In this document: in pieces, positions 1-64,000 of the stretch | Layout: the number at the start of each line of letters is the position of its first letter | Position numbering within the stretch: position 1 is the first letter of the stretch | NCBI GenBank assembly: GCA_013360195.1 | Contig: JABWCQ010000016.1 | Coordinates: 1 to 64,000 of the forward strand | Source of the DNA: a bacterium | GTDB lineage: Bacteria > Electryoneota > RPQS01 | Reading direction: 5' to 3' | Length of the DNA stretch: 64,000 nucleotides | The notes under the pieces: model-generated | Told to the model about the DNA's origin: nothing | Seen by the model: only the letters and a program-made list of their open reading frames with translations | The model's database searches: none | Position numbers and translations under genes: made by a program

Positions 1-1
1 T

Positions 2-817
2 GCAACATTTAATCATAACAATACGTCGTTCCCGTTGACCGGGCAGCACATTTCTGCGACGTGTAATCAATGCCATGCGTCAGGTCAGTATGACGGACTG
101 CCTACAACCTGCGTGAGTTGCCATTTGGCCGATTACAATGGGACAGAAGATCCGGATCACGAGGCGGCGCAGTTCCCGACCACCTGCCAGACCTGTCACA
201 CGACGTCCAACTGGGATGCAACATTTAATCATAACAATACGTCGTTCCCGTTGACCGGCGCGCATGTGCAGGCAACGTGTTTGCTGTGCCATGCGTCTGG
301 TCAGTATGACGGACTGCCTACAACCTGCGTGAGTTGCCACTTGGCCGATTTCAATGCAACGACGGAGCCGGACCACGAAGCGGCGCAGTTCCCGACCACC
401 TGCCAGACCTGTCACACGACGTCCAACTGGGATGCAACATTTAATCATAACAATACGTCGTTCCCGTTGACCGGGCAGCACATTTCTGCGACGTGTAATC
501 AATGCCATGCGTCAGGTCAGTATGACGGACCCGAGCCGGATCACGAAGCTGCGCAGTTCCCAACCACCTGTCAGACCTGTCACACGACGTCCAACTGGGA
601 TGCAACGTTTAATCATAACAACACGTCGTTCCCGTTGACCGGCGCGCATCTCACGGCAAACTGCAATCAGTGCCACTCCGGTGGAATCTATGACGGTCTT
701 ACGACTTTCTGTTTTGATTGCCATCTGGCCGACTACAACGGCTCGGCCGATCCCGATCACCAAGCGGATCAGTATCCAACAACCTGCGATGATTGCCACA
801 CAACGTCAAACTGGACT
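2..817 (+). repeat. tandem coding repeat, 216-bp units (216, 216, 168, 216)
   Basis: Units start at 2, 218, 434 and 602, and the block start recurs in divergent form at 818. Units 1 to 3 share long identical stretches. The first 97 or so bases of units 1 and 3 are the same, while the back half of unit 3 looks more like unit 2. Unit 3 is 48 bp (16 codons) shorter and loses one heme site but stays in frame. This is the pattern of recent unequal recombination or gene conversion inside the cytochrome gene. An assembly collapse in the repeat could give the same picture. Confidence 0.9.
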
Positions 818-1084
818 TCGACGTTTAATCACACGCCGCTTTTCCCCATTAATTCAGGCGCACATCGAAACGAGTGGAACACCTGTTGGGAATGTCATCG
901 CAACGGCGACTTCGCGGACTTCAGTTGCACGCATTGCCATGAACACCGGCAATCGGAGGCCGATGACGAGCACAGCGACGTGAACGGCTACGTATGGCTG
1001 AGCAGCGCATGTTACAGTTGCCATCCTGATGGCCGCAGTCTTCAGTATCCGCCACAATTCCCCGGTATGCCGAAGCTGAAATGA
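2..1084 (+). CDS. multiheme c-type cytochrome, 3' part (5' end outside the window)
   Basis: The reading frame is open from base 2, so the N terminus and signal peptide lie upstream. The 360 or so visible residues contain 14 CxxCH heme-binding motifs (CNQCH, CVSCH, CQTCH, CLLCH, CFDCH, CDDCH, CWECH, CTHCH, CYSCH). They sit in repeats that also carry a TFNHNNTSFPLTG block followed by a His, the usual pattern of cytochrome c7/c3-like repeat domains. Such proteins are exported, take heme covalently in the periplasm and act as electron wires. The first four repeat units are nearly identical at DNA level. The third lacks one CVSCH heme. The stop overlaps the start of the next gene (ATGA at 1081-1084), so the two are probably co-translated. 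The partner redox enzyme is not visible, so the electron donor and acceptor are unknown. Confidence 0.9.
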   Translation, partial: ATFNHNNTSFPLTGQHISATCNQCHASGQYDGLPTTCVSCHLADYNGTEDPDHEAAQFPTTCQTCHTTSNWDATFNHNNTSFPLTGAHVQATCLLCHASGQYDGLPTTCVSCHLADFNATTEPDHEAAQFPTTCQTCHTTSNWDATFNHNNTSFPLTGQHISATCNQCHASGQYDGPEPDHEAAQFPTTCQTCHTTSNWDATFNHNNTSFPLTGAHLTANCNQCHSGGIYDGLTTFCFDCHLADYNGSADPDHQADQYPTTCDDCHTTSNWTSTFNHTPLFPINSGAHRNEWNTCWECHRNGDFADFSCTHCHEHRQSEADDEHSDVNGYVWLSSACYSCHPDGRSLQYPPQFPGMPKLK

Positions 1085-2670
1085 CGCGCACTTCTTTCAC
1101 ATACTGGGGTCTTGTCGCGATCCTATTGTTGTGCGGCGCCACGCCCTTGCGCGCAGGGGAAGTTGCTGCGCGTGTAACCTATGTCGCGTGGAAAACGCTC
1201 TACTTGAATGCAGGGCGTGCGCAAGGTGTTGAAAACGGTCTTAATGGACTGTTATACCGCGGCGAAAGTCTCGTCGGGGAAATCACCGTCGCAGCGACGG
1301 CTGACTCAACTTGCGTGGCGACTCTTACGGCAGAGGGTGTTGTTGCTCTGCCCGGGGATCGGGCGATTATTTTGCTAATGGATTCTGAAAACCGCAACTT
1401 TCCGGCAGCAGCTCACTCGCCCATGCATTCAAACACAAATGATGCAGGTCGGCTCGTTTCAAGGCAACGAAAGCCGCACGGCAGATTCACAGGACGCGTA
1501 AGTTTCCAAACGGACATTTATCAGGACAACTCTAGCACGGAAGTGAATCCAGGCGCGACTCTTAGGTCAACCATTCCAGGCGTCATCACAAACAATTCCT
1601 CGTTAAGCTTGAAGTATCGCGGGCGGCAACGCACTAATCCAAATGGCAAGATATGGCAACATCGCTTGTACGAAGCTGGCCTTTCTTTCGAGTCTACGGA
1701 ACAGCGGTGGCGCGCCAGTTTTGGTCGCATTCAGGCTGGATCTGTGGCCGGGATTGGGTACCTCGATGGAGCGTATGGCGAGGTGGGACTGGGAAATGGC
1801 TTTGCCGTTGGGGCATTCGGAGGGGCACAGGCTCAATCGGATCTATCAAATACCGACTTCAGCACTACGAAGGGTGGAGTCCTGCTCACGCACCGGCGCA
1901 GCGCGAGCTTTGTTCGCCGTAGCCAGTTTACTCTAGCCATGGCAGGAGAATACGTTTACGGGAATCTCAGCCGTGAGTTCATTTATCAGCAAAGCACGCT
2001 GAGCCTTGGCAACGGATTCTCGCTCTATGAGAGTTCCGATTTCAATATCAATCGCGGCTGGCGCCATGATGCAGAAGGTTCTGCTCTGTCACTCGCGAAT
2101 ATGCTGGCAAATGTCAGGTACGTGCCGTTCCGGTCAACTACTCTTAGTATCGGATATGATGGCCGCGCTCGCTATCACGAATGGGAATCCCGCGAGACAC
2201 CGGACAGCTTGTTTGACGATGCGATCCGACACGGTCTTCGAGCAGGAATCGAACTCTCATTCTTGCACGGCGTGAGACTGGCTGCTCAGCAGAGTTACCG
2301 CAGCGATCCTGCGGATGACACGTTCTATCCTTCCGGGTCCTATTCTTTGTCCACAAACTCGATTCTTCATAATCCGGTCGGAGCCTCTGTCCGCTTCAAC
2401 AGGTTCAGCAACAGGTTTTCAACCGGTGATTTGAGGTCTGTTTCTGCATCCTGGGCACCTGTACGATATGCCGAGTTGCGAGCGGAATACGGTCAAACGC
2501 AGTATGTCTACAGGCTGGATAAGTACAAGTCCGATTCAAATTGGATGCGCGCTTCCTTCGACCTCAATCTTCGGTCCGGCACTTATTTGTCGTTACAAGT
2601 CGATCAAAGTTCAACCGCGGACGAAACAACGGTCCGGAGTTTCATTGAATTAGGTCAACGGTTCCGGTAG
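1081..2670 (+). CDS. outer-membrane beta-barrel-like protein, probable partner of the multiheme cytochrome
   Basis: This 529-residue protein starts with a clear signal peptide (hydrophobic LVAILLLCGATPLRA, cleavage near residue 25). Residues 26 to about 100 look like a small beta domain (AGRAQGVENG, GESLVGEITV) of the kind seen at the start of some FlgT-like or barrel proteins. From about residue 130 the sequence alternates polar and aromatic or hydrophobic residues with many Gly and Tyr, as in a transmembrane beta barrel, and it ends in FIELGQRFR. It overlaps the cytochrome gene by four bases. A barrel encoded with a multiheme cytochrome is the layout of porin-cytochrome conduits, so a role in moving electrons across the outer membrane is plausible. 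That is inferred from context only. No family name is assigned. Confidence 0.6.
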   Translation: MTRTSFTYWGLVAILLLCGATPLRAGEVAARVTYVAWKTLYLNAGRAQGVENGLNGLLYRGESLVGEITVAATADSTCVATLTAEGVVALPGDRAIILLMDSENRNFPAAAHSPMHSNTNDAGRLVSRQRKPHGRFTGRVSFQTDIYQDNSSTEVNPGATLRSTIPGVITNNSSLSLKYRGRQRTNPNGKIWQHRLYEAGLSFESTEQRWRASFGRIQAGSVAGIGYLDGAYGEVGLGNGFAVGAFGGAQAQSDLSNTDFSTTKGGVLLTHRRSASFVRRSQFTLAMAGEYVYGNLSREFIYQQSTLSLGNGFSLYESSDFNINRGWRHDAEGSALSLANMLANVRYVPFRSTTLSIGYDGRARYHEWESRETPDSLFDDAIRHGLRAGIELSFLHGVRLAAQQSYRSDPADDTFYPSGSYSLSTNSILHNPVGASVRFNRFSNRFSTGDLRSVSASWAPVRYAELRAEYGQTQYVYRLDKYKSDSNWMRASFDLNLRSGTYLSLQVDQSSTADETTVRSFIELGQRFR

Positions 2671-3073
2671 AAACGGTGCTAAAGTACGCTGGTATGGGTC
2701 CTGATCGATCAGTGGCGGGTGTACTGCAGTACTGTTTGTCCACATAGCTCACTGGGCTGCGAGTCACCCGCGCCAAAAACAGGGAGCACCACCCTCCGTC
2801 TTCGCCGCGCGACATCGGAAGCGAGTATGTCCTATCCTGCAACTGGCACTGAAGACAGGGCAGATCACGAGCGTGGCGAGCAGCAGTATAATGATGCAGA
2901 GCATAATGAAGATGCTCTTAAACAAAACGCGAACCTCACCCGCTTCAAGAGCTCGAACTTCGAGAGTATTCAGGTCAAGTTCAATGCAGATGGCCGCAGC
3001 GGCATGCGAGAAGAGGTAACCGCGATTCATATTGTAATCCAATGTGAAGTTGCGCCTTCCGCTCAGTATTTCT
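2671..3073. other. intergenic stretch between convergent genes
   Basis: These 403 bases separate two converging transcription units. Overlapping open frames exist on both strands (for example 2764-3042 on the minus strand, with one hydrophobic stretch). They start at TTG or lack a ribosome site and have no recognisable family. No convincing terminator hairpin was found. I see no supported gene here. Confidence 0.4.
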
Positions 3074-5077
3074 CTAACTGAAATTTGCGGGCAGGAATAC
3101 TCTGAAGACCGTCCCCTTATCGGTAGCCGACTCTACTTGAATATCTCCCCCATGCTCTTGAACAATTTGATGAGCAATTGTTAGTCCCAATCCAACTCCC
3201 ACTCCAACACCCCAAGTCGTATAGCCGGGATCAAAAATTCTTGCCATTCGATCCTTTGGAATGCCAATTCCATTGTCTGACACCTCAACCACAATCTCAT
3301 CATTTTTCAAATATGTCCGAATGATAATTTTTCCAGTCACTGGAATTGCATTGTTCGCATTGCTCAAAAGCTGCAGGAACATTTGATTCAATTTTGCGGG
3401 GTAGCAGTGTATTCTCGGCAGCGGCTGGAATTCTTTCACCACCTCAATCCCGGGCTTTCGCTCCTGCTCAAAGACAGATAATGCATCCTCAATGCTTCTG
3501 TGAATATCAAGGCTTTGCCTGTCCGCTTCGTCCAACCTGACAAAGCTCTTCATTTTCGATACTATGCGGGCAACACGGTTTGCCCCCTCGGCAACAACTC
3601 CCTGGTTTTGAAGGAGAATTTCGAGCAATTTTCCAATCCTTTCGCTGCTCTGCGACTCCGGCAATTCATTGATAGTCTCGGAAAGCTTGCTTACACATGT
3701 CTGTATATTCATGCTTGAACTTTGCACAGCCGCGATCGGATTATTGAATTCGTGCGACATCCCGGCCACAAAGCGGCCCATGGCCGCCATTTTTTCCGAC
3801 TGAACCAATTGCGCTTGAGTCTTTCGGAGTTCGAGATTCGCCCTGCTTAGATCCTCATTTGACCTTTCGAGCAACGCATAGGAACTTTCAAGGTCCTCCA
3901 TCGCCTTCTTGAGAGCGTTTTCAGTTGCCTTCCGATCCGTTATGTCCGTGACTATCCCTTCGATTGCCTTGACGGAGCCATCCTCCCCGCGTTCTGCCCA
4001 CAGACTCATTTGTACAAAAAACTCGGAATCGTCACGTCTCCGAAAGCAGTACTCGCCGGTCAGCTGCCCGTACGTCGCTAGTGTTTGCATAACTTGAACA
4101 CGATCTTGCGGATTTCGATATACTTGCGCTCCGATGTCCGTGACTGTCTCTTTTGCCTGATCATCTGAGTCATAGCCTAACATCTTAACGAGCGCCGGGT
4201 TTGCGGTGATAACTCGACCTTCCGGTGTTGATCGAATAATACCTGCGGTCGCGTGCTCAAATATGCCGCGATACCGCTCCTCACTTTCACGGAGGGCTGT
4301 CTCCACGCGCTCTCGTTCGGCGATGTCCGCGATCAGAGCTTGCTGCATGCGACGCACACTGTCTGCAAGCCGACCGAGTTCATCTGTGGACTCATAGTCA
4401 AGCACCGCGTCGAGTCTTCCGTGGGCGATGGATTTTGTTACGGCTGTGATTCTCCGCAATGGTCGGAGCACGGAACTTATCAGTCCTATCGTAATGAAGA
4501 CAAGCATGCTGAGACATAGAATGATGGCAAGGCGCATGTTGCGCTGAGAAACAACACGGGATTGCCGCGCATTCTCAAAAGCCAACTCCATGCCGCTTTC
4601 GAGCCGATTGCCAAGTTCGATGTGCAGACTTGTAAGCTTTTCATAGCGACCGTTCATCTCCGCGACTTTCGGATACAGCTCCTCGTGGAGATCGCTTGCT
4701 ATGAACTGCATCGTGAGCGATCTTGCTAGATCAAAATAGCGAATGAATGCTTCATGAGTCTCATATATTAGCCGGGATTGATCCGGCAGAAGTTGTCTCA
4801 CCGAGTCTTCCAACGCGAGCACGCGGTCGCGCAGCTGATCCGCTTCGAGAATCATATCGGCATCCTGCAAGACAATAGCCGTTTGAAAGATGTGCCGCAT
4901 CTGCATGGTAAGGCTGTTCAGTTCGTTGCTCAGCCGAACTGCGGGAAAGGCCTCAAGCTCGATTTTGTCGGCAAGCTTTGCGTTTCGGTCGGCCTGCAAA
5001 TACGATATGCCGTATATGACGATAAATGCCATTGCGGCAAGCAACGGCATTGACATGATTTTGTGAGTGAATCTCAT
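3074..5077 (-). CDS. membrane sensor histidine kinase (periplasmic domain, HAMP, PAS, HisKA, HATPase)
   Basis: The 667-residue protein has a membrane helix at about 10-28 and a mostly helical periplasmic sensor domain to about 178. A second helix lies at about 181-203, HAMP at 204-256, PAS at about 262-382 and a coiled coil to about 430. The H box GMSHEFNNP has phosphoacceptor His 442. The C-terminal ATPase has LLSNANNA (N box), SDNGIGIP (G1) and GVGLGLTIA (G2). No receiver domain is fused and no response regulator lies next to it. It is the last gene of the 7869-3074 operon, 33 bases after the PstS-like gene. This suggests it reads a ligand handled by that porin and binding protein, perhaps phosphate or another oxyanion. 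The ligand is inference. Confidence 0.93.
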   Translation of the reverse strand: MRFTHKIMSMPLLAAMAFIVIYGISYLQADRNAKLADKIELEAFPAVRLSNELNSLTMQMRHIFQTAIVLQDADMILEADQLRDRVLALEDSVRQLLPDQSRLIYETHEAFIRYFDLARSLTMQFIASDLHEELYPKVAEMNGRYEKLTSLHIELGNRLESGMELAFENARQSRVVSQRNMRLAIILCLSMLVFITIGLISSVLRPLRRITAVTKSIAHGRLDAVLDYESTDELGRLADSVRRMQQALIADIAERERVETALRESEERYRGIFEHATAGIIRSTPEGRVITANPALVKMLGYDSDDQAKETVTDIGAQVYRNPQDRVQVMQTLATYGQLTGEYCFRRRDDSEFFVQMSLWAERGEDGSVKAIEGIVTDITDRKATENALKKAMEDLESSYALLERSNEDLSRANLELRKTQAQLVQSEKMAAMGRFVAGMSHEFNNPIAAVQSSSMNIQTCVSKLSETINELPESQSSERIGKLLEILLQNQGVVAEGANRVARIVSKMKSFVRLDEADRQSLDIHRSIEDALSVFEQERKPGIEVVKEFQPLPRIHCYPAKLNQMFLQLLSNANNAIPVTGKIIIRTYLKNDEIVVEVSDNGIGIPKDRMARIFDPGYTTWGVGVGVGLGLTIAHQIVQEHGGDIQVESATDKGTVFRVFLPANFS

Positions 5078-5110
5078 GTGTCGACTAAAATGTGACGTGG
5101 ATGCTTTGCT

Positions 5111-5533
5111 TCACTTGATGGTGATTCGTATCACTGGTTTGGTGGAAGGTATGAATGAAGTATAACCTATGGCACCGGGCGTTGAGCTGATGTAATCTAC
5201 AATTTCGGCCTCGGTGTCGAAAGCCTTCGGCGGCATGCCTCGCCCCGTGAACACCGCTTGCTTCCAGTAAGTTGAGAATTGTGATACGTCCCGGTCAAGG
5301 AACCGCTTCACGAAAGCAGTGTGAGTGGAACCCGACTTCAGAACGACAGGAACAATTCTCGTACCGTTTGACCATTGCGACTTCTTGCCCAGGTAGATGC
5401 GCTCAAGAGATGCCTTCTCGAGCGTCTTATCGGGCACACCGGTGTTTGCAAGAATATATATCTCCGCCGCCCATGCGCCCGAAAGAGTAGTAAGCAATAG
5501 CGCCAGGAGAATTGTTAATCTCAAAGCGTGCAT
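5111..5533 (-). CDS. small periplasmic PstS-like (phosphate-binding-type) protein
   Basis: The 140-residue protein has a signal peptide (MHALRLTILLALLLTTLSGAWA). The mature part resembles one lobe of PstS-type solute-binding proteins: LEKASLERIYLGKKSQWSNG, a conserved block with FVKRFLDRD, and near the end TPGAIGYTSF, the usual GxIGY motif. It is about half the size of a full PstS, as is usual for stand-alone PstS-like proteins beside kinases. The start at 5533 is chosen over a longer frame because its ATG overlaps the porin stop (ATGA) and begins the signal peptide directly. It lies between a porin and a sensor kinase, so it may bind the ligand in the periplasm and signal rather than feed an ABC transporter. 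No pstCAB genes are visible. Confidence 0.85.
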   Translation of the reverse strand: MHALRLTILLALLLTTLSGAWAAEIYILANTGVPDKTLEKASLERIYLGKKSQWSNGTRIVPVVLKSGSTHTAFVKRFLDRDVSQFSTYWKQAVFTGRGMPPKAFDTEAEIVDYISSTPGAIGYTSFIPSTKPVIRITIK

Positions 5534-6900
5534 CAGAAATGTACCGTGGTTTTCAGGAGCAGAGCGTGCCAATACCGCTCAAGATCGCCACTCACGACTC
5601 CTTCATGAATTGCCATTCCCTCGCGCAAGGCGACGCCGTCAATATAATGATACTCGGCCTTCACCATCCAGTTAGTATTCAATTCAAATCTCGTGCTCAA
5701 AGCCAAATCCTTCTCCCAGGCAACGTAATCCGGCCAACCGCGCAGCTTGGCGAATTCCCCCTCACGATCATCTGCCCGCGCATAATAAACTCCGTAGTAC
5801 ATTCCGCACGTCAGCCACTTGTTTGTGCGGCAATTCACCATCCCGTAAAGGCCTTCTTCTCTGGATGAGCCGGAATGTCCTTCATTCATGAGATTTGAAT
5901 TGAACTCACCACTCAGTGTAACGCACCTCCACGCGTATTCAGCCGAAAATGTAAGCAATTGATTTATGTCAAACTCGTCCTCATAGTTAACCTGCCTCGT
6001 AAATTCGCGTGGATTTCCGTTTGAGTCTACGAGCGATACCGCATACTGCCATCTGCTGGAAAGTTCGAATTCACCCACGATTGCAGTCGTACCCAGCCGC
6101 AGGCCGGGAATGGGAGGTGACCATGTGAAAGCTCCGCCGTACACAACAGGAAACAGGACTTTTTCATTCTGAGACCCGAGGTATTCAACTGCAATGGTTG
6201 AAGAGTCTGCTCCATATTCCATCAAAACTTCCTGCGCCACTGCCGGTGCAGAATTGAAACCGCCAAGTTCAAAACTTCCGCCCCAGAAACCACTCCGCGG
6301 ATTTGGAATGTTCAAAGTGCCGCACCACACTTCATAGTCGAAGTAACCGGTGTTGTGCAGAGGAACATTTCCGTACAGGCTCATGCCTTCGTGGGCAAGA
6401 ACAAAGTCGCGAAGCCCTTCGTTGTAAACACATTGCGGCAATAGCACACTCGTGCGGAGCATGTCAATATCCCGGCCTTGATTATGGAATCCCAGCGGCA
6501 GCTTGATCTTGCCAACACGCGCACCAAGATAGTCTTGCCACTGATAGTCACCGCCCGCCCAATCGATGAAGACCTGGTTGTTTCCTTCGAGTCCGAGATC
6601 TCGCGCCAGAAATTGAATGCCGACCCGCAGCTTGTCCGTCGGTGTCGCCAAAACAGTTGTGCCAACTTCATTGTATTCGAAGCTGCCTTTCTCAGACCGG
6701 TCTACGAGCAATTGGTTCGCTGAAGTCGTCACAAAACCCTGACTTGCAAAGCCATTGACGTACAAACCTTGCGTTTGTGCTGGTGCCGATTGCACCGACA
6801 AGAACAGACTGAACAGGCAGGCCATAGATACAGCTAAGGCCTGACGAATCAGGACTATGTAATAAGTTCTTGAATGACCAAAAGTCTTGAGTACCGCCAT
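5533..6900 (-). CDS. outer-membrane porin-like beta barrel
   Basis: The 455-residue protein has an N-terminal signal sequence (ACLFSLFLSVQSAPA, cleavage near residue 40). It then has long stretches of alternating hydrophobic and polar residues rich in Tyr, Trp and Gly, and ends in LLLKTTVHF, a C-terminal Phe as expected for BAM-inserted barrels. The lay-out resembles the porins often found beside PstS-like proteins and sensor kinases. The stop overlaps the start of the PstS-like gene, and the PAP2 gene ends 30 bases upstream. An internal Met at residue 26 would also give a signal peptide, so the exact start is uncertain. The substrate is unknown; an anion or phosphate channel is suggested only by neighbours. 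Confidence 0.75.
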   Translation of the reverse strand: MAVLKTFGHSRTYYIVLIRQALAVSMACLFSLFLSVQSAPAQTQGLYVNGFASQGFVTTSANQLLVDRSEKGSFEYNEVGTTVLATPTDKLRVGIQFLARDLGLEGNNQVFIDWAGGDYQWQDYLGARVGKIKLPLGFHNQGRDIDMLRTSVLLPQCVYNEGLRDFVLAHEGMSLYGNVPLHNTGYFDYEVWCGTLNIPNPRSGFWGGSFELGGFNSAPAVAQEVLMEYGADSSTIAVEYLGSQNEKVLFPVVYGGAFTWSPPIPGLRLGTTAIVGEFELSSRWQYAVSLVDSNGNPREFTRQVNYEDEFDINQLLTFSAEYAWRCVTLSGEFNSNLMNEGHSGSSREEGLYGMVNCRTNKWLTCGMYYGVYYARADDREGEFAKLRGWPDYVAWEKDLALSTRFELNTNWMVKAEYHYIDGVALREGMAIHEGVVSGDLERYWHALLLKTTVHF

Positions 6901-6930
6901 GTCGGATGCTCTGCTGAAATGATTAAATGA

Positions 6931-7869
6931 TCAGAAATTTATGGAGAAAGACAGCCCTGACGAGGAGCCGGGACCACCACTAAATGGCTGAACTTTCCAG
7001 TTTGCCGCGTGTCTGCCGACCAGCGCATCGGCTACTGCATAACCGTAGGCGCTGCCGACCCAAACATCAGATGCCCAATGCCAGCGTGAATCAATTCTCT
7101 GCAAGGCCACTGACGCCGCACAGAGATAGATAAGAATGTCAACCGGCACAGAGTGAATGTGCTCATCCATGACGCGTGCGATTTGGAACGCGTGCGATGA
7201 GTGCCCGGAAAAGAAGGATTGACCGGGTTCAAAAAAATCCCAATGAGTGGAGGAATACCCTTCAAGAGGACGAGGCCGTCCCGTTATCCTGTTCACCAGC
7301 ACTTTTGGCGGCCCGGCAATCAAGTAACTCTCAAGGATTTCCGCGCTCATCCGCGCCATCCTCTCGAATCCGACAAGATAAGAAAGAGCCGCAGCTCCAA
7401 AAATGTATTTGTTCATCGTACCTTGCCGGCCAATTGGCTCCAGAAACTCGCCTGCTTCATGGAAAGGTTCCACTATCCAGTGGTCCTTGTTTCGATGGAT
7501 TCCGTTAGTAATCTCATCATCGAGACAGTATATGCCTGCGCCAATAGCGACTATTCCGGCAAGGTATTTAAGAGACTTTGGACTAAGCCGCGCTGGTGAA
7601 GAATAAAGCCATACCGCATCCGATAAACCGGTCCTGCCTACGAATTCTATATCTTTCAATATCTTACGCGAGAAAACAGTCTTTCCAAACACCGGGTGCC
7701 CGTATGGTCTTGGCCGAGATCCGCTGCTGTCTGGAGTCGGGCCGCCGGATACCTGGGTAATGGCCAACGGAGACGGCACGCTCCCCGCGGGTGTAAATTC
7801 ACCGGCATGTGCCGATATCAGCGAAATGAATAGACAAATGGCAAAGCCGGTGATGGTACGGAACTTCAA
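6931..7869 (-). CDS. exported PAP2-superfamily phosphatase
   Basis: The 312-residue protein has a signal peptide (TGFAICLFISLISAHA) and a C-terminal PAP2 (vanadium-haloperoxidase-type acid phosphatase) core. The three catalytic motifs are visible: NRITGRPRP (normally K-x6-RP, with Asn in place of the Lys), FFSGHSSH (the PSGH block) and QRIDSRWHWASD (R-x5-H-x3-D). Family members dephosphorylate lipid phosphates or small phosphate esters at the membrane or in the periplasm. The start codon is TTG with a purine-rich stretch just upstream. It is the first gene of an operon continuing into a porin, a PstS-like protein and a sensor kinase, which would fit release and uptake or sensing of phosphate. 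Confidence 0.85.
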   Translation of the reverse strand: MKFRTITGFAICLFISLISAHAGEFTPAGSVPSPLAITQVSGGPTPDSSGSRPRPYGHPVFGKTVFSRKILKDIEFVGRTGLSDAVWLYSSPARLSPKSLKYLAGIVAIGAGIYCLDDEITNGIHRNKDHWIVEPFHEAGEFLEPIGRQGTMNKYIFGAAALSYLVGFERMARMSAEILESYLIAGPPKVLVNRITGRPRPLEGYSSTHWDFFEPGQSFFSGHSSHAFQIARVMDEHIHSVPVDILIYLCAASVALQRIDSRWHWASDVWVGSAYGYAVADALVGRHAANWKVQPFSGGPGSSSGLSFSINF

Positions 7870-8237
7870 CTCTTCTGGAAGATTGGGATTTGGGTGATAC
7901 GGCTCTTTTCAGACACTATTTACGGTGGATTTTGCATAGATTCAATAGCTTCACTGAATTAGAATTGTGTGAAACAGCTCGGAGGTGACAATTTAAGTTA
8001 TGTTTTTTCAATATGTTTACTTTGCGGACCGCACTTTCTGCACAACCTGCAGGGTCATATCCTCCTTTTTTCTAATAACTTGGTTTGCCTAGACAGGATA
8101 TTTTGAGTTTATCTTCTTATTTTGATGTCTGGTCGACCGCCACAAATTGATTGGCCAGAGTTTCTCAGCCGAAGTGCCCTCAAGTGCGTCTGGCGGCTGT
8201 AGGGCTCAGAATTAGCTTTGCCTCAAAACTGGTTAAA
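7870..8237. other. divergent promoter region
   Basis: These 368 bases separate the PAP2 operon (minus) from the histidine-kinase-led operon (plus), so promoters for both must lie here. The stretch is AT-rich around 7990-8130. I could not pick a -35/-10 pair with confidence. An open frame extends upstream of 8238 to a TTG at 8151, but its residues look non-coding. Confidence 0.4.
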
Positions 8238-9101
8238 ATGGACAACTTGCAAGAGAAAGAATCAAACGACGAAATCAGCAGGCTAAAGTCTGAACTTGAC
8301 GCCGTTCGTGCCCAGCTTCAGCAGACTCAGAAGCAGCTGATACACTCGGAGAAGATGGCAACCATCGGAATGCTCGTCGCCGGTGTTGCACATGAGATAA
8401 ACTCTCCGATTGGCGCGCTTGGCAGCATGCACGCGACTCTTGTAAAGGCGCTCGAACGGCTTAAGTGCAACTTGACATGCGACGGAGCTAACAGTGCGCT
8501 CTTAGATGATCCCAAGATCGCCGCGACACTCGCAATAATCGACGATGCAAATCGTGTCATCACAAACGGGACTCTGCGCGTTACCGGCATTGTGCGCCGA
8601 CTGCGAAGTTTCGCAAGAGTGGATGAAGCGGAGCGAACAATAGCGAATATTCATGACGGCATTGAAGACACGCTGACTCTGATCGAGCATGAAATTAAAC
8701 ACAATATCAAAATTGCAAAGCATTTCGGCAAAGTTCCCGATATCCTTTGCTATCCCGGACAGCTGAACCAGGTGTTCCTTAATCTTCTCGTCAACTCTCG
8801 TCAGGCAATGGAAAACGGCGGCGAAATCAGCATCACAACAGGAGTTGAAGATGGTTGCATCAGAATAGACTTCACTGATACGGGCAAGGGAATCTCGCCT
8901 GAGCACATTGAGAAGATTTTCGAACCCGGTTTCACGACCAAACAAGCGGGAGTCGGAACCGGACTTGGGCTGTTCATTGTGAAATCAATTGTTCAGGCTC
9001 ATGGCGGAACGATCCGAGTTCAGAGTGAAGTGGACAAGGGAACGACTTTCACAATAAACTTACCCATTGAGCAAAGCGAACCGAATGCCTGTTGCCAATA
9101 A
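8238..9101 (+). CDS. soluble sensor histidine kinase
   Basis: The 287-residue protein has no membrane segment. It starts with a coiled coil (residues 10-40, SRLKSELDAVRAQLQQTQK), followed by the H box AGVAHEINSP with His 52, a HisKA helix pair, and an HATPase domain with LLVNSRQAM (N box), FTDTGKGIS (G1) and GVGTGLGLFIV (G2). The coiled coil plus H box closely resembles that of the kinase at 3074-5077, so the two may be paralogues. The ATG at 8238 is preferred over an upstream TTG because the added residues look non-coding. It opens an operon whose last gene (16690) encodes a response regulator, the likely partner. No input domain is present, so it is probably controlled by binding another protein. 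Confidence 0.9.
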   Translation: MDNLQEKESNDEISRLKSELDAVRAQLQQTQKQLIHSEKMATIGMLVAGVAHEINSPIGALGSMHATLVKALERLKCNLTCDGANSALLDDPKIAATLAIIDDANRVITNGTLRVTGIVRRLRSFARVDEAERTIANIHDGIEDTLTLIEHEIKHNIKIAKHFGKVPDILCYPGQLNQVFLNLLVNSRQAMENGGEISITTGVEDGCIRIDFTDTGKGISPEHIEKIFEPGFTTKQAGVGTGLGLFIVKSIVQAHGGTIRVQSEVDKGTTFTINLPIEQSEPNACCQ

Positions 9102-10383
9102 CCGGGGAGTGCAAACTTGTGTTGGATTCAAGTTCTGGCGCGAGTTGTTTGCGTTCACACTGCTTGTTTTCGCTGCCAATAGCGCGCTTTCGGCGCCTGC
9201 TGATTCGAGTCGGAGCTTTGCAAAACCGCTGCCGTCCCGCACAGTCCTGGAACGAATCGTCTCTTTTCCTGGACAACTGGCTTATTCCCCCGTTCGTTAT
9301 ACGGTTCTCGGTCTTGGCTACGCAGGTGTCTATTTGGACGACACCGGCTTCATGCAGAGGGCAAGCAGCCTTTTCCGCCGGGCTGGCCTCCTGCCTGTCT
9401 ACGCTCCTCGAACCGGCGCCGGGCTTCGTTATACGAAAAACGATTATCTTGGCGATTCTGCGAAGCTTGTCCTGACCGCATCCTCGTGGGTAGATGCCAG
9501 ACAACTTTATTCCATCGCATGGGAAGAGATTTCGCTTGGACATGGTGTCGAATCCGGCCTGATGCTAAGATATCGCTCGCTAACTGCTGAGTCGTTCTAC
9601 GGCAAGAGTCCACGTGCAAGAGAAAGTGATAGACTTTCCTATTCGGCGGAAGACGTTTTATTCGAGTTGTCGCTGCAAAGGGATATTCATGAATTCGTCC
9701 GGGCAAGCATAGAAATCGGAATGAGTAACACCAGTGTCTTCGACGGCCGAGATCACGGTTCCCGTCCGATTTCTGACGTCTATTCTGAAAACACTTTGCC
9801 CGGATTGAAGGATGACACGCGCCTTCAAGGAACCGAGTTCCGTTTGCGATATGATGACACAAACGATTCTGCTCACCCAAGCACGGGCAGGATCGGCGTC
9901 TTCAGCGCGTCGCTTTTCAATGATATTCATAATGATGAATTAAGCTTCTGGAAAACCTCTGCTGACTTGACTCAGCATATTCATTTATTCCGCGATCGCA
10001 TTCTCGCATTGCGAAGTGCTGCGGAAATGACGCAGGGGATCGAGGGATCGGATATTCCATTCTATCATCTCGCTGAAATTGGCAGCTATGGAACAATTCG
10101 GGGATTCTCACGAGGCAGATTTCGCGACAATGACTTCTTTTTGGCATCTGCAGAGTATCGTTATCCGATTTGGATTCCGTGGCATAAAGCCGTGGATGCG
10201 GTAGTATTCGTTGATGGTGGACAAGTATCCCACGATATTATCGAAGAAGTGGCGTTGTCAGACTGGCAAATTGGATACGGAGGGGGATTTCGTTTCTACA
10301 ATACAACTGGTTTGATTGCGAAAACCGAACTTGCCTTCTCATCCGAAGCGATGCGCTTCTATTTTTCGCTGAACACCCCATGA
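9085..10383 (+). CDS. Omp85/BamA-superfamily surface-antigen-like barrel protein
   Basis: The 432-residue protein has a signal peptide (LFAFTLLVFAANSALSA) and a beta-rich body. Residues from about 240 match the C-terminal barrel of the bacterial surface antigen (D15) family: RYDDTNDSAHPSTGR, the conserved IRGFSRGRFRD block (the L6 loop that reaches into the pore) and VVFVDGGQV. No POTRA repeats are evident between the signal and the barrel, so it is a short, POTRA-poor member rather than BamA itself. The ATG at 9085 overlaps the kinase gene by 17 bases; a TTG at 9067 is the alternative. The stop overlaps the next gene (ATGA at 10380), so it is probably made together with the kinase-like lipoprotein. 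It may export or anchor that partner, which is inference. Confidence 0.8.
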   Translation: MPVANNRGVQTCVGFKFWRELFAFTLLVFAANSALSAPADSSRSFAKPLPSRTVLERIVSFPGQLAYSPVRYTVLGLGYAGVYLDDTGFMQRASSLFRRAGLLPVYAPRTGAGLRYTKNDYLGDSAKLVLTASSWVDARQLYSIAWEEISLGHGVESGLMLRYRSLTAESFYGKSPRARESDRLSYSAEDVLFELSLQRDIHEFVRASIEIGMSNTSVFDGRDHGSRPISDVYSENTLPGLKDDTRLQGTEFRLRYDDTNDSAHPSTGRIGVFSASLFNDIHNDELSFWKTSADLTQHIHLFRDRILALRSAAEMTQGIEGSDIPFYHLAEIGSYGTIRGFSRGRFRDNDFFLASAEYRYPIWIPWHKAVDAVVFVDGGQVSHDIIEEVALSDWQIGYGGGFRFYNTTGLIAKTELAFSSEAMRFYFSLNTP

Positions 10384-12050
10384 TTCTGCGAATCGGCAAC
10401 TTCATATTGATTCTGTGGTTCATCAGCATCGGTCTCGGCATTGCAGGCTGCGCCACCACAACGAGGTTTATTCCTCCGACACCATTGCCGGATGACCGCG
10501 CACACTTACCAGTGTGTCCGGAAGATACTGAGACTCATATCTTATGGGATGGTTACAAGCGGCAAATGGTTCAACCTGGAGCGGATCTCTTTGATATAAG
10601 TAGGTGGTTCAGGAAAGCCCTCGGAATTCCGAAAGAAGCGATGAATGCAGATGCCTTTGATGAAGTTAGAAACTCCAGCTGGTTTACGAACCGGAATTTT
10701 GTTGCTCCCCTTTCTCCCGCCGAAGTAGCACGCGGACCCAATACTGTCAATGGACCGGATCAATCTCAAGGCTGGACGATTATTCGCGCCAAAACTGTCG
10801 GTGTTACGCCAGGCTTTACAATTCGAGACTCGCGCGGTGACTCTTATGTCATAAAGTTTGATCCGCCCGGCAGCAGCGGCCTCAATAGTACGACCGATGT
10901 TATCGTGACAAAGTTATTGTACACCGCAGGCTACAACGTCCCGGAGAACTTTCTCGTCACTTTTGACCCCGCTATTCTAAGAATTGGTGAAAACGTCAAG
11001 TTTACTGGCAAAGATGGCAAGAATCGCGTGATGACATCGCAGGATTTGGCGGACATCCTTGCGCGAGTTGAGCTGACTCAGGACGGCAAAGTCCAAGGAA
11101 TGGCGAGTAAGTATATAGATGGAAAGCCAATTGGCCCGTTCTTGTTCAAGGGAACGAGGCACGACGATCCGAACGACATTGTGCCCCATGAACACCGGCG
11201 AGAGCTGCGTGGTATGCGCGTCATATTCGCCTGGCTCGGCCATTACGATACAAACGTCAGCAACTTTCTCGATGGCTTTGTCGAAACTGACAGTGGAAAT
11301 TACGTTCGACACTACCTTATTGACTTTGGCGCGTCACTGGGGAGCCATCCAAACGGTGCTAAGCCGGCGGATCGAGGAACCGAACCTTACATGGACCCCA
11401 TCCACATGTTGAACAAGTCACTGGAGCTCGGCTTGGTTCGCCGTCCGCGGGATTACCAGGAGGCCGTGGCGTTTCCGGAAGTCGGACGCTTTTGTTCAAG
11501 GAACTTTCATCCCAAGAGCTTCAAATTTATTTTTCCGACCCGCGCATTTGAGTATTATACTCCGCGTGATGCCTTCTGGGGGGCAAAGATTGTGGCCTCC
11601 TTTACCGAGCCGCAAGTTCGAGCCGCTGTTCAGACTGCCCATTATTCTGATAAGGCTGCCGAGGATTATCTCGTTCAAACTCTCATGGAACGGCGAGCTA
11701 TTGTGTGCCGGTATTGGTTTAACCGACTGTCGCCGCTTGATCACTTCCGACTCTCTGAAAGTGGTCTGCATTTTACGGATCTCGCGGTATCAGCCGGTCT
11801 TCAATACGACTCGCCACCGGATTACCGGTACAGAATGCACATGAATGGCCGCCAACTATCTGGTTGGCAGACCATTGGCACCGATCTGGAGATTGACAAA
11901 TCACAATTCCCCTCATTCGAGTCGTCTGACGACCAATTGACAATTGAATTGCAAGTGCGTCGAGGCGGGAGTTGGAACTCATCTGTGTTAGTTCATCTGG
12001 AACGAACTGGAGACTCGCTGGTTATCGTCGGGGTCCAGCGTAGATCATAG
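10380..12050 (+). CDS. lipoprotein with protein/PI3-4-kinase-like active-site residues
   Basis: The 556-residue protein has a lipobox (GIAGC, Cys 24), so it should be lipidated outside the cytoplasm. The middle part carries residues in the order and spacing of the protein-kinase-like fold. Lys 159 lies in SYVIKFDPP (beta-3 Lys). A hinge-like segment ASKYIDGKPIG follows at 242-252. Then come Asp 290 and Asn 295 in GHYDTNVSN (catalytic loop, D-x4-N) and Asp 315 in YLIDFGASLG (DFG). The last two resemble the DRHxxN and IDFG motifs of PI3/PI4 kinases and the HipA/FAM20-type families. No Gly-rich loop is obvious. Substrate and activity are unknown. It is translationally coupled to the Omp85-like gene and followed by two nucleotide-carrier-like genes. 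The kinase reading is inference; otherwise it is an uncharacterised lipoprotein. Confidence 0.6.
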   Translation: MILRIGNFILILWFISIGLGIAGCATTTRFIPPTPLPDDRAHLPVCPEDTETHILWDGYKRQMVQPGADLFDISRWFRKALGIPKEAMNADAFDEVRNSSWFTNRNFVAPLSPAEVARGPNTVNGPDQSQGWTIIRAKTVGVTPGFTIRDSRGDSYVIKFDPPGSSGLNSTTDVIVTKLLYTAGYNVPENFLVTFDPAILRIGENVKFTGKDGKNRVMTSQDLADILARVELTQDGKVQGMASKYIDGKPIGPFLFKGTRHDDPNDIVPHEHRRELRGMRVIFAWLGHYDTNVSNFLDGFVETDSGNYVRHYLIDFGASLGSHPNGAKPADRGTEPYMDPIHMLNKSLELGLVRRPRDYQEAVAFPEVGRFCSRNFHPKSFKFIFPTRAFEYYTPRDAFWGAKIVASFTEPQVRAAVQTAHYSDKAAEDYLVQTLMERRAIVCRYWFNRLSPLDHFRLSESGLHFTDLAVSAGLQYDSPPDYRYRMHMNGRQLSGWQTIGTDLEIDKSQFPSFESSDDQLTIELQVRRGGSWNSSVLVHLERTGDSLVIVGVQRRS

Positions 12051-12073
12051 CAGGTAACGCAAGACACTTTCGC

Positions 12074-13387
12074 GTGAACAACAACCCTTTTGGCGCAGTA
12101 CTTGATATCAGGCGAAGTGAGCTTGCTCTCGCCTTGCTCATGTTCGGCTATTTCTTTCTTGTCATAACGAGTTTCTGGATCCTCAAGCCGATTAAGAAGG
12201 CATTGTTCATTCAGTATTATGACTCTGCCGGTTTCACTATGTTCGACTGGCACATGACTGCGTCACAGGCAGAGCTTGTCGCGAAAGTTCTGAACATGGT
12301 AGTTGCCGTTCTGGCCGTCATCGTGTTTTCCTGGCTTAGTAATCGTTTCCGCCGGCAGCAATTGACGTACTGCTTTAGCGCATTCTTCCTTGCCGGATAT
12401 GCACTCTATGCGCCCCTGATCATCAGCCCATCAGACGTTACGGTCTGGACTTTTTACTTGTTTGGTGATTTGTACAGCACTCTAATGGTCGCAACTTTCT
12501 TTGTCTTCCTGAATGACAGTGTTACTCCTGCAGAAGCAAAGAGACTGTACGGCCTCATCGGGTTGGGAGGAGTTGCCGGAGGAGTCTTCGGTGCAAGCGT
12601 TGTCAGAGTGTGGATTGATGACTTGAACAGAAGCGACTGGATGTGGGTATGCTTCGCCCTTGCTACTGTAGTTTCCTTGCTGGCAATGCTGGCGGGTCGC
12701 ATTGTCGGCAGGCGCGGTGAAACCGAATCAAATTCAGAGGGCGGCAAGCCGGAAGTATCCGGCAACCCTGCGACAGAAGGCGCTCAGTTAGTTTTCAAGT
12801 CGCGCTATCTATTCTCCATAGCGGCGGTCGTTGGAATATATGAGCTTGTATCCACCCTTTTGGACTTCCAGTTCACTGCAACGATTTCGCACTATCTGGA
12901 TGGCGACGACATTGGGAGGCAGTTTTCTTTGGTCTTTGCGGTGACGAATTGGGTGTCGATGATCGTCCAGCTTTTCTTGACAAGTCTTATCATGACTCGT
13001 CTCGGATTAACTACCGCCCTGCTTGTATTGCCGATCGCCATATTCACTGGTTCGCTCGCATTTCTGATCTTGCCTGCGCTCTGGATTGGCAGTTCATTAA
13101 ACACAATCGACAATGGCTTCAGCTATTCGATAAATCAGTCGGCCAAGGAAACGCTGTACGTACCTGCTTCGACAGCCGAGAAATATAAGGCCAAAGCGTT
13201 CATTGATATGTTCATTCAGAGGTTCGCCAAGTCCCTTGCAGTCGGAGTTAGCCTCGTTGTAACCTCACTGTTTGTCGAATTTGAGAGCATTCGCTATCTC
13301 TCGCTCCTTACTATTGCCCTGGTCGCTGTTTGGATTATTGCCGTCCTCTATGCCGGTCGGCGTTTCAATGATCTCTCGGCAAGCTGA
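12074..13387 (+). CDS. Npt1/Npt2-type (ATP/ADP antiporter-like) membrane carrier
   Basis: The 437-residue protein has about 12 hydrophobic helices and no signal peptide. Features match the Npt/TLC-type nucleotide-exchange branch of MFS-like carriers. These are WILKPIKKALF in the first helices, AKRLYGLIGLGGVAGGVFGA in the middle, and INQSAKETLYVPASTAEKYKAKAFID before the last helices. In obligate intracellular bacteria such carriers swap ATP and ADP; in free-living bacteria their role is largely unknown. The GTG start at 12074 is 24 bases after the kinase-like gene. A second carrier of the same family follows, so they may work as a pair. The substrate (ATP, ADP, another nucleotide) cannot be read from the sequence. 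Confidence 0.8.
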   Translation: MNNNPFGAVLDIRRSELALALLMFGYFFLVITSFWILKPIKKALFIQYYDSAGFTMFDWHMTASQAELVAKVLNMVVAVLAVIVFSWLSNRFRRQQLTYCFSAFFLAGYALYAPLIISPSDVTVWTFYLFGDLYSTLMVATFFVFLNDSVTPAEAKRLYGLIGLGGVAGGVFGASVVRVWIDDLNRSDWMWVCFALATVVSLLAMLAGRIVGRRGETESNSEGGKPEVSGNPATEGAQLVFKSRYLFSIAAVVGIYELVSTLLDFQFTATISHYLDGDDIGRQFSLVFAVTNWVSMIVQLFLTSLIMTRLGLTTALLVLPIAIFTGSLAFLILPALWIGSSLNTIDNGFSYSINQSAKETLYVPASTAEKYKAKAFIDMFIQRFAKSLAVGVSLVVTSLFVEFESIRYLSLLTIALVAVWIIAVLYAGRRFNDLSAS

Positions 13388-13407
13388 TTCAATCCGACTA
13401 AGTATCC

Positions 13408-16227
13408 ATGGTAGTCATTTTAAGAAAGCTCTTAAATGTACGGCCCGGGGAGGAAGCTCGGACGGCGCTGATGTTTGTTTACAGCTTTCTTCTGATTGCA
13501 TCACTGACAATTGTGAAGCCGGTTCGCGCTGCGCTTTTCCTGTCTGAGCTGGGACCAGAGAAGCTGCCCTACGTCTATCTGCTGATTGCGATTGCCACTC
13601 CCGCATTTGTTGTGCTTTACAGCGGCGCCTCTAAGCGTCTTCGCTTGAACCGCCTGATCACCGCGACACTCCTTGTGTCAATCGCATTCCTGTTGCTTTT
13701 CTGGTTCGCCCTTTCGAACGGATATCATGCGCATTGGTTGATTTACTCGTTCTATGTTTGGGTTTCCGCCTTCGGTTTGATCGTAACCACACAATTTTGG
13801 CTTCTCGCTAATTACGTATTCAATGCTCGTGAAGCGAAGCGGTTGTTTGGCATTATCGGTTCCGGGGCAATTGCCGGCGGGATCCTCGGCGGCTACTTGA
13901 CGTCTACTTTTGCTCCTGCGCTTCACACACACGGCATGCTTCATCTTTGCTATTTATTCCTTGCCATGTGCCTTCTGCTCCAGTACATTGTGTGGCGATG
14001 GAGTGCGCGAATTGCATATGCCGACCGCATGAGGCGTGAAGAGCGGCAGAAGGCATTTCAGCTGGAGTCAAGTCCTTGGAGACTTCTGCTGCAATCCCGA
14101 CTCGTCGTCTATATCGGTGCGATTGCCGGTACCGGCGTCCTGGTAGGTACGCTTATCGACTATCAATTCAGTGTCGTCGCTTCCCGGTCAATAACCGGTT
14201 CTGATCAACTTGCTTCATTCTTCGGATTCTGGCTTTCAAACCTGAGTATTGTCTCGCTTCTCTTTCAGGTCTTTGTAACCGGTTTTTTACTGAAGAGGTA
14301 CGGAGTAAACACGTCGTTAATGTTCCTGCCTGCATTAGTAACTGCCGGCTCGGCAACCGCGGTGCTGTTCCCAACGCTCTGGGCGGCGACCTCCTTGAAA
14401 GTTGGTGAAGGAGGCTTGAAACAGTCTTTGCACAAGTCAGCTCTTGAATTACTTGGATTGCCGGTGCCTGCCAGGCTGAAAAATCAGGTTAAGGCGTTGA
14501 TTGATGTCGCTGTTGACAACTTTGCAACAGGTCTGGCCGGATTGGTTATCCTGCTTCTTGTAGTGATTGGACTTGCCGATGTTCGTACTCTTGGAATTGT
14601 AATCCTCGTGTTTGCGGCATTGTGGATCGTATTGGTGGCCCGCACCAAATCAGAGTACTTGGACGCGTTTCGCCAGGCGATTGAAAGACGCACGATACGG
14701 CCGGAGGACATTTCCTATGAGATCTATTCCTCCATGCGTGCGGATCAGCTGATCGAGTTGCTTGGAGGAACGAACGATAGACAGATCTTGATGGCTCTAA
14801 GTTACCTGGAGAACATGAGAGATGCTCGCTTGCCGTTTCATCTTGAGCGCCTTCTGGATTCCTCTTCTTCTGATGTTCTCCGGTCTGTGTATCGTATTGC
14901 CCGGTCGCTTCCGGATGTTGATCTTTCTTTGAGAGCGCATAAGCATCTGTATCATAATCACCCTGCCGTGCGTGTAGCTGCAACAAGATATCTGCTTCGG
15001 CGGTCTGATGATAAGCAGGCGATGACGGAGGCTTTCTTGAGCGCTGAGAGTGATATGGTTAGGGCTGCGGCCATCGTGGCGGCGGCGAGGGAGTGGGTCG
15101 GAGACGGCGGGTTTAATGCTAGTGTAGATTTCAAGCGCCTGCTTGAGGATTTGTGCCGTCAGATAAGCATGAATCCGGCAGATTTAACTGTAACAAAGGC
15201 GCTGGCGGAAGCGTTAAGCATTGCTCCTCAACCGGAGCTGGAAGACTGTACTAAGACTCTCCTTCGTGCGAGTTCTCCGGATATAGTCGCATTTGCCGCA
15301 CTTAGTGCGGGCAGGTCCGGTAATACCGGATTCCTCGATACTCTATTGCCGCATTTGGAGAATAGACAGCTACGGCAAAGGATTCGCGAGGCAATCGCAG
15401 GCTACGGTGACCTGGTTTCCGAACGGCTTGCCTTTCTGCTTAATGACGGCGACTGCAAATATAGTATCAGACTGGAGATCCCAAGAATTCTATTCATGAT
15501 TGGGACAGATAAGAGCTTTACGTTGCTCTCCGATAGTCTCAACATCAGGAATGCGCGCTTGCGATTCGAAGTGCTGAGATCGCTGAACAAAATGAGGAGC
15601 CGCGACGCCCGCTTTCGGTTGAAATCGAAAATTCTCATGCCAGTTGTTTGGAATGAGATCGGGAACTACTATCGTCTCCTGCAAGTACATAATTGTGTGG
15701 ATGGAAACGCGTTGCAATCCTCCCTCCCGGAACCCGACCCGGATACTATCGCCTTCCGGATGCTACTGAAACGCGCCGTAGAAGAGCGATTAGCCGACAG
15801 TTTGGAGCGCGTTTTTCGATTGCTTGGCTTGAGACATTCACCGAAGGATATGTATCATGCGTACCTCTGCATCAGCGGAAGTGCGCCTGACCAGCGCGCG
15901 AATGCGATTGAGTTGCTTGAGCTTGTTATCAGACCGCAGGTCTACTCGGTTTTAGCGCCAATAATTGAGTACTCGTCTCCTGCCGATCTAGCCGAACTTG
16001 GGAAGCGCGTTTTTGGAATACACATTACCTCGGAAGGCGAGGCGCTCTCAGCACTGCTTCAAGGTGATGACGATTGGCTTCGAGCTGTTGCGTTGCACGT
16101 CTGCCGAAGATCTTTGGACCTCAGTTGTGAAATGGATGTCTCCGAATTCGAAACTCACGGTCACTTTATGGTGCGGGAGGCAGCACTCAGGAATCGTGAA
16201 AATTCTGCTTTGACGGCGATTCGGTGA
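13408..16227 (+). CDS. Npt-type carrier fused to a long HEAT-repeat domain
   Basis: Residues 1 to about 415 of 939 form a second Npt1/Npt2-like carrier, with SLTIVKPVRAALFLSE, AKRLFGIIGSGAIAGGILGG and LHKSALELLGLPVPARLKNQVKALID aligning with the previous gene. Residues from about 440 onward are helical repeats of HEAT type (IRPEDISYEIYSSMRADQL then many paired helices such as HPAVRVAATRYLL and SDMVRAAAIVAAAREW). They lie on the cytoplasmic side if the carrier has 12 helices. The tail probably serves as a docking or regulatory scaffold. The next gene is a lone cyclic-nucleotide-binding domain only 10 bases on, which could sit on this tail. The gene follows the first carrier by 20 bases. Confidence 0.85.
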   Translation: MVVILRKLLNVRPGEEARTALMFVYSFLLIASLTIVKPVRAALFLSELGPEKLPYVYLLIAIATPAFVVLYSGASKRLRLNRLITATLLVSIAFLLLFWFALSNGYHAHWLIYSFYVWVSAFGLIVTTQFWLLANYVFNAREAKRLFGIIGSGAIAGGILGGYLTSTFAPALHTHGMLHLCYLFLAMCLLLQYIVWRWSARIAYADRMRREERQKAFQLESSPWRLLLQSRLVVYIGAIAGTGVLVGTLIDYQFSVVASRSITGSDQLASFFGFWLSNLSIVSLLFQVFVTGFLLKRYGVNTSLMFLPALVTAGSATAVLFPTLWAATSLKVGEGGLKQSLHKSALELLGLPVPARLKNQVKALIDVAVDNFATGLAGLVILLLVVIGLADVRTLGIVILVFAALWIVLVARTKSEYLDAFRQAIERRTIRPEDISYEIYSSMRADQLIELLGGTNDRQILMALSYLENMRDARLPFHLERLLDSSSSDVLRSVYRIARSLPDVDLSLRAHKHLYHNHPAVRVAATRYLLRRSDDKQAMTEAFLSAESDMVRAAAIVAAAREWVGDGGFNASVDFKRLLEDLCRQISMNPADLTVTKALAEALSIAPQPELEDCTKTLLRASSPDIVAFAALSAGRSGNTGFLDTLLPHLENRQLRQRIREAIAGYGDLVSERLAFLLNDGDCKYSIRLEIPRILFMIGTDKSFTLLSDSLNIRNARLRFEVLRSLNKMRSRDARFRLKSKILMPVVWNEIGNYYRLLQVHNCVDGNALQSSLPEPDPDTIAFRMLLKRAVEERLADSLERVFRLLGLRHSPKDMYHAYLCISGSAPDQRANAIELLELVIRPQVYSVLAPIIEYSSPADLAELGKRVFGIHITSEGEALSALLQGDDDWLRAVALHVCRRSLDLSCEMDVSEFETHGHFMVREAALRNRENSALTAIR

Positions 16228-16237
16228 GGTTCACTAA

Positions 16238-16651
16238 ATGATTACAACAGTTGAAAAGGTTGTCTTTCTTCAGGACATTGATCTCTTCGCTCGTATTCCT
16301 TTGGAGGATCTTGCCTACATTGCTATGATTGCCGAGGAACAAAATCTGCAAGCGGGTACCGTCATCTATTCTGAAGGGGATGTATCGGATTCGATGTACC
16401 TGGTTCTTGATGGCGCTGTGCGCCTGCACAGAGGCGGCGCGGACGTTATGATCGCGAAGGCACGGGATGCATTCGGGACATGGGCGCTGTTCGATAATGA
16501 AAGAAGAATTGTTACCGCCACAGTACTGGAAGATTGCGCGGTCTTGAGAATTGGGAAGGATGACTTCCTTGATCTCTTGTCTGATCATTCCAGGATTTCT
16601 GAAGGGATTTTGAAGGTAATGGCCGCCAAGCTGCGAAGCTTGGTTGGTTAG
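16238..16651 (+). CDS. single-domain cyclic-nucleotide-binding protein
   Basis: The 137-residue protein is essentially one CRP-type cyclic-nucleotide-binding beta-roll: LFARIPLEDLAYIAMIAEE at the start, GTVIYSEGDVSDSMYLVLDG (conserved Gly turns), and DAFGTWALFDNERRIVTATV where CRP has the phosphate-binding cassette FGExALxxxxxRxAT. The usual Glu after FG is Thr here, so ligand binding may be altered. There is no DNA-binding helix-turn-helix and no kinase or channel domain. A ribosome site (GAGG) lies 8 bases before the ATG. It sits between the HEAT-tailed carrier and the response regulator and probably acts as a regulatory subunit of the carrier. Confidence 0.9.
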   Translation: MITTVEKVVFLQDIDLFARIPLEDLAYIAMIAEEQNLQAGTVIYSEGDVSDSMYLVLDGAVRLHRGGADVMIAKARDAFGTWALFDNERRIVTATVLEDCAVLRIGKDDFLDLLSDHSRISEGILKVMAAKLRSLVG

Positions 16652-16689
16652 AAATCATTTCGCATTTGCTGCTTAGTAACGGAGAATAC

Positions 16690-17175
16690 ATGTCTGAGAA
16701 AACCAATCCGCAAATTATTGTACTTGTCGACGATGAAGAAATGGTGCTCACCAGCATTCGGTCTTTAATTGATCTCGAAACTGATTACACTTGTGTTCCG
16801 TTTCGCTCTGCTTCGCAGGCGCTTGAATTCATTGCTTCATCCACTGATATTAGTTTGGTCGTGTCCGATTTCCTTATGCCGGAAATGGATGGAATCTCCT
16901 TTCTCGCAAAAGTGCGGCAGCTGCGTCCCGATGTTCCCAGAATCCTGCTGACGGGCTATGCGGATAAGGAGAATGCGATCAAAGCAATAAATGAAGTAGG
17001 TTTGTTTCAGTATATCGAAAAACCCTGGGATAACAGCGACTTGCTGCTGATTTTCAGGAATGGACTGGAGAAGAGGCAGTTGATGAGGAAATTGCAGGAG
17101 AAAATTGATGAGATTAACAAGGCCTACAGCGATCTTGACTCGCTGCATCGTGAGATTGTAAAGGCTTTTGTATGA
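16690..17175 (+). CDS. response regulator, receiver domain with short coiled-coil tail
   Basis: This 161-residue protein has all receiver landmarks: acidic pair Asp 14/Asp 15, phosphoacceptor Asp 60 (VVSDFLMPEMDG), Thr 88 (ILLTGYAD) and Lys 111 (YIEKPW). The last 40 residues (RKLQEKIDEINKAYSDLD) form a coiled coil. No DNA-binding or enzyme domain follows, so output is probably by protein contact. The start at 16690 has GGAG 7 bases upstream; an ATG-less extension is rejected. As last gene of the operon opened by the soluble kinase at 8238, it is the natural phosphorylation target. A strong terminator follows at 17214. Confidence 0.93.
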   Translation: MSEKTNPQIIVLVDDEEMVLTSIRSLIDLETDYTCVPFRSASQALEFIASSTDISLVVSDFLMPEMDGISFLAKVRQLRPDVPRILLTGYADKENAIKAINEVGLFQYIEKPWDNSDLLLIFRNGLEKRQLMRKLQEKIDEINKAYSDLDSLHREIVKAFV

Positions 17176-17213
17176 CGTGACGACTGTTTGTGCCATGTCT
17201 CCATCGAAGTGAA

Positions 17214-17238
17214 AAGAGCCTGCGCATCGCAGGCTCTT
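17214..17238 (+). terminator. rho-independent terminator
   Basis: An 11-bp perfect stem AAGAGCCTGCG / CGCAGGCTCTT with a 3-base loop is followed by GCTTGTT. It lies between two converging operons (response regulator on plus, YeeE-rhodanese on minus) and could work for both. Confidence 0.85.
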
Positions 17239-17261
17239 GCTTGTTAATCGTGTTGTGATGC

Positions 17262-18455
17262 TCAGCAACCGCCGGTAATCTTCCTGGGTTTCTTGTCGGG
17301 TTCTTTTGGCCTGTCTCGTTGCGCTTCAATCATGGCATGAATTGCTGTGCCCGCTTCTTGCCGGAATTCCCGTACAACTGAGTTTACACTGTCCTGTCTC
17401 AATACCGCGCCTTCCCTGTTAAGAATCAGACTTCGGAAATGCGGTAGCCCCCCCTCAAGCACGGAAAGATTGCGATAACCGATTTCGTCAAGGACATGGT
17501 ACGCTATTACTGCATCTTGTTCGTTCTCTGCAACTAATATCTTGCGGACGTGCCGGCGGGCGAACAGGGTGTTCCATTCCTTGCTGAATAACTCGTGAAT
17601 CTGCAGATTGACAGATCCCGGCAATGAGAATTGATTATATGCCAACGAGTCGCTGACATCGACAATCTGCATACTCGGGTCTTTGTCAACGATTCGAAAC
17701 GCAAGCTCGTCTGAACTCATGTAACTGGTTTCGCAGGCCTCAAGGTGCTCCAATGAGGAAGCCATGGCAATTGTTCTCGACTTTCGATCCGGAAGCGATA
17801 TAAAAACTGCACCCGCGAATATTGTCACAACTGCAACGGTCAAGTGCTTTCTGAATCTGAAGTTGTTCGCGGGAGCTTGCCGATTCACTCGCTTCTCGAT
17901 CCGGCTGGTTACGGCAAAAGCAGACACCGCTACGACAATCAGCGCAAAGGCAAACCATCCCGCCGGAAGGCCAAGCGAATCGTACACTTTCACCGGACCG
18001 AGTGCTGAGGATTCGTGGAATCTCTCCCAGGCCGGAAACATCTCCGCAAAGAATAACACACCGATGAACAGTCCGCCGACAAAGAAGAGCGCGTCGATTT
18101 TCCCGATTGCCGCAGCGCAAATGCTTGTGCCTGGGCAGTAGCCGCCAAGGATAAACCCAACGCCCATAATGGCTCCGCCGACTATAGCAGGCCAAAGCCA
18201 CAGTGGATTTATGTATATGGCCTCCGTATCCAAGAGCCCGAAAAAATTGAGCAGCATTATCCCGCCCATAGCCGTGACGGCGGCGGAAAAGAATACTCTC
18301 AACACTGTGAAATCGTACCCGTAAAAGACTCCTGCGAGCTTTCGCGACGAGGAGAAACCGGCCTGCTCGAGCACAAAACCAAAGGCAATTCCGATAATCA
18401 GCGCGATAACAAAATTCAGTTCCGGAGAAATCGGATCAGGTACAAATGGTCCCAT
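17262..18455 (-). CDS. YeeE/YedE-family sulfur transporter with rhodanese-like C-terminal domain ending in GGC
   Basis: The 397-residue protein starts with a YeeE/YedE half of about five helices, with the family Cys motif GGYCPGTS near residue 110. Another helix follows near 210-225. Residues from about 240 form a rhodanese-like domain (MQIVDVSDSLAYNQFSLPGSVNL). The position of the catalytic Cys loop reads VAENEQDAV, so no persulfide can form there. The chain ends in ITGGC, a lone C-terminal Cys after two Gly, like the sulfur-carrier arm of SoxY (GGCGG). YeeE proteins are linked to thiosulfate or sulfur-species uptake. It is the last gene of the octaheme cytochrome operon, 18 bases after its YeeE partner. 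Confidence 0.85.
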   Translation of the reverse strand: MGPFVPDPISPELNFVIALIIGIAFGFVLEQAGFSSSRKLAGVFYGYDFTVLRVFFSAAVTAMGGIMLLNFFGLLDTEAIYINPLWLWPAIVGGAIMGVGFILGGYCPGTSICAAAIGKIDALFFVGGLFIGVLFFAEMFPAWERFHESSALGPVKVYDSLGLPAGWFAFALIVVAVSAFAVTSRIEKRVNRQAPANNFRFRKHLTVAVVTIFAGAVFISLPDRKSRTIAMASSLEHLEACETSYMSSDELAFRIVDKDPSMQIVDVSDSLAYNQFSLPGSVNLQIHELFSKEWNTLFARRHVRKILVAENEQDAVIAYHVLDEIGYRNLSVLEGGLPHFRSLILNREGAVLRQDSVNSVVREFRQEAGTAIHAMIEAQRDRPKEPDKKPRKITGGC

Positions 18456-18473
18456 TCTGCTTACTCCTGCTCC

Positions 18474-18995
18474 TTAGATCCAAAGTCTGCGAAAAAGGTA
18501 TGCGACTGCGTAGCCAGTTCCGAAAATCGCGAGCATTGTTATGAATCCAGCTGAGGACAGTACGGCCATACCACTAAGCGCCGCGCCGCTTGTGCAGCCG
18601 CGCGCAAACTGTGCGCCGATACCAAACAGTGCTCCGCCGGCAGCCGCAAATGCCCATCTAGTCTTGTTTGCAATGAATGGGCCGCCTTCGCTCTTAAATG
18701 AAAGGCGATCGGAGACCAGACCGGACAGAAACGCGCCTATGAGTACTCCCGCAAGTTCAAAAACCAGCCAGGATTTCATCGGGTTCTCCCGTTCTGCATT
18801 CATGTACGGCCCGTAATATGGCGATTCTGCGGCGTGATCCGGCGCCACTTTGCCAACAACCGCGATAACTGTGTCCTTTATCGCGCCGCTCGCGCCGAGT
18901 CCGCGACCGGTTACGAATATGCTCACAAGCAGTACTGCACCTAGTAGGAATCCGGCAAGATACGGATTCATATATTTCGTGGAAACCTGGTTCAT
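18474..18995 (-). CDS. YeeE/YedE-family membrane protein
   Basis: The 173-residue protein has about four membrane helices and the family motif FARGCTSGAALSG with a conserved Cys, typical of one half of the split YeeE/YedE (PmpA/PmpB-like) pairs. Together with the downstream gene it would form a complete sulfur-compound channel. The ATG overlaps the cytochrome b stop (ATGA at 18992-18995). Known relatives move thiosulfate or sulfur species through a relay of Cys residues; which species is moved here is not shown. Confidence 0.88.
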   Translation of the reverse strand: MNQVSTKYMNPYLAGFLLGAVLLVSIFVTGRGLGASGAIKDTVIAVVGKVAPDHAAESPYYGPYMNAERENPMKSWLVFELAGVLIGAFLSGLVSDRLSFKSEGGPFIANKTRWAFAAAGGALFGIGAQFARGCTSGAALSGMAVLSSAGFITMLAIFGTGYAVAYLFRRLWI

Positions 18996-19657
18996 CGCTG
19001 CACCATTTCAGGTTTATTTACTCCGTTTGATTTCTCCAGCACGCCACTTCCCTCTTCACTAAATTCTTCATATCCGGTTAACATTGCCTTAAGATTTGCG
19101 GTCGGTGACTTGCCCGTGGTTGTCAGGTAGATGTGCATCACAAAGAATGTCACGAGGATATAGGCTCCCAACGTGTGCATGGCTGCAACGACTGAGAGTC
19201 CGGAAATGTTCAAACTGATTACTTCGTACTTCTGCGGATACCGGTAGAACATGTAGATAAGGCCGGAGGTCACCATGATAGGTATCACTAATACTTTTAA
19301 TCCGGCGTACACCAACTTCTGCAACGGATTCAGTTTACTTATCACCGTCCGCTTTGCCGGATGAGGTGCTCCGCGGAATATACCGAAGATGTAAAAATCA
19401 AGCTGCGCGCGGATATTCGCCGTTGTCGGTATGTACTGCTTCCATGCGTCTGTCGTTAGATGCCAGAAGATAGCAAAGCATATAAGTGCAAGAAAAGCTA
19501 TTGCGGCCGTGTTGTGAATCTCTACAGCTTGCCGAAAACCAAAAAAGTGAAGTGATCCGTGTATTTCGAATCCTGTCACTCCCAATAGAACGATCAGAGC
19601 GGCCTGCATCCAGTGCCAGAAGCGCTCAAAAGCCGGATAAACATACTCTCGCTTCAT
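18992..19657 (-). CDS. membrane cytochrome b (quinol-oxidising subunit type)
   Basis: The 221-residue protein has four membrane helices and paired heme-ligand candidates: RFWHWMQAAL near the start, VEIHNTAA and AIFWHL in helix 2, and AAMHTLGAY with FVMHIYLTTTG in helix 4. This is the cytochrome b561 / formate-dehydrogenase-gamma / thiosulfate-reductase type that passes electrons between the quinone pool and a periplasmic redox partner. The start at 19657 is chosen because the ATG overlaps the stop of the octaheme cytochrome gene (ATGA) and follows directly with MKREYVYPAFERFWHW. The partner is almost certainly that cytochrome. Confidence 0.9.
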   Translation of the reverse strand: MKREYVYPAFERFWHWMQAALIVLLGVTGFEIHGSLHFFGFRQAVEIHNTAAIAFLALICFAIFWHLTTDAWKQYIPTTANIRAQLDFYIFGIFRGAPHPAKRTVISKLNPLQKLVYAGLKVLVIPIMVTSGLIYMFYRYPQKYEVISLNISGLSVVAAMHTLGAYILVTFFVMHIYLTTTGKSPTANLKAMLTGYEEFSEEGSGVLEKSNGVNKPEMVQR

Positions 19658-21222
19658 TTTATCGCCTGCCTCCGCTTTCTGGGTGATGCAAGTCTCGCAA
19701 CTCCATGAAGTCCTGCGCCAATCAACGTGAGGACAAGCAGGCTGACTCCCGTCCGTTCCACCCATATGTTTCTGTCACGACCGGGCAAATAGAAGTCGGT
19801 CAGGCTTGCCACCCTGCTTTCGCTGCGAGTGTGACATTCAACGCAGGAGAGCGCTTCCTTCGCCGGCGCCACCATGTGGTTGATCGGCCAGTACATCTCC
19901 GTGCCTGCGAATCCGTAATTACCGCTGTAAGGTAATCCAACCTCCTTCATGCCCGCTGCTGATGCTAATTGCCAGTCAAACTGGCGCCAGTATGCGCTGT
20001 CACCCGGCTGCCGTGACACTGTTTTCGGCTGAATCAGGTACTTGTACTGCGTGTCGTAAATCTGCCGCGAACGGTGAATCTTCACCGGTATTATTTTAGA
20101 ATCCGGATCGCTGTAGGATCCGTGCAGTTCATTCACTCTCAAGGTTTCTGTAGGATCAAATGTGTCACCAATCAGATAGTGCGAGGCTGTTCCGTTAAAC
20201 CAAACGTACTCGGGCTTGACATTCTTGCCCCAGATAAAAGATCCCTTCGTGGTCTGATATGTCTCGACACCTAACGTATCATTCTTTATGGAGTACGGCT
20301 GACCGTTCTGAAGTGTCCCCGCTGTCGACCAGTCCCACTGAAGTTTTGTCGGATGTTCCTTGGCATAGATCGGAATATGGCAGGTCTGACAGGCAACTTT
20401 CAGTGTGTGCTTATTCAAGACCCCGTCTGCATGCGGCAGCTCGCCGTGACAACTTTCGCACGAGACGCGGTCGCGATTCATCGAGGAAACGGAGTAGAGC
20501 TTCCCCAGCATCTGATGCTGCTCCGCCGTATGGCACGCTGTGCACTCCATATTGACTCCGTCGACCGCCATATGAATGTCCAAGTCTCGCGATGGCTCAA
20601 GCAAGGCGACTTCCAGGTCGCCGTGCTTGACGTTGTTTCCGCCGCCGCCAAAGAAGTGACAGGTTCCGCAATTTGCCCGCGTGGGTTTTCCAACGGTCTT
20701 CGCTACTTCCGTAAGGTCAACAGAAGGGTCCGGCATGCCCGCGCCGGCCTTCATGTATAAATTGCTTCTGTCATGACAGGCCAGGCAATCGACATTGTAG
20801 GGATTCTTGAAATCAAAGGATTCGTCACCATAGCCATAGCCGATGTGACAGCGATTACAAGCCTGCTCGTTGCCTGATATGCCAATGCAATAGTTATTCA
20901 AGATGTTCTTCTTGCCGACTTTGCGAATTCCTCTTCCTTCAATATATTCGATTCGGTCCCAATTCCAATGAGAGGATTGCATGACCTCGTGATGCCGTTC
21001 TGTGTGACAGGATACACACGTTTTCGTCACGTCCTGCGGCTTGCTGAAGGGACCGTTCAAGACTTCAAACTTGCCATGATCCACCGAAGGCTTGCGGACC
21101 GTTCCATAGCGCAAGCGAAGTTGCTCAAGAGGCGTCCGTTCTGAACTGCGTTCCGGCAGGATGTTCAGGAAGAGCAAGGCCAGAAAGCTCAGTATCCCCA
21201 GCACTACTAGTATTCGTCTCAT
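19654..21222 (-). CDS. octaheme c-type cytochrome of the tetrathionate reductase family
   Basis: The 522-residue protein has an N-terminal hydrophobic segment (LVVLGILSFLALLFLNI) and eight CxxCH motifs (CVSCH, CNRCH, CLACH, CGTCH, CTACH, CESCH, CQTCH, CVECH). A C-terminal helix (VSLLVLTLIGAGLHG) would hold it in the inner membrane, facing the periplasm. Size, heme number and the segment between hemes 1 and 2 match the octaheme tetrathionate reductase family known from Shewanella, whose members reduce tetrathionate and also nitrite or hydroxylamine in vitro. The physiological substrate is not certain. The ATG at 21222 is preferred to a GTG at 21267 because it starts right at the signal anchor. 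It is the first gene of the operon with cytochrome b and two YeeE proteins, which supports sulfur-oxyanion reduction. Confidence 0.92.
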   Translation of the reverse strand: MRRILVVLGILSFLALLFLNILPERSSERTPLEQLRLRYGTVRKPSVDHGKFEVLNGPFSKPQDVTKTCVSCHTERHHEVMQSSHWNWDRIEYIEGRGIRKVGKKNILNNYCIGISGNEQACNRCHIGYGYGDESFDFKNPYNVDCLACHDRSNLYMKAGAGMPDPSVDLTEVAKTVGKPTRANCGTCHFFGGGGNNVKHGDLEVALLEPSRDLDIHMAVDGVNMECTACHTAEQHQMLGKLYSVSSMNRDRVSCESCHGELPHADGVLNKHTLKVACQTCHIPIYAKEHPTKLQWDWSTAGTLQNGQPYSIKNDTLGVETYQTTKGSFIWGKNVKPEYVWFNGTASHYLIGDTFDPTETLRVNELHGSYSDPDSKIIPVKIHRSRQIYDTQYKYLIQPKTVSRQPGDSAYWRQFDWQLASAAGMKEVGLPYSGNYGFAGTEMYWPINHMVAPAKEALSCVECHTRSESRVASLTDFYLPGRDRNIWVERTGVSLLVLTLIGAGLHGVARLASPRKRRQAIK

Positions 21223-21688
21223 ACGACAATCATCAGCTTGGTTTGCCGGATGCGAGAGCTTGCCCACGCTGTTCGGTGTATTTCGGACAAGGTGGACGTA
21301 ATCGGCGTACTCTTGCCTTTACCGAACCAAAAGTTGAGAAGTTCCATCAGATTCAACTTGACTCAATTTGTAAACTATACAATTAATTGCTTGAATATAT
21401 GAATCAGACTCGCTCTTGTCAATCTGCTTTGACCTGTTCTTTGAGTAGTGTGACATGTCGACATTTCCTGTGCCGGACTCTTGCGTCTTTGCCGCCAAAA
21501 TCCTCTCAGCCTCCTGCGCAAATGTATCCACGGGACACGGATTTCGCTCCACATTGCATAGGATCTCCTAAAAAGTGAATAAAATCAACAGAGGGTATCC
21601 GCGGCGGATACCCTCTGTTTTCAGCACTCGAAAAGGCAGAAAACCTAGGCCTGCTCTCTTTGATTTCCCTGTGCGGATTCCATATCCA
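21223..21688. other. intergenic region between sulfur operon and ABC-exporter operon
   Basis: This stretch holds the upstream region of the octaheme cytochrome gene and the terminator at 21589 for the exporter operon. An inverted repeat AAGTTGA / TCAACTT (21331-21337 and 21353-21359) could be a regulator site. Short open frames on both strands have no recognisable content. No -35/-10 pair stands out. Confidence 0.4.
21589..21617 (-). terminator. rho-independent terminator of the ABC-exporter operon
   Basis: A perfect 12-bp stem CAGAGGGTATCC / GGATACCCTCTG with loop GCGGC is flanked by TTTT on the plus side and by TTGATTTT when read on the minus strand. It lies 72 bases after the last exporter gene. 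Confidence 0.8.
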
Positions 21689-22837
21689 TTAGCTTAAACG
21701 CTTCCGGAACCGCAAAACGGCAAAAGTGAACAGTCCGGCACCCATGACAATGAGCGGCCACAAATTCGGCCATACATCCGTAAACGTCGAACCACGCAGA
21801 AAAATTCCGCGGATAATGGCCATCAAGTATCGCATCGGATTGATAACCGAAAGTGTCCGAACGAACTCCGGCATGTTGTCCACCGGATAAAAGAAACCGC
21901 TCGTCATGATGAAGAATATCATGAAGAACCACGTGGTGAAGAGTGCCTGCTGCTGAGTATTCGATATGGTTGAGACCAGCAACCCTCCGCCCATCGTTGT
22001 CAGTAGATAAACTCCCGAGCAGAAATACAACAGGAAGGCGGACCCTAATAGCGGGACATTGAAGACAAGCACGGCGATCAAAGTGCCTACTGTGAACACA
22101 AAAGCGGAAAGTATCGCATAGGGAATTGTCATTCCCGCGATAATCTGCCTGCTGGTCAGCGGTGTAACCATCATCTGCTCAAGCGTGCCGAGTTCCTTCT
22201 CCCGCACAATAGCAGTGCCCGTGATCATTACTGAAACAAGAGTAATCAGCATCACCAGAATTGCCGGAACCATATAATAGCGGCTTTCGAGCGTCGGGTT
22301 GTAGAAGTACCGAACAACCGGCTTGATTTGGTGCAGCTTCTGCTCAATTTCAGGATGCTCTGATCGCAGCAGCTCCAACCGGCCCTGCATTTCCTTCTGA
22401 ATCACACCCTGAAGATAGCCCAATGCCCTGCCTGCACTGCTCGAATTCTGTCCGTCGACCGTCAGTGAAACCTCCGCCGTCTCGCCGTTCGACAGAGCCT
22501 CTGAGTATCCTCGCGGAATCCACACCGCTGCATCAAATTCTCCCGCGTACAAGAGCTCTCCAAGCTCTTTCGAACTTGAGGGAACCTGCCCACTGACAAA
22601 GATATTGTTCTGAAAGAACGCTTCGGAAAGCCGCCTGCTGTCAGATGTGCGATCGTCGTCGTAAACTCCAAGACGGATATTGCGCAGATCCGTCGTTGCA
22701 GCATTACTCAATATCAGAAGCTGAATAACCGGGATCAGAAATATGATCCGGAGCATCTGCGGATCGCGAAACACTTGCCGGAAATTCTTCTGGATCAGGT
22801 AGAATAGCGGTCGCTGTTGTTCAAGGAAGCGTCTCAT
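21689..22837 (-). CDS. ABC-2 type permease (YbhR-like)
   Basis: The 382-residue inner-membrane protein has the ABC-2 layout: one helix at about 28-46, a large periplasmic domain to about 180, then five helices including the conserved MITGTAIVREKELGTLEQMMVTPL cytoplasmic loop split around the ATPase-contact Glu. It resembles the YbhR/YhhJ branch of drug or lipid exporters. The start overlaps the stop of the other permease (ATGA at 22834-22837), so the two should be made in equal amounts and form a heterodimer. Confidence 0.9.
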   Translation of the reverse strand: MRRFLEQQRPLFYLIQKNFRQVFRDPQMLRIIFLIPVIQLLILSNAATTDLRNIRLGVYDDDRTSDSRRLSEAFFQNNIFVSGQVPSSSKELGELLYAGEFDAAVWIPRGYSEALSNGETAEVSLTVDGQNSSSAGRALGYLQGVIQKEMQGRLELLRSEHPEIEQKLHQIKPVVRYFYNPTLESRYYMVPAILVMLITLVSVMITGTAIVREKELGTLEQMMVTPLTSRQIIAGMTIPYAILSAFVFTVGTLIAVLVFNVPLLGSAFLLYFCSGVYLLTTMGGGLLVSTISNTQQQALFTTWFFMIFFIMTSGFFYPVDNMPEFVRTLSVINPMRYLMAIIRGIFLRGSTFTDVWPNLWPLIVMGAGLFTFAVLRFRKRLS

Positions 22838-23943
22838 TTGTCAAGCCTCATGTGAAAACGCTTTGCGGTAATCACGAGAATGAACACGGCCATGGCAATC
22901 ATTACGCCACCTTCGAACGGAAACGACGACTGCCCTTTCATCATCACACCGCGGATAATGCGTTGATAATAGTATGCCGGAAAAATGTGAGCGACGCCTT
23001 GAAGAATCTTTGGCATTGAACTGACCGGAAATACGAACCCGGAGAGCAGCATGGTCGGAATCACCGTCACGAGCTGCGCCAGCATCATCGCCACCTGCTG
23101 CGTTTTGGCTATCGTCGAAATCAACAATCCGAAGCTGACGGCAATCGACAGATAGACAAAGCTATATCCTGCCAATACGCTCCATGACCCGTTCATCGGC
23201 ACTCCAAAAACGTGACGCCCGACTGCCAGAATCAGGGCCGCGTCGAGTACTCCGATTAACATGTACGGCAGCACTTTCCCAACTACCACCTGCGCAGCAC
23301 TGACCGGCGTGGTCAGCACCTGCTCAAGGGTTCCCGTTTCCTTCTCACGAACAATCGCGACGCTGGTCAGCAGTGAGCATATCATCATTAAGACAATCGC
23401 GACAAGCCCGGGTACGATGAATCGTGCGCTGATCAGTTCAGGATTGAACCAGACTCTGGACTTTATCTCAATTGGCTGTGAACGCTCTCCGATGACCGCG
23501 CGCATCTGATCGCGATTGAGCTGCGCAGACACCGCTTCAAGGTAACTGCCCACCGTTGCCGCGGTTGTTCCGTCCGCCCCATCAACAAGAATCTGAATTG
23601 GACTAGCAGGAGCTTCAACCAACCTGCGGCCATATCCTTCCGGAAACACCAAGGCCGCGTAGAATTGTCCTTTGCGAAACCCTTGTTCAATGTCTTCCCG
23701 GCTGTTCAGATACTCCGAAGCAACGATGAACTTCCCGGACGTCATCCGGCTGACAAAATCCGCGCTCTCACGACTTCGGTCATAGTCGAGGATGCCAACA
23801 CGAAGGTTCCTCAAATCCATGTCAATCGCATAACCGTACAGAAGCACCATCATGAGCGGCATGAGAATGGCAAAGGCCAGACTTCGCGGATCGCGAAGGA
23901 TATGCACAAACTCCTTACGAGCTATCGCAAGCATGCGCTTCAT
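22834..23943 (-). CDS. ABC-2 type permease (YbhS-like)
   Basis: The 369-residue protein has the same topology as its neighbour: FVHILRDPRSLAFAILMPLMM at the start, a periplasmic domain, and the loop TSVAIVREKETGTLEQVL near residue 200, followed by five helices. It belongs to the YbhS-type permeases that pair with YbhR. Its ATG overlaps the stop of the second ATPase gene (23940-23943). Substrate candidates for relatives are drugs or envelope lipids; none can be chosen here. Confidence 0.9.
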   Translation of the reverse strand: MKRMLAIARKEFVHILRDPRSLAFAILMPLMMVLLYGYAIDMDLRNLRVGILDYDRSRESADFVSRMTSGKFIVASEYLNSREDIEQGFRKGQFYAALVFPEGYGRRLVEAPASPIQILVDGADGTTAATVGSYLEAVSAQLNRDQMRAVIGERSQPIEIKSRVWFNPELISARFIVPGLVAIVLMMICSLLTSVAIVREKETGTLEQVLTTPVSAAQVVVGKVLPYMLIGVLDAALILAVGRHVFGVPMNGSWSVLAGYSFVYLSIAVSFGLLISTIAKTQQVAMMLAQLVTVIPTMLLSGFVFPVSSMPKILQGVAHIFPAYYYQRIIRGVMMKGQSSFPFEGGVMIAMAVFILVITAKRFHMRLDK

Positions 23944-24698
23944 CTTTGAACCGCCCGAATGAAGGTTTCCTGCATGGTGCGCGTATGAAAGCGATCCTTT
24001 AGCTCACTCGGAGTTCCGAGCGCAATAAGTTTCCCCGCATCCATGATCGAGATATGATTGCAATACTCCGCCTCGTCCATGAAGTGGGTTGTTACAAAGA
24101 TGGTCATGCCTTCTGCCGAGTAGTCATATATGAGATTCCAGAAAGAACGTCGTGCCACTGGATCCACTCCGCCGGTCGGTTCATCGAGGAACAGCACGTC
24201 AGGGCGATGAATGACGCTGCAGCCGAGAGCAAGACGCTGTTTGAATCCAAGCGGCAGCCTTGACGGAAGATCATTCGCGTTTGAAGTCAAACCAAGCCGC
24301 TCAAACAAACTCTCACGGCGTTCGCGGCTGTCCTGCGCAGTGAGACCGTACACTCCGCCGTAGAATTCCATGTTCTCAGCCAGTGTCAAATCTTCGTACA
24401 AGCTGAACTTCTGACTCATGTATCCAATCCGCCGCTTGATTGCCTCCGGCTGCCGGTTCACCGATAATCCCGCCACCCACGCCGTGCCAGCGGTCGGCGC
24501 CAGGAGTCCGCATAGCATCCGGATTGCCGTCGTCTTCCCCGCTCCATTCGCTCCAAGAAAACCGAAGATGTCTCCTCTTCGTACGGTGAGTTCAAGTGAG
24601 TCAACGGCAGTAAACTTGCCAAATTTCCGGGTTAAACCCTGTGCTTGCACCGCAATCTCCGGCGGCGGTGCCTGATCAACCGTTGACTCTCTGCTCAC
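23940..24698 (-). CDS. ABC transporter ATP-binding protein
   Basis: The 252-residue protein is a single ABC ATPase: Walker A GANGAGKTTA near residue 50, signature region LPLGFKQRLALG (an LSGG variant), Walker B VLFLDEPTGG and the switch His in FVTTHFMDEAE. Such domains drive ABC-2 exporters. In E. coli YbhF two ATPase domains are fused; here the pair is two genes, this one overlapping the previous ATPase gene by 23 bases. Together they should form a heterodimeric motor for the two permeases. Confidence 0.92.
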   Translation of the reverse strand: MSRESTVDQAPPPEIAVQAQGLTRKFGKFTAVDSLELTVRRGDIFGFLGANGAGKTTAIRMLCGLLAPTAGTAWVAGLSVNRQPEAIKRRIGYMSQKFSLYEDLTLAENMEFYGGVYGLTAQDSRERRESLFERLGLTSNANDLPSRLPLGFKQRLALGCSVIHRPDVLFLDEPTGGVDPVARRSFWNLIYDYSAEGMTIFVTTHFMDEAEYCNHISIMDAGKLIALGTPSELKDRFHTRTMQETFIRAVQR

Positions 24699-25608
24699 GG
24701 CTTTCCTCTATTGAAACGAGATGAATCATTGTCTCTTCAACGGTCGGTGTTAGGTCGTTAACCCTGACTGACTCCCGGGCGAGAATATCACGTGCCTTGA
24801 CCGCATCGCCTTCCGACTTCAGAACCACGTGCAGTCTGTCGCCGACTCGATCCACTTCTGCATCCAACATGTTGCGCAGTCGCTCTTCTGCCTCATTTTC
24901 ATCCATTCCGATAATCTCGAGTATCTTGTGAGGATATAAGCGCGGCAGCTCATTCGGCGTACCGGAAAATAGCACGCGCCCGTGATGCATGACGATAATG
25001 CGGTCGCAGAGTTCCGCCTCGTCCATGTACGGAGTGCTGACTAGAAGCGCTTTACCTTCACTGGCAAGTTCACGCAGAATTGCCCAAAACTCCTGGCGAC
25101 TGACGGGATCCACACCGGTTGTCGGCTCATCGAGGACAAGCAGCTCAGGTGTATGAATCAGTGTGCAGGACAATGCAAGCTTCTGTTTCATTCCGCCAGA
25201 CAGCTTGCCGGCGCGACGCTCGCGAAATGGCTCAAGCCGGCTGAATGCCATGAGCCGTTTCTCACGCTCAGAATATTCACTCCGGGCCACTCCGTAAAGT
25301 TCGGCAAAGAAGCGAAGGTTTTCGACGACCGAGAGATCAGGATACAAACTGAATCTTTGCGGCATGTAACCTATGTGTTCCTTGACAGAATTCGCCTGAG
25401 TGATCGGGTCAAAGCCCAGCACACGCACATCGCCTGAGTCTTGCTCCACCAGCGCACACGAAATTCGCATCGCAGTGGTCTTTCCCGCTCCGTCGGCTCC
25501 GATCAAGCCTACAATCTCTCCGCTCTTCACATCAAGAGTCAAACCGTCAACGGCTGTTACTTGACCGTAGGACTTCCTCAGTTCTCTTATTTCAAGCGCG
25601 TTCGTCAT
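24676..25608 (-). CDS. ABC transporter ATP-binding protein
   Basis: The 310-residue ATPase has Walker A GADGAGKTTA, signature LSGGMKQKLALS, Walker B LLVLDEPTTGVDP and a C-terminal extension of about 80 residues (KILEIIGMDENEAEERLRNML), as in the first half of YbhF-like proteins. The switch His is replaced: the expected TTH reads STPYMDEAE. The second ATPase of the operon keeps its His, so the dimer may have one weakened site. It lies 33 bases after the HlyD-like gene. Confidence 0.92.
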   Translation of the reverse strand: MTNALEIRELRKSYGQVTAVDGLTLDVKSGEIVGLIGADGAGKTTAMRISCALVEQDSGDVRVLGFDPITQANSVKEHIGYMPQRFSLYPDLSVVENLRFFAELYGVARSEYSEREKRLMAFSRLEPFRERRAGKLSGGMKQKLALSCTLIHTPELLVLDEPTTGVDPVSRQEFWAILRELASEGKALLVSTPYMDEAELCDRIIVMHHGRVLFSGTPNELPRLYPHKILEIIGMDENEAEERLRNMLDAEVDRVGDRLHVVLKSEGDAVKARDILARESVRVNDLTPTVEETMIHLVSIEESREQRVNG

Positions 25609-25641
25609 GAATCTGACTTCTTTGTGAATTGCGACTTGCTT

Positions 25642-26526
25642 CTACTTCGAAAGCACAACTTCGGCGGGCATACCGATTGCCAGTCGCTTGTCCTCGTTAT
25701 CAAGACTTAACTTGACAGCGTAAACAAGTTGAACCCGCGACTCGCGTGTTTGCGTATTCTTTGGAGTGAACTCTGCTTCCGAGCTAATCCAAATGACTTT
25801 TCCTTGAAGACTTTCGCTGCCGAGAGCGTCAACCAAAACGGAATAGGATTCACCGAGTTTCACGTGACTCAGGTCTGACGAGCTTAGGTACACCCGCAGC
25901 TCCATGTCCCGGAGTCTCGCTATTTTCAGTTGAGTTGAACCCGGCAACGCCATTTCTCCCGGCTGTGCGTTTCGAAGCACGACCGTTCCGTCAAAGGGAG
26001 CCAGGATAACACCCATTTCAATCTGTCGGTCAAAGACGGCCAGTGTTGCGTCAAGTTTGCCTTCCTCCGCATCAAGCACTCCGAGCTGATGTTGAGCCGA
26101 AGAGAGTTGAGTCCTCGCGATGTCCCGCTTGGTGCGCAGTTCGTCAAACTGCTGATGTGTCACCGTTCCCTGCTCCAGCAGCGATTCATTTCGCTTCAGT
26201 GTCGCTTCGCTAAGCTCCAACGCCTCTTTTGCTTGACGGACCGCGTCCGAGGCGACGTTCTTTTGCGCTTGTAAAAGCGACCGTGAGGCTTCCGCTTGCG
26301 CCTTCTGCAACGCTATTAGTCGCGTGTCAAGCACAATCAGTGTGTCACCGGATTTCGCGTCCTCGCCAAGGTCCTTCCGTATCTCGAGAATGCGCGCGGC
26401 GATTTCAGAAGCGATTTCGACTTCCGTCGCCTCAAGCGTTCCGGAGGGGTTTGGGCCTGCATTGTCGGAACTGCAGGCATTGACAAAGAGGACGGCAACG
26501 GTCAGTAGTAGAAAACTGCGTATCAT
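25642..26526 (-). CDS. HlyD-family periplasmic adaptor lipoprotein (YbhG-like)
   Basis: The 294-residue protein has a lipobox at VNACSS, a first biotinyl-lipoyl half (GTLEATEVEIASEIAARI), a long coiled coil (about residues 75-165) and the second lipoyl half (MGVILAPFDGTVVLRNAQPGE), then a beta domain. It links the ABC-2 permeases to the TolC-like channel encoded just upstream. The start at 26526 is chosen because GGGAG lies 6 bases before it and the lipoprotein signal begins there; a longer frame would add residues of no known type. Confidence 0.9.
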   Translation of the reverse strand: MIRSFLLLTVAVLFVNACSSDNAGPNPSGTLEATEVEIASEIAARILEIRKDLGEDAKSGDTLIVLDTRLIALQKAQAEASRSLLQAQKNVASDAVRQAKEALELSEATLKRNESLLEQGTVTHQQFDELRTKRDIARTQLSSAQHQLGVLDAEEGKLDATLAVFDRQIEMGVILAPFDGTVVLRNAQPGEMALPGSTQLKIARLRDMELRVYLSSSDLSHVKLGESYSVLVDALGSESLQGKVIWISSEAEFTPKNTQTRESRVQLVYAVKLSLDNEDKRLAIGMPAEVVLSK

Positions 26527-26528
26527 GG

Positions 26529-27833
26529 TTATCTCCCAATCGCGTAAAGGTAATCGGCTTCGGCAAGGCGCAGCGCGACAACTGATGATATCCACTCGAG
26601 CTCGGCGATCGTCAGATCATCCTGAGCATCCAGCCATTGTGATTCGCTTGCAAGACCTGCGGCGAGTGTATTGCTGAGCATTTCCACCCGCCGTGTTTCG
26701 ATCTGCAGCCGCTCTCGCAGCTTGCTCTCCACCGGCCTTGCGGCATCCCGTGTTTCAAGTGAAGTCAGCGCGCGTGATTCGAACGTCTTAAGCACGTCAG
26801 AGCGCGTTGCCGACAGCGATCTTGCAAGTACTTCCTGTGACTTTGCACGGGACCTTGCTTCATGAAAGTCCCACAAAGTCCACGACATTGAAACACCCAG
26901 CGTGTAATAGTCCATCCACTCGTTCTCAATCATGTCAACGCCGGGTTTTGCATAGTGATATACTGCTGCTGCGCCAACATTAGGCAGCAAACCGGCAATG
27001 CTTGCGCGGCGCAGGCGATTTCGCTGCTCGATTCTGGCATCAAGCATTTGCACTTCTGGCCGTTGTTGAATCAGCTCCGGATCGTATCCTGCGTCGTAAG
27101 CCAACGCCGAGTTCAACACAGATTGCGGAAAGATCTCCAACGACGGCTCGCCAATCAGTTTGCCTAAAGCGAGCCGCGCGTTTCGCGCCGCCGTTTCCGC
27201 CTGCAATAAGGCGGACTCCGCGGACTTCAAACTTGCTTCGACAGCCAGCAGTGCGTCTTCGGTCGCAACTCCAATCGTCCGCGAAGACGAGAGCTCGTCG
27301 AAATGCCGCTGCAGTCGTGCGCGGCGCGCGACAGCTGCGTCTTGGTTTGCTTGCGCGCCTGCCGCGATGAAGTACGCACGTCGGATACTGTGCAGAAGGA
27401 TTAGGCTGTCGGCGCGTGTGTCATACCGCTGCGCCTGTGCATCGAGGCGTGCCGCTTGTTCGCGTGAAACGATTGCTCCTCCCGCGTACAGCGGTATCGT
27501 CGCCGTGAGGTTCAGATCATAAATGTTGCCGTCGCCAAACTTGATCTTCGGCGGTGTGAACCCCGGAGCTGAGGGAAATGCTGATGTCAGGTCCTGCGTT
27601 TCGCTTGTGTAATTGTAGCTTCCCTTCAGAGCAAGGGACGGTTTGCGCTGGCCTGCGAAGGCGCGTGCGTCGAACTGCGCCGAGTTCGTTGCATGTCTCT
27701 TTGCCTCCAGCGCATCGCTGGCTTCCAATCCTCTTCGGAGGCATTCGTCGAGCGAAAGCGTATCCGGCCCCGTTTGCGCGAGTGACAGCTGAAGCGCCGC
27801 GCACAACAGAGCTGCGATCATCAGGATTTTCAT
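26529..27833 (-). CDS. TolC-family outer-membrane efflux protein
   Basis: The 434-residue protein has a signal peptide (MKILMIAALLCAALQLSLA) and the two-fold repeat of TolC proteins: LSLDECLRRGLEASDALEAKR at the start of the first half and long amphipathic helices (ARLQRHFDELSSSRTIGVATEDALLAVEASLKSAES split by loops). It provides the outer-membrane duct for the adaptor and ABC-2 pump downstream. The ribosome site GGAG lies 8 bases upstream of the ATG. The start overlaps the tetR stop. E. coli ybhGFSR lacks its own tolC, so this operon is more complete. Confidence 0.9.
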   Translation of the reverse strand: MKILMIAALLCAALQLSLAQTGPDTLSLDECLRRGLEASDALEAKRHATNSAQFDARAFAGQRKPSLALKGSYNYTSETQDLTSAFPSAPGFTPPKIKFGDGNIYDLNLTATIPLYAGGAIVSREQAARLDAQAQRYDTRADSLILLHSIRRAYFIAAGAQANQDAAVARRARLQRHFDELSSSRTIGVATEDALLAVEASLKSAESALLQAETAARNARLALGKLIGEPSLEIFPQSVLNSALAYDAGYDPELIQQRPEVQMLDARIEQRNRLRRASIAGLLPNVGAAAVYHYAKPGVDMIENEWMDYYTLGVSMSWTLWDFHEARSRAKSQEVLARSLSATRSDVLKTFESRALTSLETRDAARPVESKLRERLQIETRRVEMLSNTLAAGLASESQWLDAQDDLTIAELEWISSVVALRLAEADYLYAIGR

Positions 27834-28489
27834 TGAGGTCTCCTCTCTACTGCGCCATACAGCAGCAGATCGAGAATGCTTGTCAGTCGCTCTTCCATGA
27901 ACAGTTCCTCGTCTTCGATCTGCAAATCTAAAAATGTCTCTGCCACCGGCCGTGCGACAAAGAAGAATAAATTGAGTGACAGCATGCTGATGAATAATTG
28001 CTTGGGGTTGACCGGACGCAATTGCCCGGCCTGCACTCCATGTTCGATTAGTGATAATATCCTTGTCACGACCGGTGGCTGTTGGCCGCCGGTCATTTCC
28101 ATGACAACGCTGCGTGTCAGTTCCGGATCGTCGGCAGTTCCGCCAATAAACAGCCGGACACAGTGCTTGTGGCGGATGACCGCGCGGTAATGCGATCGCA
28201 CAAAGTGCTTGAGCACGGCGATGGCGTCATGTTCATCTGCTGGCAGCTTTTGCATTTCATATCCGACTTCAGACATTATGAGGGTGAATTGCTTCGCGAA
28301 TGCGGCTCGGTACAGTCCGGTTCGGTCGCGGAAGTGATAATAGATCAGGGCCTTGTTCACCCCGGCCTGTTGCGCAATGTGCTCGAGCCGGGCGCCGTGC
28401 CGACCCTGGGAGGAGAAGACGTCAATTGCCGCTGCGACAATCCTGTCCTTGACGGTTAAGTCTTGAGATGTTTTTTGCTCTGCGTTCAT
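27830..28489 (-). CDS. TetR-family transcriptional regulator (CecR-like by context)
   Basis: The 219-residue protein has the TetR helix-turn-helix at about 10-55 (AAIDVFSSQGRHGARLEHIAQQ, then GVNKALIYYHFRDRTGLYRAAF) and a helical ligand domain. It is the first gene of the tolC-hlyD-ABC operon, as CecR (YbiH) is beside ybhGFSR in E. coli, and should repress it until an exported compound binds. The ATG at 28489 is preferred over a TTG at 28498. An operator candidate and a promoter -10 box end just before that ATG and would otherwise lie inside the gene. Confidence 0.9.
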   Translation of the reverse strand: MNAEQKTSQDLTVKDRIVAAAIDVFSSQGRHGARLEHIAQQAGVNKALIYYHFRDRTGLYRAAFAKQFTLIMSEVGYEMQKLPADEHDAIAVLKHFVRSHYRAVIRHKHCVRLFIGGTADDPELTRSVVMEMTGGQQPPVVTRILSLIEHGVQAGQLRPVNPKQLFISMLSLNLFFFVARPVAETFLDLQIEDEELFMEERLTSILDLLLYGAVERRPQ

Positions 28490-28490
28490 G

Positions 28491-28508
28491 ATTGACAATA
28501 TCGTTAAA
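28491..28508. promoter_or_regulatory. candidate TetR operator, site A
   Basis: ATTGAC-AATATC-GTTAAA is an imperfect inverted repeat directly before the tetR ATG and over its -10 box. Read on the minus strand it is TTTAACGATATTGTCAAT, which shares TTTAACGATAT and the following GT with site B at 28610. Confidence 0.6.
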
Positions 28509-28525
28509 CTTTTTTGTCAAGTCAA
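28497..28525 (-). promoter_or_regulatory. candidate sigma-70 promoter of the tetR-exporter operon
   Basis: On the minus strand TTGACT (28525-28520), a 17-base spacer and GATATT (28502-28497) lie upstream of tetR. The expected start of transcription falls on or next to the ATG, so the message may have almost no leader. The operator candidate overlaps the -10 box, which fits repression. Confidence 0.5.
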
Positions 28526-28609
28526 TAGGAATGTGAAATTTCGTTTCAATATTTAATTATTATTTATTAATAATTTATCAATGTTATTTAAATCGAGATA
28601 GAGGCATGA

Positions 28610-28627
28610 TTTAACGATATAGTAAAA
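28610..28627. promoter_or_regulatory. candidate TetR operator, site B
   Basis: TTTAAC-GATATA-GTAAAA is an inverted repeat with one mismatch between its 6-base arms. Its first 11 bases are identical to site A in inverted orientation, about 100 bases away. Two matching sites around a tetR start suggest cooperative autoregulation. Confidence 0.55.
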
Positions 28628-28853
28628 ACAGTCTGCATCTGTTACTCTCTTTTGTACTTCGATCGCCTGATTTGGCAATCGGATTTTATTCATATGTTCA
28701 ATCTTTGCTTGCACGTACTCAGATTCTGCAGCTCAAACTTACCGTATGCCCCTTCATATATATAAGGAGAGGCAGTAAGGTGAATGTTTTCATCACGAGG
28801 TAAGCGATACGCAGAAACAACCACTTATGCAGCGTACTAACCAAATTCTAATC

Positions 28854-28871
28854 TTGGTCTCATATGACCAA
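28854..28871. promoter_or_regulatory. perfect palindrome upstream of the clostripain-like gene
   Basis: TTGGTC-TCATAT-GACCAA is a perfect inverted repeat with a 6-base centre, 75 bases before the ATG at 28946. Spacing and size fit a dimeric regulator site; the regulator is unknown. Confidence 0.4.
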
Positions 28872-28945
28872 AACCTCAGCAAAGTAAATTGGGTCACTTA
28901 CGCGGTGAATGGTTTTCACATTCCAGAACCTAATCCAATACCAAA

Positions 28946-30571
28946 ATGAACTCTCGCATTGTCTCGTCCCTTCTAATTGCACTCGCGTTCACACTCGCTC
29001 TTGGCTGCTCCGAGGATCGCGCCAATCGCCTGGCAACTGAGCCTGTATCGGATTCCCAAACATGGGGAGTATTGATCTACGCCGCCGGAAACTACGATGG
29101 CGATGTTATACAGAACTCACAGATGTCCCTCACATCCCGTGCAATCGCGACGGTCCGTGTGATGGAGACAGAGCTCAACGCGCCGCAAACGCTTACGCAG
29201 GCTTGTATTGCTGCACCCGTCACGCAAGGGGATGTCGAAATATACGAAGTGGACTTCAGCCCCAGGACTCCCGAAGGACTTCTGAACTCTGAGCTTGTTG
29301 CCAATCTCGGTCAGGTCAGCACGGGCGATCCGCTGACACTGCGCGCCTTTCTGGAAACCGCACTGTCGCAAATGAACGCGGATCACTATGTGCTTTGTCT
29401 CGCCGGTGACGGTCATGGCTGGCAAGGGATGATGGGCGACTACGGCAATTCCCTTGGAATGCCAGTGGACATGCTGCGCAGAGAGCTCGAGAGTGTCTCG
29501 CACTTGCTTCCAAACGGAGGCTTTGACATTCTCGCATTGTATGCGCGCAATATGGGCACGCTTGAGAATGTGTATGAGCTTCGCGATTGTGCCGATTACA
29601 TTGTCACTTCAACCTTTAATGTCGAACAGCCGCATCATGAAATTATTGCCGAATGGTACAGGGATCTGCAAGCCCAGCCCGAACTCTCACCGCGTGAGTT
29701 GGCTGCATACATGATTGACGCGGAACGGCTTGCGCAAGACACTGAAACTGCGGTGTTCCTGACTTCCCTGTGGGATGCAAATGCCGTCGGCTCTATCGCA
29801 TCAGCATTTGATGAGTTTTCACGTCAATGGCTTGCCGCAAGTGAGTTGCAATCGCCCGCCCTGCTCGGCATCAGAGACGAACTAATGCAAACTGATTTGC
29901 ATAACGGCATTCAACTGGATATACAAGAATATGCCGATGCACTTGCCGCTTCCGGACAGTTCACCGATGAACAATACGCACCGTTCCTTGACGCTGCGGT
30001 GAATCTTGTCCACGCTGCGGAAGCGGCGAGGTTGATGTCTTACGGCTCCGACGACGCCGCCGGACACGCAGGACTTTGCTACTATTTCCCGACACAAACA
30101 GACCTTGACTCCACGGCTGGAGACGCATATGCCGAGCTGCAGCTTTCCGATGTGTCCGGGGCATGGGCGAATTATGTCAAACAGTTGCCCCGGGCACCGC
30201 GCACGACGGTCACGATTTCCGGTTTGGGACATGTGCGCGCAGGTCTGTCTGTTCAGAATCTGGTCTTCTTCATGGACACTCTGGCAACAGGTTTGCCCGC
30301 TCCCACGCGCAATCTGAGTCCGCAATGGACTCCCGTAACGGCTAATGGTGATACCGTCGACTACTCGATTTCCTTCAGCTTGACTGAAGCTGATTCCATG
30401 ATGGTTCGCTTCGGTCTCTACATTGACAACAATCAGGACGGTCAGTTGAATACCGGTGACCGCTTCGGTTTCTGGGATCTTCCGGGAGGCGGAAACTTCG
30501 AACGGCTTATGTTGCATCGCGGCGATGTACTGACCGGCCGCAACGTGTTCATTAATTTCAACCGCAATTAA
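28946..30571 (+). CDS. clostripain-like (peptidase C11 family) lipoprotein lacking the catalytic Cys
   Basis: The 541-residue protein has a lipobox (LALGC, Cys 21). Its body follows the clostripain fold: TWGVLIYAAGNYDGDV at the start (usually WTVLVYMAADNDL), LAGDGHGWQG with His 157 at the catalytic His site, and FDILALYARNMGTLE where active members have FDACLMxxxE. The expected Cys is Arg 201 and the Asp before it is Tyr 199, so peptidase activity should be lost. The C-terminal 120 residues form a beta-rich domain. It lies 14 bases before a TonB-dependent receptor gene and is likely a surface or periplasmic binding partner of it. The role is unknown. Confidence 0.82.
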   Translation: MNSRIVSSLLIALAFTLALGCSEDRANRLATEPVSDSQTWGVLIYAAGNYDGDVIQNSQMSLTSRAIATVRVMETELNAPQTLTQACIAAPVTQGDVEIYEVDFSPRTPEGLLNSELVANLGQVSTGDPLTLRAFLETALSQMNADHYVLCLAGDGHGWQGMMGDYGNSLGMPVDMLRRELESVSHLLPNGGFDILALYARNMGTLENVYELRDCADYIVTSTFNVEQPHHEIIAEWYRDLQAQPELSPRELAAYMIDAERLAQDTETAVFLTSLWDANAVGSIASAFDEFSRQWLAASELQSPALLGIRDELMQTDLHNGIQLDIQEYADALAASGQFTDEQYAPFLDAAVNLVHAAEAARLMSYGSDDAAGHAGLCYYFPTQTDLDSTAGDAYAELQLSDVSGAWANYVKQLPRAPRTTVTISGLGHVRAGLSVQNLVFFMDTLATGLPAPTRNLSPQWTPVTANGDTVDYSISFSLTEADSMMVRFGLYIDNNQDGQLNTGDRFGFWDLPGGGNFERLMLHRGDVLTGRNVFINFNRN

Positions 30572-30585
30572 TCAGGATACACTTC

Positions 30586-33414
30586 GTGCGCAAATTTCCG
30601 ATGCTCGTGTTGGGACAGGTGATGGCGAGGCAGCTGATCTTTTTAACTTTGCTTTGTTCGCTTTCTTTGAATGTTGTGTGGGGTCAGGGGGAGACGACGG
30701 TGAACGGGTCTATTACAGGTATTGTCGTCGACAGTGAAACCGGCGAGGCGATGTTTGGAGTGGCCGTGATGATCGAGGGCACCAAGCAAGGCGCTTCGTC
30801 AGACTTGGATGGTCAGTTTACAATACGAAATGTTGCGCCGGGTTTGTACACCGTTGTCGCAAACTACATCGGTTATGCCAAGTTGTCGGTTACAGATGTC
30901 GAAGTTAAATCAGGCCGCGTCTCCACACTGAATCTGAAGCTAGCAACGGAAGCGATTCAAACACAGGAAGTGGTCATCGAAGCGCGCCGGATTGATAATT
31001 CCGAAGCGTCCATTCTGCAGATTCAGCGCCGTTCTACATCCGTGTCCAACGGAATTTCCGCAGAGCAGATCAAAAAGTCTCCCGACTCCGACGCCGCAGA
31101 CGCCGTCAAACGTGTTACAGGTATTTCGGTTGTCGGCGACAAGTATGTCTACGTGCGCGGGATGGGCGAACGATACAACAACACCCGCCTGAACGGATCT
31201 TCGCTGGCAAGTCCTGAACCGCTTAAGCGCGTTGTTCCCTTCGACATCATTCCAGCAAATTTACTCAACAATATCGTCGTTTCGAAGACCTTCACTCCGG
31301 ATCAGCCGGGCGACTTCGCCGGAGGTTCCGTGCAGTTGACCACCAAGGATTTTCCTGAAAAGTTGACGTTTTCCGTGACCCAGAATGTTGAATTCAATGA
31401 CCGGACAACGTTCAAGGAGTTTAATACCTATAAAGGCGGTTCAACCGATTGGCTGGGATGGGACGACGGCTCGCGTGATCTGCCCGATGAGATGGTGAAT
31501 CCTCCCGCGGGTGCGACCAGCAGAACGCTTGCGACCTCGTTTGCGAATACGTGGGAAGCGCGCCAGACGACTGCTCCGTTGAACGGCTCGCGATCGATTG
31601 CATTCGGAAATCAGTCGTCTCTGTTCGGCAAGCCTTTCGGTTATCTGGCCACCATCACTCAATCTGCAAGTTATTCCAGCCGCAATGAACAGGAATTCAT
31701 TTATAACTTCCTGGATGACGGCACGATAGAGACAACGGACAGCGTTCATATCGTCAAGTCTACCAAGAGCGGAGCGTTGGGCGGCATCCTTGATTTGAAC
31801 TACAAAGCTTCCCCTGCGCACAAGTTCAGTGTGAAGTCCATGTACACAGGCAGCGGTGACGACGAAGTCAAGCTTTTTTCCGGAATTCTTGAAAGCAATC
31901 TGCTCGTTCGCGCCACCCGGTTAGCATGGACTGAACGATCGCTTGCCACGATTCAGCCAAAAGGCGAGCATCAACTCTCCGCGCTTCGCAACAGCAAGCT
32001 CGAGTGGGGGCTTACCCTTTCCAAGGGACAATATAAGCAGCCCGACCGTCGCGATGTCTATTACGCCGACTTTGGCACCGGCGAGTATTCCTACTTGAAC
32101 TCCAATTCGAGCGGATTTCGCCGCTTTGCCGAAATGAAGGATGACATCATTGAAGGCACCTTTGATTGGACAATGCCGCTGCGCAATAAAGACGATCAGT
32201 CGAAAATCAAATTCGGCGGACTTGTTCGCAGCATGGATCGTGAATTCCCCACGCGAAAATTCTACTTCCAATCTTCGGATACCATTGGAGCAGACGAACT
32301 TGACCGCACGCTCCCGCCCGAAGTCCTTTTCAACAAGGAGAACATTCTTGCTCATTGGACATTGCAGGAATTACCGTTTACGCTCGATTCATACAACGCG
32401 GAAATGGATGTCGCCGCAGGATATCTCATGGGCGACCTGATGCTGAATAAGAAGTGGCGGGCTGTTCTCGGTGCGCGTATCGAGTCCACTGACCAATACT
32501 TCAGGACTTTTCCGTACCCGGGCAGTCCGGACACCACGTTCGCTGAAGGCGGGCCCTCGCATACCGATGTTCTTCCGTCGCTCAATTTGACTTTTTTGCT
32601 GAACGACAAGACAAGCCTCCGTTTCGCGGTATCCAAGACGCTTGTCAATCCCGACTATGCCGAACTTGTTCCGACCGTGGACAGTGATTACTACGAAGGA
32701 ACCGAGAAGTTAGGTAATCCTGACGTGGATTACACAAAGGTCTTGAATGTTGATCTGCGCGCGGAACTGTATCCGTCCATTGGAGAGAACTTCAGTGCAG
32801 GTCTGTTCTATAAGCAGATAAAGGACCCCATCGAGTGGATTTACGCTTCCGGTTCTGCAACCGGCGCCATCAACGCTCTGTATCCGGACAATCTCGTTGA
32901 TGCAAACAACATTGGTGTTGAAGTTGAGTTTCGTAAGTCGCTTGAATTTGCCGCTGAAAAACTTGGCGGTCAAATGCGCTATTTTTCGGTTCAAGGCAAC
33001 CTCACGCTTGTCTCTTCGACAGTGGACCTGAATCAACCGGCCTATGACCCCGCCAATGTAGGTGCAGGAATACTTACAAGTACGGAACGGGCTTTGATGG
33101 GCCAATCGGATTATATCGTAAACGCAACTTTGGCCTATGATCAGCCGCTCTGGGGCACAAGTCTGCGCTTATTGTTCAACACGTTTGGTGAGCGTATTTC
33201 GCAGGTCGGCGGCTACGGCAATCCGGATACGTATGAGCAGCCGTTCAGCCGTCTGGATTTTGCGGCCAACCAATCGCTGGGAGGTCATTGGGCTGCCAAA
33301 TTTCAGGCGAAGAATCTTCTGAATTCGGAAGTCGAATTTCTGACCGGCGGTAAGGTCCAGAATTCTTTCAAGGTTGGACAAAGCTTCTCGCTTGGACTAT
33401 CCTACTCAATTTGA
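30586..33414 (+). CDS. TonB-dependent outer-membrane receptor with N-terminal carboxypeptidase-D-like domain
   Basis: The 942-residue protein has a signal peptide (LIFLTLLCSLSLNVVWG). A CarboxypepD_reg-like domain follows at about 40-125 (GSITGIVVDSETGEAMFGV). The plug domain spans about 145-260 (SDAADAVKRVTGISVVGDKYVYVRGMGERY cut by loops, typical of TonB plugs) and a 22-strand barrel runs to the end. Such receptors import large or scarce ligands with TonB energy. No SusD partner is present; instead a secreted beta-helix-type protein follows. The GTG start has AGGA 8 bases upstream; internal ATGs at 30601 and 30622 are alternatives. The ligand is unknown. Confidence 0.93.
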   Translation: MRKFPMLVLGQVMARQLIFLTLLCSLSLNVVWGQGETTVNGSITGIVVDSETGEAMFGVAVMIEGTKQGASSDLDGQFTIRNVAPGLYTVVANYIGYAKLSVTDVEVKSGRVSTLNLKLATEAIQTQEVVIEARRIDNSEASILQIQRRSTSVSNGISAEQIKKSPDSDAADAVKRVTGISVVGDKYVYVRGMGERYNNTRLNGSSLASPEPLKRVVPFDIIPANLLNNIVVSKTFTPDQPGDFAGGSVQLTTKDFPEKLTFSVTQNVEFNDRTTFKEFNTYKGGSTDWLGWDDGSRDLPDEMVNPPAGATSRTLATSFANTWEARQTTAPLNGSRSIAFGNQSSLFGKPFGYLATITQSASYSSRNEQEFIYNFLDDGTIETTDSVHIVKSTKSGALGGILDLNYKASPAHKFSVKSMYTGSGDDEVKLFSGILESNLLVRATRLAWTERSLATIQPKGEHQLSALRNSKLEWGLTLSKGQYKQPDRRDVYYADFGTGEYSYLNSNSSGFRRFAEMKDDIIEGTFDWTMPLRNKDDQSKIKFGGLVRSMDREFPTRKFYFQSSDTIGADELDRTLPPEVLFNKENILAHWTLQELPFTLDSYNAEMDVAAGYLMGDLMLNKKWRAVLGARIESTDQYFRTFPYPGSPDTTFAEGGPSHTDVLPSLNLTFLLNDKTSLRFAVSKTLVNPDYAELVPTVDSDYYEGTEKLGNPDVDYTKVLNVDLRAELYPSIGENFSAGLFYKQIKDPIEWIYASGSATGAINALYPDNLVDANNIGVEVEFRKSLEFAAEKLGGQMRYFSVQGNLTLVSSTVDLNQPAYDPANVGAGILTSTERALMGQSDYIVNATLAYDQPLWGTSLRLLFNTFGERISQVGGYGNPDTYEQPFSRLDFAANQSLGGHWAAKFQAKNLLNSEVEFLTGGKVQNSFKVGQSFSLGLSYSI

Positions 33415-33454
33415 TACGCCGTGCGTAAGCTTACACAATTCTGACACATTGCTC

Positions 33455-33477
33455 ACCCCCGGAAAACCTCCGGGGGT
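33455..33477 (+). terminator. rho-independent terminator
   Basis: The stem ACCCCCGG / CCGGGGGT with a 7-base loop is followed by TATCTTTT, 40 bases after the TonB receptor stop. Confidence 0.85.
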
Positions 33478-33565
33478 TATCTTTTGACTGACTGATAACT
33501 ACGTCACTCGAAAACAAGTAATAGAGACCCTCTTGAGAATCATGTACCAAACAAGGAGAATTGAA

Positions 33566-35476
33566 ATGAGAATTCGTCGCCTATTGGTTTTGCTGATGTC
33601 GATGGTGATGACCAGCGCGGCTTTCGCGATTGACGCCCCGGAAGATTTGACTATCGCCGTTAACGGGAACGATGTCGTGCTGCGTTGGCAAGGTGTGGCT
33701 GGCGCGACGGAGTACAATGTCTACAAGGAGACCTCCGAAATCACAGACGTTAATCTCCTCTTCCCTTTCGCGACCACAAACGCATTGACTTTCACCGACA
33801 ACAACAGTGCCGGCAATCAGTTTTATTATGTCGTCACGGCGGTCGTGCCGGCCGGTGATCTCTCCGGTGTCATCAATGATACCTCCAACACTGCTGCGAA
33901 CAACGCTTTGGTTTTCGCTTCGAAGCTAGACGATCCGAGCATCTTCGGGCTTGACTATACGGATGCGAACGGCAACTACCTCATCGAGGGTTTGCCAGTC
34001 GGTACATATGAAGTCTGTGTTTATCTGTTGAATCGCCCGGTCGGAGTCACTTCAGTCGTCATTAATGACGGCGGCATCTCAAACTGGAATTACACATGGC
34101 CGGCGTTTTCGCGAACAATTGTACCGACCGTATTGAACGGCGTCGTGAACTGGACCAATGACCAGGTTTATGAGCTGGCAGGCCCGACGTCCGTGGCACC
34201 CGGTGCTACACTAAACATTGAAGAGGGAACTACCATAAACGGTTCTTCCTCAATTTCCGGCGATACGGTGAATGTACTGACGTTTCTCGAGGTCGAAGCA
34301 TCCGACGGCGCTAATCCCAATGGCGTTCTGAACATCAACGGTTCACAGCACAAGCCGGTTGTATTCACATCAGGCCGTTTGACCGGGACTCCGCGTGACG
34401 GCGATTGGGGTGGTTTGATTATTTCCGGTGACGCACAGAACAACCGCGGTAGAGTAGCGGTCGGCGAAGGCAATACAGGTCCGTTTGGCAATGCGCTTGC
34501 CAACGCTCAGAATGCTCAGAGCAGCGGTTCGCATCGCTATTTTCGTGTAGAGTTCGGCGGATTCAAGTTTACACCGACCAATGAGTTGAACTCACTCGCC
34601 TATCAGGCTGTCGGCAGCGGCACGACTTGCGAGTACTATCAGGCAATTAATGGTGCGGACGATGGCATTGAGTTCTTCGGTGGAACGAATTCGTGCAACC
34701 ACATCATTATCACCAACTCAGGCGACGACGCCATTGACTGGACGGACGGATGGGAAGGCCGCATTTGGAATGCTGTTGTTTACACACGCGGCGCGGCATC
34801 GGATAAGGGTATTGAGGCGGACAATCTTGAAGCGGACAATAATGCTACACCGCGCGCAAACGGTGTGCTCTCGAATATTACATTCGTAGGTCACCAGGGA
34901 AGTCCGGCGGCAGCGACTGATCTCTTGAATCCGCGTCGCGGCACGAAGTTCAATTGGTTCAACTTCATCGTTACGCTTGGCGGAGCGGGAGGTATTGATA
35001 TGGACAATAGTGCGACCGCAACGGCAGCGGCAGGCGGCGCTTCGCGATTTGATTACAGTCTGTTTTGGGATAATGGCGCGGCAGCGACTGAGGTAATCGA
35101 TCCAAACACTGGAGCAGGAATCGGCGATGGCCACTTCCGCTGCGAAGACGCGGAGTGGGACAACGTGAACGGTGTTCCTGCGGGCGGCATGACACTGAAT
35201 GGTCATATTCTCGCCGCACCGACAGGTTGGACTCAAAATATTTCGAACTTCCGTGGCACGGGCTTTGTCGGCACGAATGCTACGACGATTATTGCGAATC
35301 CGTTACTTTCAGACCCGACCAACTATGATGCTCGTCCGCTTACGGGTTCACCTGCTTTGAATGCGGCAAACGCGGCTCCAGCGGCGGTGCTGGCCACCTA
35401 CAGTTTGCCGTATGCACCCTACATCGGCGCTTTTAACGGCCCTAACGACAGCTGGCATGTCGGCTGGTCGCGATAA
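33566..35476 (+). CDS. secreted beta-helix-like protein with N-terminal Fn3-like domain
   Basis: The 636-residue protein has a signal peptide (LLVLLMSMVMTSAAFA) and then an Fn3-like segment (PEDLTIAVNGNDVVLRW to about residue 110). The rest is Gly/Asn-rich with repeating short strands: DGDWGGLIISGDAQNNRG, YFRVEFGGFKF, DDGIEFFGGTNSCNHIIITNSGDD. This is the pattern of a right-handed parallel beta helix seen in secreted proteins of FCB bacteria that are often paired with TonB receptors. The start at 33566 has AAGGAG 7 bases before it. No catalytic residues can be named. A ligand-capturing role together with the receptor upstream is inferred from position. Confidence 0.8.
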   Translation: MRIRRLLVLLMSMVMTSAAFAIDAPEDLTIAVNGNDVVLRWQGVAGATEYNVYKETSEITDVNLLFPFATTNALTFTDNNSAGNQFYYVVTAVVPAGDLSGVINDTSNTAANNALVFASKLDDPSIFGLDYTDANGNYLIEGLPVGTYEVCVYLLNRPVGVTSVVINDGGISNWNYTWPAFSRTIVPTVLNGVVNWTNDQVYELAGPTSVAPGATLNIEEGTTINGSSSISGDTVNVLTFLEVEASDGANPNGVLNINGSQHKPVVFTSGRLTGTPRDGDWGGLIISGDAQNNRGRVAVGEGNTGPFGNALANAQNAQSSGSHRYFRVEFGGFKFTPTNELNSLAYQAVGSGTTCEYYQAINGADDGIEFFGGTNSCNHIIITNSGDDAIDWTDGWEGRIWNAVVYTRGAASDKGIEADNLEADNNATPRANGVLSNITFVGHQGSPAAATDLLNPRRGTKFNWFNFIVTLGGAGGIDMDNSATATAAAGGASRFDYSLFWDNGAAATEVIDPNTGAGIGDGHFRCEDAEWDNVNGVPAGGMTLNGHILAAPTGWTQNISNFRGTGFVGTNATTIIANPLLSDPTNYDARPLTGSPALNAANAAPAAVLATYSLPYAPYIGAFNGPNDSWHVGWSR

Positions 35477-35502
35477 CGGAGCGATGTCCGATTGAATTGT
35501 CC

Positions 35503-35542
35503 ATGCACAGCGGGCCTGCAGCAATGCGGGTCCGCTGTGCAT
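35503..35542 (+). terminator. hairpin, probable terminator
   Basis: A 14-bp stem from ATGCACAGCGGGCC and its complement (one G-T pair) with a 12-base loop lies 27 bases after the stop. The T tract is weak, so it may also act by protecting the message end. Confidence 0.6.
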
Positions 35543-35560
35543 CAAACTTAAAAGAGATAA

Positions 35561-36067
35561 ATGAGAAAACAGATCTTGCTGGCACTATTCAGTACATATC
35601 TTTTCGTGCAAGGCTGCGTGAGCGATTCGCAAAAGGAGAGCGCACCGCTTCCAAACATGTTTCCTTCGCTTGAGGCGCTTGCCCTTGGAGTTGTGGAAGC
35701 GATTGAAGACTCGAGCCTTGAGAGATTGAAGTCCTTCTGCTTAACCGAGCAGGAATATCACGAAATTCTTTGGGCTGGTTTGCCAGAGCAGGAGGTTCGT
35801 GGAATGCCGGTTGAGAAGGCGTGGAGTTGGGTCGTCCGCGATGTTGAGAAGGCGGCACGACGATACATCGGTGACTTTGGCGGAATGGAGATCGCCTTGG
35901 TAAAAATAGTTCCACCACAAGAAGTGCGAAGCTATCCGACGATGAAGGTACATCGCGCGTTCCGGGTGTTCGCTTCAGCTAACGGCGGTGAAGCAGAGGA
36001 ATGGCGATTGCTAAATGTCATTCTCGAATACAAAGGGTGGTTTAAGGTTATTGCGTATAATGATTAA
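35561..36067 (+). CDS. small lipoprotein of unknown function
   Basis: The 168-residue protein has a lipoprotein signal (LLALFSTYLFVQGC, Cys 19). The mature part is mixed alpha/beta (LEALALGVVEAIEDSSLERLK, then YPTMKVHRAFRVFASANGGEAEEWRLLNV). The C-terminal strands EWRLLNVILEYKGWFKVIAY resemble NTF2/SnoaL-like cup domains, but this is weak. AGAGA lies before the ATG. It follows a terminator hairpin and is followed by another, so it is probably a single-gene unit. No family was recognised. Confidence 0.7.
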   Translation: MRKQILLALFSTYLFVQGCVSDSQKESAPLPNMFPSLEALALGVVEAIEDSSLERLKSFCLTEQEYHEILWAGLPEQEVRGMPVEKAWSWVVRDVEKAARRYIGDFGGMEIALVKIVPPQEVRSYPTMKVHRAFRVFASANGGEAEEWRLLNVILEYKGWFKVIAYND

Positions 36068-36113
36068 ACGGGTTGGTTTGGCCTTTTTCGGTAATTGCCT
36101 TCCTTATATATAT

Positions 36114-36127
36114 GCCCCGACAGGGGC
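36114..36127 (+). terminator. short terminator hairpin
   Basis: GCCCC-GACA-GGGGC is followed by TTTCTTGTT, 47 bases after the small lipoprotein gene. Confidence 0.75.
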
Positions 36128-36277
36128 TTTCTTGTTGGCTTTTGGACTGATTACGAGAGGCATTTGGCTGCATACCATTTGAACTAATGTTCTACTAAAA
36201 AGTTTCAGCCTCTCGTGGACTTTTGTTACGTTTCTAAAAAATAAAGCTTTACAGAATTAATTTGATTGCCTGGGAAC

Positions 36278-36306
36278 TTGACAAAGACTTTCGCGTTTCT
36301 TATATT
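36278..36306 (+). promoter_or_regulatory. strong sigma-70-type promoter of the TolC-RND-ArsR operon
   Basis: TTGACA (36278-36283), a 17-base spacer and TATATT (36301-36306) give a near-consensus promoter. Transcription should start near 36313, inside the palindrome at 36312-36327. Confidence 0.8.
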
Positions 36307-36311
36307 ACTAA

Positions 36312-36327
36312 ATGTTCATATAAACAT
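36312..36327. promoter_or_regulatory. candidate ArsR/SmtB operator
   Basis: ATGTTCATATAAACAT matches its own reverse complement at 14 of 16 positions and covers the predicted transcription start. AT-rich 12 to 16-base palindromes over the start site are typical of ArsR/SmtB repressors, and the operon encodes one at 42557. The link is inference. Confidence 0.6.
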
Positions 36328-36335
36328 ATTCGATT

Positions 36336-37667
36336 ATGAAAAAAGTCCCATTTCTCATTTTCCTGTGGTTGCCCACCTTTCTTTGGGCCCAGTCCGGACT
36401 GACAATAAAAGAGGCCACCGAGTTAGCGGTCAGTCGCCACCCGCAAGTACGGGCAGCAGAGGCGCGTTCGCAAGCGGCTCGCGCGGCGGCGAGACAAGCC
36501 ATCGGATACCGCTTGCCATCGGTGGATGTCTCTGAAACCTTCATACGAACCAACAATCCGGCGGAGGCCTTTGCCTTTCAGATGAATCAGGAGCGATTCA
36601 GCATGGCGGAGTTCGGCAATCCTGCGAATGATCCGAACAATCCGGAATTGCTGAACACATACATGACGCGAGTTGAGGCGAGTTTGCCGTTATTCACCGG
36701 CGGCATGCTGCACGGCAGAACGCTGCAAGCACGGAGTATGGCGCGAGCTGCAGAACAGGAAGAGGTCAGAACACGCGAGAGCGTTGTGTTTGAAACGACC
36801 GCCGCGTGGCTCAATTTGAGCAAGGCACGTGAACACGCCGACTTGATGAAACGCACATTGGCGACGGCGGAAGCGCATCTTGCCCGGGCCGAGGAATATT
36901 TCAAGCAAGGAATGCTCGCACCTAATGACATCTTGAGAGCGAAGGTGTTTGTCGCGGAGATGCAGGAGTATAAAGTGCGAGCGGACGAGCAGGAGCAACT
37001 GGCGCAGGCGGCATTGAATTTCCACTTGGGGAATCCGCAGGACACGAAGATTGATCTTGCCGAACCGGAGACAACTGATTACGACAATCCTGCATTAGAC
37101 ATTGCGATTGCCACAGCATTGGAACAGCGACCGGATTTGCGGGCCGCTCAGGAGAAGCTTCGCGCTGGCCGGCTTGAGACAACCGTTGCGCGCTCCGCGT
37201 TTTCTCCTCAGATTGGACTTGTAGGCCGCTATGATTTGTACGATGAAGAGCTCTTCGGGGACAACGGGTCGTCGTGGGCAATCATGGGACAGGCCAAGAT
37301 TAATCTGTTTCGCGGAGGAGCAGACAGATTCGCTTTGCAGAAGGCGGCAATGGACGCTCGTGCAGGAGAAGCTGACATCAATAGATTCAAAGAGGGCGTG
37401 AAGCTCGAGGTGCGGCAGGTCGTTGCGGAGCGTTCGACCGCCAAATTCAGACTTGACGCTGCAAGAACTGCATCGGAAGCAGGGAGAGAGAATCTGCGCA
37501 TCACAGAAGCACGCTTCGCACAGGGAGTCTCCAAGATGACCGACTTGCTGGACGCGCAGACGGCATTGCGGGAACTCGAGCTGCGCGAACTAATGGCGCG
37601 TTACGACCTCCTGCTTGCGGATTACCGAATTCAATTTGTCACCGGCCAATCACTACTTACAAAATAG
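36336..37667 (+). CDS. TolC-family outer-membrane efflux protein
   Basis: The 443-residue protein has a short signal peptide (FLIFLWLPTFLWA) and two TolC-type halves: LTIKEATELAVSRHPQVRAAE at the start, SLPLFTGGMLHG in the first barrel hairpin and INLFRGGADRFA in the second, with long helices such as NLRITEARFAQGVSKMTDLLD. It opens a six-gene efflux operon and gives the outer-membrane duct for the adaptor and RND pump. Its promoter and operator candidate lie just upstream. Confidence 0.92.
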   Translation: MKKVPFLIFLWLPTFLWAQSGLTIKEATELAVSRHPQVRAAEARSQAARAAARQAIGYRLPSVDVSETFIRTNNPAEAFAFQMNQERFSMAEFGNPANDPNNPELLNTYMTRVEASLPLFTGGMLHGRTLQARSMARAAEQEEVRTRESVVFETTAAWLNLSKAREHADLMKRTLATAEAHLARAEEYFKQGMLAPNDILRAKVFVAEMQEYKVRADEQEQLAQAALNFHLGNPQDTKIDLAEPETTDYDNPALDIAIATALEQRPDLRAAQEKLRAGRLETTVARSAFSPQIGLVGRYDLYDEELFGDNGSSWAIMGQAKINLFRGGADRFALQKAAMDARAGEADINRFKEGVKLEVRQVVAERSTAKFRLDAARTASEAGRENLRITEARFAQGVSKMTDLLDAQTALRELELRELMARYDLLLADYRIQFVTGQSLLTK

Positions 37668-37669
37668 AT

Positions 37670-38737
37670 ATGAAAAAGACCCTGTTTTTACTTAGCGCGC
37701 TTTCCATTTCACTCTACGTGTCAAGCTGCTCGCATGAGGCCAAGCTTGCCACAGCCAACGAGACGAGCTTGAAGGCACAAACCGCGGTAGTTGCAATGCG
37801 TGAAGTGCCGGCCATCATTTCTGTCCGCGGAACAATTCACGCCGAAGACGACGCAGTTCTTTCGAGTCGCGCGATGGGACCTGTCGTCCGGGAGCGTGTC
37901 AGATTAGGTGACCGCGTTCGCAAAGGAGACATTCTGCTTGAGATTGAAGAGAGAATGAACGGCGGCATGCTCGCCCAAGCCAAAGGCGCGTTGTCACAGG
38001 CGCAGGCTGCGCACTCGCTAGCCGCAACAAACCTGCGGCGCTTCGAAGCGCTGTACGATGCGCAGGCTTGCTCGCAGCTTGAACTTGATTTGGCACGTAT
38101 GCAATATGAATCCGCCGAGGGCGCACTCACACAGGCGCAAGGAGCAGTAGACGCGGCGGGTGCGGTGGCCAATGAAAGCAGCGTGCGCGCACCGTTCGAC
38201 GGTGTGGTCGTGGAAAAGTTTGTAAACGTCGGCGACCTGGTCGCTCCGGGTCGTCCGCTGATTCGCATTCAAACTTCGTCCGGCAGAGACTTGCATTTCA
38301 CAGTACGAGCATCCGAGTCATCCGATCTCACCGTGGGAACGGAGATAAACTGCACGCTTGACCACTCTGGCCGTTCAGTTAAGGCGACTATTACCGAACT
38401 CGCGCCGTCAGCCGATCCAATGACACACTCGGTGGTCGTTAGAGCCCGACTGAGTGATGCGGACTCATTGGCGGCAGGGCATACGGCGGCCGCAGAGATT
38501 CCGGGAAAACCGGTGCGTGTCCTGCTCGCACCGAAGAGCGCCGTATACGCCGCAGGAGGCGTTAACCTTGCGACTATCGTCGATCAAAACGGTGTTGCCC
38601 GTAATCGCGCGGTCACGGTTGGGCGCGTTCGCGGCGAAGAAATCGAAATCATGTCCGGACTCAATGAAGGCGATATGGTTGTACTGAATCGCACAGGTCT
38701 TATAGCCGAGGGCACACGCATCGAGAGGGCAGGTTAA
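37670..38737 (+). CDS. RND efflux periplasmic adaptor lipoprotein
   Basis: The 355-residue protein has a lipobox (LYVSSCS), a lipoyl half (VRGTIHAEDDAVLSSRAMGPV), an alpha hairpin rich in Ala and Gln (QAKGALSQAQAAHSLAATN), a second lipoyl half (SSVRAPFDGVVVEKFVNVGD) and beta-barrel and membrane-proximal domains. This is the standard membrane-fusion lay-out for RND pumps. It starts two bases after the TolC gene and its stop overlaps the RND start (TAATG). Confidence 0.93.
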   Translation: MKKTLFLLSALSISLYVSSCSHEAKLATANETSLKAQTAVVAMREVPAIISVRGTIHAEDDAVLSSRAMGPVVRERVRLGDRVRKGDILLEIEERMNGGMLAQAKGALSQAQAAHSLAATNLRRFEALYDAQACSQLELDLARMQYESAEGALTQAQGAVDAAGAVANESSVRAPFDGVVVEKFVNVGDLVAPGRPLIRIQTSSGRDLHFTVRASESSDLTVGTEINCTLDHSGRSVKATITELAPSADPMTHSVVVRARLSDADSLAAGHTAAAEIPGKPVRVLLAPKSAVYAAGGVNLATIVDQNGVARNRAVTVGRVRGEEIEIMSGLNEGDMVVLNRTGLIAEGTRIERAG

Positions 38738-41700
38738 TGAGCGAAAACACACCGCAGAACCTGCGCGAGGAGATGCTGGAGATTCGCAGGGAGGCGAGAC
38801 GGGAGAAACTGTCGCGCAAAAAGATTGGAGCATCCGGACGGCTCGCAGCTTCGTTTCTCGACTCGAAGCTAACACCGCTGCTAATCGTCGTTTCCCTGCT
38901 TGTTGGAGTGCTCGCGCTGATGGTTACGCCGCGAGAGGAAGAGCCGCAGATTAAGGTGCCGATGGTGGATGTCACCGTCGGTTTCCCCGGAGCAAGCGCG
39001 CAGGAAATTGAACGGCACATTGTCACGCCGCTTGAAAAGGTACTCTACGAAATCGAAAATGTGGAGTACATCTATTCGACATCGCAGCCGTCCGGCGGCC
39101 TGATCATTGTGCGGTTCTATGTAGGCACGGACGCTGAGCAGGCCATCACGCGGATTCACGCAAAACTTGCGGCCCATACGAATGAATTGCCGCAAGGAGC
39201 AACGCAACCGGTTGTCAAACTGCGCTCGATTGACGATGTCCCCGCAATCGCGTACACGTTTTGGAGTACGCAGGTATCGCCGGTGGAATTGCGGCGAGTT
39301 GCGGATGAAGTCCGCACGGAAATCACTCAACATCCGCGCGTGGCACAGGCTTGGCTCATCGGCGGCCAACGACGCGCCGTTCGAATCACTTTTGACCGCG
39401 ACAAACTCTCTGCATATCATGTTTCACTTTTGCAGGCATACGGAGCAATTTCCGCCGCAAACTGGAAGCTGCCGGCAGGTTTGATGACTGCAGACAACCG
39501 CACAACCGAAGTTCAAATCGGAGCATTCGTCAAGAATGCGGACGAAGTTCGCAATCTAGTCGTCGCCACGATGAACGGCAAACCCGTATATCTGAGAGAC
39601 GTGGCGGACATCACAGACGGACCGGAGGAACCCGCTCAGTATGTTTGGATGGGAAGCGGACCGGCCGCACCGGAGAAAGACATTCCTGTTCCGGGATTGG
39701 ACGCGCCGGCTATCACACTTGCCATTTCCAAGAAGCCGGGAACCAATGCGGTCGATTTGGTCAAAGAGCTGGACTCTCGACTTGATGAATTGAAGAGTTC
39801 GCTGGTACCGTCCGACATCACAATCACGAAAACGCGCGACTACGGTTTCACTGCGCGAGAGAAGTCCAACGAGCTGATTTTCCATGTCGGACTGGCAACG
39901 GTCTCCGTGGTGTTCCTCATGTTGCTAATGCTTGGACGCCGGGAAGCCATCGTCGTCCTGGTTGCGGTGCCTGTTACGCTTGCCTTGACACTCGCCTCGA
40001 GTTACTTCTTCGGATACACGCTAAATCGTGTAACGCTCTTCGCGCTGATTTTCTCAATTGGTATTCTTGTTGATGACGCAATTGTTGTTGTCGAGAACAT
40101 TCACCGGCACTATCAGCTGCGATGGACAAACGCCAAGCACGCGACGATTTTCGGAACGGACGAAGTCGGTAATCCAACAATTCTCGCCACTCTAACGGTA
40201 ATCGCAGCGCTGCTTCCGCTTGCCTTCGTGTCCGGGCTTATGGGTCCCTATATGCGGCCGATTCCGGTCAACGCGTCTGCGGCAATGCTATTCTCACTTC
40301 TCGTCGCGTTCGTGGTTTCACCGTGGCTGACGTACAGGTTGTTTGGCGGATCAAAGGCGGTTGACGAGTCGCATCATCATTTCGATGAGACAGAAGAGGA
40401 GAGCAAGCTCCAGCGGCTGTATTCAAAGGTCATGCAACCGCTGCTGGTGAGCGGCAAGAAGCAGATTCTGGTACTTGGCGGGATTGTCGCGATACTGCTT
40501 GTTTCGATGGCGCTCTTTCCGCTTCGCTGGGTGGTTGTGAAGATGATGCCGTATGACAACAAGAGCGAATTGCAGGTTGTCATTGACGCGCCTGAGGACT
40601 TTTCACTTGAGAGAACCAATGCCGCCGCCCGCGAAATGGCAGAGTTGTTTACGACTATGCAAGAGGTGACGGATTATCAGGTTTACGTCGGTACTTCGGC
40701 GCCGTTCAATTTCAACGGGCTGGTAAGATACTACTTCATGCGCAGCGGCCCTAATGTGGCGGATATTCAAGTCAATCTTGTGAACAAGCACCTCCGTGAC
40801 GACGAGAGTCATGATATCGCGAAGGCCGTACGCGTGAAGCTGCTGCCGATCGCAGAGAAGCACGGAGTAAATCTGAAGGTGACCGAAGTTCCGCCGGGGC
40901 CGCCTGTTTTGTCCACCATGGTGGCAGAAATTTACGGACCGGATCGCGACGGGCGGAGAGAGGTTGCAGCGCAGGTCAAGGATATTTTCGCAACGACCGA
41001 TGGAATTGTCGATGTTGACTGGATGGTCGAAGATGCCGCTCCTTTGACTGAGCTTATTGTAGACCAAGAGAAGGCCGCAGCAGTTGGCATTACACCGGAG
41101 ATGATTTCGCGTACTCTTCGCGTTGCAGTAAGCGGCGCCGAGGCAGGACTGCTGCATGTGGAACAGGATCGCTCGGAAGTGCCCTTGATTATGCGGCTGG
41201 ATTTGACACAACGGTCGCGATTTGAGGAGCTTGCAAGCCTTAAACTGCACGGAGCAAGCGGACAACTCGTGCCGCTCGGTGAGCTTGTCAAACCGATGCA
41301 AGAATCACGCGAGTCGTACATCTATCACAAGAATCTGCAGCCTGTCACGTACGTGATTGGAGAGGTTGCCGGAACGGAGGAGTCGCCGGTCTACGGCATC
41401 CTGAATATGAACGAACGGCTAAAGGATGTGAAGACCCCGGACGGAACTGAACTTGCCGTTATGTCAACACACATGCCGGAGAGCAGTCGTCAGTACGCGC
41501 TTAAGTGGGACGGTGAGTGGCACATCACGTACGAGGTGTTTCGTGACATGGGTGCGGCATTCGGCGTGGTCGTCCTGCTCATTTATGTGCTGGTCGTGGG
41601 ATGGTTCGGAAGTTTTGTCACTCCGCTCATCATCATGGCTCCGATTCCATTGACTCTGATTGGCATTCTGCCGGGTCACGCGCTGCTGGGAACGTTTTTT

Positions 41701-42048
41701 ACAGCGACGTCAATGATTGGATTCATCGCCCTGTCAGGGATCGTGGTCAGAAACTCGATTCTATTGGTGGATTTCATCAATCAGGAGATTCGGGCGGGCG
41801 AGTCACTTGAAGATGCGGTGATGAAGGCCGGGGCAGTGAGATTCAGGCCGATTGTATTGACAGCGTTGGCATTAGTAGTCGGAGCCGGTGTGATATATCT
41901 CGATCCGATATTTCAGGGACTCGCCGTGTCGCTCATTTTCGGGGTGATTGCATCGACCGCATTGACACTTGTGGTGATTCCGCTGCTTTATTACATCTAT
42001 TTGAAATATGCAGGCACCAGCGGCCTGCTTGAAACCGAGTCACAATAA
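38737..42048 (+). CDS. RND efflux pump inner-membrane subunit (AcrB/HAE1-like)
   Basis: The 1103-residue protein has the RND plan of 12 helices and two large periplasmic loops. The proton-relay acidic pair in TM4 is visible (GILVDDAIVVVENI). The N terminus carries an unusual charged extension of about 45 residues (EEMLEIRREARREKLSRKKI) before TM1. A His-rich linker DESHHHFDETEEES lies in the cytoplasmic region after TM6, where it might bind a metal. Most RND proteins are about 1040 residues, so both additions explain its length. The substrate is unknown; the downstream PII-like and ArsR genes suggest metal, arsenical or sulfide stress. Confidence 0.92.
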   Translation: MSENTPQNLREEMLEIRREARREKLSRKKIGASGRLAASFLDSKLTPLLIVVSLLVGVLALMVTPREEEPQIKVPMVDVTVGFPGASAQEIERHIVTPLEKVLYEIENVEYIYSTSQPSGGLIIVRFYVGTDAEQAITRIHAKLAAHTNELPQGATQPVVKLRSIDDVPAIAYTFWSTQVSPVELRRVADEVRTEITQHPRVAQAWLIGGQRRAVRITFDRDKLSAYHVSLLQAYGAISAANWKLPAGLMTADNRTTEVQIGAFVKNADEVRNLVVATMNGKPVYLRDVADITDGPEEPAQYVWMGSGPAAPEKDIPVPGLDAPAITLAISKKPGTNAVDLVKELDSRLDELKSSLVPSDITITKTRDYGFTAREKSNELIFHVGLATVSVVFLMLLMLGRREAIVVLVAVPVTLALTLASSYFFGYTLNRVTLFALIFSIGILVDDAIVVVENIHRHYQLRWTNAKHATIFGTDEVGNPTILATLTVIAALLPLAFVSGLMGPYMRPIPVNASAAMLFSLLVAFVVSPWLTYRLFGGSKAVDESHHHFDETEEESKLQRLYSKVMQPLLVSGKKQILVLGGIVAILLVSMALFPLRWVVVKMMPYDNKSELQVVIDAPEDFSLERTNAAAREMAELFTTMQEVTDYQVYVGTSAPFNFNGLVRYYFMRSGPNVADIQVNLVNKHLRDDESHDIAKAVRVKLLPIAEKHGVNLKVTEVPPGPPVLSTMVAEIYGPDRDGRREVAAQVKDIFATTDGIVDVDWMVEDAAPLTELIVDQEKAAAVGITPEMISRTLRVAVSGAEAGLLHVEQDRSEVPLIMRLDLTQRSRFEELASLKLHGASGQLVPLGELVKPMQESRESYIYHKNLQPVTYVIGEVAGTEESPVYGILNMNERLKDVKTPDGTELAVMSTHMPESSRQYALKWDGEWHITYEVFRDMGAAFGVVVLLIYVLVVGWFGSFVTPLIIMAPIPLTLIGILPGHALLGTFFTATSMIGFIALSGIVVRNSILLVDFINQEIRAGESLEDAVMKAGAVRFRPIVLTALALVVGAGVIYLDPIFQGLAVSLIFGVIASTALTLVVIPLLYYIYLKYAGTSGLLETESQ

Positions 42049-42068
42049 ACTTGAAAAGGGTGTTCAAT

Positions 42069-42257
42069 ATGCGTGTGGAAGAAGCGGTTCGTTTGATGGC
42101 AGGTGTGGTCATACTCATCAGCCTTGCACTTACAATCTGGGTCAGTCACTGGTGGTTACTCCTGACGACGTTTGTCGCGTTGAATCTCATTCAATCGGCG
42201 TTCAGCAAGTGGTGTCCGGCGATAACTATTTTCCGCAAACTTGGCTTGAAAGGTTGA
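42069..42257 (+). CDS. DUF2892 (YgaP-type) small membrane protein
   Basis: The 62-residue protein has two hydrophobic helices and the DUF2892 signature: MRVEEAVRLMAGVVILIS at the start and QSAFSKWCPAITIFRKLG at the end, with the conserved Cys-Pro. In YgaP and similar proteins this domain is joined to rhodanese; as a stand-alone gene it is common in efflux and sulfur operons. The ATG at 42069 is preferred over a TTG at 42051. It follows the RND gene by 20 bases. Its function in the family is not established. Confidence 0.88.
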   Translation: MRVEEAVRLMAGVVILISLALTIWVSHWWLLLTTFVALNLIQSAFSKWCPAITIFRKLGLKG

Positions 42258-42263
42258 CCCAGA

Positions 42264-42548
42264 ATGGAGATGCTTGTTGTGTTCGCGAAGGCTGAACTTC
42301 GCGAGGAGATTGAGCTGGTACTGACGAAGCAGGGTGTTCCGGGTTTCACGGAAATACCGGATGCGCACGGTGTCGGCACAAGCGGAGTACGCATGGGCAG
42401 CGCAGTTCACCCCAAGACTTCTGTCATCCTGATGACCGTAGTGGATACGGAGCTTCGGTCAAGAATAGTACAGATTTTGAAGGACTACACGAAAGTATGC
42501 AATTGTCATATTTCTTGTGTATATTGGCCGGTCGAAGTTGCAATTTAG
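42264..42548 (+). CDS. PII-like small protein
   Basis: The 94-residue protein fits the ferredoxin-like fold of the PII/GlnB superfamily: MEMLVVFAKAELREEIELVL, a Gly-rich T-loop-like stretch (PDAHGVGTSGVRMGSAVH) and KTSVILMTVVDTELRSRIVQIL. It lacks the uridylylated Tyr and full nucleotide site of GlnB, so it is not a nitrogen sensor. PII-like proteins (for example DUF3240) occur beside RND metal pumps, and this one could gate the pump upstream. Two Cys near the end (KVCNCHISC) could bind a metal. It begins 6 bases after the DUF2892 gene. Confidence 0.75.
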   Translation: MEMLVVFAKAELREEIELVLTKQGVPGFTEIPDAHGVGTSGVRMGSAVHPKTSVILMTVVDTELRSRIVQILKDYTKVCNCHISCVYWPVEVAI

Positions 42549-42556
42549 GAAGCGGA

Positions 42557-42877
42557 ATGCCTCAAAAACCAGACTCTAACCCACCGACAAACGAGATGGT
42601 ATCGCGCATCGCCGTAATGCTGAAGGCCATGGGTGACCCGGTTCGACTGCGAATCCTCTATCAACTACGACAGAGGGAGAGCAGCGTCTCTGAATTGGTC
42701 TCCGCGCTCGGGTGCAGTCAGGCCAACGTGTCCAAGCACCTGGCAATATTGAAGGCTGCGGATCTTGTTGAGTCCCGGACGGAAAAGCAGAGTCGGTACT
42801 ACCATGTTTCCGATCCGGTGGTGGACTCCGTTTGTGACTCAGTTTGCAGTTCAATTGAGCGTCGCCGCCAGATGTAA
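42557..42877 (+). CDS. ArsR/SmtB-family repressor with Cys sites
   Basis: The 106-residue protein is a winged-helix ArsR/SmtB regulator: MLKAMGDPVRLRILYQLRQ, recognition helix ALGCSQANVSKHLAIL and wing ESRTEKQSRYYHVSD. A Cys lies at the start of the recognition helix and two more in the last helix (VCDSVCSS, spacing CxxxC), which together could bind a thiophilic metal or metalloid or form a redox switch. The ATG at 42557 has AGGA upstream; a longer frame from 42497 would overlap the PII-like gene. It is the last gene of the efflux operon and probably represses it through the palindrome at 36312. Confidence 0.92.
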   Translation: MPQKPDSNPPTNEMVSRIAVMLKAMGDPVRLRILYQLRQRESSVSELVSALGCSQANVSKHLAILKAADLVESRTEKQSRYYHVSDPVVDSVCDSVCSSIERRRQM

Positions 42878-42896
42878 TTGAAGGTTGGCATTCTCG

Positions 42897-42920
42897 AGCC
42901 CTCTTCGAAAGAAGGGGGCT
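42897..42920 (+). terminator. rho-independent terminator of the efflux operon
   Basis: AGCCCTCTTC-GAAA-GAAGGGGGCT (one T-G pair, GNRA-type loop) is followed by a run of six T, 20 bases after the arsR stop. Confidence 0.92.
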
Positions 42921-42926
42921 TTTTTG

Positions 42927-43177
42927 TCAGGGACCATACAGACACATACCGGCCATACAGTATACCTTCTGTAAATTTATAATAATCATGCCTTTCCTTC
43001 AGGCGTTTCCGCTTTCAAACTGGCAGTTATTGGCTGGGCTTTGGCTACAATCGCGAGAGAGCGTGACGACCAATTCTTCATGCCGATGTCGGGAGTGGAT
43101 AAAGTGCAGAAAGTGGTTATCTTAGCCTCTTGAGTGGTATCGCCTGTCGTCGTCACCTACTTCGTTGGTAATCCAGA
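42927..43177. other. intergenic region before the acyl-CoA synthetase
   Basis: The stretch after the terminator holds an inverted repeat TACAG-TATACCTT-CTGTA (42956-42973) just before an AT-rich segment TTTATAATAATC. It may be a regulator site at a promoter for the next gene. No coding sequence is supported. Confidence 0.4.
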
Positions 43178-44815
43178 ATGACTCCTTGCGGAGAGACAAT
43201 TCCAGAGCTTTTTGCGTCGGCCGTTGACACGTTTGCCGACTCCGTCTATCTGCAACTCCGGCAGGGCGACACGATGTTGTCAGAAAGCTACGGCCAAGTT
43301 GCCCGCGATGTTCTCGCTATCACAGAGCGGATTCAACGAGCAGGTTACGTGAAGGGGGACAGAATCGGTTTGCTCTCTGAAAACAGCGCCGACTGGGTGA
43401 AAACGTATCTGGGAATACTGGGTGCGGGCTGCATCGTGGTACCTATTGATTCACTCATGCCTGAGCCGGAGATCGAAAACGTTTTGAAAATGGCATCGAC
43501 AAGGTTGCTATTCTGTTCCGAGCGTTTCTTCGAACGCTTCAGGGATGCCGGAGTTGCCTGCCAGGTCATTCAAATAGGTTCTCTCCCGGAAGCACTATCA
43601 GACGTGAAAGGTTCCCTTCGCACAATGGACTTGACTTCCAATGACATTGCTACGATAATCTTTACGTCAGGAACAACCGGACATTCAAAGGGTGTGGTGC
43701 TGACGCATGGTAATCTCGTATCGAATGTTTTGGCTTGCAGGCGGGTCTGCGAAATCAGACATGAAGACAATTTTCTATTGCTGCTGCCGCTGCACCACAC
43801 ATTCGCAAGCACGGTCACGATGCTTCTTCCCATTGCCACAGGAGCCCGAGCAACGATTGCAACGAGCTACCGCTCCCGTGACGTCGTAGATGACATCCGA
43901 GTTTCCCGCGTGACTGTATTGGTTGGTGTGCCGCAGATTTTTGAGAACATCAAGAACAGCATCGAACGGGCGGTTGACTCGGCGCCGGCTTTCAAACGCG
44001 CAATGTTTCTTTCACTTCTGATGATATCCAGATCCGCGGCGATATTTGGTCTCAAGCCTGGTTTTCAACTATTTCGTTCTCTCAGAGCCAAAGCGGGGCT
44101 TAATTCGGTACGACTTATGGTATCAGGCGGAGCAGCGCTGCCATTGTTTGTAAACAGGTTTTTCGAGAATTTAGGATTTACTTTGATTCAGGGTTATGGA
44201 TTGACTGAATGCAGTCCGGTGCTCAGTGTAAATCTTCCCGGCAGAAACAAACTTGGTTCAGTCGGACCTGCACTTCCCGGCGTGAGGCTTGAGATTAGAA
44301 ATCCGAATGAATTCGGTATCGGAGAAGTATGCGCCTCGGGTCCCAATGTTATGCAGGGGTACTTTGAAAATCCCGAAGCGTCGGCACAGGTGCTGAGGGA
44401 CGGATGGTTCTATACGGGTGACGCGGGCTATCTTGATGCAGACGGTTATCTTCATTTGACCGGCCGCATCAAGAATGTTATTGTGACATCCGCGGGAAAG
44501 AACGTCTATCCGGAAGAGCTTGAGTCCAAGCTTGCCGCGCATCCGGCGATCGCGGAAGCATTGGTCCTCGCGGTACAGAGGAAGGACGGCAAGGGTGAAC
44601 AGCTGTGTGCGATTCTAAAGCTGGACGAGGAGTATCTTGAGCGCAACGCGTCGGGACTCCCGGCAGAGGACATCGCCGCTGAAGCCGTAAAGTCCTTCAA
44701 CCGCAGCTCTGCCTCGTATCAAAGCATCCGGGAGTGGAGAGTACTAAATGATGACTTCCATAAGACTTCAACACGGAAGATAAAGCGTCACCTCTACAGA
44801 GACTTCTTCAAATAG
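43178..44815 (+). CDS. AMP-forming acyl-CoA synthetase (long-chain fatty acid-CoA ligase type)
   Basis: The 545-residue protein is an ANL-superfamily enzyme that activates a carboxylic acid with ATP and joins it to CoA. Motifs in order: P-loop IIFTSGTTGHSKGV near residue 165, GYGLTECSP near 340, WFYTGDAGYLDADGYLHLTG near 415, RIKNVIVTSAGKNVYP near 430, and a C-terminal lid with catalytic Lys in TSTRKIKRHLYRD. Length and the NVYPEE block fit fatty-acyl ligases. The exact acid is not known. It is probably monocistronic, as a terminator follows at 44858. Confidence 0.9.
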   Translation: MTPCGETIPELFASAVDTFADSVYLQLRQGDTMLSESYGQVARDVLAITERIQRAGYVKGDRIGLLSENSADWVKTYLGILGAGCIVVPIDSLMPEPEIENVLKMASTRLLFCSERFFERFRDAGVACQVIQIGSLPEALSDVKGSLRTMDLTSNDIATIIFTSGTTGHSKGVVLTHGNLVSNVLACRRVCEIRHEDNFLLLLPLHHTFASTVTMLLPIATGARATIATSYRSRDVVDDIRVSRVTVLVGVPQIFENIKNSIERAVDSAPAFKRAMFLSLLMISRSAAIFGLKPGFQLFRSLRAKAGLNSVRLMVSGGAALPLFVNRFFENLGFTLIQGYGLTECSPVLSVNLPGRNKLGSVGPALPGVRLEIRNPNEFGIGEVCASGPNVMQGYFENPEASAQVLRDGWFYTGDAGYLDADGYLHLTGRIKNVIVTSAGKNVYPEELESKLAAHPAIAEALVLAVQRKDGKGEQLCAILKLDEEYLERNASGLPAEDIAAEAVKSFNRSSASYQSIREWRVLNDDFHKTSTRKIKRHLYRDFFK

Positions 44816-44857
44816 GATAAGAATACAGAACTCCGGACAACGGGGGAATTCTTCAAT

Positions 44858-44881
44858 GGGCCGCGTGTTTAATCGCGGCTC
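44858..44881 (+). terminator. rho-independent terminator
   Basis: The stem GGGCCGCG / CGCGGCTC (one G-T pair) with an 8-base AT-rich loop is followed by TTGCTTTT, 43 bases after the ligase stop. Confidence 0.75.
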
Positions 44882-45089
44882 TTGCTTTTGCGACTCCATT
44901 TATACTGCGCCCCACCGCCTGCGCGGGGTTACATGCCGCCGACGATTGCCACTCCTTTCAATCAAAAGATGACCGCAGTTCTCCTATTTCTGTAGATTTG
45001 CCGACCAGGCGTCTTCGACTTGATGGATTCAAGCAAAAGCCTTACCTTTTGTCTTGTTCAATGATCACACTTTCCAAGGCGACATCAAC

Positions 45090-46403
45090 GTGACTTCCAC
45101 TTCAGAAACCAACAGGCCGGAGAAGCTAACAACTCGAGAGAGCTTCAGAATCATGATGGGCGCATCGCGTGCATATTGGCTAGTCAACCTTGTCAATTTC
45201 GCCGACGGAATCGCGTATTTTGGCATTCTAAATCTTCTGACACTATTTATTCGTGACCAGCTCGGGCTCAGCGATCACATGACAGGCGTGGCAGTCTCGG
45301 TGTTTACCGGTGCGGTCACACTATTCATGTTCCTTGGCGGCTTTGTGTCGGACAGACTGGGGGTTCGCAAGGCACTATTGTACTCCTTGCTTTTCCTGCT
45401 TGCCGGTCGGGTGTTGCTGACATCAAGTCCTTTGTTTGACGCGGCAGGTGTGATGCTTTGGTCCAGTCTCGCCTTAATGGCTCTGGGAACAGGCGTGCTG
45501 CAGCCTGCGCTTTATGCGGGCGCAAAAGAGTTCTCAGATCCACGCACCTCGGCTATCAGTTACAGTCTGATCTATGCCGTAATGAATTTCGGAATTGTGC
45601 TGGAAAGTTATGCGTCTCCGTTTATTCGCGAACGCGGCGGTATCGAAGCGGTGTTTTGGGTAATGGCTGCCGTGAATTTGACCGCACTTTCCGCCTTGCT
45701 GATATTCTTCACCCGAAAAGTTGAGCAGCGTGACCGGGTTGTAGAGCCTGAAAGGCACACGGAGCTCGTGCCACTGCGGCAGCGAATCAAGTCTTTGCCA
45801 ATTCTTGACAGCCGATTCATGGCATTCATCTTCGTCCTATTGCCGGTGCGAACCATGTTTGCACATCAATGGCTGACGATGCCGCATTACATCATGCGCT
45901 GCTTTCCGGAGGCAGTTGGTACTCGGTACGAGTGGTTCCAAGGATTGAACCCGTTGATTATCACTTTCGCGGTCCCGCTTGTTGCAGCCTTTACACAGCG
46001 AGTGAACATCATTCTGATGATGGTAATCGGCACATTCGTATCTGCATCGGCCACTTTTCTACTCGCGCCTGAACCGGCGCTTTCACTTCTCATCGGCTAC
46101 ATTCTTGTATTTTCGATTGGAGAAGCTATTTGGTCGAGCAGATTTTACGAGTACATCGCGGAACTTGCCCCCGCAGGGAGAGTCGGTGCCTATATGGGGT
46201 TGGCCGGCATCCCATGGTTTCTTGCAAAATTCACGACCGGATTTTACTCGGGCATCATGCTTGAAAAGTATATTCCCGCAACAGGCAGTCAGGCGAGCGG
46301 CACCCTTTGGACGATATACGGTATCATCGCTCTTGCGTCGCCCGTCGGATTGATTCTCATGAAGCGGTGGATGGAGAAACCGCGGGAAGGCGCGCAGCCG
46401 TGA
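45090..46403 (+). CDS. MFS transporter
   Basis: The 437-residue membrane protein has about 12 helices and the MFS loop-2 motif GGFVSDRLGVRKALL near residue 90. NLVNFADGIAYFGILNLLTLFI in the first helix recalls the peptide-transporter (POT) side of the superfamily, but the ExxERF motif is not present (FADGIAYFG instead). The start is uncertain: GTG at 45090 gives a normal soluble N terminus, and TTG at 45054 adds 12 residues. The next gene is another transporter 31 bases on. The substrate is unknown. Confidence 0.82.
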   Translation: MTSTSETNRPEKLTTRESFRIMMGASRAYWLVNLVNFADGIAYFGILNLLTLFIRDQLGLSDHMTGVAVSVFTGAVTLFMFLGGFVSDRLGVRKALLYSLLFLLAGRVLLTSSPLFDAAGVMLWSSLALMALGTGVLQPALYAGAKEFSDPRTSAISYSLIYAVMNFGIVLESYASPFIRERGGIEAVFWVMAAVNLTALSALLIFFTRKVEQRDRVVEPERHTELVPLRQRIKSLPILDSRFMAFIFVLLPVRTMFAHQWLTMPHYIMRCFPEAVGTRYEWFQGLNPLIITFAVPLVAAFTQRVNIILMMVIGTFVSASATFLLAPEPALSLLIGYILVFSIGEAIWSSRFYEYIAELAPAGRVGAYMGLAGIPWFLAKFTTGFYSGIMLEKYIPATGSQASGTLWTIYGIIALASPVGLILMKRWMEKPREGAQP

Positions 46404-46434
46404 TGATCTCGTATTGTGGACCGGAAATCCGCAA

Positions 46435-47340
46435 GTGAACATATCGGGCATCCCTCATATCGGCGAGATTTTCGCTCTTCTGACTGCCATGATTTGGGCC
46501 GCGGCGGTGATACTCTTCAAGAAGAGCGGAGAAACGGTGCATCCGATCGCGCTCAACTTGTTCAAAAATGCACTCGGAGCTGTGCTCATTGTTCCGACCA
46601 TCTACTTGGTCAATGGGAATCTGACGTCCGAGTTTTCATTCGCTGACGTATCATTGCTGCTTTTTAGCGGTGCGCTTGGTATTGGCATTGCAGATACTCT
46701 GTTCTTTATGAGTCTGAACCGGCTGGGTGCTGCGCTTTCTTCGATTGTGGACTGTTTGTACAGTCCAATGGTCATTACTGCCGCCGTGATTTGGTTAGGC
46801 GAGCGTTTGACATTCATGCAGTTAGTCGGCGTTGCACTGATAATTTCTGCGGTTCTTGAAGCATCCGGCTTCGGCAATGCGAATAGTACGACCCGCAAAG
46901 GAATTTGGTTTGGCGTCCTGTGGGGCGTTCTTTCCATGGCGTTTATGGCTGTCGGAATTGTGATTGTCAAGCCGCTTCTGGAGACACAGTCTCTCATGTG
47001 GATTATGCTGATTCGATTGATGGGCGGTATCGGAACTTTGCTCGTTATTCTTCTATTCAACCGGAATCGCGTATCAATTCTACGAACACTGTCTGTGCAG
47101 CATAGCTGGGGATACTTGCTTACCGGCTCATTTGTTGGTGCTTACCTTGCCTTAATTGCCTGGCTCGCCGGACTTAAATACACGCAGGCGTCACAGGCAT
47201 CCGCGCTGAATCAGACCAGCAACGTGTTCGTCTTTATTCTCGCCGCGGTTTACCTGAAGGAGCCGATGACCCGTCAACGTGTCATTGGAATTATTCTGGC
47301 TGCAATCGGTGTCTATCTCGTTACTTTTTATGCAGGCTAG
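46435..47340 (+). CDS. EamA/DMT-family transporter
   Basis: The 301-residue protein has ten hydrophobic helices in two EamA repeats: IFALLTAMIWAAAVILFKKSG begins the first and GVLWGVLSMAFMAVGIVIVKPL the second, and each ends with the typical GERLT or LKEPMT turn. Such carriers export or import small metabolites. The start is uncertain; GTG at 46435 is preferred, TTG at 46414 is the alternative. It probably shares a transcript with the MFS gene. Confidence 0.88.
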   Translation: MNISGIPHIGEIFALLTAMIWAAAVILFKKSGETVHPIALNLFKNALGAVLIVPTIYLVNGNLTSEFSFADVSLLLFSGALGIGIADTLFFMSLNRLGAALSSIVDCLYSPMVITAAVIWLGERLTFMQLVGVALIISAVLEASGFGNANSTTRKGIWFGVLWGVLSMAFMAVGIVIVKPLLETQSLMWIMLIRLMGGIGTLLVILLFNRNRVSILRTLSVQHSWGYLLTGSFVGAYLALIAWLAGLKYTQASQASALNQTSNVFVFILAAVYLKEPMTRQRVIGIILAAIGVYLVTFYAG

Positions 47341-47663
47341 TCCGCACATCAACAGAATTGGAGACGTCTCGATTAATCCACAGCGAATGACATAACAAAT
47401 GATATGATGGAATATCACGAGTGCCTGCCAATGGACTAGCAGTTAGGATCGGTTCATTGCCTGTATTTGGTCAATGTGTGACAACTTTCCAAGCAAAAAG
47501 CCACGATTTCAATTCTGCCGGTATTTTTAAGTCCTTCATCGTTAGCTGCTTAGCTCCAGAGTTTAGGTCTTGAGAAAGTAAACACTATCCGAACTACGTG
47601 GCTTAGAAATTGCACTTTCCCGAAGAACTGTGAAGAATACTCTATTTGGAATGGCCGCTCACT
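47341..47663. other. intergenic region before the hybrid kinase
   Basis: These 323 bases hold no recognisable gene or hairpin. The kinase promoter should lie here, but I could not identify boxes with confidence. Confidence 0.4.
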
Positions 47664-50477
47664 ATGACTCAGGACATAGCAAGGAACTACTTTTACTTCG
47701 CGACACGCATCTGCGGAATCGTGACGCTTACACTTGGGCTGGTAGTTACGTTTGGCTGGATGTCCGGAATTGAGTCCTTGACGCGAGTCACTTCGGCCTA
47801 CATTCCTATGGCCATTGACACAGCACTTTGCTTTGCCGTGCTCGGTGCGACCTTGTATTTCTTAACGGTGGAATCGAGAAGGCGCCTACCACTACTTCTT
47901 CTTCCCGCTCTTGTTGGAGCTTATGGACTTCTTGCTTTCATAGAGCGATTTGTTTCCGTTGATTTGACGATCACGCATTGGTTGATTCCCGAGCAACCCA
48001 ACTTCGGGATGCACCCAGTCAATCAAATGTCGCCATTGAGCGGTGTGCTATTCCTGTTGAGCGGCACTGCTCTCGTGTCCTCTGCAATCCCACGTTTTCG
48101 CTTGCATTCTGAGAACATCCTGGGCTGGTCGGGAGCCTTGGTGTTTGTCACGGGCTCACTGCTTACCTATGCGTATGCTCTCGGTGATCCTTTCTTGTAT
48201 CACACCAGTTTGGTCCCACTATCCCTACTCACTGCTATCGCTTTCAGTTTTGTAGGAGCAGCGATGGTGTCAATGTCGGGAGCCAATTCAATACTTAAAA
48301 CCATTTTTGCAGCGAATACGAAAGGCCGGACATTGCGGCTTTTCATTCCATTAATTGTCCTGACATGCTTCGCGCAGCAGTTCATTTATCAGATTTCCTC
48401 CGCACTGTCCATAAACAACGCCATTCTCTTTCTCCTGGTTCCGTTGCTTGCCTCTATTGCAGCAGTTTTTGCCGGCGGACGGCTCGCTCAGTACTTATCT
48501 GACAGAATTGTTGAAGCAAATCGCAGGCTTGAAGAGAGCGAGGAGAAGTACCGTTCGGTTGTCGAACATTCGCATGACATGTACTGGACCCTCGATTCAC
48601 AAGGCAGATTCACTTACGCGAACAAGAAGTCTTCCGAGGTTTCCGGTTACGACATGTCCCGATGGATTGGTCAAAGTTTTGTAGGAATACTGCATGCCGA
48701 AGATCATGAGCGAGTTCAACGGATGTTTCTGGATGCGTTAAATGGCACTCCGCAGGATTACGAAGTAAGAGTGCGCCACGCAAACGGCAGCGACTTCTAC
48801 GTTGAAGTGACATCGGTGCCTGAGTATGTCGCGGGGCAGATCGTTGGAGTTGCGAGTTTCGGAAGAGACATAACAGAACGGCGTCATTCAGAAATTAGAC
48901 TAAGAAACAGCGAGGCAATGCTGCGCGCTTCGCAGTCAGTCGCACGTCTTGGAAGTTACGAGCTCGATGTTGTCAAAGGAGTTTGGACGAGTTCTAACAT
49001 TCTTGATGACATTTTTGGAATTGATGAAGCATTTGAGCGAACACCGGCAGGGTGGCTTCGAATTGTGCACCCCGAGTGGCGCGAAGAGATGGCAAACTAC
49101 TTCGAAACGGAGGTTTTGAAAGCCGGGAAGAGATTTGACAAGGAATATAAGATTGTTAAACCTTCCGACGGTCAAGTTCGATGGGTACATGGATTGGGCG
49201 ATGTAACATTTGACCAGCACGGTGTGCCGATCAGAATGATTGGAACGATTCAAGATATAACCGATCGGAAGGAGCTGGAGGCTGAAAGGGTAGCCTTGGA
49301 GGCGCAGCTTAGACAGGCGCAGAAGCTTGAAACAATCGGAACGCTCGCCGGTGGCGTTGCGCACGACTTCAACAATATCCTGACTCCGATTCTTGTCTAT
49401 TCTGAAATGGCTGCTCATGAGCTCGGCAAGGGACATCCACAGCGTGATGATATCGAGCAGGTGATAGCGGCTGCGAATCGCGCGAAAGATCTTGTGAAAC
49501 AGATTCTGACTTTCAGCCGGCAAATGGACCAGGAGAGGATTCCGATAGAGCTTGCTCCGGCAATTAGGGAAGCCATGAAACTCCTGAACGCGTCGGTTCC
49601 AAGTTCAGTGAAACTTGTGACGAGCATTGACACCGAGTGCAAACCAGTGCTTGCCAATCCGTCGCAGATTCACCAAGTGCTGTTAAATCTTTGTACAAAC
49701 GCGCTTCATGCCATGCGTGACGGAGGCGGAACGCTTACCGTGGAGTTAAAGTCACTTCGTCTCTCCGAAGATGATGTGCGTGACTTGCCGCCGCTGAAGG
49801 CAGGCGAGTTTGCCAGACTGTGCGTTTCCGATACAGGGTGCGGTATTGATGATGCTATTCGTGACCGCATTTTTGAACCGTTTTTCACGACAAAGGTTGT
49901 CGGAGAAGGCACAGGTCTGGGCTTGTCCGTCGTTCATGGCATAGTAAAGAGTCATGATGGCGCAATAACGGTGAAGAGCCGCCGCAATGCGGGCACAACT
50001 TTTTGCGTCTATCTACCTCTCGTGGCCTCAGAGTCCCGGCCAGAGTCCGTTGAGCGATCCACTCTGTCCGGCAGGGGGGAGCGTATTCTCGTGGTTGATG
50101 ATGAATATGATGTCGCCAAGGCGGTCGCCGACGTTCTGACGAAGCTTTGCGGCTACTCGGTATCGATGTGTCAGAGTGGACAAGAAGCACTTGATCTGCT
50201 GCAATCTCAGCCGAACGGATTCAAACTTGTCATCACTGACCAGGCCATGCCGGCGATGACTGGACTTCAACTGGCTGAGAAAATCAAGAAGAGTCTGCCT
50301 GAAATGCCTGTGATACTGATGTCGGGGTTCAGCAAGGAGATTGATAATGAGAGGCTGGAGAAGGCGGGAGTGTGCTGTATGATTGTCAAACCTCCCGTAC
50401 CTGCAGAGTTGGGGAATCGAGTAAATTCGGTACTCGCAAAGGGACTTGAGTCTGTGACTCCGCAAAGATACTCCTGA
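47664..50477 (+). CDS. hybrid sensor histidine kinase with membrane sensor, two PAS domains and receiver
   Basis: The 937-residue protein has about eight membrane helices in the first 290 residues (a MASE-like integral sensor). PAS 1 spans about 300-410 ([21 protein letters not shown]) and PAS 2 about 425-540 ([17 protein letters not shown]). HisKA carries [13 protein letters not shown] (His phosphoacceptor). The HATPase domain has [16 protein letters not shown] and [11 protein letters not shown]-terminal receiver has VVDDEYDVA, phosphoacceptor Asp in [11 protein letters not shown] and Lys in MIVKPPV. No response regulator is adjacent. The ATG at 47664 is preferred over TTG at 47646. The signal is unknown. 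Confidence 0.93.
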
Positions 50478-50488
50478 ATGTAAACAAA

Positions 50489-50512
50489 AAGGGTCTGCGA
50501 TTGCAGACCCTT
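50489..50512. terminator. bidirectional terminator between convergent genes
   Basis: A perfect 10-bp stem AAGGGTCTGC / GCAGACCCTT with loop GATT has AAAAA before it and TTACTTTG after it. It serves the hybrid kinase (plus) and the RND operon (minus). Confidence 0.88.
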
Positions 50513-50530
50513 ACTTTGTGGCTTGATTTG

Positions 50531-53500
50531 TCACGCAAACTCATTTGAGGGAACGGGAGATTTCGCCTTTGAACCGCGGAATTGCCTCTTCAGTGCTGAA
50601 AGCCAATCCTCAAGTTTAACGTAGAACGACGGCACGACATACAGACTCAATGCAGTTGAGACAAAGACGCCGCCAATAACCGCAATAGCCATTGGCGTAC
50701 GGATTTCGGTTCCTGCTCCGAGTCCAAGCGCAGGCGGCAGAGCGGCCATCATGGTCGCAATGGAGGTCATCAGAATCGGGCGAAGACGTATAGGTCCGGC
50801 AAGTTTCATCGCGTCGCTCGCGCTGATATTGCCTGTTCGCCGCTGATTTGCATAGTCCACAAGAATAATCGAATTCTTCTTCACAATTCCCATCAGCAGC
50901 AGCAATCCGATCATACTGAAGATATTCAAGGTTTTCCCCGCTATCAGTAACGCAGCCGCCGCGCCGACTACGGAAAGCGGTAGAATCGTCAAAATAGTGA
51001 GCGGGTGGCTAAGCGAGTTGAATTGTGACGCCAAAACCATATATGCCACAAGGATGCCCATAATGAGCGCAAAGACGAGACCCGCAAAAGACTCCTTAAA
51101 GGCAACACTCGAACCACTCAGCATTGTTCTATAGCCAGTAGGCAGCTCGTCTGTAAGTTTTTCTACGAACTCGATTGCCTCTTGCTGCGAATGTCCTGCA
51201 GCGACATTCGCAAATACAGTGATCGCACGTTCCCTGTCTTTTCGAGTGATGGCTTGCAGTGCCGGCAACTCCTCGTACTTGATTAGCGTCGAGAGTGGAA
51301 TCAGTTCGCCGCTCCTGCTTCGAACGCGAAGCCGCGAAATGTCCTGAACACTTCTCCGTTGGTCGGCCATGAGACGCATGCGAACATCAACCCTCCTCCC
51401 ACCTGCACTATACTTTCCGACCCTTTCACCTCCCACAAGAGTGTTGATTGCCGTTGCCACGTCCTCCACGGAAATACCCAAGTCAGCACATCTTGCCCGG
51501 TCTGGCTCAATGCGCAGCTCCGGAACACCTATACGGTAATCTGTGTCAACGTCGACAACAAGTCCGCTTTCATTCAGTTTACTTGTTACGTCACCGCTCA
51601 GTTGTTCAAGGGTCTTCCAGTCCGGGCCGAGTAATGCGAATTCAACGGGAAAGCCGCGCTGTGCCGTGAAGCCTGCTTGGGACAGATCCTGCACGACTGC
51701 ACGAACACCCGGGATGCTATTCAAATCCTTGCGAAGTAACGCTGCAAAATCCTTTTGTGACTTATCGCGTTCACGAGGCGGCACGAGAGTTACAAAGAAT
51801 ATACCGCCGCTTTGACCACCGCCGCCGAATCCTCCAACCAAGGCAAACGACCGTGCCACTTCGGGGTACGTCGCCACTTGTTGCTCCACTTGCCTGAACA
51901 GATTATCGGTTTCTGTCATGCTTGAGCTGACGGCCGTTTGAATTCGAACCATCAATCTGCTCTGATCCTGCGACGGAACGAATTCGCTCGGAAGCACCTT
52001 CAATACGATCATCGAACCCAAGAAGATAGTCAGCGCACCCGACAGAATCAGACCCGGCCGCTTTAGTGCGTTGCCGAGCCACCTTGCGTAGAGCTTTTCC
52101 GACTTGCCGAAAATCCGGTCTGCCCATGCGCCAATCCTGTTCCGGTTCTCTCGGGAGATATCCAAAATCTGCGCACAACGCGCAGGTGCGAGTGTCACGG
52201 CTTCAACGTAGGAAAGCAGTATGGCGACGCAAAGTGTCACACCAAATTGAAGAAAGAACCTGCCTATTACGCCTTCCATGAAAACAACGGGTACGAAAAT
52301 CGCAACAACCGCGAGTGTTGCGGAGAACGCAGGAAAAGTAATCTCCTTTGTGCCTTCCAATGCTGCGGTTACCTTGTCCTTCCCCATTTCCGCGTGCCGA
52401 ACAATGTTTTCCAGCACCATGATGGCGTCATCCACGACTATTCCGACCGCAAGTGCGAGTCCAAGCAGCGTGAATGTGTTCAGGGTGAATCCCAGAAAGT
52501 AGATTACCGCAATTGTCCCCAGCAGCGACATAGGAATGGCAAGAATAACATTGATCGCATTTGAAAACGATCCCAGAAACAGCCAGCAAACCAGTGCGGT
52601 GAGGATTACAGAGAGGACAAGCTCAAGTTCGATTTCGTGCACGGACTCCGCTATGAATTTGGTGGAATCAAAATTTATTCCAAGCTCCATCCCGTCCGGC
52701 AGGGTCTTTCGAATTTCCTCCATTTCGGCCTTGACCGCCTCGGCAACCGCAACCGCGTTAGCTCCGCGTTGCTTTCGAATCCCCATTCCCATTGCAGGAC
52801 TTCCGTTCACGCGGGTGATCCGGCGGACATCTTCAAATCCGTCTTCAACTATCGCAACATCACTCAGATGGACTTCCGCGCCCGGAACGTCCCTGACCAC
52901 AATGTTCTTGAATGTCTCGAGATCAATCGCTTCTCCCATAATGCGAACGCTGACTTCTCGTCCGCTATTTTCAAGGCGGCCGGCAGGGAGTTCGACATGC
53001 TCACGCCGTAATGCCGACACAACATCATTCACCGTCAAGCCATATGCGTCAAGTTTGGCGGCGTCAATCCAGATTCGTATATTCCGGTCCAGCCAACCGC
53101 CAAGATTGATTTCTCCCACACCGGGGATCGTTTGCAGCTTGTCCCTGATTTGATAGCGAGCAATGTCAGAGAGTACTTGCTTGGGGTACGGTCCTGACAA
53201 CCCAATCCACATGATTGGCTGATCTTCCGGATTCGACTTGCTGACGGTCGGAGGATCAATATCAACCGGGAGCCTTCGTGCCGCCTGCGCAACCTTCGTT
53301 TGAACGTCCTGCAGCGCCAAGTCAACGTCCCGCGAGAGATCCATTTCCACCGTAACATTCGCACTTCCCTGCCTGGCGCTGGACGTAATACTGCGCACGC
53401 CTTCCACTTGCGCGACTGCTTCTTCGATAATCTCGACAACATCATGCTCCATGACCTCAGGAGCCGCACCTTCCCAGGTGGCACTGACAGAGATTGTCGG

Positions 53501-53626
53501 GAAATCAACGTCGGGGAACTGACTAATACCGATTCTGGTAAGCGCGATGATGCCGAACAGGACAGTGCCTGCCATAAGCATCCACGCAAAAACCGGTTTC
53601 CGGACACAAACTTCAGTGATATTCAT
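50531..53626 (-). CDS. RND multidrug efflux pump (HAE1/MexB-like)
   Basis: The 1031-residue protein is of usual RND length, with VFAWMLMAGTVLFGIIALTRIGI as TM1, the acidic pair in TM4 (GIVVDDAIMVLENIVR) and two periplasmic loops with porter motifs (IPGVGEINLGG). This type exports amphiphilic drugs or lipophilic compounds by proton antiport. Its ATG overlaps the stop of the adaptor gene (TAATG), so the pair is co-translated. No TolC gene is in the same operon; one of the three other TolC genes in the window may serve it. Confidence 0.93.
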   Translation of the reverse strand: MNITEVCVRKPVFAWMLMAGTVLFGIIALTRIGISQFPDVDFPTISVSATWEGAAPEVMEHDVVEIIEEAVAQVEGVRSITSSARQGSANVTVEMDLSRDVDLALQDVQTKVAQAARRLPVDIDPPTVSKSNPEDQPIMWIGLSGPYPKQVLSDIARYQIRDKLQTIPGVGEINLGGWLDRNIRIWIDAAKLDAYGLTVNDVVSALRREHVELPAGRLENSGREVSVRIMGEAIDLETFKNIVVRDVPGAEVHLSDVAIVEDGFEDVRRITRVNGSPAMGMGIRKQRGANAVAVAEAVKAEMEEIRKTLPDGMELGINFDSTKFIAESVHEIELELVLSVILTALVCWLFLGSFSNAINVILAIPMSLLGTIAVIYFLGFTLNTFTLLGLALAVGIVVDDAIMVLENIVRHAEMGKDKVTAALEGTKEITFPAFSATLAVVAIFVPVVFMEGVIGRFFLQFGVTLCVAILLSYVEAVTLAPARCAQILDISRENRNRIGAWADRIFGKSEKLYARWLGNALKRPGLILSGALTIFLGSMIVLKVLPSEFVPSQDQSRLMVRIQTAVSSSMTETDNLFRQVEQQVATYPEVARSFALVGGFGGGGQSGGIFFVTLVPPRERDKSQKDFAALLRKDLNSIPGVRAVVQDLSQAGFTAQRGFPVEFALLGPDWKTLEQLSGDVTSKLNESGLVVDVDTDYRIGVPELRIEPDRARCADLGISVEDVATAINTLVGGERVGKYSAGGRRVDVRMRLMADQRRSVQDISRLRVRSRSGELIPLSTLIKYEELPALQAITRKDRERAITVFANVAAGHSQQEAIEFVEKLTDELPTGYRTMLSGSSVAFKESFAGLVFALIMGILVAYMVLASQFNSLSHPLTILTILPLSVVGAAAALLIAGKTLNIFSMIGLLLLMGIVKKNSIILVDYANQRRTGNISASDAMKLAGPIRLRPILMTSIATMMAALPPALGLGAGTEIRTPMAIAVIGGVFVSTALSLYVVPSFYVKLEDWLSALKRQFRGSKAKSPVPSNEFA

Positions 53627-54759
53627 TAGTTTGTACTCACTGTGTCGGTTTTCGCTTGACTCTGTGACTGCCCTGACACGATCCGTACTCGCGACCCTTC
53701 ACTCAATGCTTCCGCACCACGCACAACCAGAATCTCGCCTTCGTTTAACCCTTCCTTAACTTCGACTCTTCCATCATGCGTTTGGAGTCCAAGTTTCAGA
53801 ACTCGTTCATGAGCGACGCTGTCTCCAACAACATATGCAAGAAATCCTCTTTCGCTTGGCCGGATGCTGACTTGTGGAATGACGGGCAACTGCTTCGTCT
53901 CTCCCAGAACAACGGTTACCTCAGCGAAAGCTCCCGGCTGAAGATTCTCAGCTGATTCCGGAGTAACTTCGGCCGTCACGTCCACCATGCGCGTTTGAGG
54001 GTCCGCAGATTCAGATACGGCTGTCACTTTCGCGCGTAGTGTGTCGGTAACTCCACTGACGGTAAACTGCACTTCAAGTCCTCGCGATATTGACGCCGCC
54101 TCTTGCACCGGAACTGTGAACTTCAACAGGAGCGGGTCCCTGCGAACCATCGTCGCAATCGTTGCCCCGACTTGCAGGTACTGGCCAGTACGGACGATGC
54201 GCGATTGGATCACTCCTGAAACCGGCGCAGGCACTCGTGCATCGCGATAGTTCAGCCGTGCAAGCTCGAGATTGGCCGCGGCCTGTGAGGAATCAGCTCG
54301 GGCCGACTGGGCACGTGTTTGCCAGCTATCGAGCTCCTCAGCACTTACAAAGCCCGGATTGTTACCTTGAATGTCCACCCGCCTTGCCAAGCCGGCTTCG
54401 ATTTCACGCAAGTTGGCTTTAGATTTGTCATAAGCCGCTTCGGCTGACTTCAAAGCAAGTTCATAGCGCTCCAATTCAATATCCACGAGACTCTCGCCGG
54501 CACGAACCGATTCACCTTCGCGGAACTTCACCGATTGGACAGTTCCCCCCACTCTCGCCGTCACAGGCACTATCTCAAATGCCTCAACCGAGCCAACTGC
54601 GTGCACGACCAAGTCTGCTTGTCTCGATGACACGGTTTCAACTTCGATGGGAAAGGCAAGCGGAGGTCGTTTACCAGTCTGCGCGGAGCCGCCGGACGAG
54701 CAACCGATTATCGAAAAGAGAATTGGGGCAAAAATGAAAAGCTTGGCAGCGTAGGTCAT
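53626..54759 (-). CDS. RND efflux periplasmic adaptor lipoprotein
   Basis: The 377-residue protein has a lipobox (FSIIGCSS), lipoyl motifs GTVQSVKFREGESV and RVPAPVSGVIQSRIVRTGQ, an alpha hairpin of about 80 residues between them, and beta domains ending in LNEGEILVVRGAEALSEGSRV. It bridges the RND pump encoded downstream to an outer-membrane channel. It is the first gene of the two-gene operon. Its promoter is not clear in the AT-rich stretch upstream. Confidence 0.93.
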   Translation of the reverse strand: MTYAAKLFIFAPILFSIIGCSSGGSAQTGKRPPLAFPIEVETVSSRQADLVVHAVGSVEAFEIVPVTARVGGTVQSVKFREGESVRAGESLVDIELERYELALKSAEAAYDKSKANLREIEAGLARRVDIQGNNPGFVSAEELDSWQTRAQSARADSSQAAANLELARLNYRDARVPAPVSGVIQSRIVRTGQYLQVGATIATMVRRDPLLLKFTVPVQEAASISRGLEVQFTVSGVTDTLRAKVTAVSESADPQTRMVDVTAEVTPESAENLQPGAFAEVTVVLGETKQLPVIPQVSIRPSERGFLAYVVGDSVAHERVLKLGLQTHDGRVEVKEGLNEGEILVVRGAEALSEGSRVRIVSGQSQSQAKTDTVSTN

Positions 54760-55046
54760 GTTTAAATTGTCTTGTAGTCCGTGCGGGGTGTTTCAGATGA
54801 AGGTAATTCCCTAAGTTACTTAAACTCAAGATATGAAGCACTTTCTCCCAATAACTGATTTCGCATGAACTCATTAAAACGTTTTATTACAATTGCTTAG
54901 GAGTATTCGAAGTATGAATTTGTGAAAATTTGAACGCAATCGCACGGAGTGCCTCAATATTGGCTTTCTTTCATATAAAACAACTTCTTAGATTCTGTCC
55001 GACTGATTCGTTGGAGTGACCTCAGACTTAGCTACATGAGCATGGC
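54760..55046. other. divergent intergenic region
   Basis: This AT-rich stretch lies between the RND adaptor (minus) and the metal-efflux cluster (plus). No gene is seen. The promoter for the plus strand is at 55047; the minus promoter was not identified. Confidence 0.45.
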
Positions 55047-55075
55047 TTGTAATTTGAACGGTGATTCTGTATTAT
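55047..55075 (+). promoter_or_regulatory. candidate sigma-70-type promoter of the metal-efflux cluster
   Basis: TTGTAA (55047-55052), a 17-base spacer and TATTAT (55070-55075) lie 80 bases before the small His-rich gene. Confidence 0.55.
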
Positions 55076-55154
55076 AGATGTAGAGCGGTGCCGAGCTTTT
55101 GCCGGACCCGAAGCTTTGTCAGGAACCTTTTACACGAGTTGTCGTATCATCTGC

Positions 55155-55442
55155 ATGGCAGTGAATCGAATTGTATCAGTATTGTTGATCCTTCTGGTCT
55201 TCGGTGCCGGCGTGGGGGCTGAAATCCCCCATCATCATCATGACCATGAGGATGAAGCGCACGCAGAGATGTGTGACCAGCTTTGTCACTGCGTACATTT
55301 CCAGATTCTTGGCCTGACCGCTTCTCATACCAGCTTGCTTCCCGCACCTGAAGCGGATACAATTCATTCGCTGTACCAGCTGTCTCTCCCACTCCCTCCT
55401 CTTTTCCGCATCGAACGACCTCCAAAGTCGCACTTGTCATAA
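55155..55442 (+). CDS. small secreted His/Cys-rich protein
   Basis: The 95-residue protein has a signal peptide (IVSVLLILLVFGAGVGA) followed at once by HHHHDHEDEAHAEMCDQLCHCVH, broken here by the count limit at about residue 27-47: ten or so His, Asp and Glu with three Cys. The rest is Pro/Leu-rich with no known fold. It heads a CzcCBA-like cluster, so a periplasmic metal-capturing role is likely. The ATG at 55155 is chosen over TTG at 55116 because the signal peptide starts there. Small Cys/His proteins in similar positions are known, but the family was not identified. Confidence 0.7.
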   Translation: MAVNRIVSVLLILLVFGAGVGAEIPHHHHDHEDEAHAEMCDQLCHCVHFQILGLTASHTSLLPAPEADTIHSLYQLSLPLPPLFRIERPPKSHLS

Positions 55443-55452
55443 GGCATCGGTG

Positions 55453-55472
55453 ACCGCTCGCTGACGGGCGGT
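55453..55472 (+). terminator. hairpin between the His-rich gene and the TolC gene
   Basis: ACCGCTCG-CTGA-CGGGCGGT (one T-G pair) lies 11 bases after the stop. It lacks a clean T run (GATTTCTG follows), so it may be a weak terminator, attenuator or processing site that sets the ratio of the first gene to the pump genes. Confidence 0.5.
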
Positions 55473-55503
55473 GATTTCTGTTTACCTTCAGACAAGGAGC
55501 GAC

Positions 55504-56736
55504 ATGCATCCATTTTTCGTATGTCGACCACTCTTGCGCGGGGTGGTCGTATTTTTTTGCGCGCTTCTCTTCAATACAAATGCCGGCAAGACCGCCACAC
55601 TTGCCGAGTTACTTGCAGCCACGGACTCAACTTCACATGAGATCCTGCTTGCAAAAGAAGAGCTCGCACGGTCTTCCGCGGTGCACTCCAATGCACGGGC
55701 GATTCCCAATCCAGTCATTTTCGGATCAAATGAAGAGCTTGGCTCAGTTCGAGAAACAGGCCTCGGCTTGAATCAAGAACTCGGGTTCATCTGGAATCGT
55801 GGGGCTGAAATCAACAGCGCTGCGGCAAGTGTCTCTGCGGCAAATGCCTATCTAAGGCTTACACAGTCCCGCGTGTATTCAAACGTCTTGTCCGATCTTC
55901 TGCGACTGCATCATTTGAACGAGCAACTTGATCTTCTGAATGACATTTCCAGTCAATTGGAACTAATTCTGTTGTCAAATGACAAGCGCGAACAAGCGGG
56001 TGACATTTCAACCTTTGATGCAATGCGCGTTCGTTTTGAGTCCATCTCGATTCACAAAAAGAGAATTGAGATACTTCGAGATATCGAAGCGCTGGAGAAG
56101 TCTCTCGGGAGAGAGTGCGGCTTGGCTTACAAAACCGCACTTCGCAGCATTCATCGTGAGATGGTTGAGATTCCATTTACAAACGCTGAAGACGCACTGA
56201 GATATGCCCGGGAGCATTCCCCTGAATTACAAGGCATTTCATTGAGGACCGAATCCGCGCGTCAAGCAAAGAGCGCCGCCTCCTGGCGCAGGTTGCCTGA
56301 CTTCTCAATTGGGATTGGCCAGAAATCAAACAACCTTGATGAGCAGGGATGGATACTCGAGGCCGAGCTTGAACTGCCGATTTTTTATCGCAGAAATGCG
56401 GAGCTCCGCCTCCGAAAGGCCGAATACGAACGCGCTTCGAAGGAGGTTCGGTCAGTCTCCGCTCAATTGAGTGAAGAAGTTCTTCGAGCTTTTGACCTTT
56501 GGCGTAATGCGAATTCACACTCACAGTTATCCTTTCCGCCCGAAATGCTTCGCAATCACTTGAAAGCCGCGAATGATCTGTATTTGAGCGGTGAAATCGG
56601 CTACATTGAGTTACTCGATGCCATTGAGGCAAGTGAGACTGCGCAACTCGAACAGTTTGAGATTGAAGCTTCCCGCTTGCAGACGGACTTGAATCTCAGA
56701 CTATTGACAGGATTCCCAATCTTGGAGAATTATTAG
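55504..56736 (+). CDS. TolC-family outer-membrane protein of CzcC type
   Basis: The 410-residue protein has an N-terminal signal region (LRGVVVFFCALLFNTNAG) and the CzcC-like TolC plan: LAELLAATDSTSHEILLAKEEL, NPVIFGSNEELG, GLGLNQELGF and, in the second half, LEAELELPIFYRRNAEL. It forms the outer duct of a heavy-metal RND pump. AAGGAG lies 4 bases before the ATG at 55504, which decides the start. The next gene begins one base after the stop. Confidence 0.88.
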   Translation: MHPFFVCRPLLRGVVVFFCALLFNTNAGKTATLAELLAATDSTSHEILLAKEELARSSAVHSNARAIPNPVIFGSNEELGSVRETGLGLNQELGFIWNRGAEINSAAASVSAANAYLRLTQSRVYSNVLSDLLRLHHLNEQLDLLNDISSQLELILLSNDKREQAGDISTFDAMRVRFESISIHKKRIEILRDIEALEKSLGRECGLAYKTALRSIHREMVEIPFTNAEDALRYAREHSPELQGISLRTESARQAKSAASWRRLPDFSIGIGQKSNNLDEQGWILEAELELPIFYRRNAELRLRKAEYERASKEVRSVSAQLSEEVLRAFDLWRNANSHSQLSFPPEMLRNHLKAANDLYLSGEIGYIELLDAIEASETAQLEQFEIEASRLQTDLNLRLLTGFPILENY

Positions 56737-56737
56737 A

Positions 56738-58195
56738 ATGAAATATATCCCAACTCTAACACTCTTGATTGCCGCAATCGTCTTCGCACTCGGCTGCAAA
56801 CAGAATGCCGCCCAGAAGACGGGTGGCAAGTCAAATGACAGCCAGCAGCAACTCGTCAGTGATAGTCACGATCACGGACATGATCATTCGAACGATGACT
56901 ATGACTCCGCGCATGATGACCACGACCATGCGCATGACAATCACGACCACGCGCACGATGACCACGACCCTGCTCATGATGACCACGACCATGCGCATGA
57001 CAATCACGACCCCGCGCATGATGACCACGACCCTGCTCATGATGATCACGACCATGCGCATGACAATCACGACCACGCGCACGATGATCAAGACCGCGCA
57101 CTTGACGAAGCTGCACATGAGGATGATACCCGCGCAGTAACATTCTCGAGAGCCCTTCAGCAGCAACTTGATTTCGAGACTCAACCTGCTGCAAAGAGAG
57201 TGCTTTCAAACAACATTCGGGCAATTGGCGAAATTAAGGCAGCGGGAGTCGGGGAAGCAGAAGTGTTTGCACCGTTTGACGGTGTTTTGATGCCCGATCC
57301 GACACATGGAATTGTTCGGCCAGGACAGGAGGTCACCAAAGGAGAGATTCTCGCGCGTATTGCTCCATCCGGTGGTCCTGAAAGCGGTTGGACTCAGTTA
57401 ATAAATGAGTACCGCCTTTCCAAAGCAGAGTATGACCGCGTCAAGGGACTTGCTGCTGATGGCGCAGTATCGGCAAAGCGACTCCAGGAGGCTGAGCTCG
57501 ATTTTGAAACAAAGCGCAGCAGGATACGAGGAGCGATTGGCGAGCGAGAGGCGGACATTGACGAGATTGTGGCGGAAGGCGATTTCTTCAATCTTCGCGC
57601 CCCGGCAAGCGGCGTCATTAATGATATTCATCTGCGCTTCGGTCAGCATGTCGAAACAGGTGAGCACCTTTTCAACATCATCGATCCATCCTGGATTTGG
57701 CTGGAGGTTCAAGTCCCTGCGTCCGAATCTGGCAGCTTAAGCCAGGTATACGACGCGACTTTCACACTCACCGGTTCAAATGAAATTTACAGAGTGTCGG
57801 ACCTTGATGGAAGGCTTGTTACGGTGGGCACACTTCTCGATCCGATAACAAGAAGGGTGCCTGTAATATTCGAGATGCGTAACACCAATTCACTGTTCAG
57901 GCCGGGAAGCTTTGCAAAGGTTAACCTGAAAACAATGACGCAAATCGAGACCTTGGCCATTCCGGAGACCGCACTTATTGATGAAGACGATATGTACGTT
58001 GTGTATGTGCAGACAGGTCCGGAGGCTTTCGAACGAAGAGTCGTTCGCACCGGCTTGCGCGACGGAGGTTTTGTTGAAATCACAGACGGACTGACAGAAG
58101 GAGATACGGTCGTGACTATCGGCGCCTATAAGATTCGACTGGCGTCGCTCAAGATCACACCGGAAGAAGCCGGCCATCATGGCCATTCGCACTAA
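56738..58195 (+). CDS. CzcB-type metal-efflux adaptor with nine His/Asp heptad repeats
   Basis: The 485-residue lipoprotein (lipobox FALGC, Cys 20) has a His/Asp-rich region at about 44-120. After a short HDHGHDH lead come nine 7-residue units of the type AHDDHDH, AHDNHDH or AHDDHDP. The rest is a standard adaptor: lipoyl half IRAIGEIKAAGVGEAEVFAPFDG, hairpin with KAEYDRVKGLAADGAVSAKRLQEAE, second lipoyl half LRAPASGVINDIHLRFGQHV, beta domains, and a C-terminal HHGHSH. The His-rich part should bind divalent metal such as Zn, Co, Ni or Cd and hand it to the pump. Such N-terminal His stretches occur in CzcB-like proteins but are seldom so regular. Confidence 0.92.
   Translation: MKYIPTLTLLIAAIVFALGCKQNAAQKTGGKSNDSQQQLVSDSHDHGHDHSNDDYDSAHDDHDHAHDNHDHAHDDHDPAHDDHDHAHDNHDPAHDDHDPAHDDHDHAHDNHDHAHDDQDRALDEAAHEDDTRAVTFSRALQQQLDFETQPAAKRVLSNNIRAIGEIKAAGVGEAEVFAPFDGVLMPDPTHGIVRPGQEVTKGEILARIAPSGGPESGWTQLINEYRLSKAEYDRVKGLAADGAVSAKRLQEAELDFETKRSRIRGAIGEREADIDEIVAEGDFFNLRAPASGVINDIHLRFGQHVETGEHLFNIIDPSWIWLEVQVPASESGSLSQVYDATFTLTGSNEIYRVSDLDGRLVTVGTLLDPITRRVPVIFEMRNTNSLFRPGSFAKVNLKTMTQIETLAIPETALIDEDDMYVVYVQTGPEAFERRVVRTGLRDGGFVEITDGLTEGDTVVTIGAYKIRLASLKITPEEAGHHGHSH
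56908..57097 (+). repeat. 21-bp coding repeat for His/Asp heptads
   Basis: Nine 21-bp units (for example GACCACGACCATGCGCATGA type) encode the heptads at residues 58-120 of the adaptor. A higher order is visible: units cycle roughly as DH, NH, DP, DH, NH, DP, DP, DH, NH, then a degenerate DQDR unit, which suggests duplication of a three-unit block. Confidence 0.85.
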
Positions 58196-58204
58196 GGAGC
58201 GGCC

Positions 58205-58894
58205 ATGTTTCAGAATATCATAAAGTTCTCGCTCGAGAACAGGCTGGTTGTCGTACTCGCGTCGGCACTTATCCTGATACTCGGCATGTTTGTAGCGTTT
58301 CAGCTACCGGTTGACGTCTTCCCGGATTTGACCGCATCCACGGTAACGATACTTGCCGACGCGCATGGCATGGCTCCCGAAGAAGTTGAGACTCTCGTAG
58401 CCTTTCCGATTGAAACTGCGATGAACGGAGCGTCCGGAGTGCGGCGAGTTCGCTCTTCAATTGCCACCGGATTCGCCATCGTTTGGGTGGAGTTCGAGTG
58501 GGGTACGGATATCTTTCAAGCACGGCAAATCGTTGCTGAAAAGCTGCAATCCGTCCTTGCGCTCTTGCCGCCGGACATGGATGCACCGTCTTTGGCGCCT
58601 GTGTCGTCGTTGATGGGTGAGATCATGCTTGTTGGAGTTTCCAGCGACTCGCTTTCGGAAATGGATTTGCGGTCGTTTTCCGATAACATATTGAGACGAA
58701 GATTGCTGGCCGTTCCGGGAGTTTCTCAGGTAGTTGCCATCGGCGGAGAAAGAAAGCAGTATCAGGTTCTTGCGAGTCCGGAGCGACTTGCCGCCTTTCA
58801 AGTGAGCTTGAGCGAACTTCAGGACGCGGTAAAGAAATCCAACTTGAATTCAACCGGCGGATTCTACGTCTCATCGACGCGATCGAGGATTTGA
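58205..58894 (+). pseudogene. CzcA-type RND pump, N-terminal fragment (frame broken)
   Basis: These 229 residues match the start of heavy-metal RND pumps: NRLVVVLASALILILGMFVA as TM1, FPDLTASTVTILADAHGMAPEEVE, and DILRRRLLAVPGVSQVVAIGG-like porter motifs. The frame then runs out at STGGFYVSSTRSRI and a stop. The remainder of the pump follows in another frame from 58891. Residues normally between GGFYV and the EDLK block (about 15) are missing in every frame. This points to a deletion of 3n+1 bases rather than a simple slip. AAGGAG lies 6 bases before the ATG, so the fragment would still be translated. Confidence 0.88.
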
Positions 58895-61260
58895 AACGAT
58901 CCGTTGTCTCTGTTCGTGAAGGGAGCCCTATCCTGGTCGAACATCTGGCCGACGTGCAAATTGGCGCGGCCACGAGATTCGGTACATCTTCCGTCAGCGG
59001 CAGGGACGCCGTCATTCTCTCAGTTCAGAAGCAGCCGAATGCGAACACTCTTGATCTCTCCAACCGAATTGATGCCGTCATAGAAGAACTGGAGCCGCTC
59101 CTGCCTGCTGACGTGCGTATTGATAATCACGTCTTTCGACAAGCCGATTTCATCGAGGTCAGCATCCACAATGTGATTGAAGCGCTTCGGGACGGCGCAA
59201 TTCTAGTCGCAATCATACTTCTTCTCTTCCTGGCAAATGTCCGCACGACGCTTATCAGTCTTGTTGCCATTCCCCTCTCGCTAATCGTTGCTGTGCTGGC
59301 CATGTATTGGCTCGGGCTTACAATCAACACAATGACTCTTGGCGGTATGGCAATCGCGGTCGGTGTTTTGGTGGACGATGCCATCATCGATGTTGAGAAC
59401 GTATTTCGCAGATTGCGCGAGAACCGCGTCCTGCCGGACGACCAAAAGCGCCCAACACTTAGGGTAATACTCGATGCTTCAAATGAGATACGGCAACCGA
59501 TGGTCATCGCGACCTTTATTATTATCGCCGTCTTTGCTCCGCTGTTCTTCATGTCCGGAATTGAAGGAAGACTTCTTCTCCCCCTTGGTTTTGCATTCGT
59601 GATTTCCGTCTTTGCTTCGCTGTTCGTCGCGCTTACCGTTGTTCCCGCGCTTAGTTACTACCTCCTGCCAAAGATGAAGCAACACACGGCAGAACGGGAA
59701 ACATGGCTCGTGCGCACGCTGAAGTCCTGGTATCGGCCAACTCTTGAATGGGCCCTCAAGCATGGATCAACGGTGATACTTGCGACAGCTCTGTTAATCG
59801 TTGGTGCGCTGGCGGTTTATTCCAGACTCGGCAGCTCCTTTCTGCCTGAATTTAATGAAGGCTCGGCTACGATTATCGCCATTACTCCTCCGGGCACTTC
59901 CCTGCAGGAATCTTCCGACATCGGTGAATTCGTTGAGAGAAAGTTGATGTCTCATCCAGCAGTATTGTCCGTCGCGCGCCGAACGGGCCGAGGAGAATTG
60001 GATGAGCATGTGTTTGGAAGTAACCAGACAGAGCTTGAAGTACGGCTCAGTCAAGAGGGGTATCATAAGGAAAAGGTGTTTGATGAACTTCGTGACTTGC
60101 TGTCCGACGTTCCCGGTACGGTTATCAGCATCGGTCAGCCGTTGTCACATCGCATCGATCACATGCTCAGCGGGACACAAGCAGCGTTGGCAGTCAAAGT
60201 ATTCGGCGGTAATCTCTACGAGTTGAGGCAGATAGCTCAGCAGATCAAGGCTGAAATGGAAACGGTGGACGGACTCGTTGACGTCGCCGTAGAGCCACAG
60301 GTTGACGTCCCGCAACTTCGTATCGAAATGGACCGTGACGCAATGGCGCTTTATGGCGTGCAAGTAGCAGATCTTGCCGAGAACATCGAAACAGCGTTTA
60401 ACGGCAAAGTGGTCGGACAAGTTCTTGAAGGACAGATTCCGTTCGACCTTGTTGTTCGCTTCCCCGAAGACTCACGGGTGAATGAAAATGTCATCGCAAG
60501 CAGTTTATTCGCTACACCGGCAGGACCGCAAGTTCCGTTGAACGAGCTGGCAAAAGTGTACAAGTCGAGCGGCCCGAATTCCATCAGCCGCGAAAACGTC
60601 AGCCGCAAGATCGTTGTCCAGGCTAACATTGCCGGACGTGATCTTGGAAGTGCCGTCGAAGAAGTCAGAGAGAAAGTATTGAACAACGTGCGAATGCCGG
60701 ACGGTTACTTCGTATCTTATGGCGGCCAGTTTGAAAGTGCAGAAGCGGCTAGCCGGATTGTGTTTCTTCTCTCGTTGCTCTCAATCGGCGCAATCCTTGT
60801 TCTGCTTTATCTTGAGTTCCGGACATTCCGTGATGCTTTGCTGGTGATGGTCAACCTTCCACTCGCGTTGATTGGCGGTGTCTTTGCAATCTTCTTCACC
60901 AGCGGGATTGTGTCTATCGCCGCACTGGTAGGATTTGTTACGCTATTTGGCATCGCCGCACGGAACGGTATCTTGATGATTGCGCACTTCCACGATTTGA
61001 TTGACAACGGAAAAGTTCCCGTCCGAGATGCGATTATTCGCGGCAGCCTCGAGCGGATGAATCCCATTCTAATGACAGCCCTGTGTGCAGGTCTGGCACT
61101 CCTGCCCTTGGCATTGGGAGGCGGACAGCCGGGTAAAGAGATTCAGACGCCAATGGCAATCGTAATTCTCGGCGGTTTGCTTACTTCGACGGCACTTAAC
61201 ATGGTCGTCATCCCCGCACTTTACTGGAGGTTTGGCGCACGGACCAAGCAACTGAATTGA
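58891..61260 (+). pseudogene. CzcA-type RND pump, C-terminal fragment (frame broken)
   Basis: These 789 residues continue the pump: EDLKRSVVSVREGSPILVEHLADVQIG upstream of and across the TTG at 58891 (broken here by the frame change), TM2 onward, the TM4 acidic pair GVLVDDAIIDVENVFRRLREN, the second porter loop and the last helices ending in VVIPALYWRFG. Together with the first fragment it would make about 1030 to 1040 residues, the normal size. The TTG start overlaps the stop of the first fragment (TTGA), so coupled re-initiation could make a two-chain pump, but neither fragment alone is functional by family standards. I treat the pair as one broken czcA-like gene. Confidence 0.88.
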
Positions 61261-61279
61261 AATAGACAACTTTCTCGAA

Positions 61280-61316
61280 AAACACCCCCGTTGCATCAGA
61301 TGTGCCGGGGGTGTTT
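61280..61316 (+). terminator. rho-independent terminator of the metal-efflux cluster
   Basis: An 11-bp stem AAACACCCCCG / CGGGGGTGTTT with a 15-base loop is followed by CGTTTTCTC, 19 bases after the czcA-like stop. Confidence 0.9.
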
Positions 61317-61374
61317 CGTTTTCTCATTGCCTCACCAATCCCCTACTACTCAGTAAATTCAATTGTTTACGAGC

Positions 61375-61403
61375 TTGAAATTCTCACGGTTTTCCTCTAT
61401 ATT
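61375..61403 (+). promoter_or_regulatory. sigma-70-type promoter of the P5C dehydrogenase gene
   Basis: TTGAAA (61375-61380), a 17-base spacer and TATATT (61398-61403) lie about 90 bases before the ATG. Confidence 0.7.
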
Positions 61404-61495
61404 GGGGCATGCCAGACAACGTCTGCGTCCAGTGCCGTCCACTTATAAACTGCGGCCGACAACTCCGCACTGTTGAATTCTAAGGAATACTTCCT

Positions 61496-63043
61496 ATGCT
61501 CCCTCCGTTTAAGAACGAACCGTTTACAAATTTTAGCGATTCTGCAAACAAGCAGGCTTTTGAAAGTGCTTTAGCAATTGTTGAAGGCCGCTTCGGCGAG
61601 AAGATCCCGCTCATCGTCGGTGGCGAACGCATCTTCACCGATGATTCAATCAAGTCAACCAATCCCGCAAATCCCGACCAAGTGCTGGCCTATGTCAGCA
61701 AGGGAACCAAGGAACTTGCGTTGCGTGCAGTAGAAAGCGCGTACGCCGCGTTTCAGTGGTGGAAGAACTTTGACCCGGATGCGCGCGCACGCATTCTCCT
61801 CCGCGCCGCTGCCATTCTGCGCCGCCGCAAACATGAGTTCAGCGCAACCATGGTTATGGAAATCGGCAAAAACTGGATGGAAGCCGACGGAGACACGGCG
61901 GAAGCCATTGACTTTCTGGAGTTCTATGCCCGTGAAATGATGCGTTTGAACGAGCGTCAGCCTGTGAATGAATATCCCGGTGAAGAGAACAATCTTTACT
62001 ACATTCCGCTTGGCGTGGGCGCGGTCATTCCGCCATGGAATTTCCCCGGCGCTATCATGGCCGGCATGACAACCGCGTCACTCGTGACCGGCAACACTGT
62101 CATTTTGAAACCGGCATCTATTACTCCAGTGATTGCATACCGCTTCATGGAGATTCTCGAGGAAGCAGGCCTGCCCGCGGGCATTGTAAATTTCCTGCCA
62201 GGACCCGGCGGAGCTATCGGCGACACTATTGTCGATCACAAACTCACGCGGTTTATTGCCTTCACAGGCTCAATGGAAATCGGCCAGCGAATTTTCCAGC
62301 GCGCGGCAGTCGTTCATCCCGGACAACTGTGGTTGAAGCGAACAATCTTGGAAATGGGCGGTAAGGACGCCATACTGGTCGATGATGATGCCGACCTCGA
62401 ATTTGCCGCCGAGCAGATCGTTACCGCCGCCTTCGGGTTCCAGGGACAAAAGTGCAGCGCATGTTCGCGGCTGATTATTCACGAAAAGGTGTACGACAAG
62501 CTGCTGGATATGGTTGTGAACCGAACGAAGCAAATCAAAACAGGTCCCACGAAGGATCTCAGCAATTGGCACGGTCCGGTGAGTGAAGAAGGAGCATACA
62601 ACAAGATTCTCGAGTATATCGAAATCGGCAAGTCGGAAGGCCGACTTGTTGCCGGGGGAAATAGAGCAGGATTCCCTGGCTGGTTTATTGAACCGACCAT
62701 TATAGCCGATGTTGCCCCGACTGCGCGCATCATGCAAGAGGAGATCTTCGGACCTGTTCTCGCCGTTTGCAAAGTGAAATCCTTCGATGAAGGACTCGAC
62801 GTTTTCAATAACACTCAGTTTGGTTTGACGGGCGGGTACTTCGGCAAACGCCGCGAGCATCTTGAAAAGGTAAGAGTCCATGCTCATTGCGGTAATCTCT
62901 ATTTGAATCGCAAGTGCACCGGTGCATTGGTCGGTGTTCAGCCCTTCGGAGGCTTCAATCAAAGCGGTACCGACAGCAAGGCCGGCGGTCGCGATTACCT
63001 GCAGCTATTTCTGCAAGGCAAGAGCGTGACCGAAAGATTCTAA
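61496..63043 (+). CDS. rocA: 1-pyrroline-5-carboxylate dehydrogenase (RocA/PruA-type aldehyde dehydrogenase)
   Basis: The 515-residue enzyme oxidises glutamate semialdehyde, in balance with pyrroline-5-carboxylate, to glutamate with NAD(P), the second step of proline breakdown. It has the aldehyde-dehydrogenase Rossmann motif IPPWNFPGAI, the catalytic Glu in LEMGGKDA and the nucleophile Cys in GFQGQKCSACSR. The N terminus (FKNEPFTNFSD) and the ending KSVTERF match the stand-alone RocA type of about 515 residues rather than the bifunctional PutA. AAGGAA lies 8 bases before the ATG. A proline dehydrogenase is not seen in the window. Confidence 0.95.
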   Translation: MLPPFKNEPFTNFSDSANKQAFESALAIVEGRFGEKIPLIVGGERIFTDDSIKSTNPANPDQVLAYVSKGTKELALRAVESAYAAFQWWKNFDPDARARILLRAAAILRRRKHEFSATMVMEIGKNWMEADGDTAEAIDFLEFYAREMMRLNERQPVNEYPGEENNLYYIPLGVGAVIPPWNFPGAIMAGMTTASLVTGNTVILKPASITPVIAYRFMEILEEAGLPAGIVNFLPGPGGAIGDTIVDHKLTRFIAFTGSMEIGQRIFQRAAVVHPGQLWLKRTILEMGGKDAILVDDDADLEFAAEQIVTAAFGFQGQKCSACSRLIIHEKVYDKLLDMVVNRTKQIKTGPTKDLSNWHGPVSEEGAYNKILEYIEIGKSEGRLVAGGNRAGFPGWFIEPTIIADVAPTARIMQEEIFGPVLAVCKVKSFDEGLDVFNNTQFGLTGGYFGKRREHLEKVRVHAHCGNLYLNRKCTGALVGVQPFGGFNQSGTDSKAGGRDYLQLFLQGKSVTERF

Positions 63044-63066
63044 TCGTCTCAGCTGGACTTTAATTG

Positions 63067-63090
63067 AAAGCCCCGCAGCTGCGGGGCTTT
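63067..63090. terminator. bidirectional terminator
   Basis: AAAGCCCCGCAG / CTGCGGGGCTTT is a perfect palindrome followed by TT on the plus strand and preceded by CAATT. It ends both rocA (plus) and the PhoR-type kinase gene (minus), whose stop lies 15 bases away. Confidence 0.92.
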
Positions 63091-63104
63091 TTGATCTTGT
63101 GTGC

Positions 63105-64000
63105 CTATTGCCTTTCAATCGGAATGCGTATAATGAAAGTGCTTCCTTTGCCAAGCTGCGTCTCTACCTCTGCTGTTCCGCCGTGTGCCAATGCCGCATG
63201 TTTCACGATCGCCAGCCCCAATCCAGTTCCGCCATACTTTCGGTTTCGCGAGGCTTCTACTCTGTAGAATCGTTCGAAGATTCTGGTCAGATGCTTTTCC
63301 GCTATTCCCGGCCCCTGGTCGCAAACCGAAATGACAAGCTGCTTTTCAGCAATCTCCGCTCTCACATCTATTCCCGTTCCTTCCGGGCTGTATTTACATG
63401 CGTTGTCGATTAAGTTTATCACGGCCTGACGAATCAGAAAGTGATTGAACGTGGCCTCAAGCTCAGGTGAACAGTCCAGCGATACCCGTTGACCGCGCGC
63501 CTCGGCGGATGTTGATGTTGCTTCAATCGCGTCTTGCAGCACAGGAGATATCGGCTGACGCTCGGCCGCCAATTTGTTTTCTTCTGCCGCCTGTTCAATT
63601 CTTGCCAGACTGAGCAAGTCTTCGATAATTGACTGCAGATAATCGGCCTGCCGTCCCATCATGTCGAGAAATCGCTCTGCGTCACGCGGATTGGCAAGCG
63701 CGCCCTCACGCAAGGTCTCTATCGAACCCTTGATTGCCGTGACAGGAGTCTTTAGTTCGTGACTGGCGTTCGCAACAAATTCCCGGCGCGTCGCTTCAAG
63801 CCTGCGCATCTTTGTCACATCGTTGATGACTACGACAACACCTGCGACTTCGCCGGACTCGAGTATTGGAGTTCCGCGAAGTTGCAGAATGCGCTCTTGA
63901 TTCTCATAGCGGATGATTTCCCGCTCCACTGCCTGCCCCGCCTTGAGGGTAAATCGCACGAAGTTGTGTATATCCGTGTTTCGCACAGCCTCTTCGAGAA
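63105..64000 (-). CDS. PhoR-type sensor histidine kinase, C-terminal part (start outside the window)
   Basis: The visible residues (nearly 300) include the end of a PAS domain (GVVVVINDVTKMRRLEATR), the H box FVANASHELKTPVTAIKG with the phosphoacceptor His, and an HATPase domain with LIDNACKYSP (N box), CDQGPGIAEKHLTRIFERFYRV (G1/F region, broken by one loop) and GGTGLGLAIVKH (G2). The VRNTDIHNFVR stretch at the edge is characteristic of the PAS domain of PhoR, which with PhoB senses phosphate shortage. The frame stays open to base 64000. The PhoR name rests on similarity; a PhoB gene is not in view. Confidence 0.9.
   Translation of the reverse strand, partial: LEEAVRNTDIHNFVRFTLKAGQAVEREIIRYENQERILQLRGTPILESGEVAGVVVVINDVTKMRRLEATRREFVANASHELKTPVTAIKGSIETLREGALANPRDAERFLDMMGRQADYLQSIIEDLLSLARIEQAAEENKLAAERQPISPVLQDAIEATSTSAEARGQRVSLDCSPELEATFNHFLIRQAVINLIDNACKYSPEGTGIDVRAEIAEKQLVISVCDQGPGIAEKHLTRIFERFYRVEASRNRKYGGTGLGLAIVKHAALAHGGTAEVETQLGKGSTFIIRIPIERQ

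Follow-up and report, generated by a model that had tools for sequence, protein, structure and literature searches.

An operon pairing an exported kinase-like lipoprotein with NTT-type carriers may support phosphorylation in the bacterial envelope

Described systems closest to the operon

ATP is usually assumed to be absent from the bacterial periplasm, so that ATP-dependent kinases would not be expected to function there. The animal secretory-pathway kinases Fam20A, Fam20B and Fam20C have a kinase-like fold, act outside the cytosol and depend on nucleotide brought across a membrane, and the exported kinase-like lipoprotein described here, which we refer to as LIPOK (see Table 1), is predicted to resemble them in this. 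LIPOK differs from them in being bacterial, exported and often lipid-anchored, and in having DFG and HxDxKxxN motifs with no detectable sequence similarity. HipA-like and CotH-like kinases are linked to LIPOK by HipA_2 matches in 5/51 of its relatives, all weak and below the Pfam cut-off (best E = 0.004), and we know of no operon in these families that combines export with a carrier; a designation of LIPOK as a HipA kinase was rejected, as no relative reaches the Pfam HipA cut-off. The barrel encoded beside LIPOK shares PF01103 and a 16-strand architecture with BamA and TamA of the Omp85 superfamily. Unlike the Omp85 assembly and secretion factors it has no POTRA domains, and its neighbour is an exported kinase-like protein and not an assembly factor. 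Fused small Omp85-superfamily barrels, such as PlpD, also exist.

The two carriers of the operon are related to the NTT/Npt/TLC antiporters of plastids, Chlamydia and Rickettsia, with carrier 1 a member of the family and carrier 2 passing the Pfam cut-off. The NTTs that have been characterised bring nucleotides into parasites and plastids, unlike the export proposed here, and most NTT diversity is uncharacterised (PMC5381601). NTT-HEAT and NTT-HEAT-cNBD proteins, as well as an NTT-HEAT + cNBD gene pair, have been reported in free-living bacteria where their role is open (Major et al. 2017, PMC5381601), and that paper makes no mention of a kinase, export or the periplasm. While these carriers are already known, our searches of an open-access library for this gene set or module, for the kinase families or for a bacterial Fam20 returned nothing relevant, in agreement with a first-pass annotation, made from the sequence alone, to which no described system of this kind was known.

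The seven-gene operon and its products

The window, by which we mean the whole 64,000-nucleotide stretch that was analysed, is part of a 122-kb contig from a 3.2 Mb genome that is 96% complete; searching the window for Rfam families and tRNA genes gave no matches. The operon consists of seven ORFs, all on the + strand (8238–17175), with intergenic gaps of 23, 20, 10 and 38 bases (none longer) and two overlaps (HK/Omp85 and Omp85/LIPOK), and has opposite-strand genes on both flanks. This bears out the compact, co-directional arrangement first annotated, and the Pfam matches (HATPase_c, Omp85, TLC in two ORFs, HEAT_2, cNMP_binding and Response_reg) uphold the accompanying domain calls of a histidine kinase (HK), an Omp85 protein, two Npt/TLC carriers with HEAT repeats in one, a cyclic-nucleotide (cNMP) domain and a receiver. 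Convergent with the operon end are two YeeE/YedE-like membrane proteins (17262–18995, - strand; read from sequence only), one of which has a rhodanese-like tail.

Table 1. Features of the operon, with window coordinates and the evidence for each.
Feature	Position	Strand	Evidence
Histidine kinase (HK), 287 aa, soluble	8238..9101	+	HATPase_c 3.7e-28; H-box VAHEINSP seen in sequence
Omp85-superfamily outer-membrane barrel, no POTRA	9067..10383	+	PF01103 1.1e-24; AF2 model
LIPOK, exported kinase-like lipoprotein, 556 aa, lipobox IAGC	10380..12050	+	Conservation, AF2, Foldseek
LIPOK Lys159 codon, beta-3 lysine equivalent (YVIKFDP)	10854..10856	+	K in 51/51 relatives; model strand 155-160
LIPOK catalytic-loop-like motif D290...N295 (HYDTNVSN)	11247..11264	+	D and N in 51/51
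LIPOK DFG-like motif D315-F316-G317	11322..11330	+	D 51/51, F 49/51, G 50/51
NTT/TLC carrier 1, 437 aa; K71, D132, D264, K386 kept	12074..13387	+	PF03219 1.3e-24
NTT-HEAT carrier 2, 939 aa; MFS/NTT domain and C-terminal HEAT repeats	13408..16227	+	PF03219 22.9 bits; HEAT_2 8.3e-10
Stand-alone cyclic-nucleotide-binding (cNMP) domain protein, 137 aa	16238..16651	+	PF00027 2e-18
Single-domain response regulator (receiver), 161 aa; C-terminal coiled-coil-like tail	16690..17175	+	PF00072 1.8e-22

LIPOK has no family match in Pfam or NCBIfam. When an AlphaFold2 (AF2) model built from 51 aligned sequences (pLDDT 93.4, pTM 0.92) was compared with the PDB using Foldseek, all nine matches with E <= 0.001 were to Fam20A or Fam20C (best 1.5e-4), followed by weaker matches to Rio, alpha-kinase, aminoglycoside phosphotransferase-like, PKA and PI3K entries and to SidJ, with Foldseek probabilities against kinases of up to 1.00. 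On this model LIPOK has a protein-kinase-like fold, as its kinase-like residues had led the first-pass annotation to expect. However, the TM-scores are low (0.20–0.30 on the query), and the kinship is therefore at the level of the fold and not one of membership of the Fam20 family. A profile search of the PDB with the LIPOK family returned chance matches only, with no significant similarity to any solved kinase and no Fam20 match, and Pfam Fam20C has no match in LIPOK or its relatives; as there is no detectable sequence homology, we say that LIPOK would work like a Fam20 and not that it is one. The four residues picked out earlier, Lys159, Asp290, Asn295 and Asp315, proved invariant in 11 relatives at first and then in 51/51. 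The consensus motifs of the family are IKFDP, HxDxKxxN and LIDFG, with HxDxKxxN found in most relatives and HYDTNVSN in the window. A hydrophobic N-terminal export signal is present in essentially all relatives and a strict lipobox in about half. Apparent fusions of LIPOK to Omp85 or to carriers were discounted, as these long ORFs contain the kinase domain only and look like too-early starts in GC-rich genomes.

The Omp85 gene (PF01103, 88 bits against a cut-off of 24) has an ambiguous start at TTG 9067 or ATG 9085. The AF2 model of its product (pLDDT 85.9) has about 16 strands following N-terminal helices, with no POTRA fold ahead of the barrel, and the nearest solved folds are the BamA and TamA barrels. 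Such a POTRA-less barrel may expose or anchor LIPOK.

Carrier 1 (PF03219, 87.4 bits against a cut-off of 21) is assigned by sequence to the NTT/TLC family, and its family profile matches the solved plant NTT1 with E = 2.7e-18. We take K155, E245, E385 and K527 to be the essential residues of plant NTT1, and equated positions 71/161/301/443 of chain 9j3j (K/E/E/K) to these by a constant offset. The carrier 1 equivalents, K71, D132, D264 and K386, are invariant in the close family (in the profile alignment K71 is shifted by one column), so that the charges at the four sites are K, D, D and K, and the K-x-K-A-x-I-D signature is also kept. Carrier 2 clears the same PF03219 cut-off of 21 with 22.9 bits, and the NTT-HEAT family profile matches NTT structures with E = 2.2e-16, but the family keeps one of the four charged residues (the D264 equivalent) and has lost three; ATP/ADP therefore cannot be assumed as its substrate, and the HEAT carrier may be regulatory. 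The original view that both carriers are of the nucleotide type thus fits carrier 1, with four charge equivalents, better than the HEAT carrier, with one.

The window HK has no sensor domain of its own, and its relatives carry PAS/GAF, 7TMR-DISM or receiver domains. A cNMP domain and an NTT-HEAT carrier occur in one ORF in three other loci (L127, L128 and L142) and such fusions have been reported before (PMC5381601), which suggests that the lone cNMP protein of the window acts on the HEAT carrier as its probable partner. In two loci, SpoIIE-type phosphatases with FHA and GAF domains are encoded downstream of NTT-HEAT genes (L131:15794-17479 and L137:9747-11465), which hints at a further partner that regulates the carriers.

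Distribution of LIPOK and of other exported enzymes beside the carriers

A plain protein query of genome contigs with LIPOK found no relatives and an alignment query found 139, on contigs named as Acidobacteriota, Gemmatimonadota, Zixibacteria, Latescibacterota, Calditrichota, KSB1, Myxococcota, Bacteroidota and others, with host genomes of about 2–9 Mb that are not reduced. The recurrent gene order is HK, Omp85, LIPOK, [metallophosphoesterase lipoprotein], carrier 1, NTT-HEAT, cNMP protein and receiver. In most related genomes the operon includes the metallophosphoesterase lipoprotein gene (PF00149), which the window's operon lacks and for which a search of the window's genome, where there was no positive control, gave no match.

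The LIPOK gene had been proposed to go with the carriers, and it is mostly found with them. Omp85 lies directly upstream of LIPOK relatives in 62/69 evaluable loci, a carrier is found within 10 kb in 32/43 loci with full flanks, and an NTT carrier is present somewhere in 47/49 LIPOK-bearing genomes from many phyla. Among the 39 genomes of the window's own phylum, LIPOK occurs in 10 and carriers in eight, all eight carrier genomes having LIPOK (Fisher 7e-7), and a genome of the same genus as the window's has neither. Carriers are likewise present in 36/41 LIPOK genomes versus 40/206 others (Fisher 7e-17) in a sample of 247 genomes from the phylum of one Acidobacteriota locus (the Acidobacteriota sample), and 18/49 LIPOK genes have a carrier no more than 12 kb away, against about 1% expected by chance. 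These genome-level P values ignore phylogeny and are inflated by shared ancestry, and operon adjacency is the stronger evidence. A carrier-only search of the phylum of a Bacteroidota locus found Omp85–LIPOK–carrier loci in 6/19 further carrier genomes; in the other 13, no kinase of this type was seen in the sequence read around the carrier.

An exported kinase fold is not always paired with a carrier, as a shorter exported kinase-like family with the same residues, related to LIPOK at E of about 1e-13 to 1e-17, has members in 13 Acidobacteriota-sample genomes in which an NTT search found none. These proteins of about 330–350 aa (loci L147-L153, e.g. L149:1831-2880 and L148:2124-3143) have the Lys, Asp, Asn and DxG motifs and no Pfam match above cut-off, and in L151 the gene comes after an Omp85 gene; the majority of the genomes with these loci lack an NTT.

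We read 20 carrier loci in LIPOK-negative genomes of the Acidobacteriota sample, and these contained a second exported family of about 280 aa that is absent from the window (KIN2; 12 loci) and an exported metallophosphoesterase (10 loci), the two sometimes being fused (L128, L138, L141 and L143). The KIN2 profile matches Fam20A (E = 3e-11), FAM20C (2.5e-9) and a Fam20-type GAG xylosylkinase (1.6e-8), with the top matches spanning two segments, and by sequence homology KIN2 is assigned to the Fam20 family, so that Fam20A and Fam20C are sequence matches for KIN2 and top fold matches for LIPOK. KIN2 and LIPOK have no significant sequence homology to each other and were treated as separate families. 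The metallophosphoesterase, an exported PPP-type phosphatase that is fused to KIN2 or lies next to it in several carrier loci, matches the solved protein-tyrosine-phosphatase / psychrophilic phosphatase I structures at 2e-31. KIN2 is found in 45/247 genomes of the Acidobacteriota sample, with NTTs in 45/45 of these versus 31/202 without KIN2, and 37/107 KIN2 genes are within 12 kb of a carrier (chance about 1%); carriers with neither exported kinase family account for 15/76 carrier genomes in the sample. KIN2 was not found in a search of the window's phylum, and a Myxococcota sample gave remote matches only, save in one genome. In tandem KIN2 clusters, one copy has lost the DR-motif Asp expected to be catalytic (L131:7971-8819, -; L136:5172-5996, -; L139:12966-13781, +), and from its sequence resembles a pseudokinase next to paralogues that look active, much as in the Fam20A/Fam20C pair.

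Five Bacteroidota loci (L180, L181, L183, L185 and L190) have an exported protein of about 970 aa flanking NTT-HEAT, and the two tested are related to proteins with the PPDK AMP/ATP-binding domain (PPDK_N). Two exported beta-lactamase2-fold proteins also flank NTT-HEAT in each. In another locus, an exported metallophosphoesterase–Omp85 barrel fusion is encoded directly downstream of a carrier-1-type NTT gene (L178:10696-14457, +). The presence of several unlike exported phosphotransferases beside one carrier family would be difficult to account for if the carrier had no part in nucleotide chemistry outside the cytoplasm. The phosphatase partner, KIN2 and the PPDK-like proteins, which the first-pass annotation had missed, strengthen the core idea of envelope phosphorylation.

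Proposed nucleotide supply to the envelope

Our preferred reading, to which we give a probability of roughly 0.6, is a module for phosphorylation in the envelope that receives its nucleotide through antiport. It builds on gene content, conservation, export signals, a predicted kinase fold and genomic linkage, all observed or computed, from which we infer catalysis, ATP as the donor, the direction of export, what the barrel and the regulators do, and the target. Membrane-anchored LIPOK, with its Fam20-like fold, would act in the periplasm or at the cell surface, presented or anchored by the small Omp85 barrel next to it. The inner-membrane NTT carrier or carriers would move cytoplasmic ATP out and kinase-released ADP in, driven by the high internal ATP of respiring cells, with the net effect that phosphoryl groups leave the cell and the adenine nucleotide is recycled. 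The target could be a protein, glycan or lipid, and the mark may be reversible, with the exported metallophosphoesterase of the relatives probably removing it. Gating of carrier activity or expression might fall to the HK/receiver pair and to the cNMP protein, the latter through the HEAT domain of carrier 2.

One alternative keeps the carriers as suppliers of nucleotide and has the exported kinase-fold protein use ATP for AMPylation, glutamylation or nucleotide sensing. SelO and SidJ are protein-kinase-like proteins with such other chemistry (PMC10870513) and SidJ is among the weaker fold matches of LIPOK, but we consider this improbable as the residues canonical for phosphotransfer do not vary, phosphotransferases provide the nearest folds and the phosphatase partners best fit phosphorylation. 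Scavenging of nucleotide or phosphate, in which nucleotides would enter through the barrel, be trimmed by the phosphoesterase and be taken in by the carriers, with LIPOK as a binding or salvage part, would agree with the import by characterised NTTs into parasites and plastids (PMC5381601) and with the frequent metallophosphoesterase. We rate it no higher, since it leaves unexplained both the invariant catalytic residues of an exported kinase fold and the recurrence of unlike exported phosphotransferase families beside the carriers, and the host genomes have not undergone reduction.

It is slightly less likely again that the carriers, or at least the HEAT one, move other substrates or act as sensors, with a regulatory or historical link to the kinase. 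Carrier 2 is without most of the charged NTT residues, many genomes have NTT-HEAT and none of these kinases, and little of NTT diversity has been characterised (PMC5381601); set against this are the charged residues and signature retained by carrier 1 and the near-perfect co-occurrence with two exported kinase families.

The recurrence of the pairing across many bacterial phyla suggests that in some free-living bacteria nucleotide may leave the cytoplasm to serve phosphorylation of envelope targets. The wider proposal, that in many free-living bacteria NTT antiporters pump ATP out against spent ADP and feed LIPOK, Fam20-like kinase-phosphatases and PPDK-like dikinases alike, we regard as evenly balanced. 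A widely conserved module of an exported kinase and an ATP/ADP-type antiporter would change the view of the periplasm as free of ATP, and would give a function to the NTT carriers of free-living bacteria, whose role has been open since 2017. If this is true, these carriers have a role opposite to energy parasitism and the module is a bacterial counterpart of phosphorylation in the Golgi lumen. With it would come bacterial models for phosphorylation of the Fam20 type in the secretory pathway, and hints at how this arose.

Follow-up and report, generated by a model that had tools for sequence, protein, structure and literature searches.

The window, i.e., the whole stretch of 64,000 nucleotides that was analysed, derives from a bacterium of the candidate phylum Electryoneota and carries a gene cluster on one strand in the order histidine kinase, Omp85-superfamily barrel, kinase-like lipoprotein, NTT carrier, NTT-HEAT fusion protein, cyclic-nucleotide-binding-domain (cNBD) protein, and response regulator, followed by a terminator-like stem (Table 1). 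The gene of the kinase-like lipoprotein starts with an ATG that shares bases with the stop codon of the gene before it (ATGA). The same gene order recurs in loci of LCP-89 (L014) and Zixibacteria (L023), where a gene for an exported metallophosphoesterase additionally follows the kinase gene. A PAP2-family phosphatase with a signal-like start (6931–7869, minus strand) lies on the strand opposite to the cluster, and in three loci of Zixibacteria (L021, L034, and L064), relatives of this phosphatase share the strand of the Omp85 gene and are located just upstream of that gene. Other genes in the window include a YeeE/YedE-type sulfur transporter fused to a rhodanese domain (17262–18455, minus strand), a multihaem cytochrome c related to outer-membrane MtrC-type cytochromes and followed by a cytochrome b561 (18992–21267, minus strand), and a clostripain-family peptidase followed by a TonB-dependent receptor (28946–33414, plus strand).

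Table 1. Positions in the window of the cluster genes and of the parts of the kinase lipoprotein, with the evidence for each.
Feature	Positions	Strand	Evidence
Histidine kinase, probable cluster start	8151–9101	+	PF02518, E 4e-28
Omp85-superfamily outer-membrane barrel, no room for POTRA	9067–10383	+	PF01103, E 1e-24
Kinase-like lipoprotein gene, 556 aa	10380–12050	+	ORF; 74 homologues; AF2 model, pLDDT 95
Signal peptide, lipobox IAGC, Cys24	10380–10451	+	Sequence; hydrophobic stretch precedes I-A-G-C24
Kinase-fold domain, ~residues 85–450	10632–11729	+	AF2 of domain alone, pLDDT 92; best Foldseek and VIA-align matches are kinases
β1–β2 loop K138-x2-G141-x3-G145, candidate nucleotide-binding loop	10791–10814	+	Invariant 74/74, partly imposed by retrieval
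Lys159, β3 lysine (Y156-V-I-K159)	10854–10856	+	Invariant 74/74; aligned to HipA_2 lysine
Asp173, candidate αC acid	10896–10898	+	E/D in 56/74, Gly in 14/74
Hinge-like A242-S-K-Y-I-D-G-K-P-I-G252	11103–11135	+	Ser243 and Gly252 invariant
Catalytic-loop D290-x4-N295 (G287-H-Y-D290-T-N-V-S-N295)	11247–11264	+	Both invariant 74/74
D315-F-G metal-binding motif (Y312-L-I-D315-F-G)	11322–11330	+	D and F invariant 74/74; aligned to HipA_2 LIDHG
C-terminal β domain, FN3-like	11730–12047	+	Residues 451–542 resemble FN3 of POMGNT2 and cytokine receptors, Z ~8
NTT-type ATP/ADP-carrier-like membrane protein	12074–13387	+	PF03219, 87 bits vs. cut-off 21; matches solved NTT structures 9j3n and 9j3j
NTT-HEAT fusion protein	13408–16227	+	PF13646 and PF03219
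cNBD protein	16238–16651	+	PF00027, E 2e-18
Response regulator	16666–17175	+	PF00072, E 2e-22
Terminator-like stem, 11 pairs, after last gene	17214–17238	+	Consensus scan only

A preliminary description of the kinase lipoprotein had pointed to a lipobox cysteine (Cys24), the lysine of YVIK (Lys159), a hinge-like ASKYIDGKPIG, the D-x4-N spacing of GHYDTNVSN, and YLIDFG, and all of these residues are located in the sequence where it had placed them. Single-sequence searches with the protein against Pfam, NCBIfam, PDB sequences, PADLOC, and plasmids yielded no useful match, a single-sequence scan of genome contigs yielded no match, and a profile search of PDB sequences with the family returned chance matches only. 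Relatives at 41–48% identity were found within the candidate phylum by genome search, and an alignment query, which was required for the contigs, retrieved 80 loci, distributed among Calditrichota, KSB1, Latescibacterota, Zixibacteria, Krumholzibacteria, Eisenbacteria, Gemmatimonadota, Acidobacteriota, Poribacteria, Marinimicrobia, and others. One candidate (L011 in genome G049, E 1e-4) was rejected as a likely chance match, the open frame there having the look of an unrelated repeat protein. Two loci (L012 and L013) represent a distant second branch of the family at ~30% identity, in which an Omp85 gene precedes the kinase gene and no NTT gene lies directly beside it. Furthermore, tandem copies of the kinase gene occur in L048, L057, L058, L072, and L085, usually with a second Omp85 gene, which suggests paired paralogues.

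Conservation was assessed in an alignment of 74 homologues with a median pairwise identity of ~38%. Lys159, Asp290, Asn295, Asp315, and Phe316 are identical in all 74, and the invariance of the first four, named beforehand as a check on the kinase assignment, is thus borne out; it is not built into the sample, because the peptide patterns used for homologue retrieval contain none of these four residues. Lys138, Gly141, Gly145, Ser243, Asp263, Asp266, Arg274, Arg277, and His311 are also invariant, the invariance of the Lys138–Gly145 loop being partly imposed because that loop belongs to one of the retrieval patterns. The preliminary description had considered neither the glycine loop nor the αC glutamate obvious. 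Both statements need revision: the strongly conserved K138-x2-G141-x3-G145 sits between β1 and β2, at the place of a glycine loop, and Asp173 is a candidate for the αC acid. The glycines at the latter position occur mostly in relatives from Krumholzibacteria, Eisenbacteria, and Gemmatimonadota.

AlphaFold2 models of the whole lipoprotein and of residues 85–452 alone reached pLDDT values of 95 and 92, respectively, and the top Foldseek matches for the kinase domain were CtkA and Fam20C (E 7e-5, prob 1.00). A kinase-fold match had been set beforehand as the test of the proposed identity, and in a Dali-like comparison (VIA-align) all 50 matches listed for the domain model were kinase-fold proteins, including CtkA (Z 15.1; 4.2 Å over 238 residues), Fam20 (Z 13.8), PI4KII (Z 13.3), CotH (Z 12.6), HipT (Z 11.8), actin-fragmin kinase (Z 11.3), and MavQ (Z 11.2). 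On the basis of these models, the kinase fold of the window protein is close to certain. The assignment of its tail as FN3-like may hold in the sense of a common arrangement only. Profile comparison, which does not depend on the structure models, is consistent with the fold: hhalign of the 74-homologue alignment against five HipA_2 proteins gave a probability of 96 with Lys159, Asp290, and Asp315 in register, and a weak match to the Pfam model HipA_2 was obtained for 6 of the 74 members (best E 8e-4). No match was obtained between the window protein and the HipA models PF07804 and PF20613, nor between any of the 74 members and the Fam20 Pfam models (at E 0.1), PF00454 (PI3/PI4 kinase), or the CotH model. 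Because the kinase-fold matches and the HipA_2 profile alignment place the protein in the Fam20/HipA/PI4K/CotH branch, yet by these tests it is a member of none of the named families, the kinase lipoproteins constitute a new family in that branch, outside every named family tested. New by Pfam and NCBIfam, the family may have been listed earlier as an unnamed kinase-like family. The supposition that the protein is atypical in this sense stands; that it is inactive is unlikely, because the catalytic residues are fully retained.

Comparison with the characterized groups of this branch delineates the family further. HipA, HipT, HipA_2, and CtkA are the closest by both profile (prob 96) and fold, with the lysine and both aspartates in register; by contrast with HipA, however, the window kinase is exported according to its lipobox and has no HipB-type partner, its neighbours being Omp85 and NTT genes rather than the other half of a toxin-antitoxin pair. 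Fam20A, Fam20B, and Fam20C share with it the fold (Z 13–14 over ~255 residues) and, as predicted here, a place outside the cytosol, and it would share their dependence on ATP brought to a secretory compartment. Fam20 kinases are held by disulfides and Fam20C has D-N/H-G as its metal motif, whereas the window kinase is a bacterial lipoprotein with an FN3-like tail, an Omp85 partner, and a DFG motif, and no cysteine occurs in the invariant or near-invariant columns of the 74-homologue alignment. Type II PI4-kinases resemble it in fold (Z 13), D-x4-N, and a DFG-type motif; unlike these, it lacks a PF00454 match and any sign of a lipid substrate. The CotH spore-coat kinases, which act on structural proteins, are likewise bacterial and similar in fold (Z 12.6), but the window kinase has no CotH Pfam match, and its family, found here in diderm phyla, carries an envelope signal and is partnered with Omp85. 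Three further identities were rejected: that of a toxin-antitoxin component, owing to the absent partner and the export signal; that of a defence gene, owing to the absent PADLOC match; and that of a pseudokinase, owing to the invariant catalytic residues.

The same residues bear on the chemistry. It has been reported that some kinase-like folds perform chemistry other than phosphorylation (PMC10870513), and with these precedents and the incomplete conservation of the αC acid, the lipoprotein could be thought to transfer AMP or to glutamylate, as SelO and SidJ do, or to serve as a pseudokinase scaffold for Omp85. We consider this improbable, as the lysine, D-x4-N, and the metal aspartate are all invariant and in canonical order, and catalytic residues are usually lost in scaffolds. 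By our own estimate, it is very probable that the window protein is an active kinase.

A location outside the cytoplasm, as envisaged in the preliminary description for a kinase or pseudokinase, is supported by export signals. In a crude scan, 34 of 81 homologues had a lipobox and 38 had a start that resembles a signal peptide of another kind (72 of 81 together), and most of the other nine are open reading frames that are truncated or have a wrong start. Export of the family, predicted from these signals, is close to certain. For the lipid-anchored window protein, the periplasmic face of the outer membrane, beside the Omp85 barrel, would be the most likely site.

The gene context, which the preliminary description did not cover, is the more surprising aspect of the find. 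The Omp85 gene is the most constant neighbour of the kinase gene, being located immediately upstream in 67 of the 72 loci with enough flank, and mostly overlapping it or separated from it by <60 bases. The window Omp85 protein has 438 amino acids and PF01103 as its only domain match, and its barrel leaves no space for POTRA; judged by sequence, it would belong to the noNterm class of the superfamily, i.e., a barrel without an N-terminal extension, as listed by Heinz and Lithgow, 2014 (PMC4104836). In that survey, a role of noNterm Omp85 proteins in membrane-protein biogenesis was merely suggested, whereas the window Omp85 is paired with a kinase. The constancy of this pair, retained even by the distant paralogues L012 and L013 that have no NTT gene beside them, could also imply that the lipoprotein assists an Omp85 machine for assembly or translocation and that the link to NTT comes from membership in one regulon, not from participation in one reaction. 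This reading appears quite improbable, given how very strongly the kinase co-occurs with NTT across genomes, whatever the gene order; to our knowledge, moreover, none of the known Omp85 partners is a kinase.

The linkage between the kinase and NTT carriers is evident at the level of both genomes and genes. In a comparison of 386 genomes that ignores shared ancestry, PF03219 was detected in 20 of the 23 genomes that have the kinase and in 30 of the 363 that lack it (Fisher p 5e-17), and outside the window's phylum in 12 of 13 and 30 of 334, respectively (p 3e-11). Within that phylum (39 genomes), it was detected in 8 of 10 kinase-positive genomes and in none of the 29 kinase-negative ones, and in all eight NTT-bearing genomes an NTT gene lies within ~6 kb of the kinase gene; the genome of the window is the sole one of its family in the sample that carries kinase or NTT. 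Two of the three kinase-positive genomes with no detected NTT are 86–89% complete. As for proximity, an NTT gene lies at most ~10 kb from the kinase gene in 14 of the 23 kinase-positive genomes, and within 9 kb in 28 of the 41 loci flanked by 5 kb or more on each side, whereas several kinase-positive genomes carry their NTT gene far from the kinase gene; by our own estimate for an NTT gene so near, based on two or three NTT genes per genome of 4–5 Mb, ~1% would be expected by chance. In a tree of 80 NTTs, two separate, well-supported clades of stand-alone NTTs consist almost wholly of proteins from kinase loci (13 of 14 and 17 of 18 members), and the two exceptions (G241 and G388) come from a contig end or from an incomplete genome. 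The neglect of shared ancestry in the statistics is answered in part by the spread over phyla, by the order and strand of the kinase and NTT genes, which vary between phyla, and by the existence of two NTT clades. In 20 NTT regions taken from genomes that lack the kinase, moreover, neither an Omp85 gene of the window type nor a kinase-like gene was found, which makes the link specific.

Arrangements of NTT, NTT-HEAT, and cNBD in free-living bacteria have been described, with no function assigned, by Major et al., 2017 (PMC5381601), and the window cluster shows the same NTT family and the same order of NTT-HEAT plus cNBD. Their study reported no kinase link, whereas two NTT clades are here tied to an exported kinase; no paper tying such carriers to an exported kinase was found in the open-access literature. 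Characterized members of the NTT family exchange ATP and ADP, and those of intracellular bacteria import ATP (PMC5381601). The window NTT has K, D, D, and K at the four charged positions, i.e., the two lysine positions of characterized NTTs are kept and their two glutamate positions are occupied by aspartate. In characterized NTTs, four charged residues are needed for transport. As one of the charged positions is occupied by glycine in 19 of 33 kinase-linked NTTs, the substrate is perhaps not ATP in all of them. We know of no characterized NTT that exports ATP from a free-living bacterium.

Import by the NTTs of intracellular bacteria (PMC5381601) is also the precedent for a salvage reading, in which the NTTs import nucleotides, a phosphoesterase cleaves off phosphate, and the kinase-like lipoprotein, instead of phosphorylating a target in the envelope, binds extracellular nucleotides or processes them. 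The PAP2 phosphatase upstream of the cluster, on the other strand, would fit such a pathway, as would the phosphoesterase, Na/phosphate symporter, and PhoU present in some cassettes. However, the phosphate genes occur in a minority of loci only: a metallophosphoesterase in 24 kinase loci (17 of the 41 with flanks of 5 kb or more), and a Na/phosphate symporter with PhoU between cluster genes in two (L031 and L032). Moreover, the constant core partner is Omp85 and not a phosphatase, and salvage needs no phosphotransferase, yet the catalytic residues are all invariant. We therefore regard salvage as unlikely.

The best single explanation of the locus, which we hold to be marginally probable, is an envelope phosphorylation system to which ATP is exported by NTT. 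In this system, the lipid-anchored lipoprotein would act outside the cytoplasm as an active phosphotransferase of kinase fold on an envelope or secreted target, either protein or glycan. A phosphotransferase located in the periplasm requires a supply of ATP there, and the NTT proteins would feed it by carrying cytoplasmic ATP out through the inner membrane in exchange for ADP from the periplasm. A potential that is negative on the cytoplasmic side of this membrane would favour movement of ATP4- outward and ADP3- inward. The exported metallophosphoesterase would remove the phosphate in many relatives, and in a few the Na/phosphate symporter with PhoU would recover it, thereby closing the cycle. 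The kinase fold, the invariant catalytic residues, the export signal, the pairing with Omp85, and the linkage to NTT are computational results, whereas catalysis, ATP transport and its direction, the substrate, and the exact membrane are inferred. Against an ATP-fed system stand the three kinase-positive genomes with no detected NTT, the NTT genes located far from the kinase gene, the glycine at one charged position of many linked NTTs, the want of a known ATP-exporting NTT in free-living bacteria, the absence of the αC acid in approximately one quarter of the homologues, and the fact that a substrate is not evident.

According to a common statement, the periplasm contains no ATP (PMC4632601), and the path by which ATP might traverse the inner membrane of bacteria has been called unknown in another review (PMC7432876). 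An exported kinase family tied to NTT carriers in many phyla connects the question of periplasmic ATP with that of the orphan NTT proteins and makes both testable. The family is in itself a widespread addition to the kinase-like fold that was missed by sequence libraries, and its features suggest a bacterial counterpart of the animal kinases that phosphorylate secreted proteins. It is conceivable, although we place it somewhat short of probable, that many diderms of the FCB group and Acidobacteriota phosphorylate their envelope by a dedicated system that exports its own ATP and is composed of an inner-membrane ATP/ADP carrier, a lipid-anchored Fam20-like kinase coupled to Omp85, and often an exported phosphatase. 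If so, bacteria would have an analogue of Golgi phosphorylation, and the orphan NTT proteins of free-living bacteria would be assigned a function.
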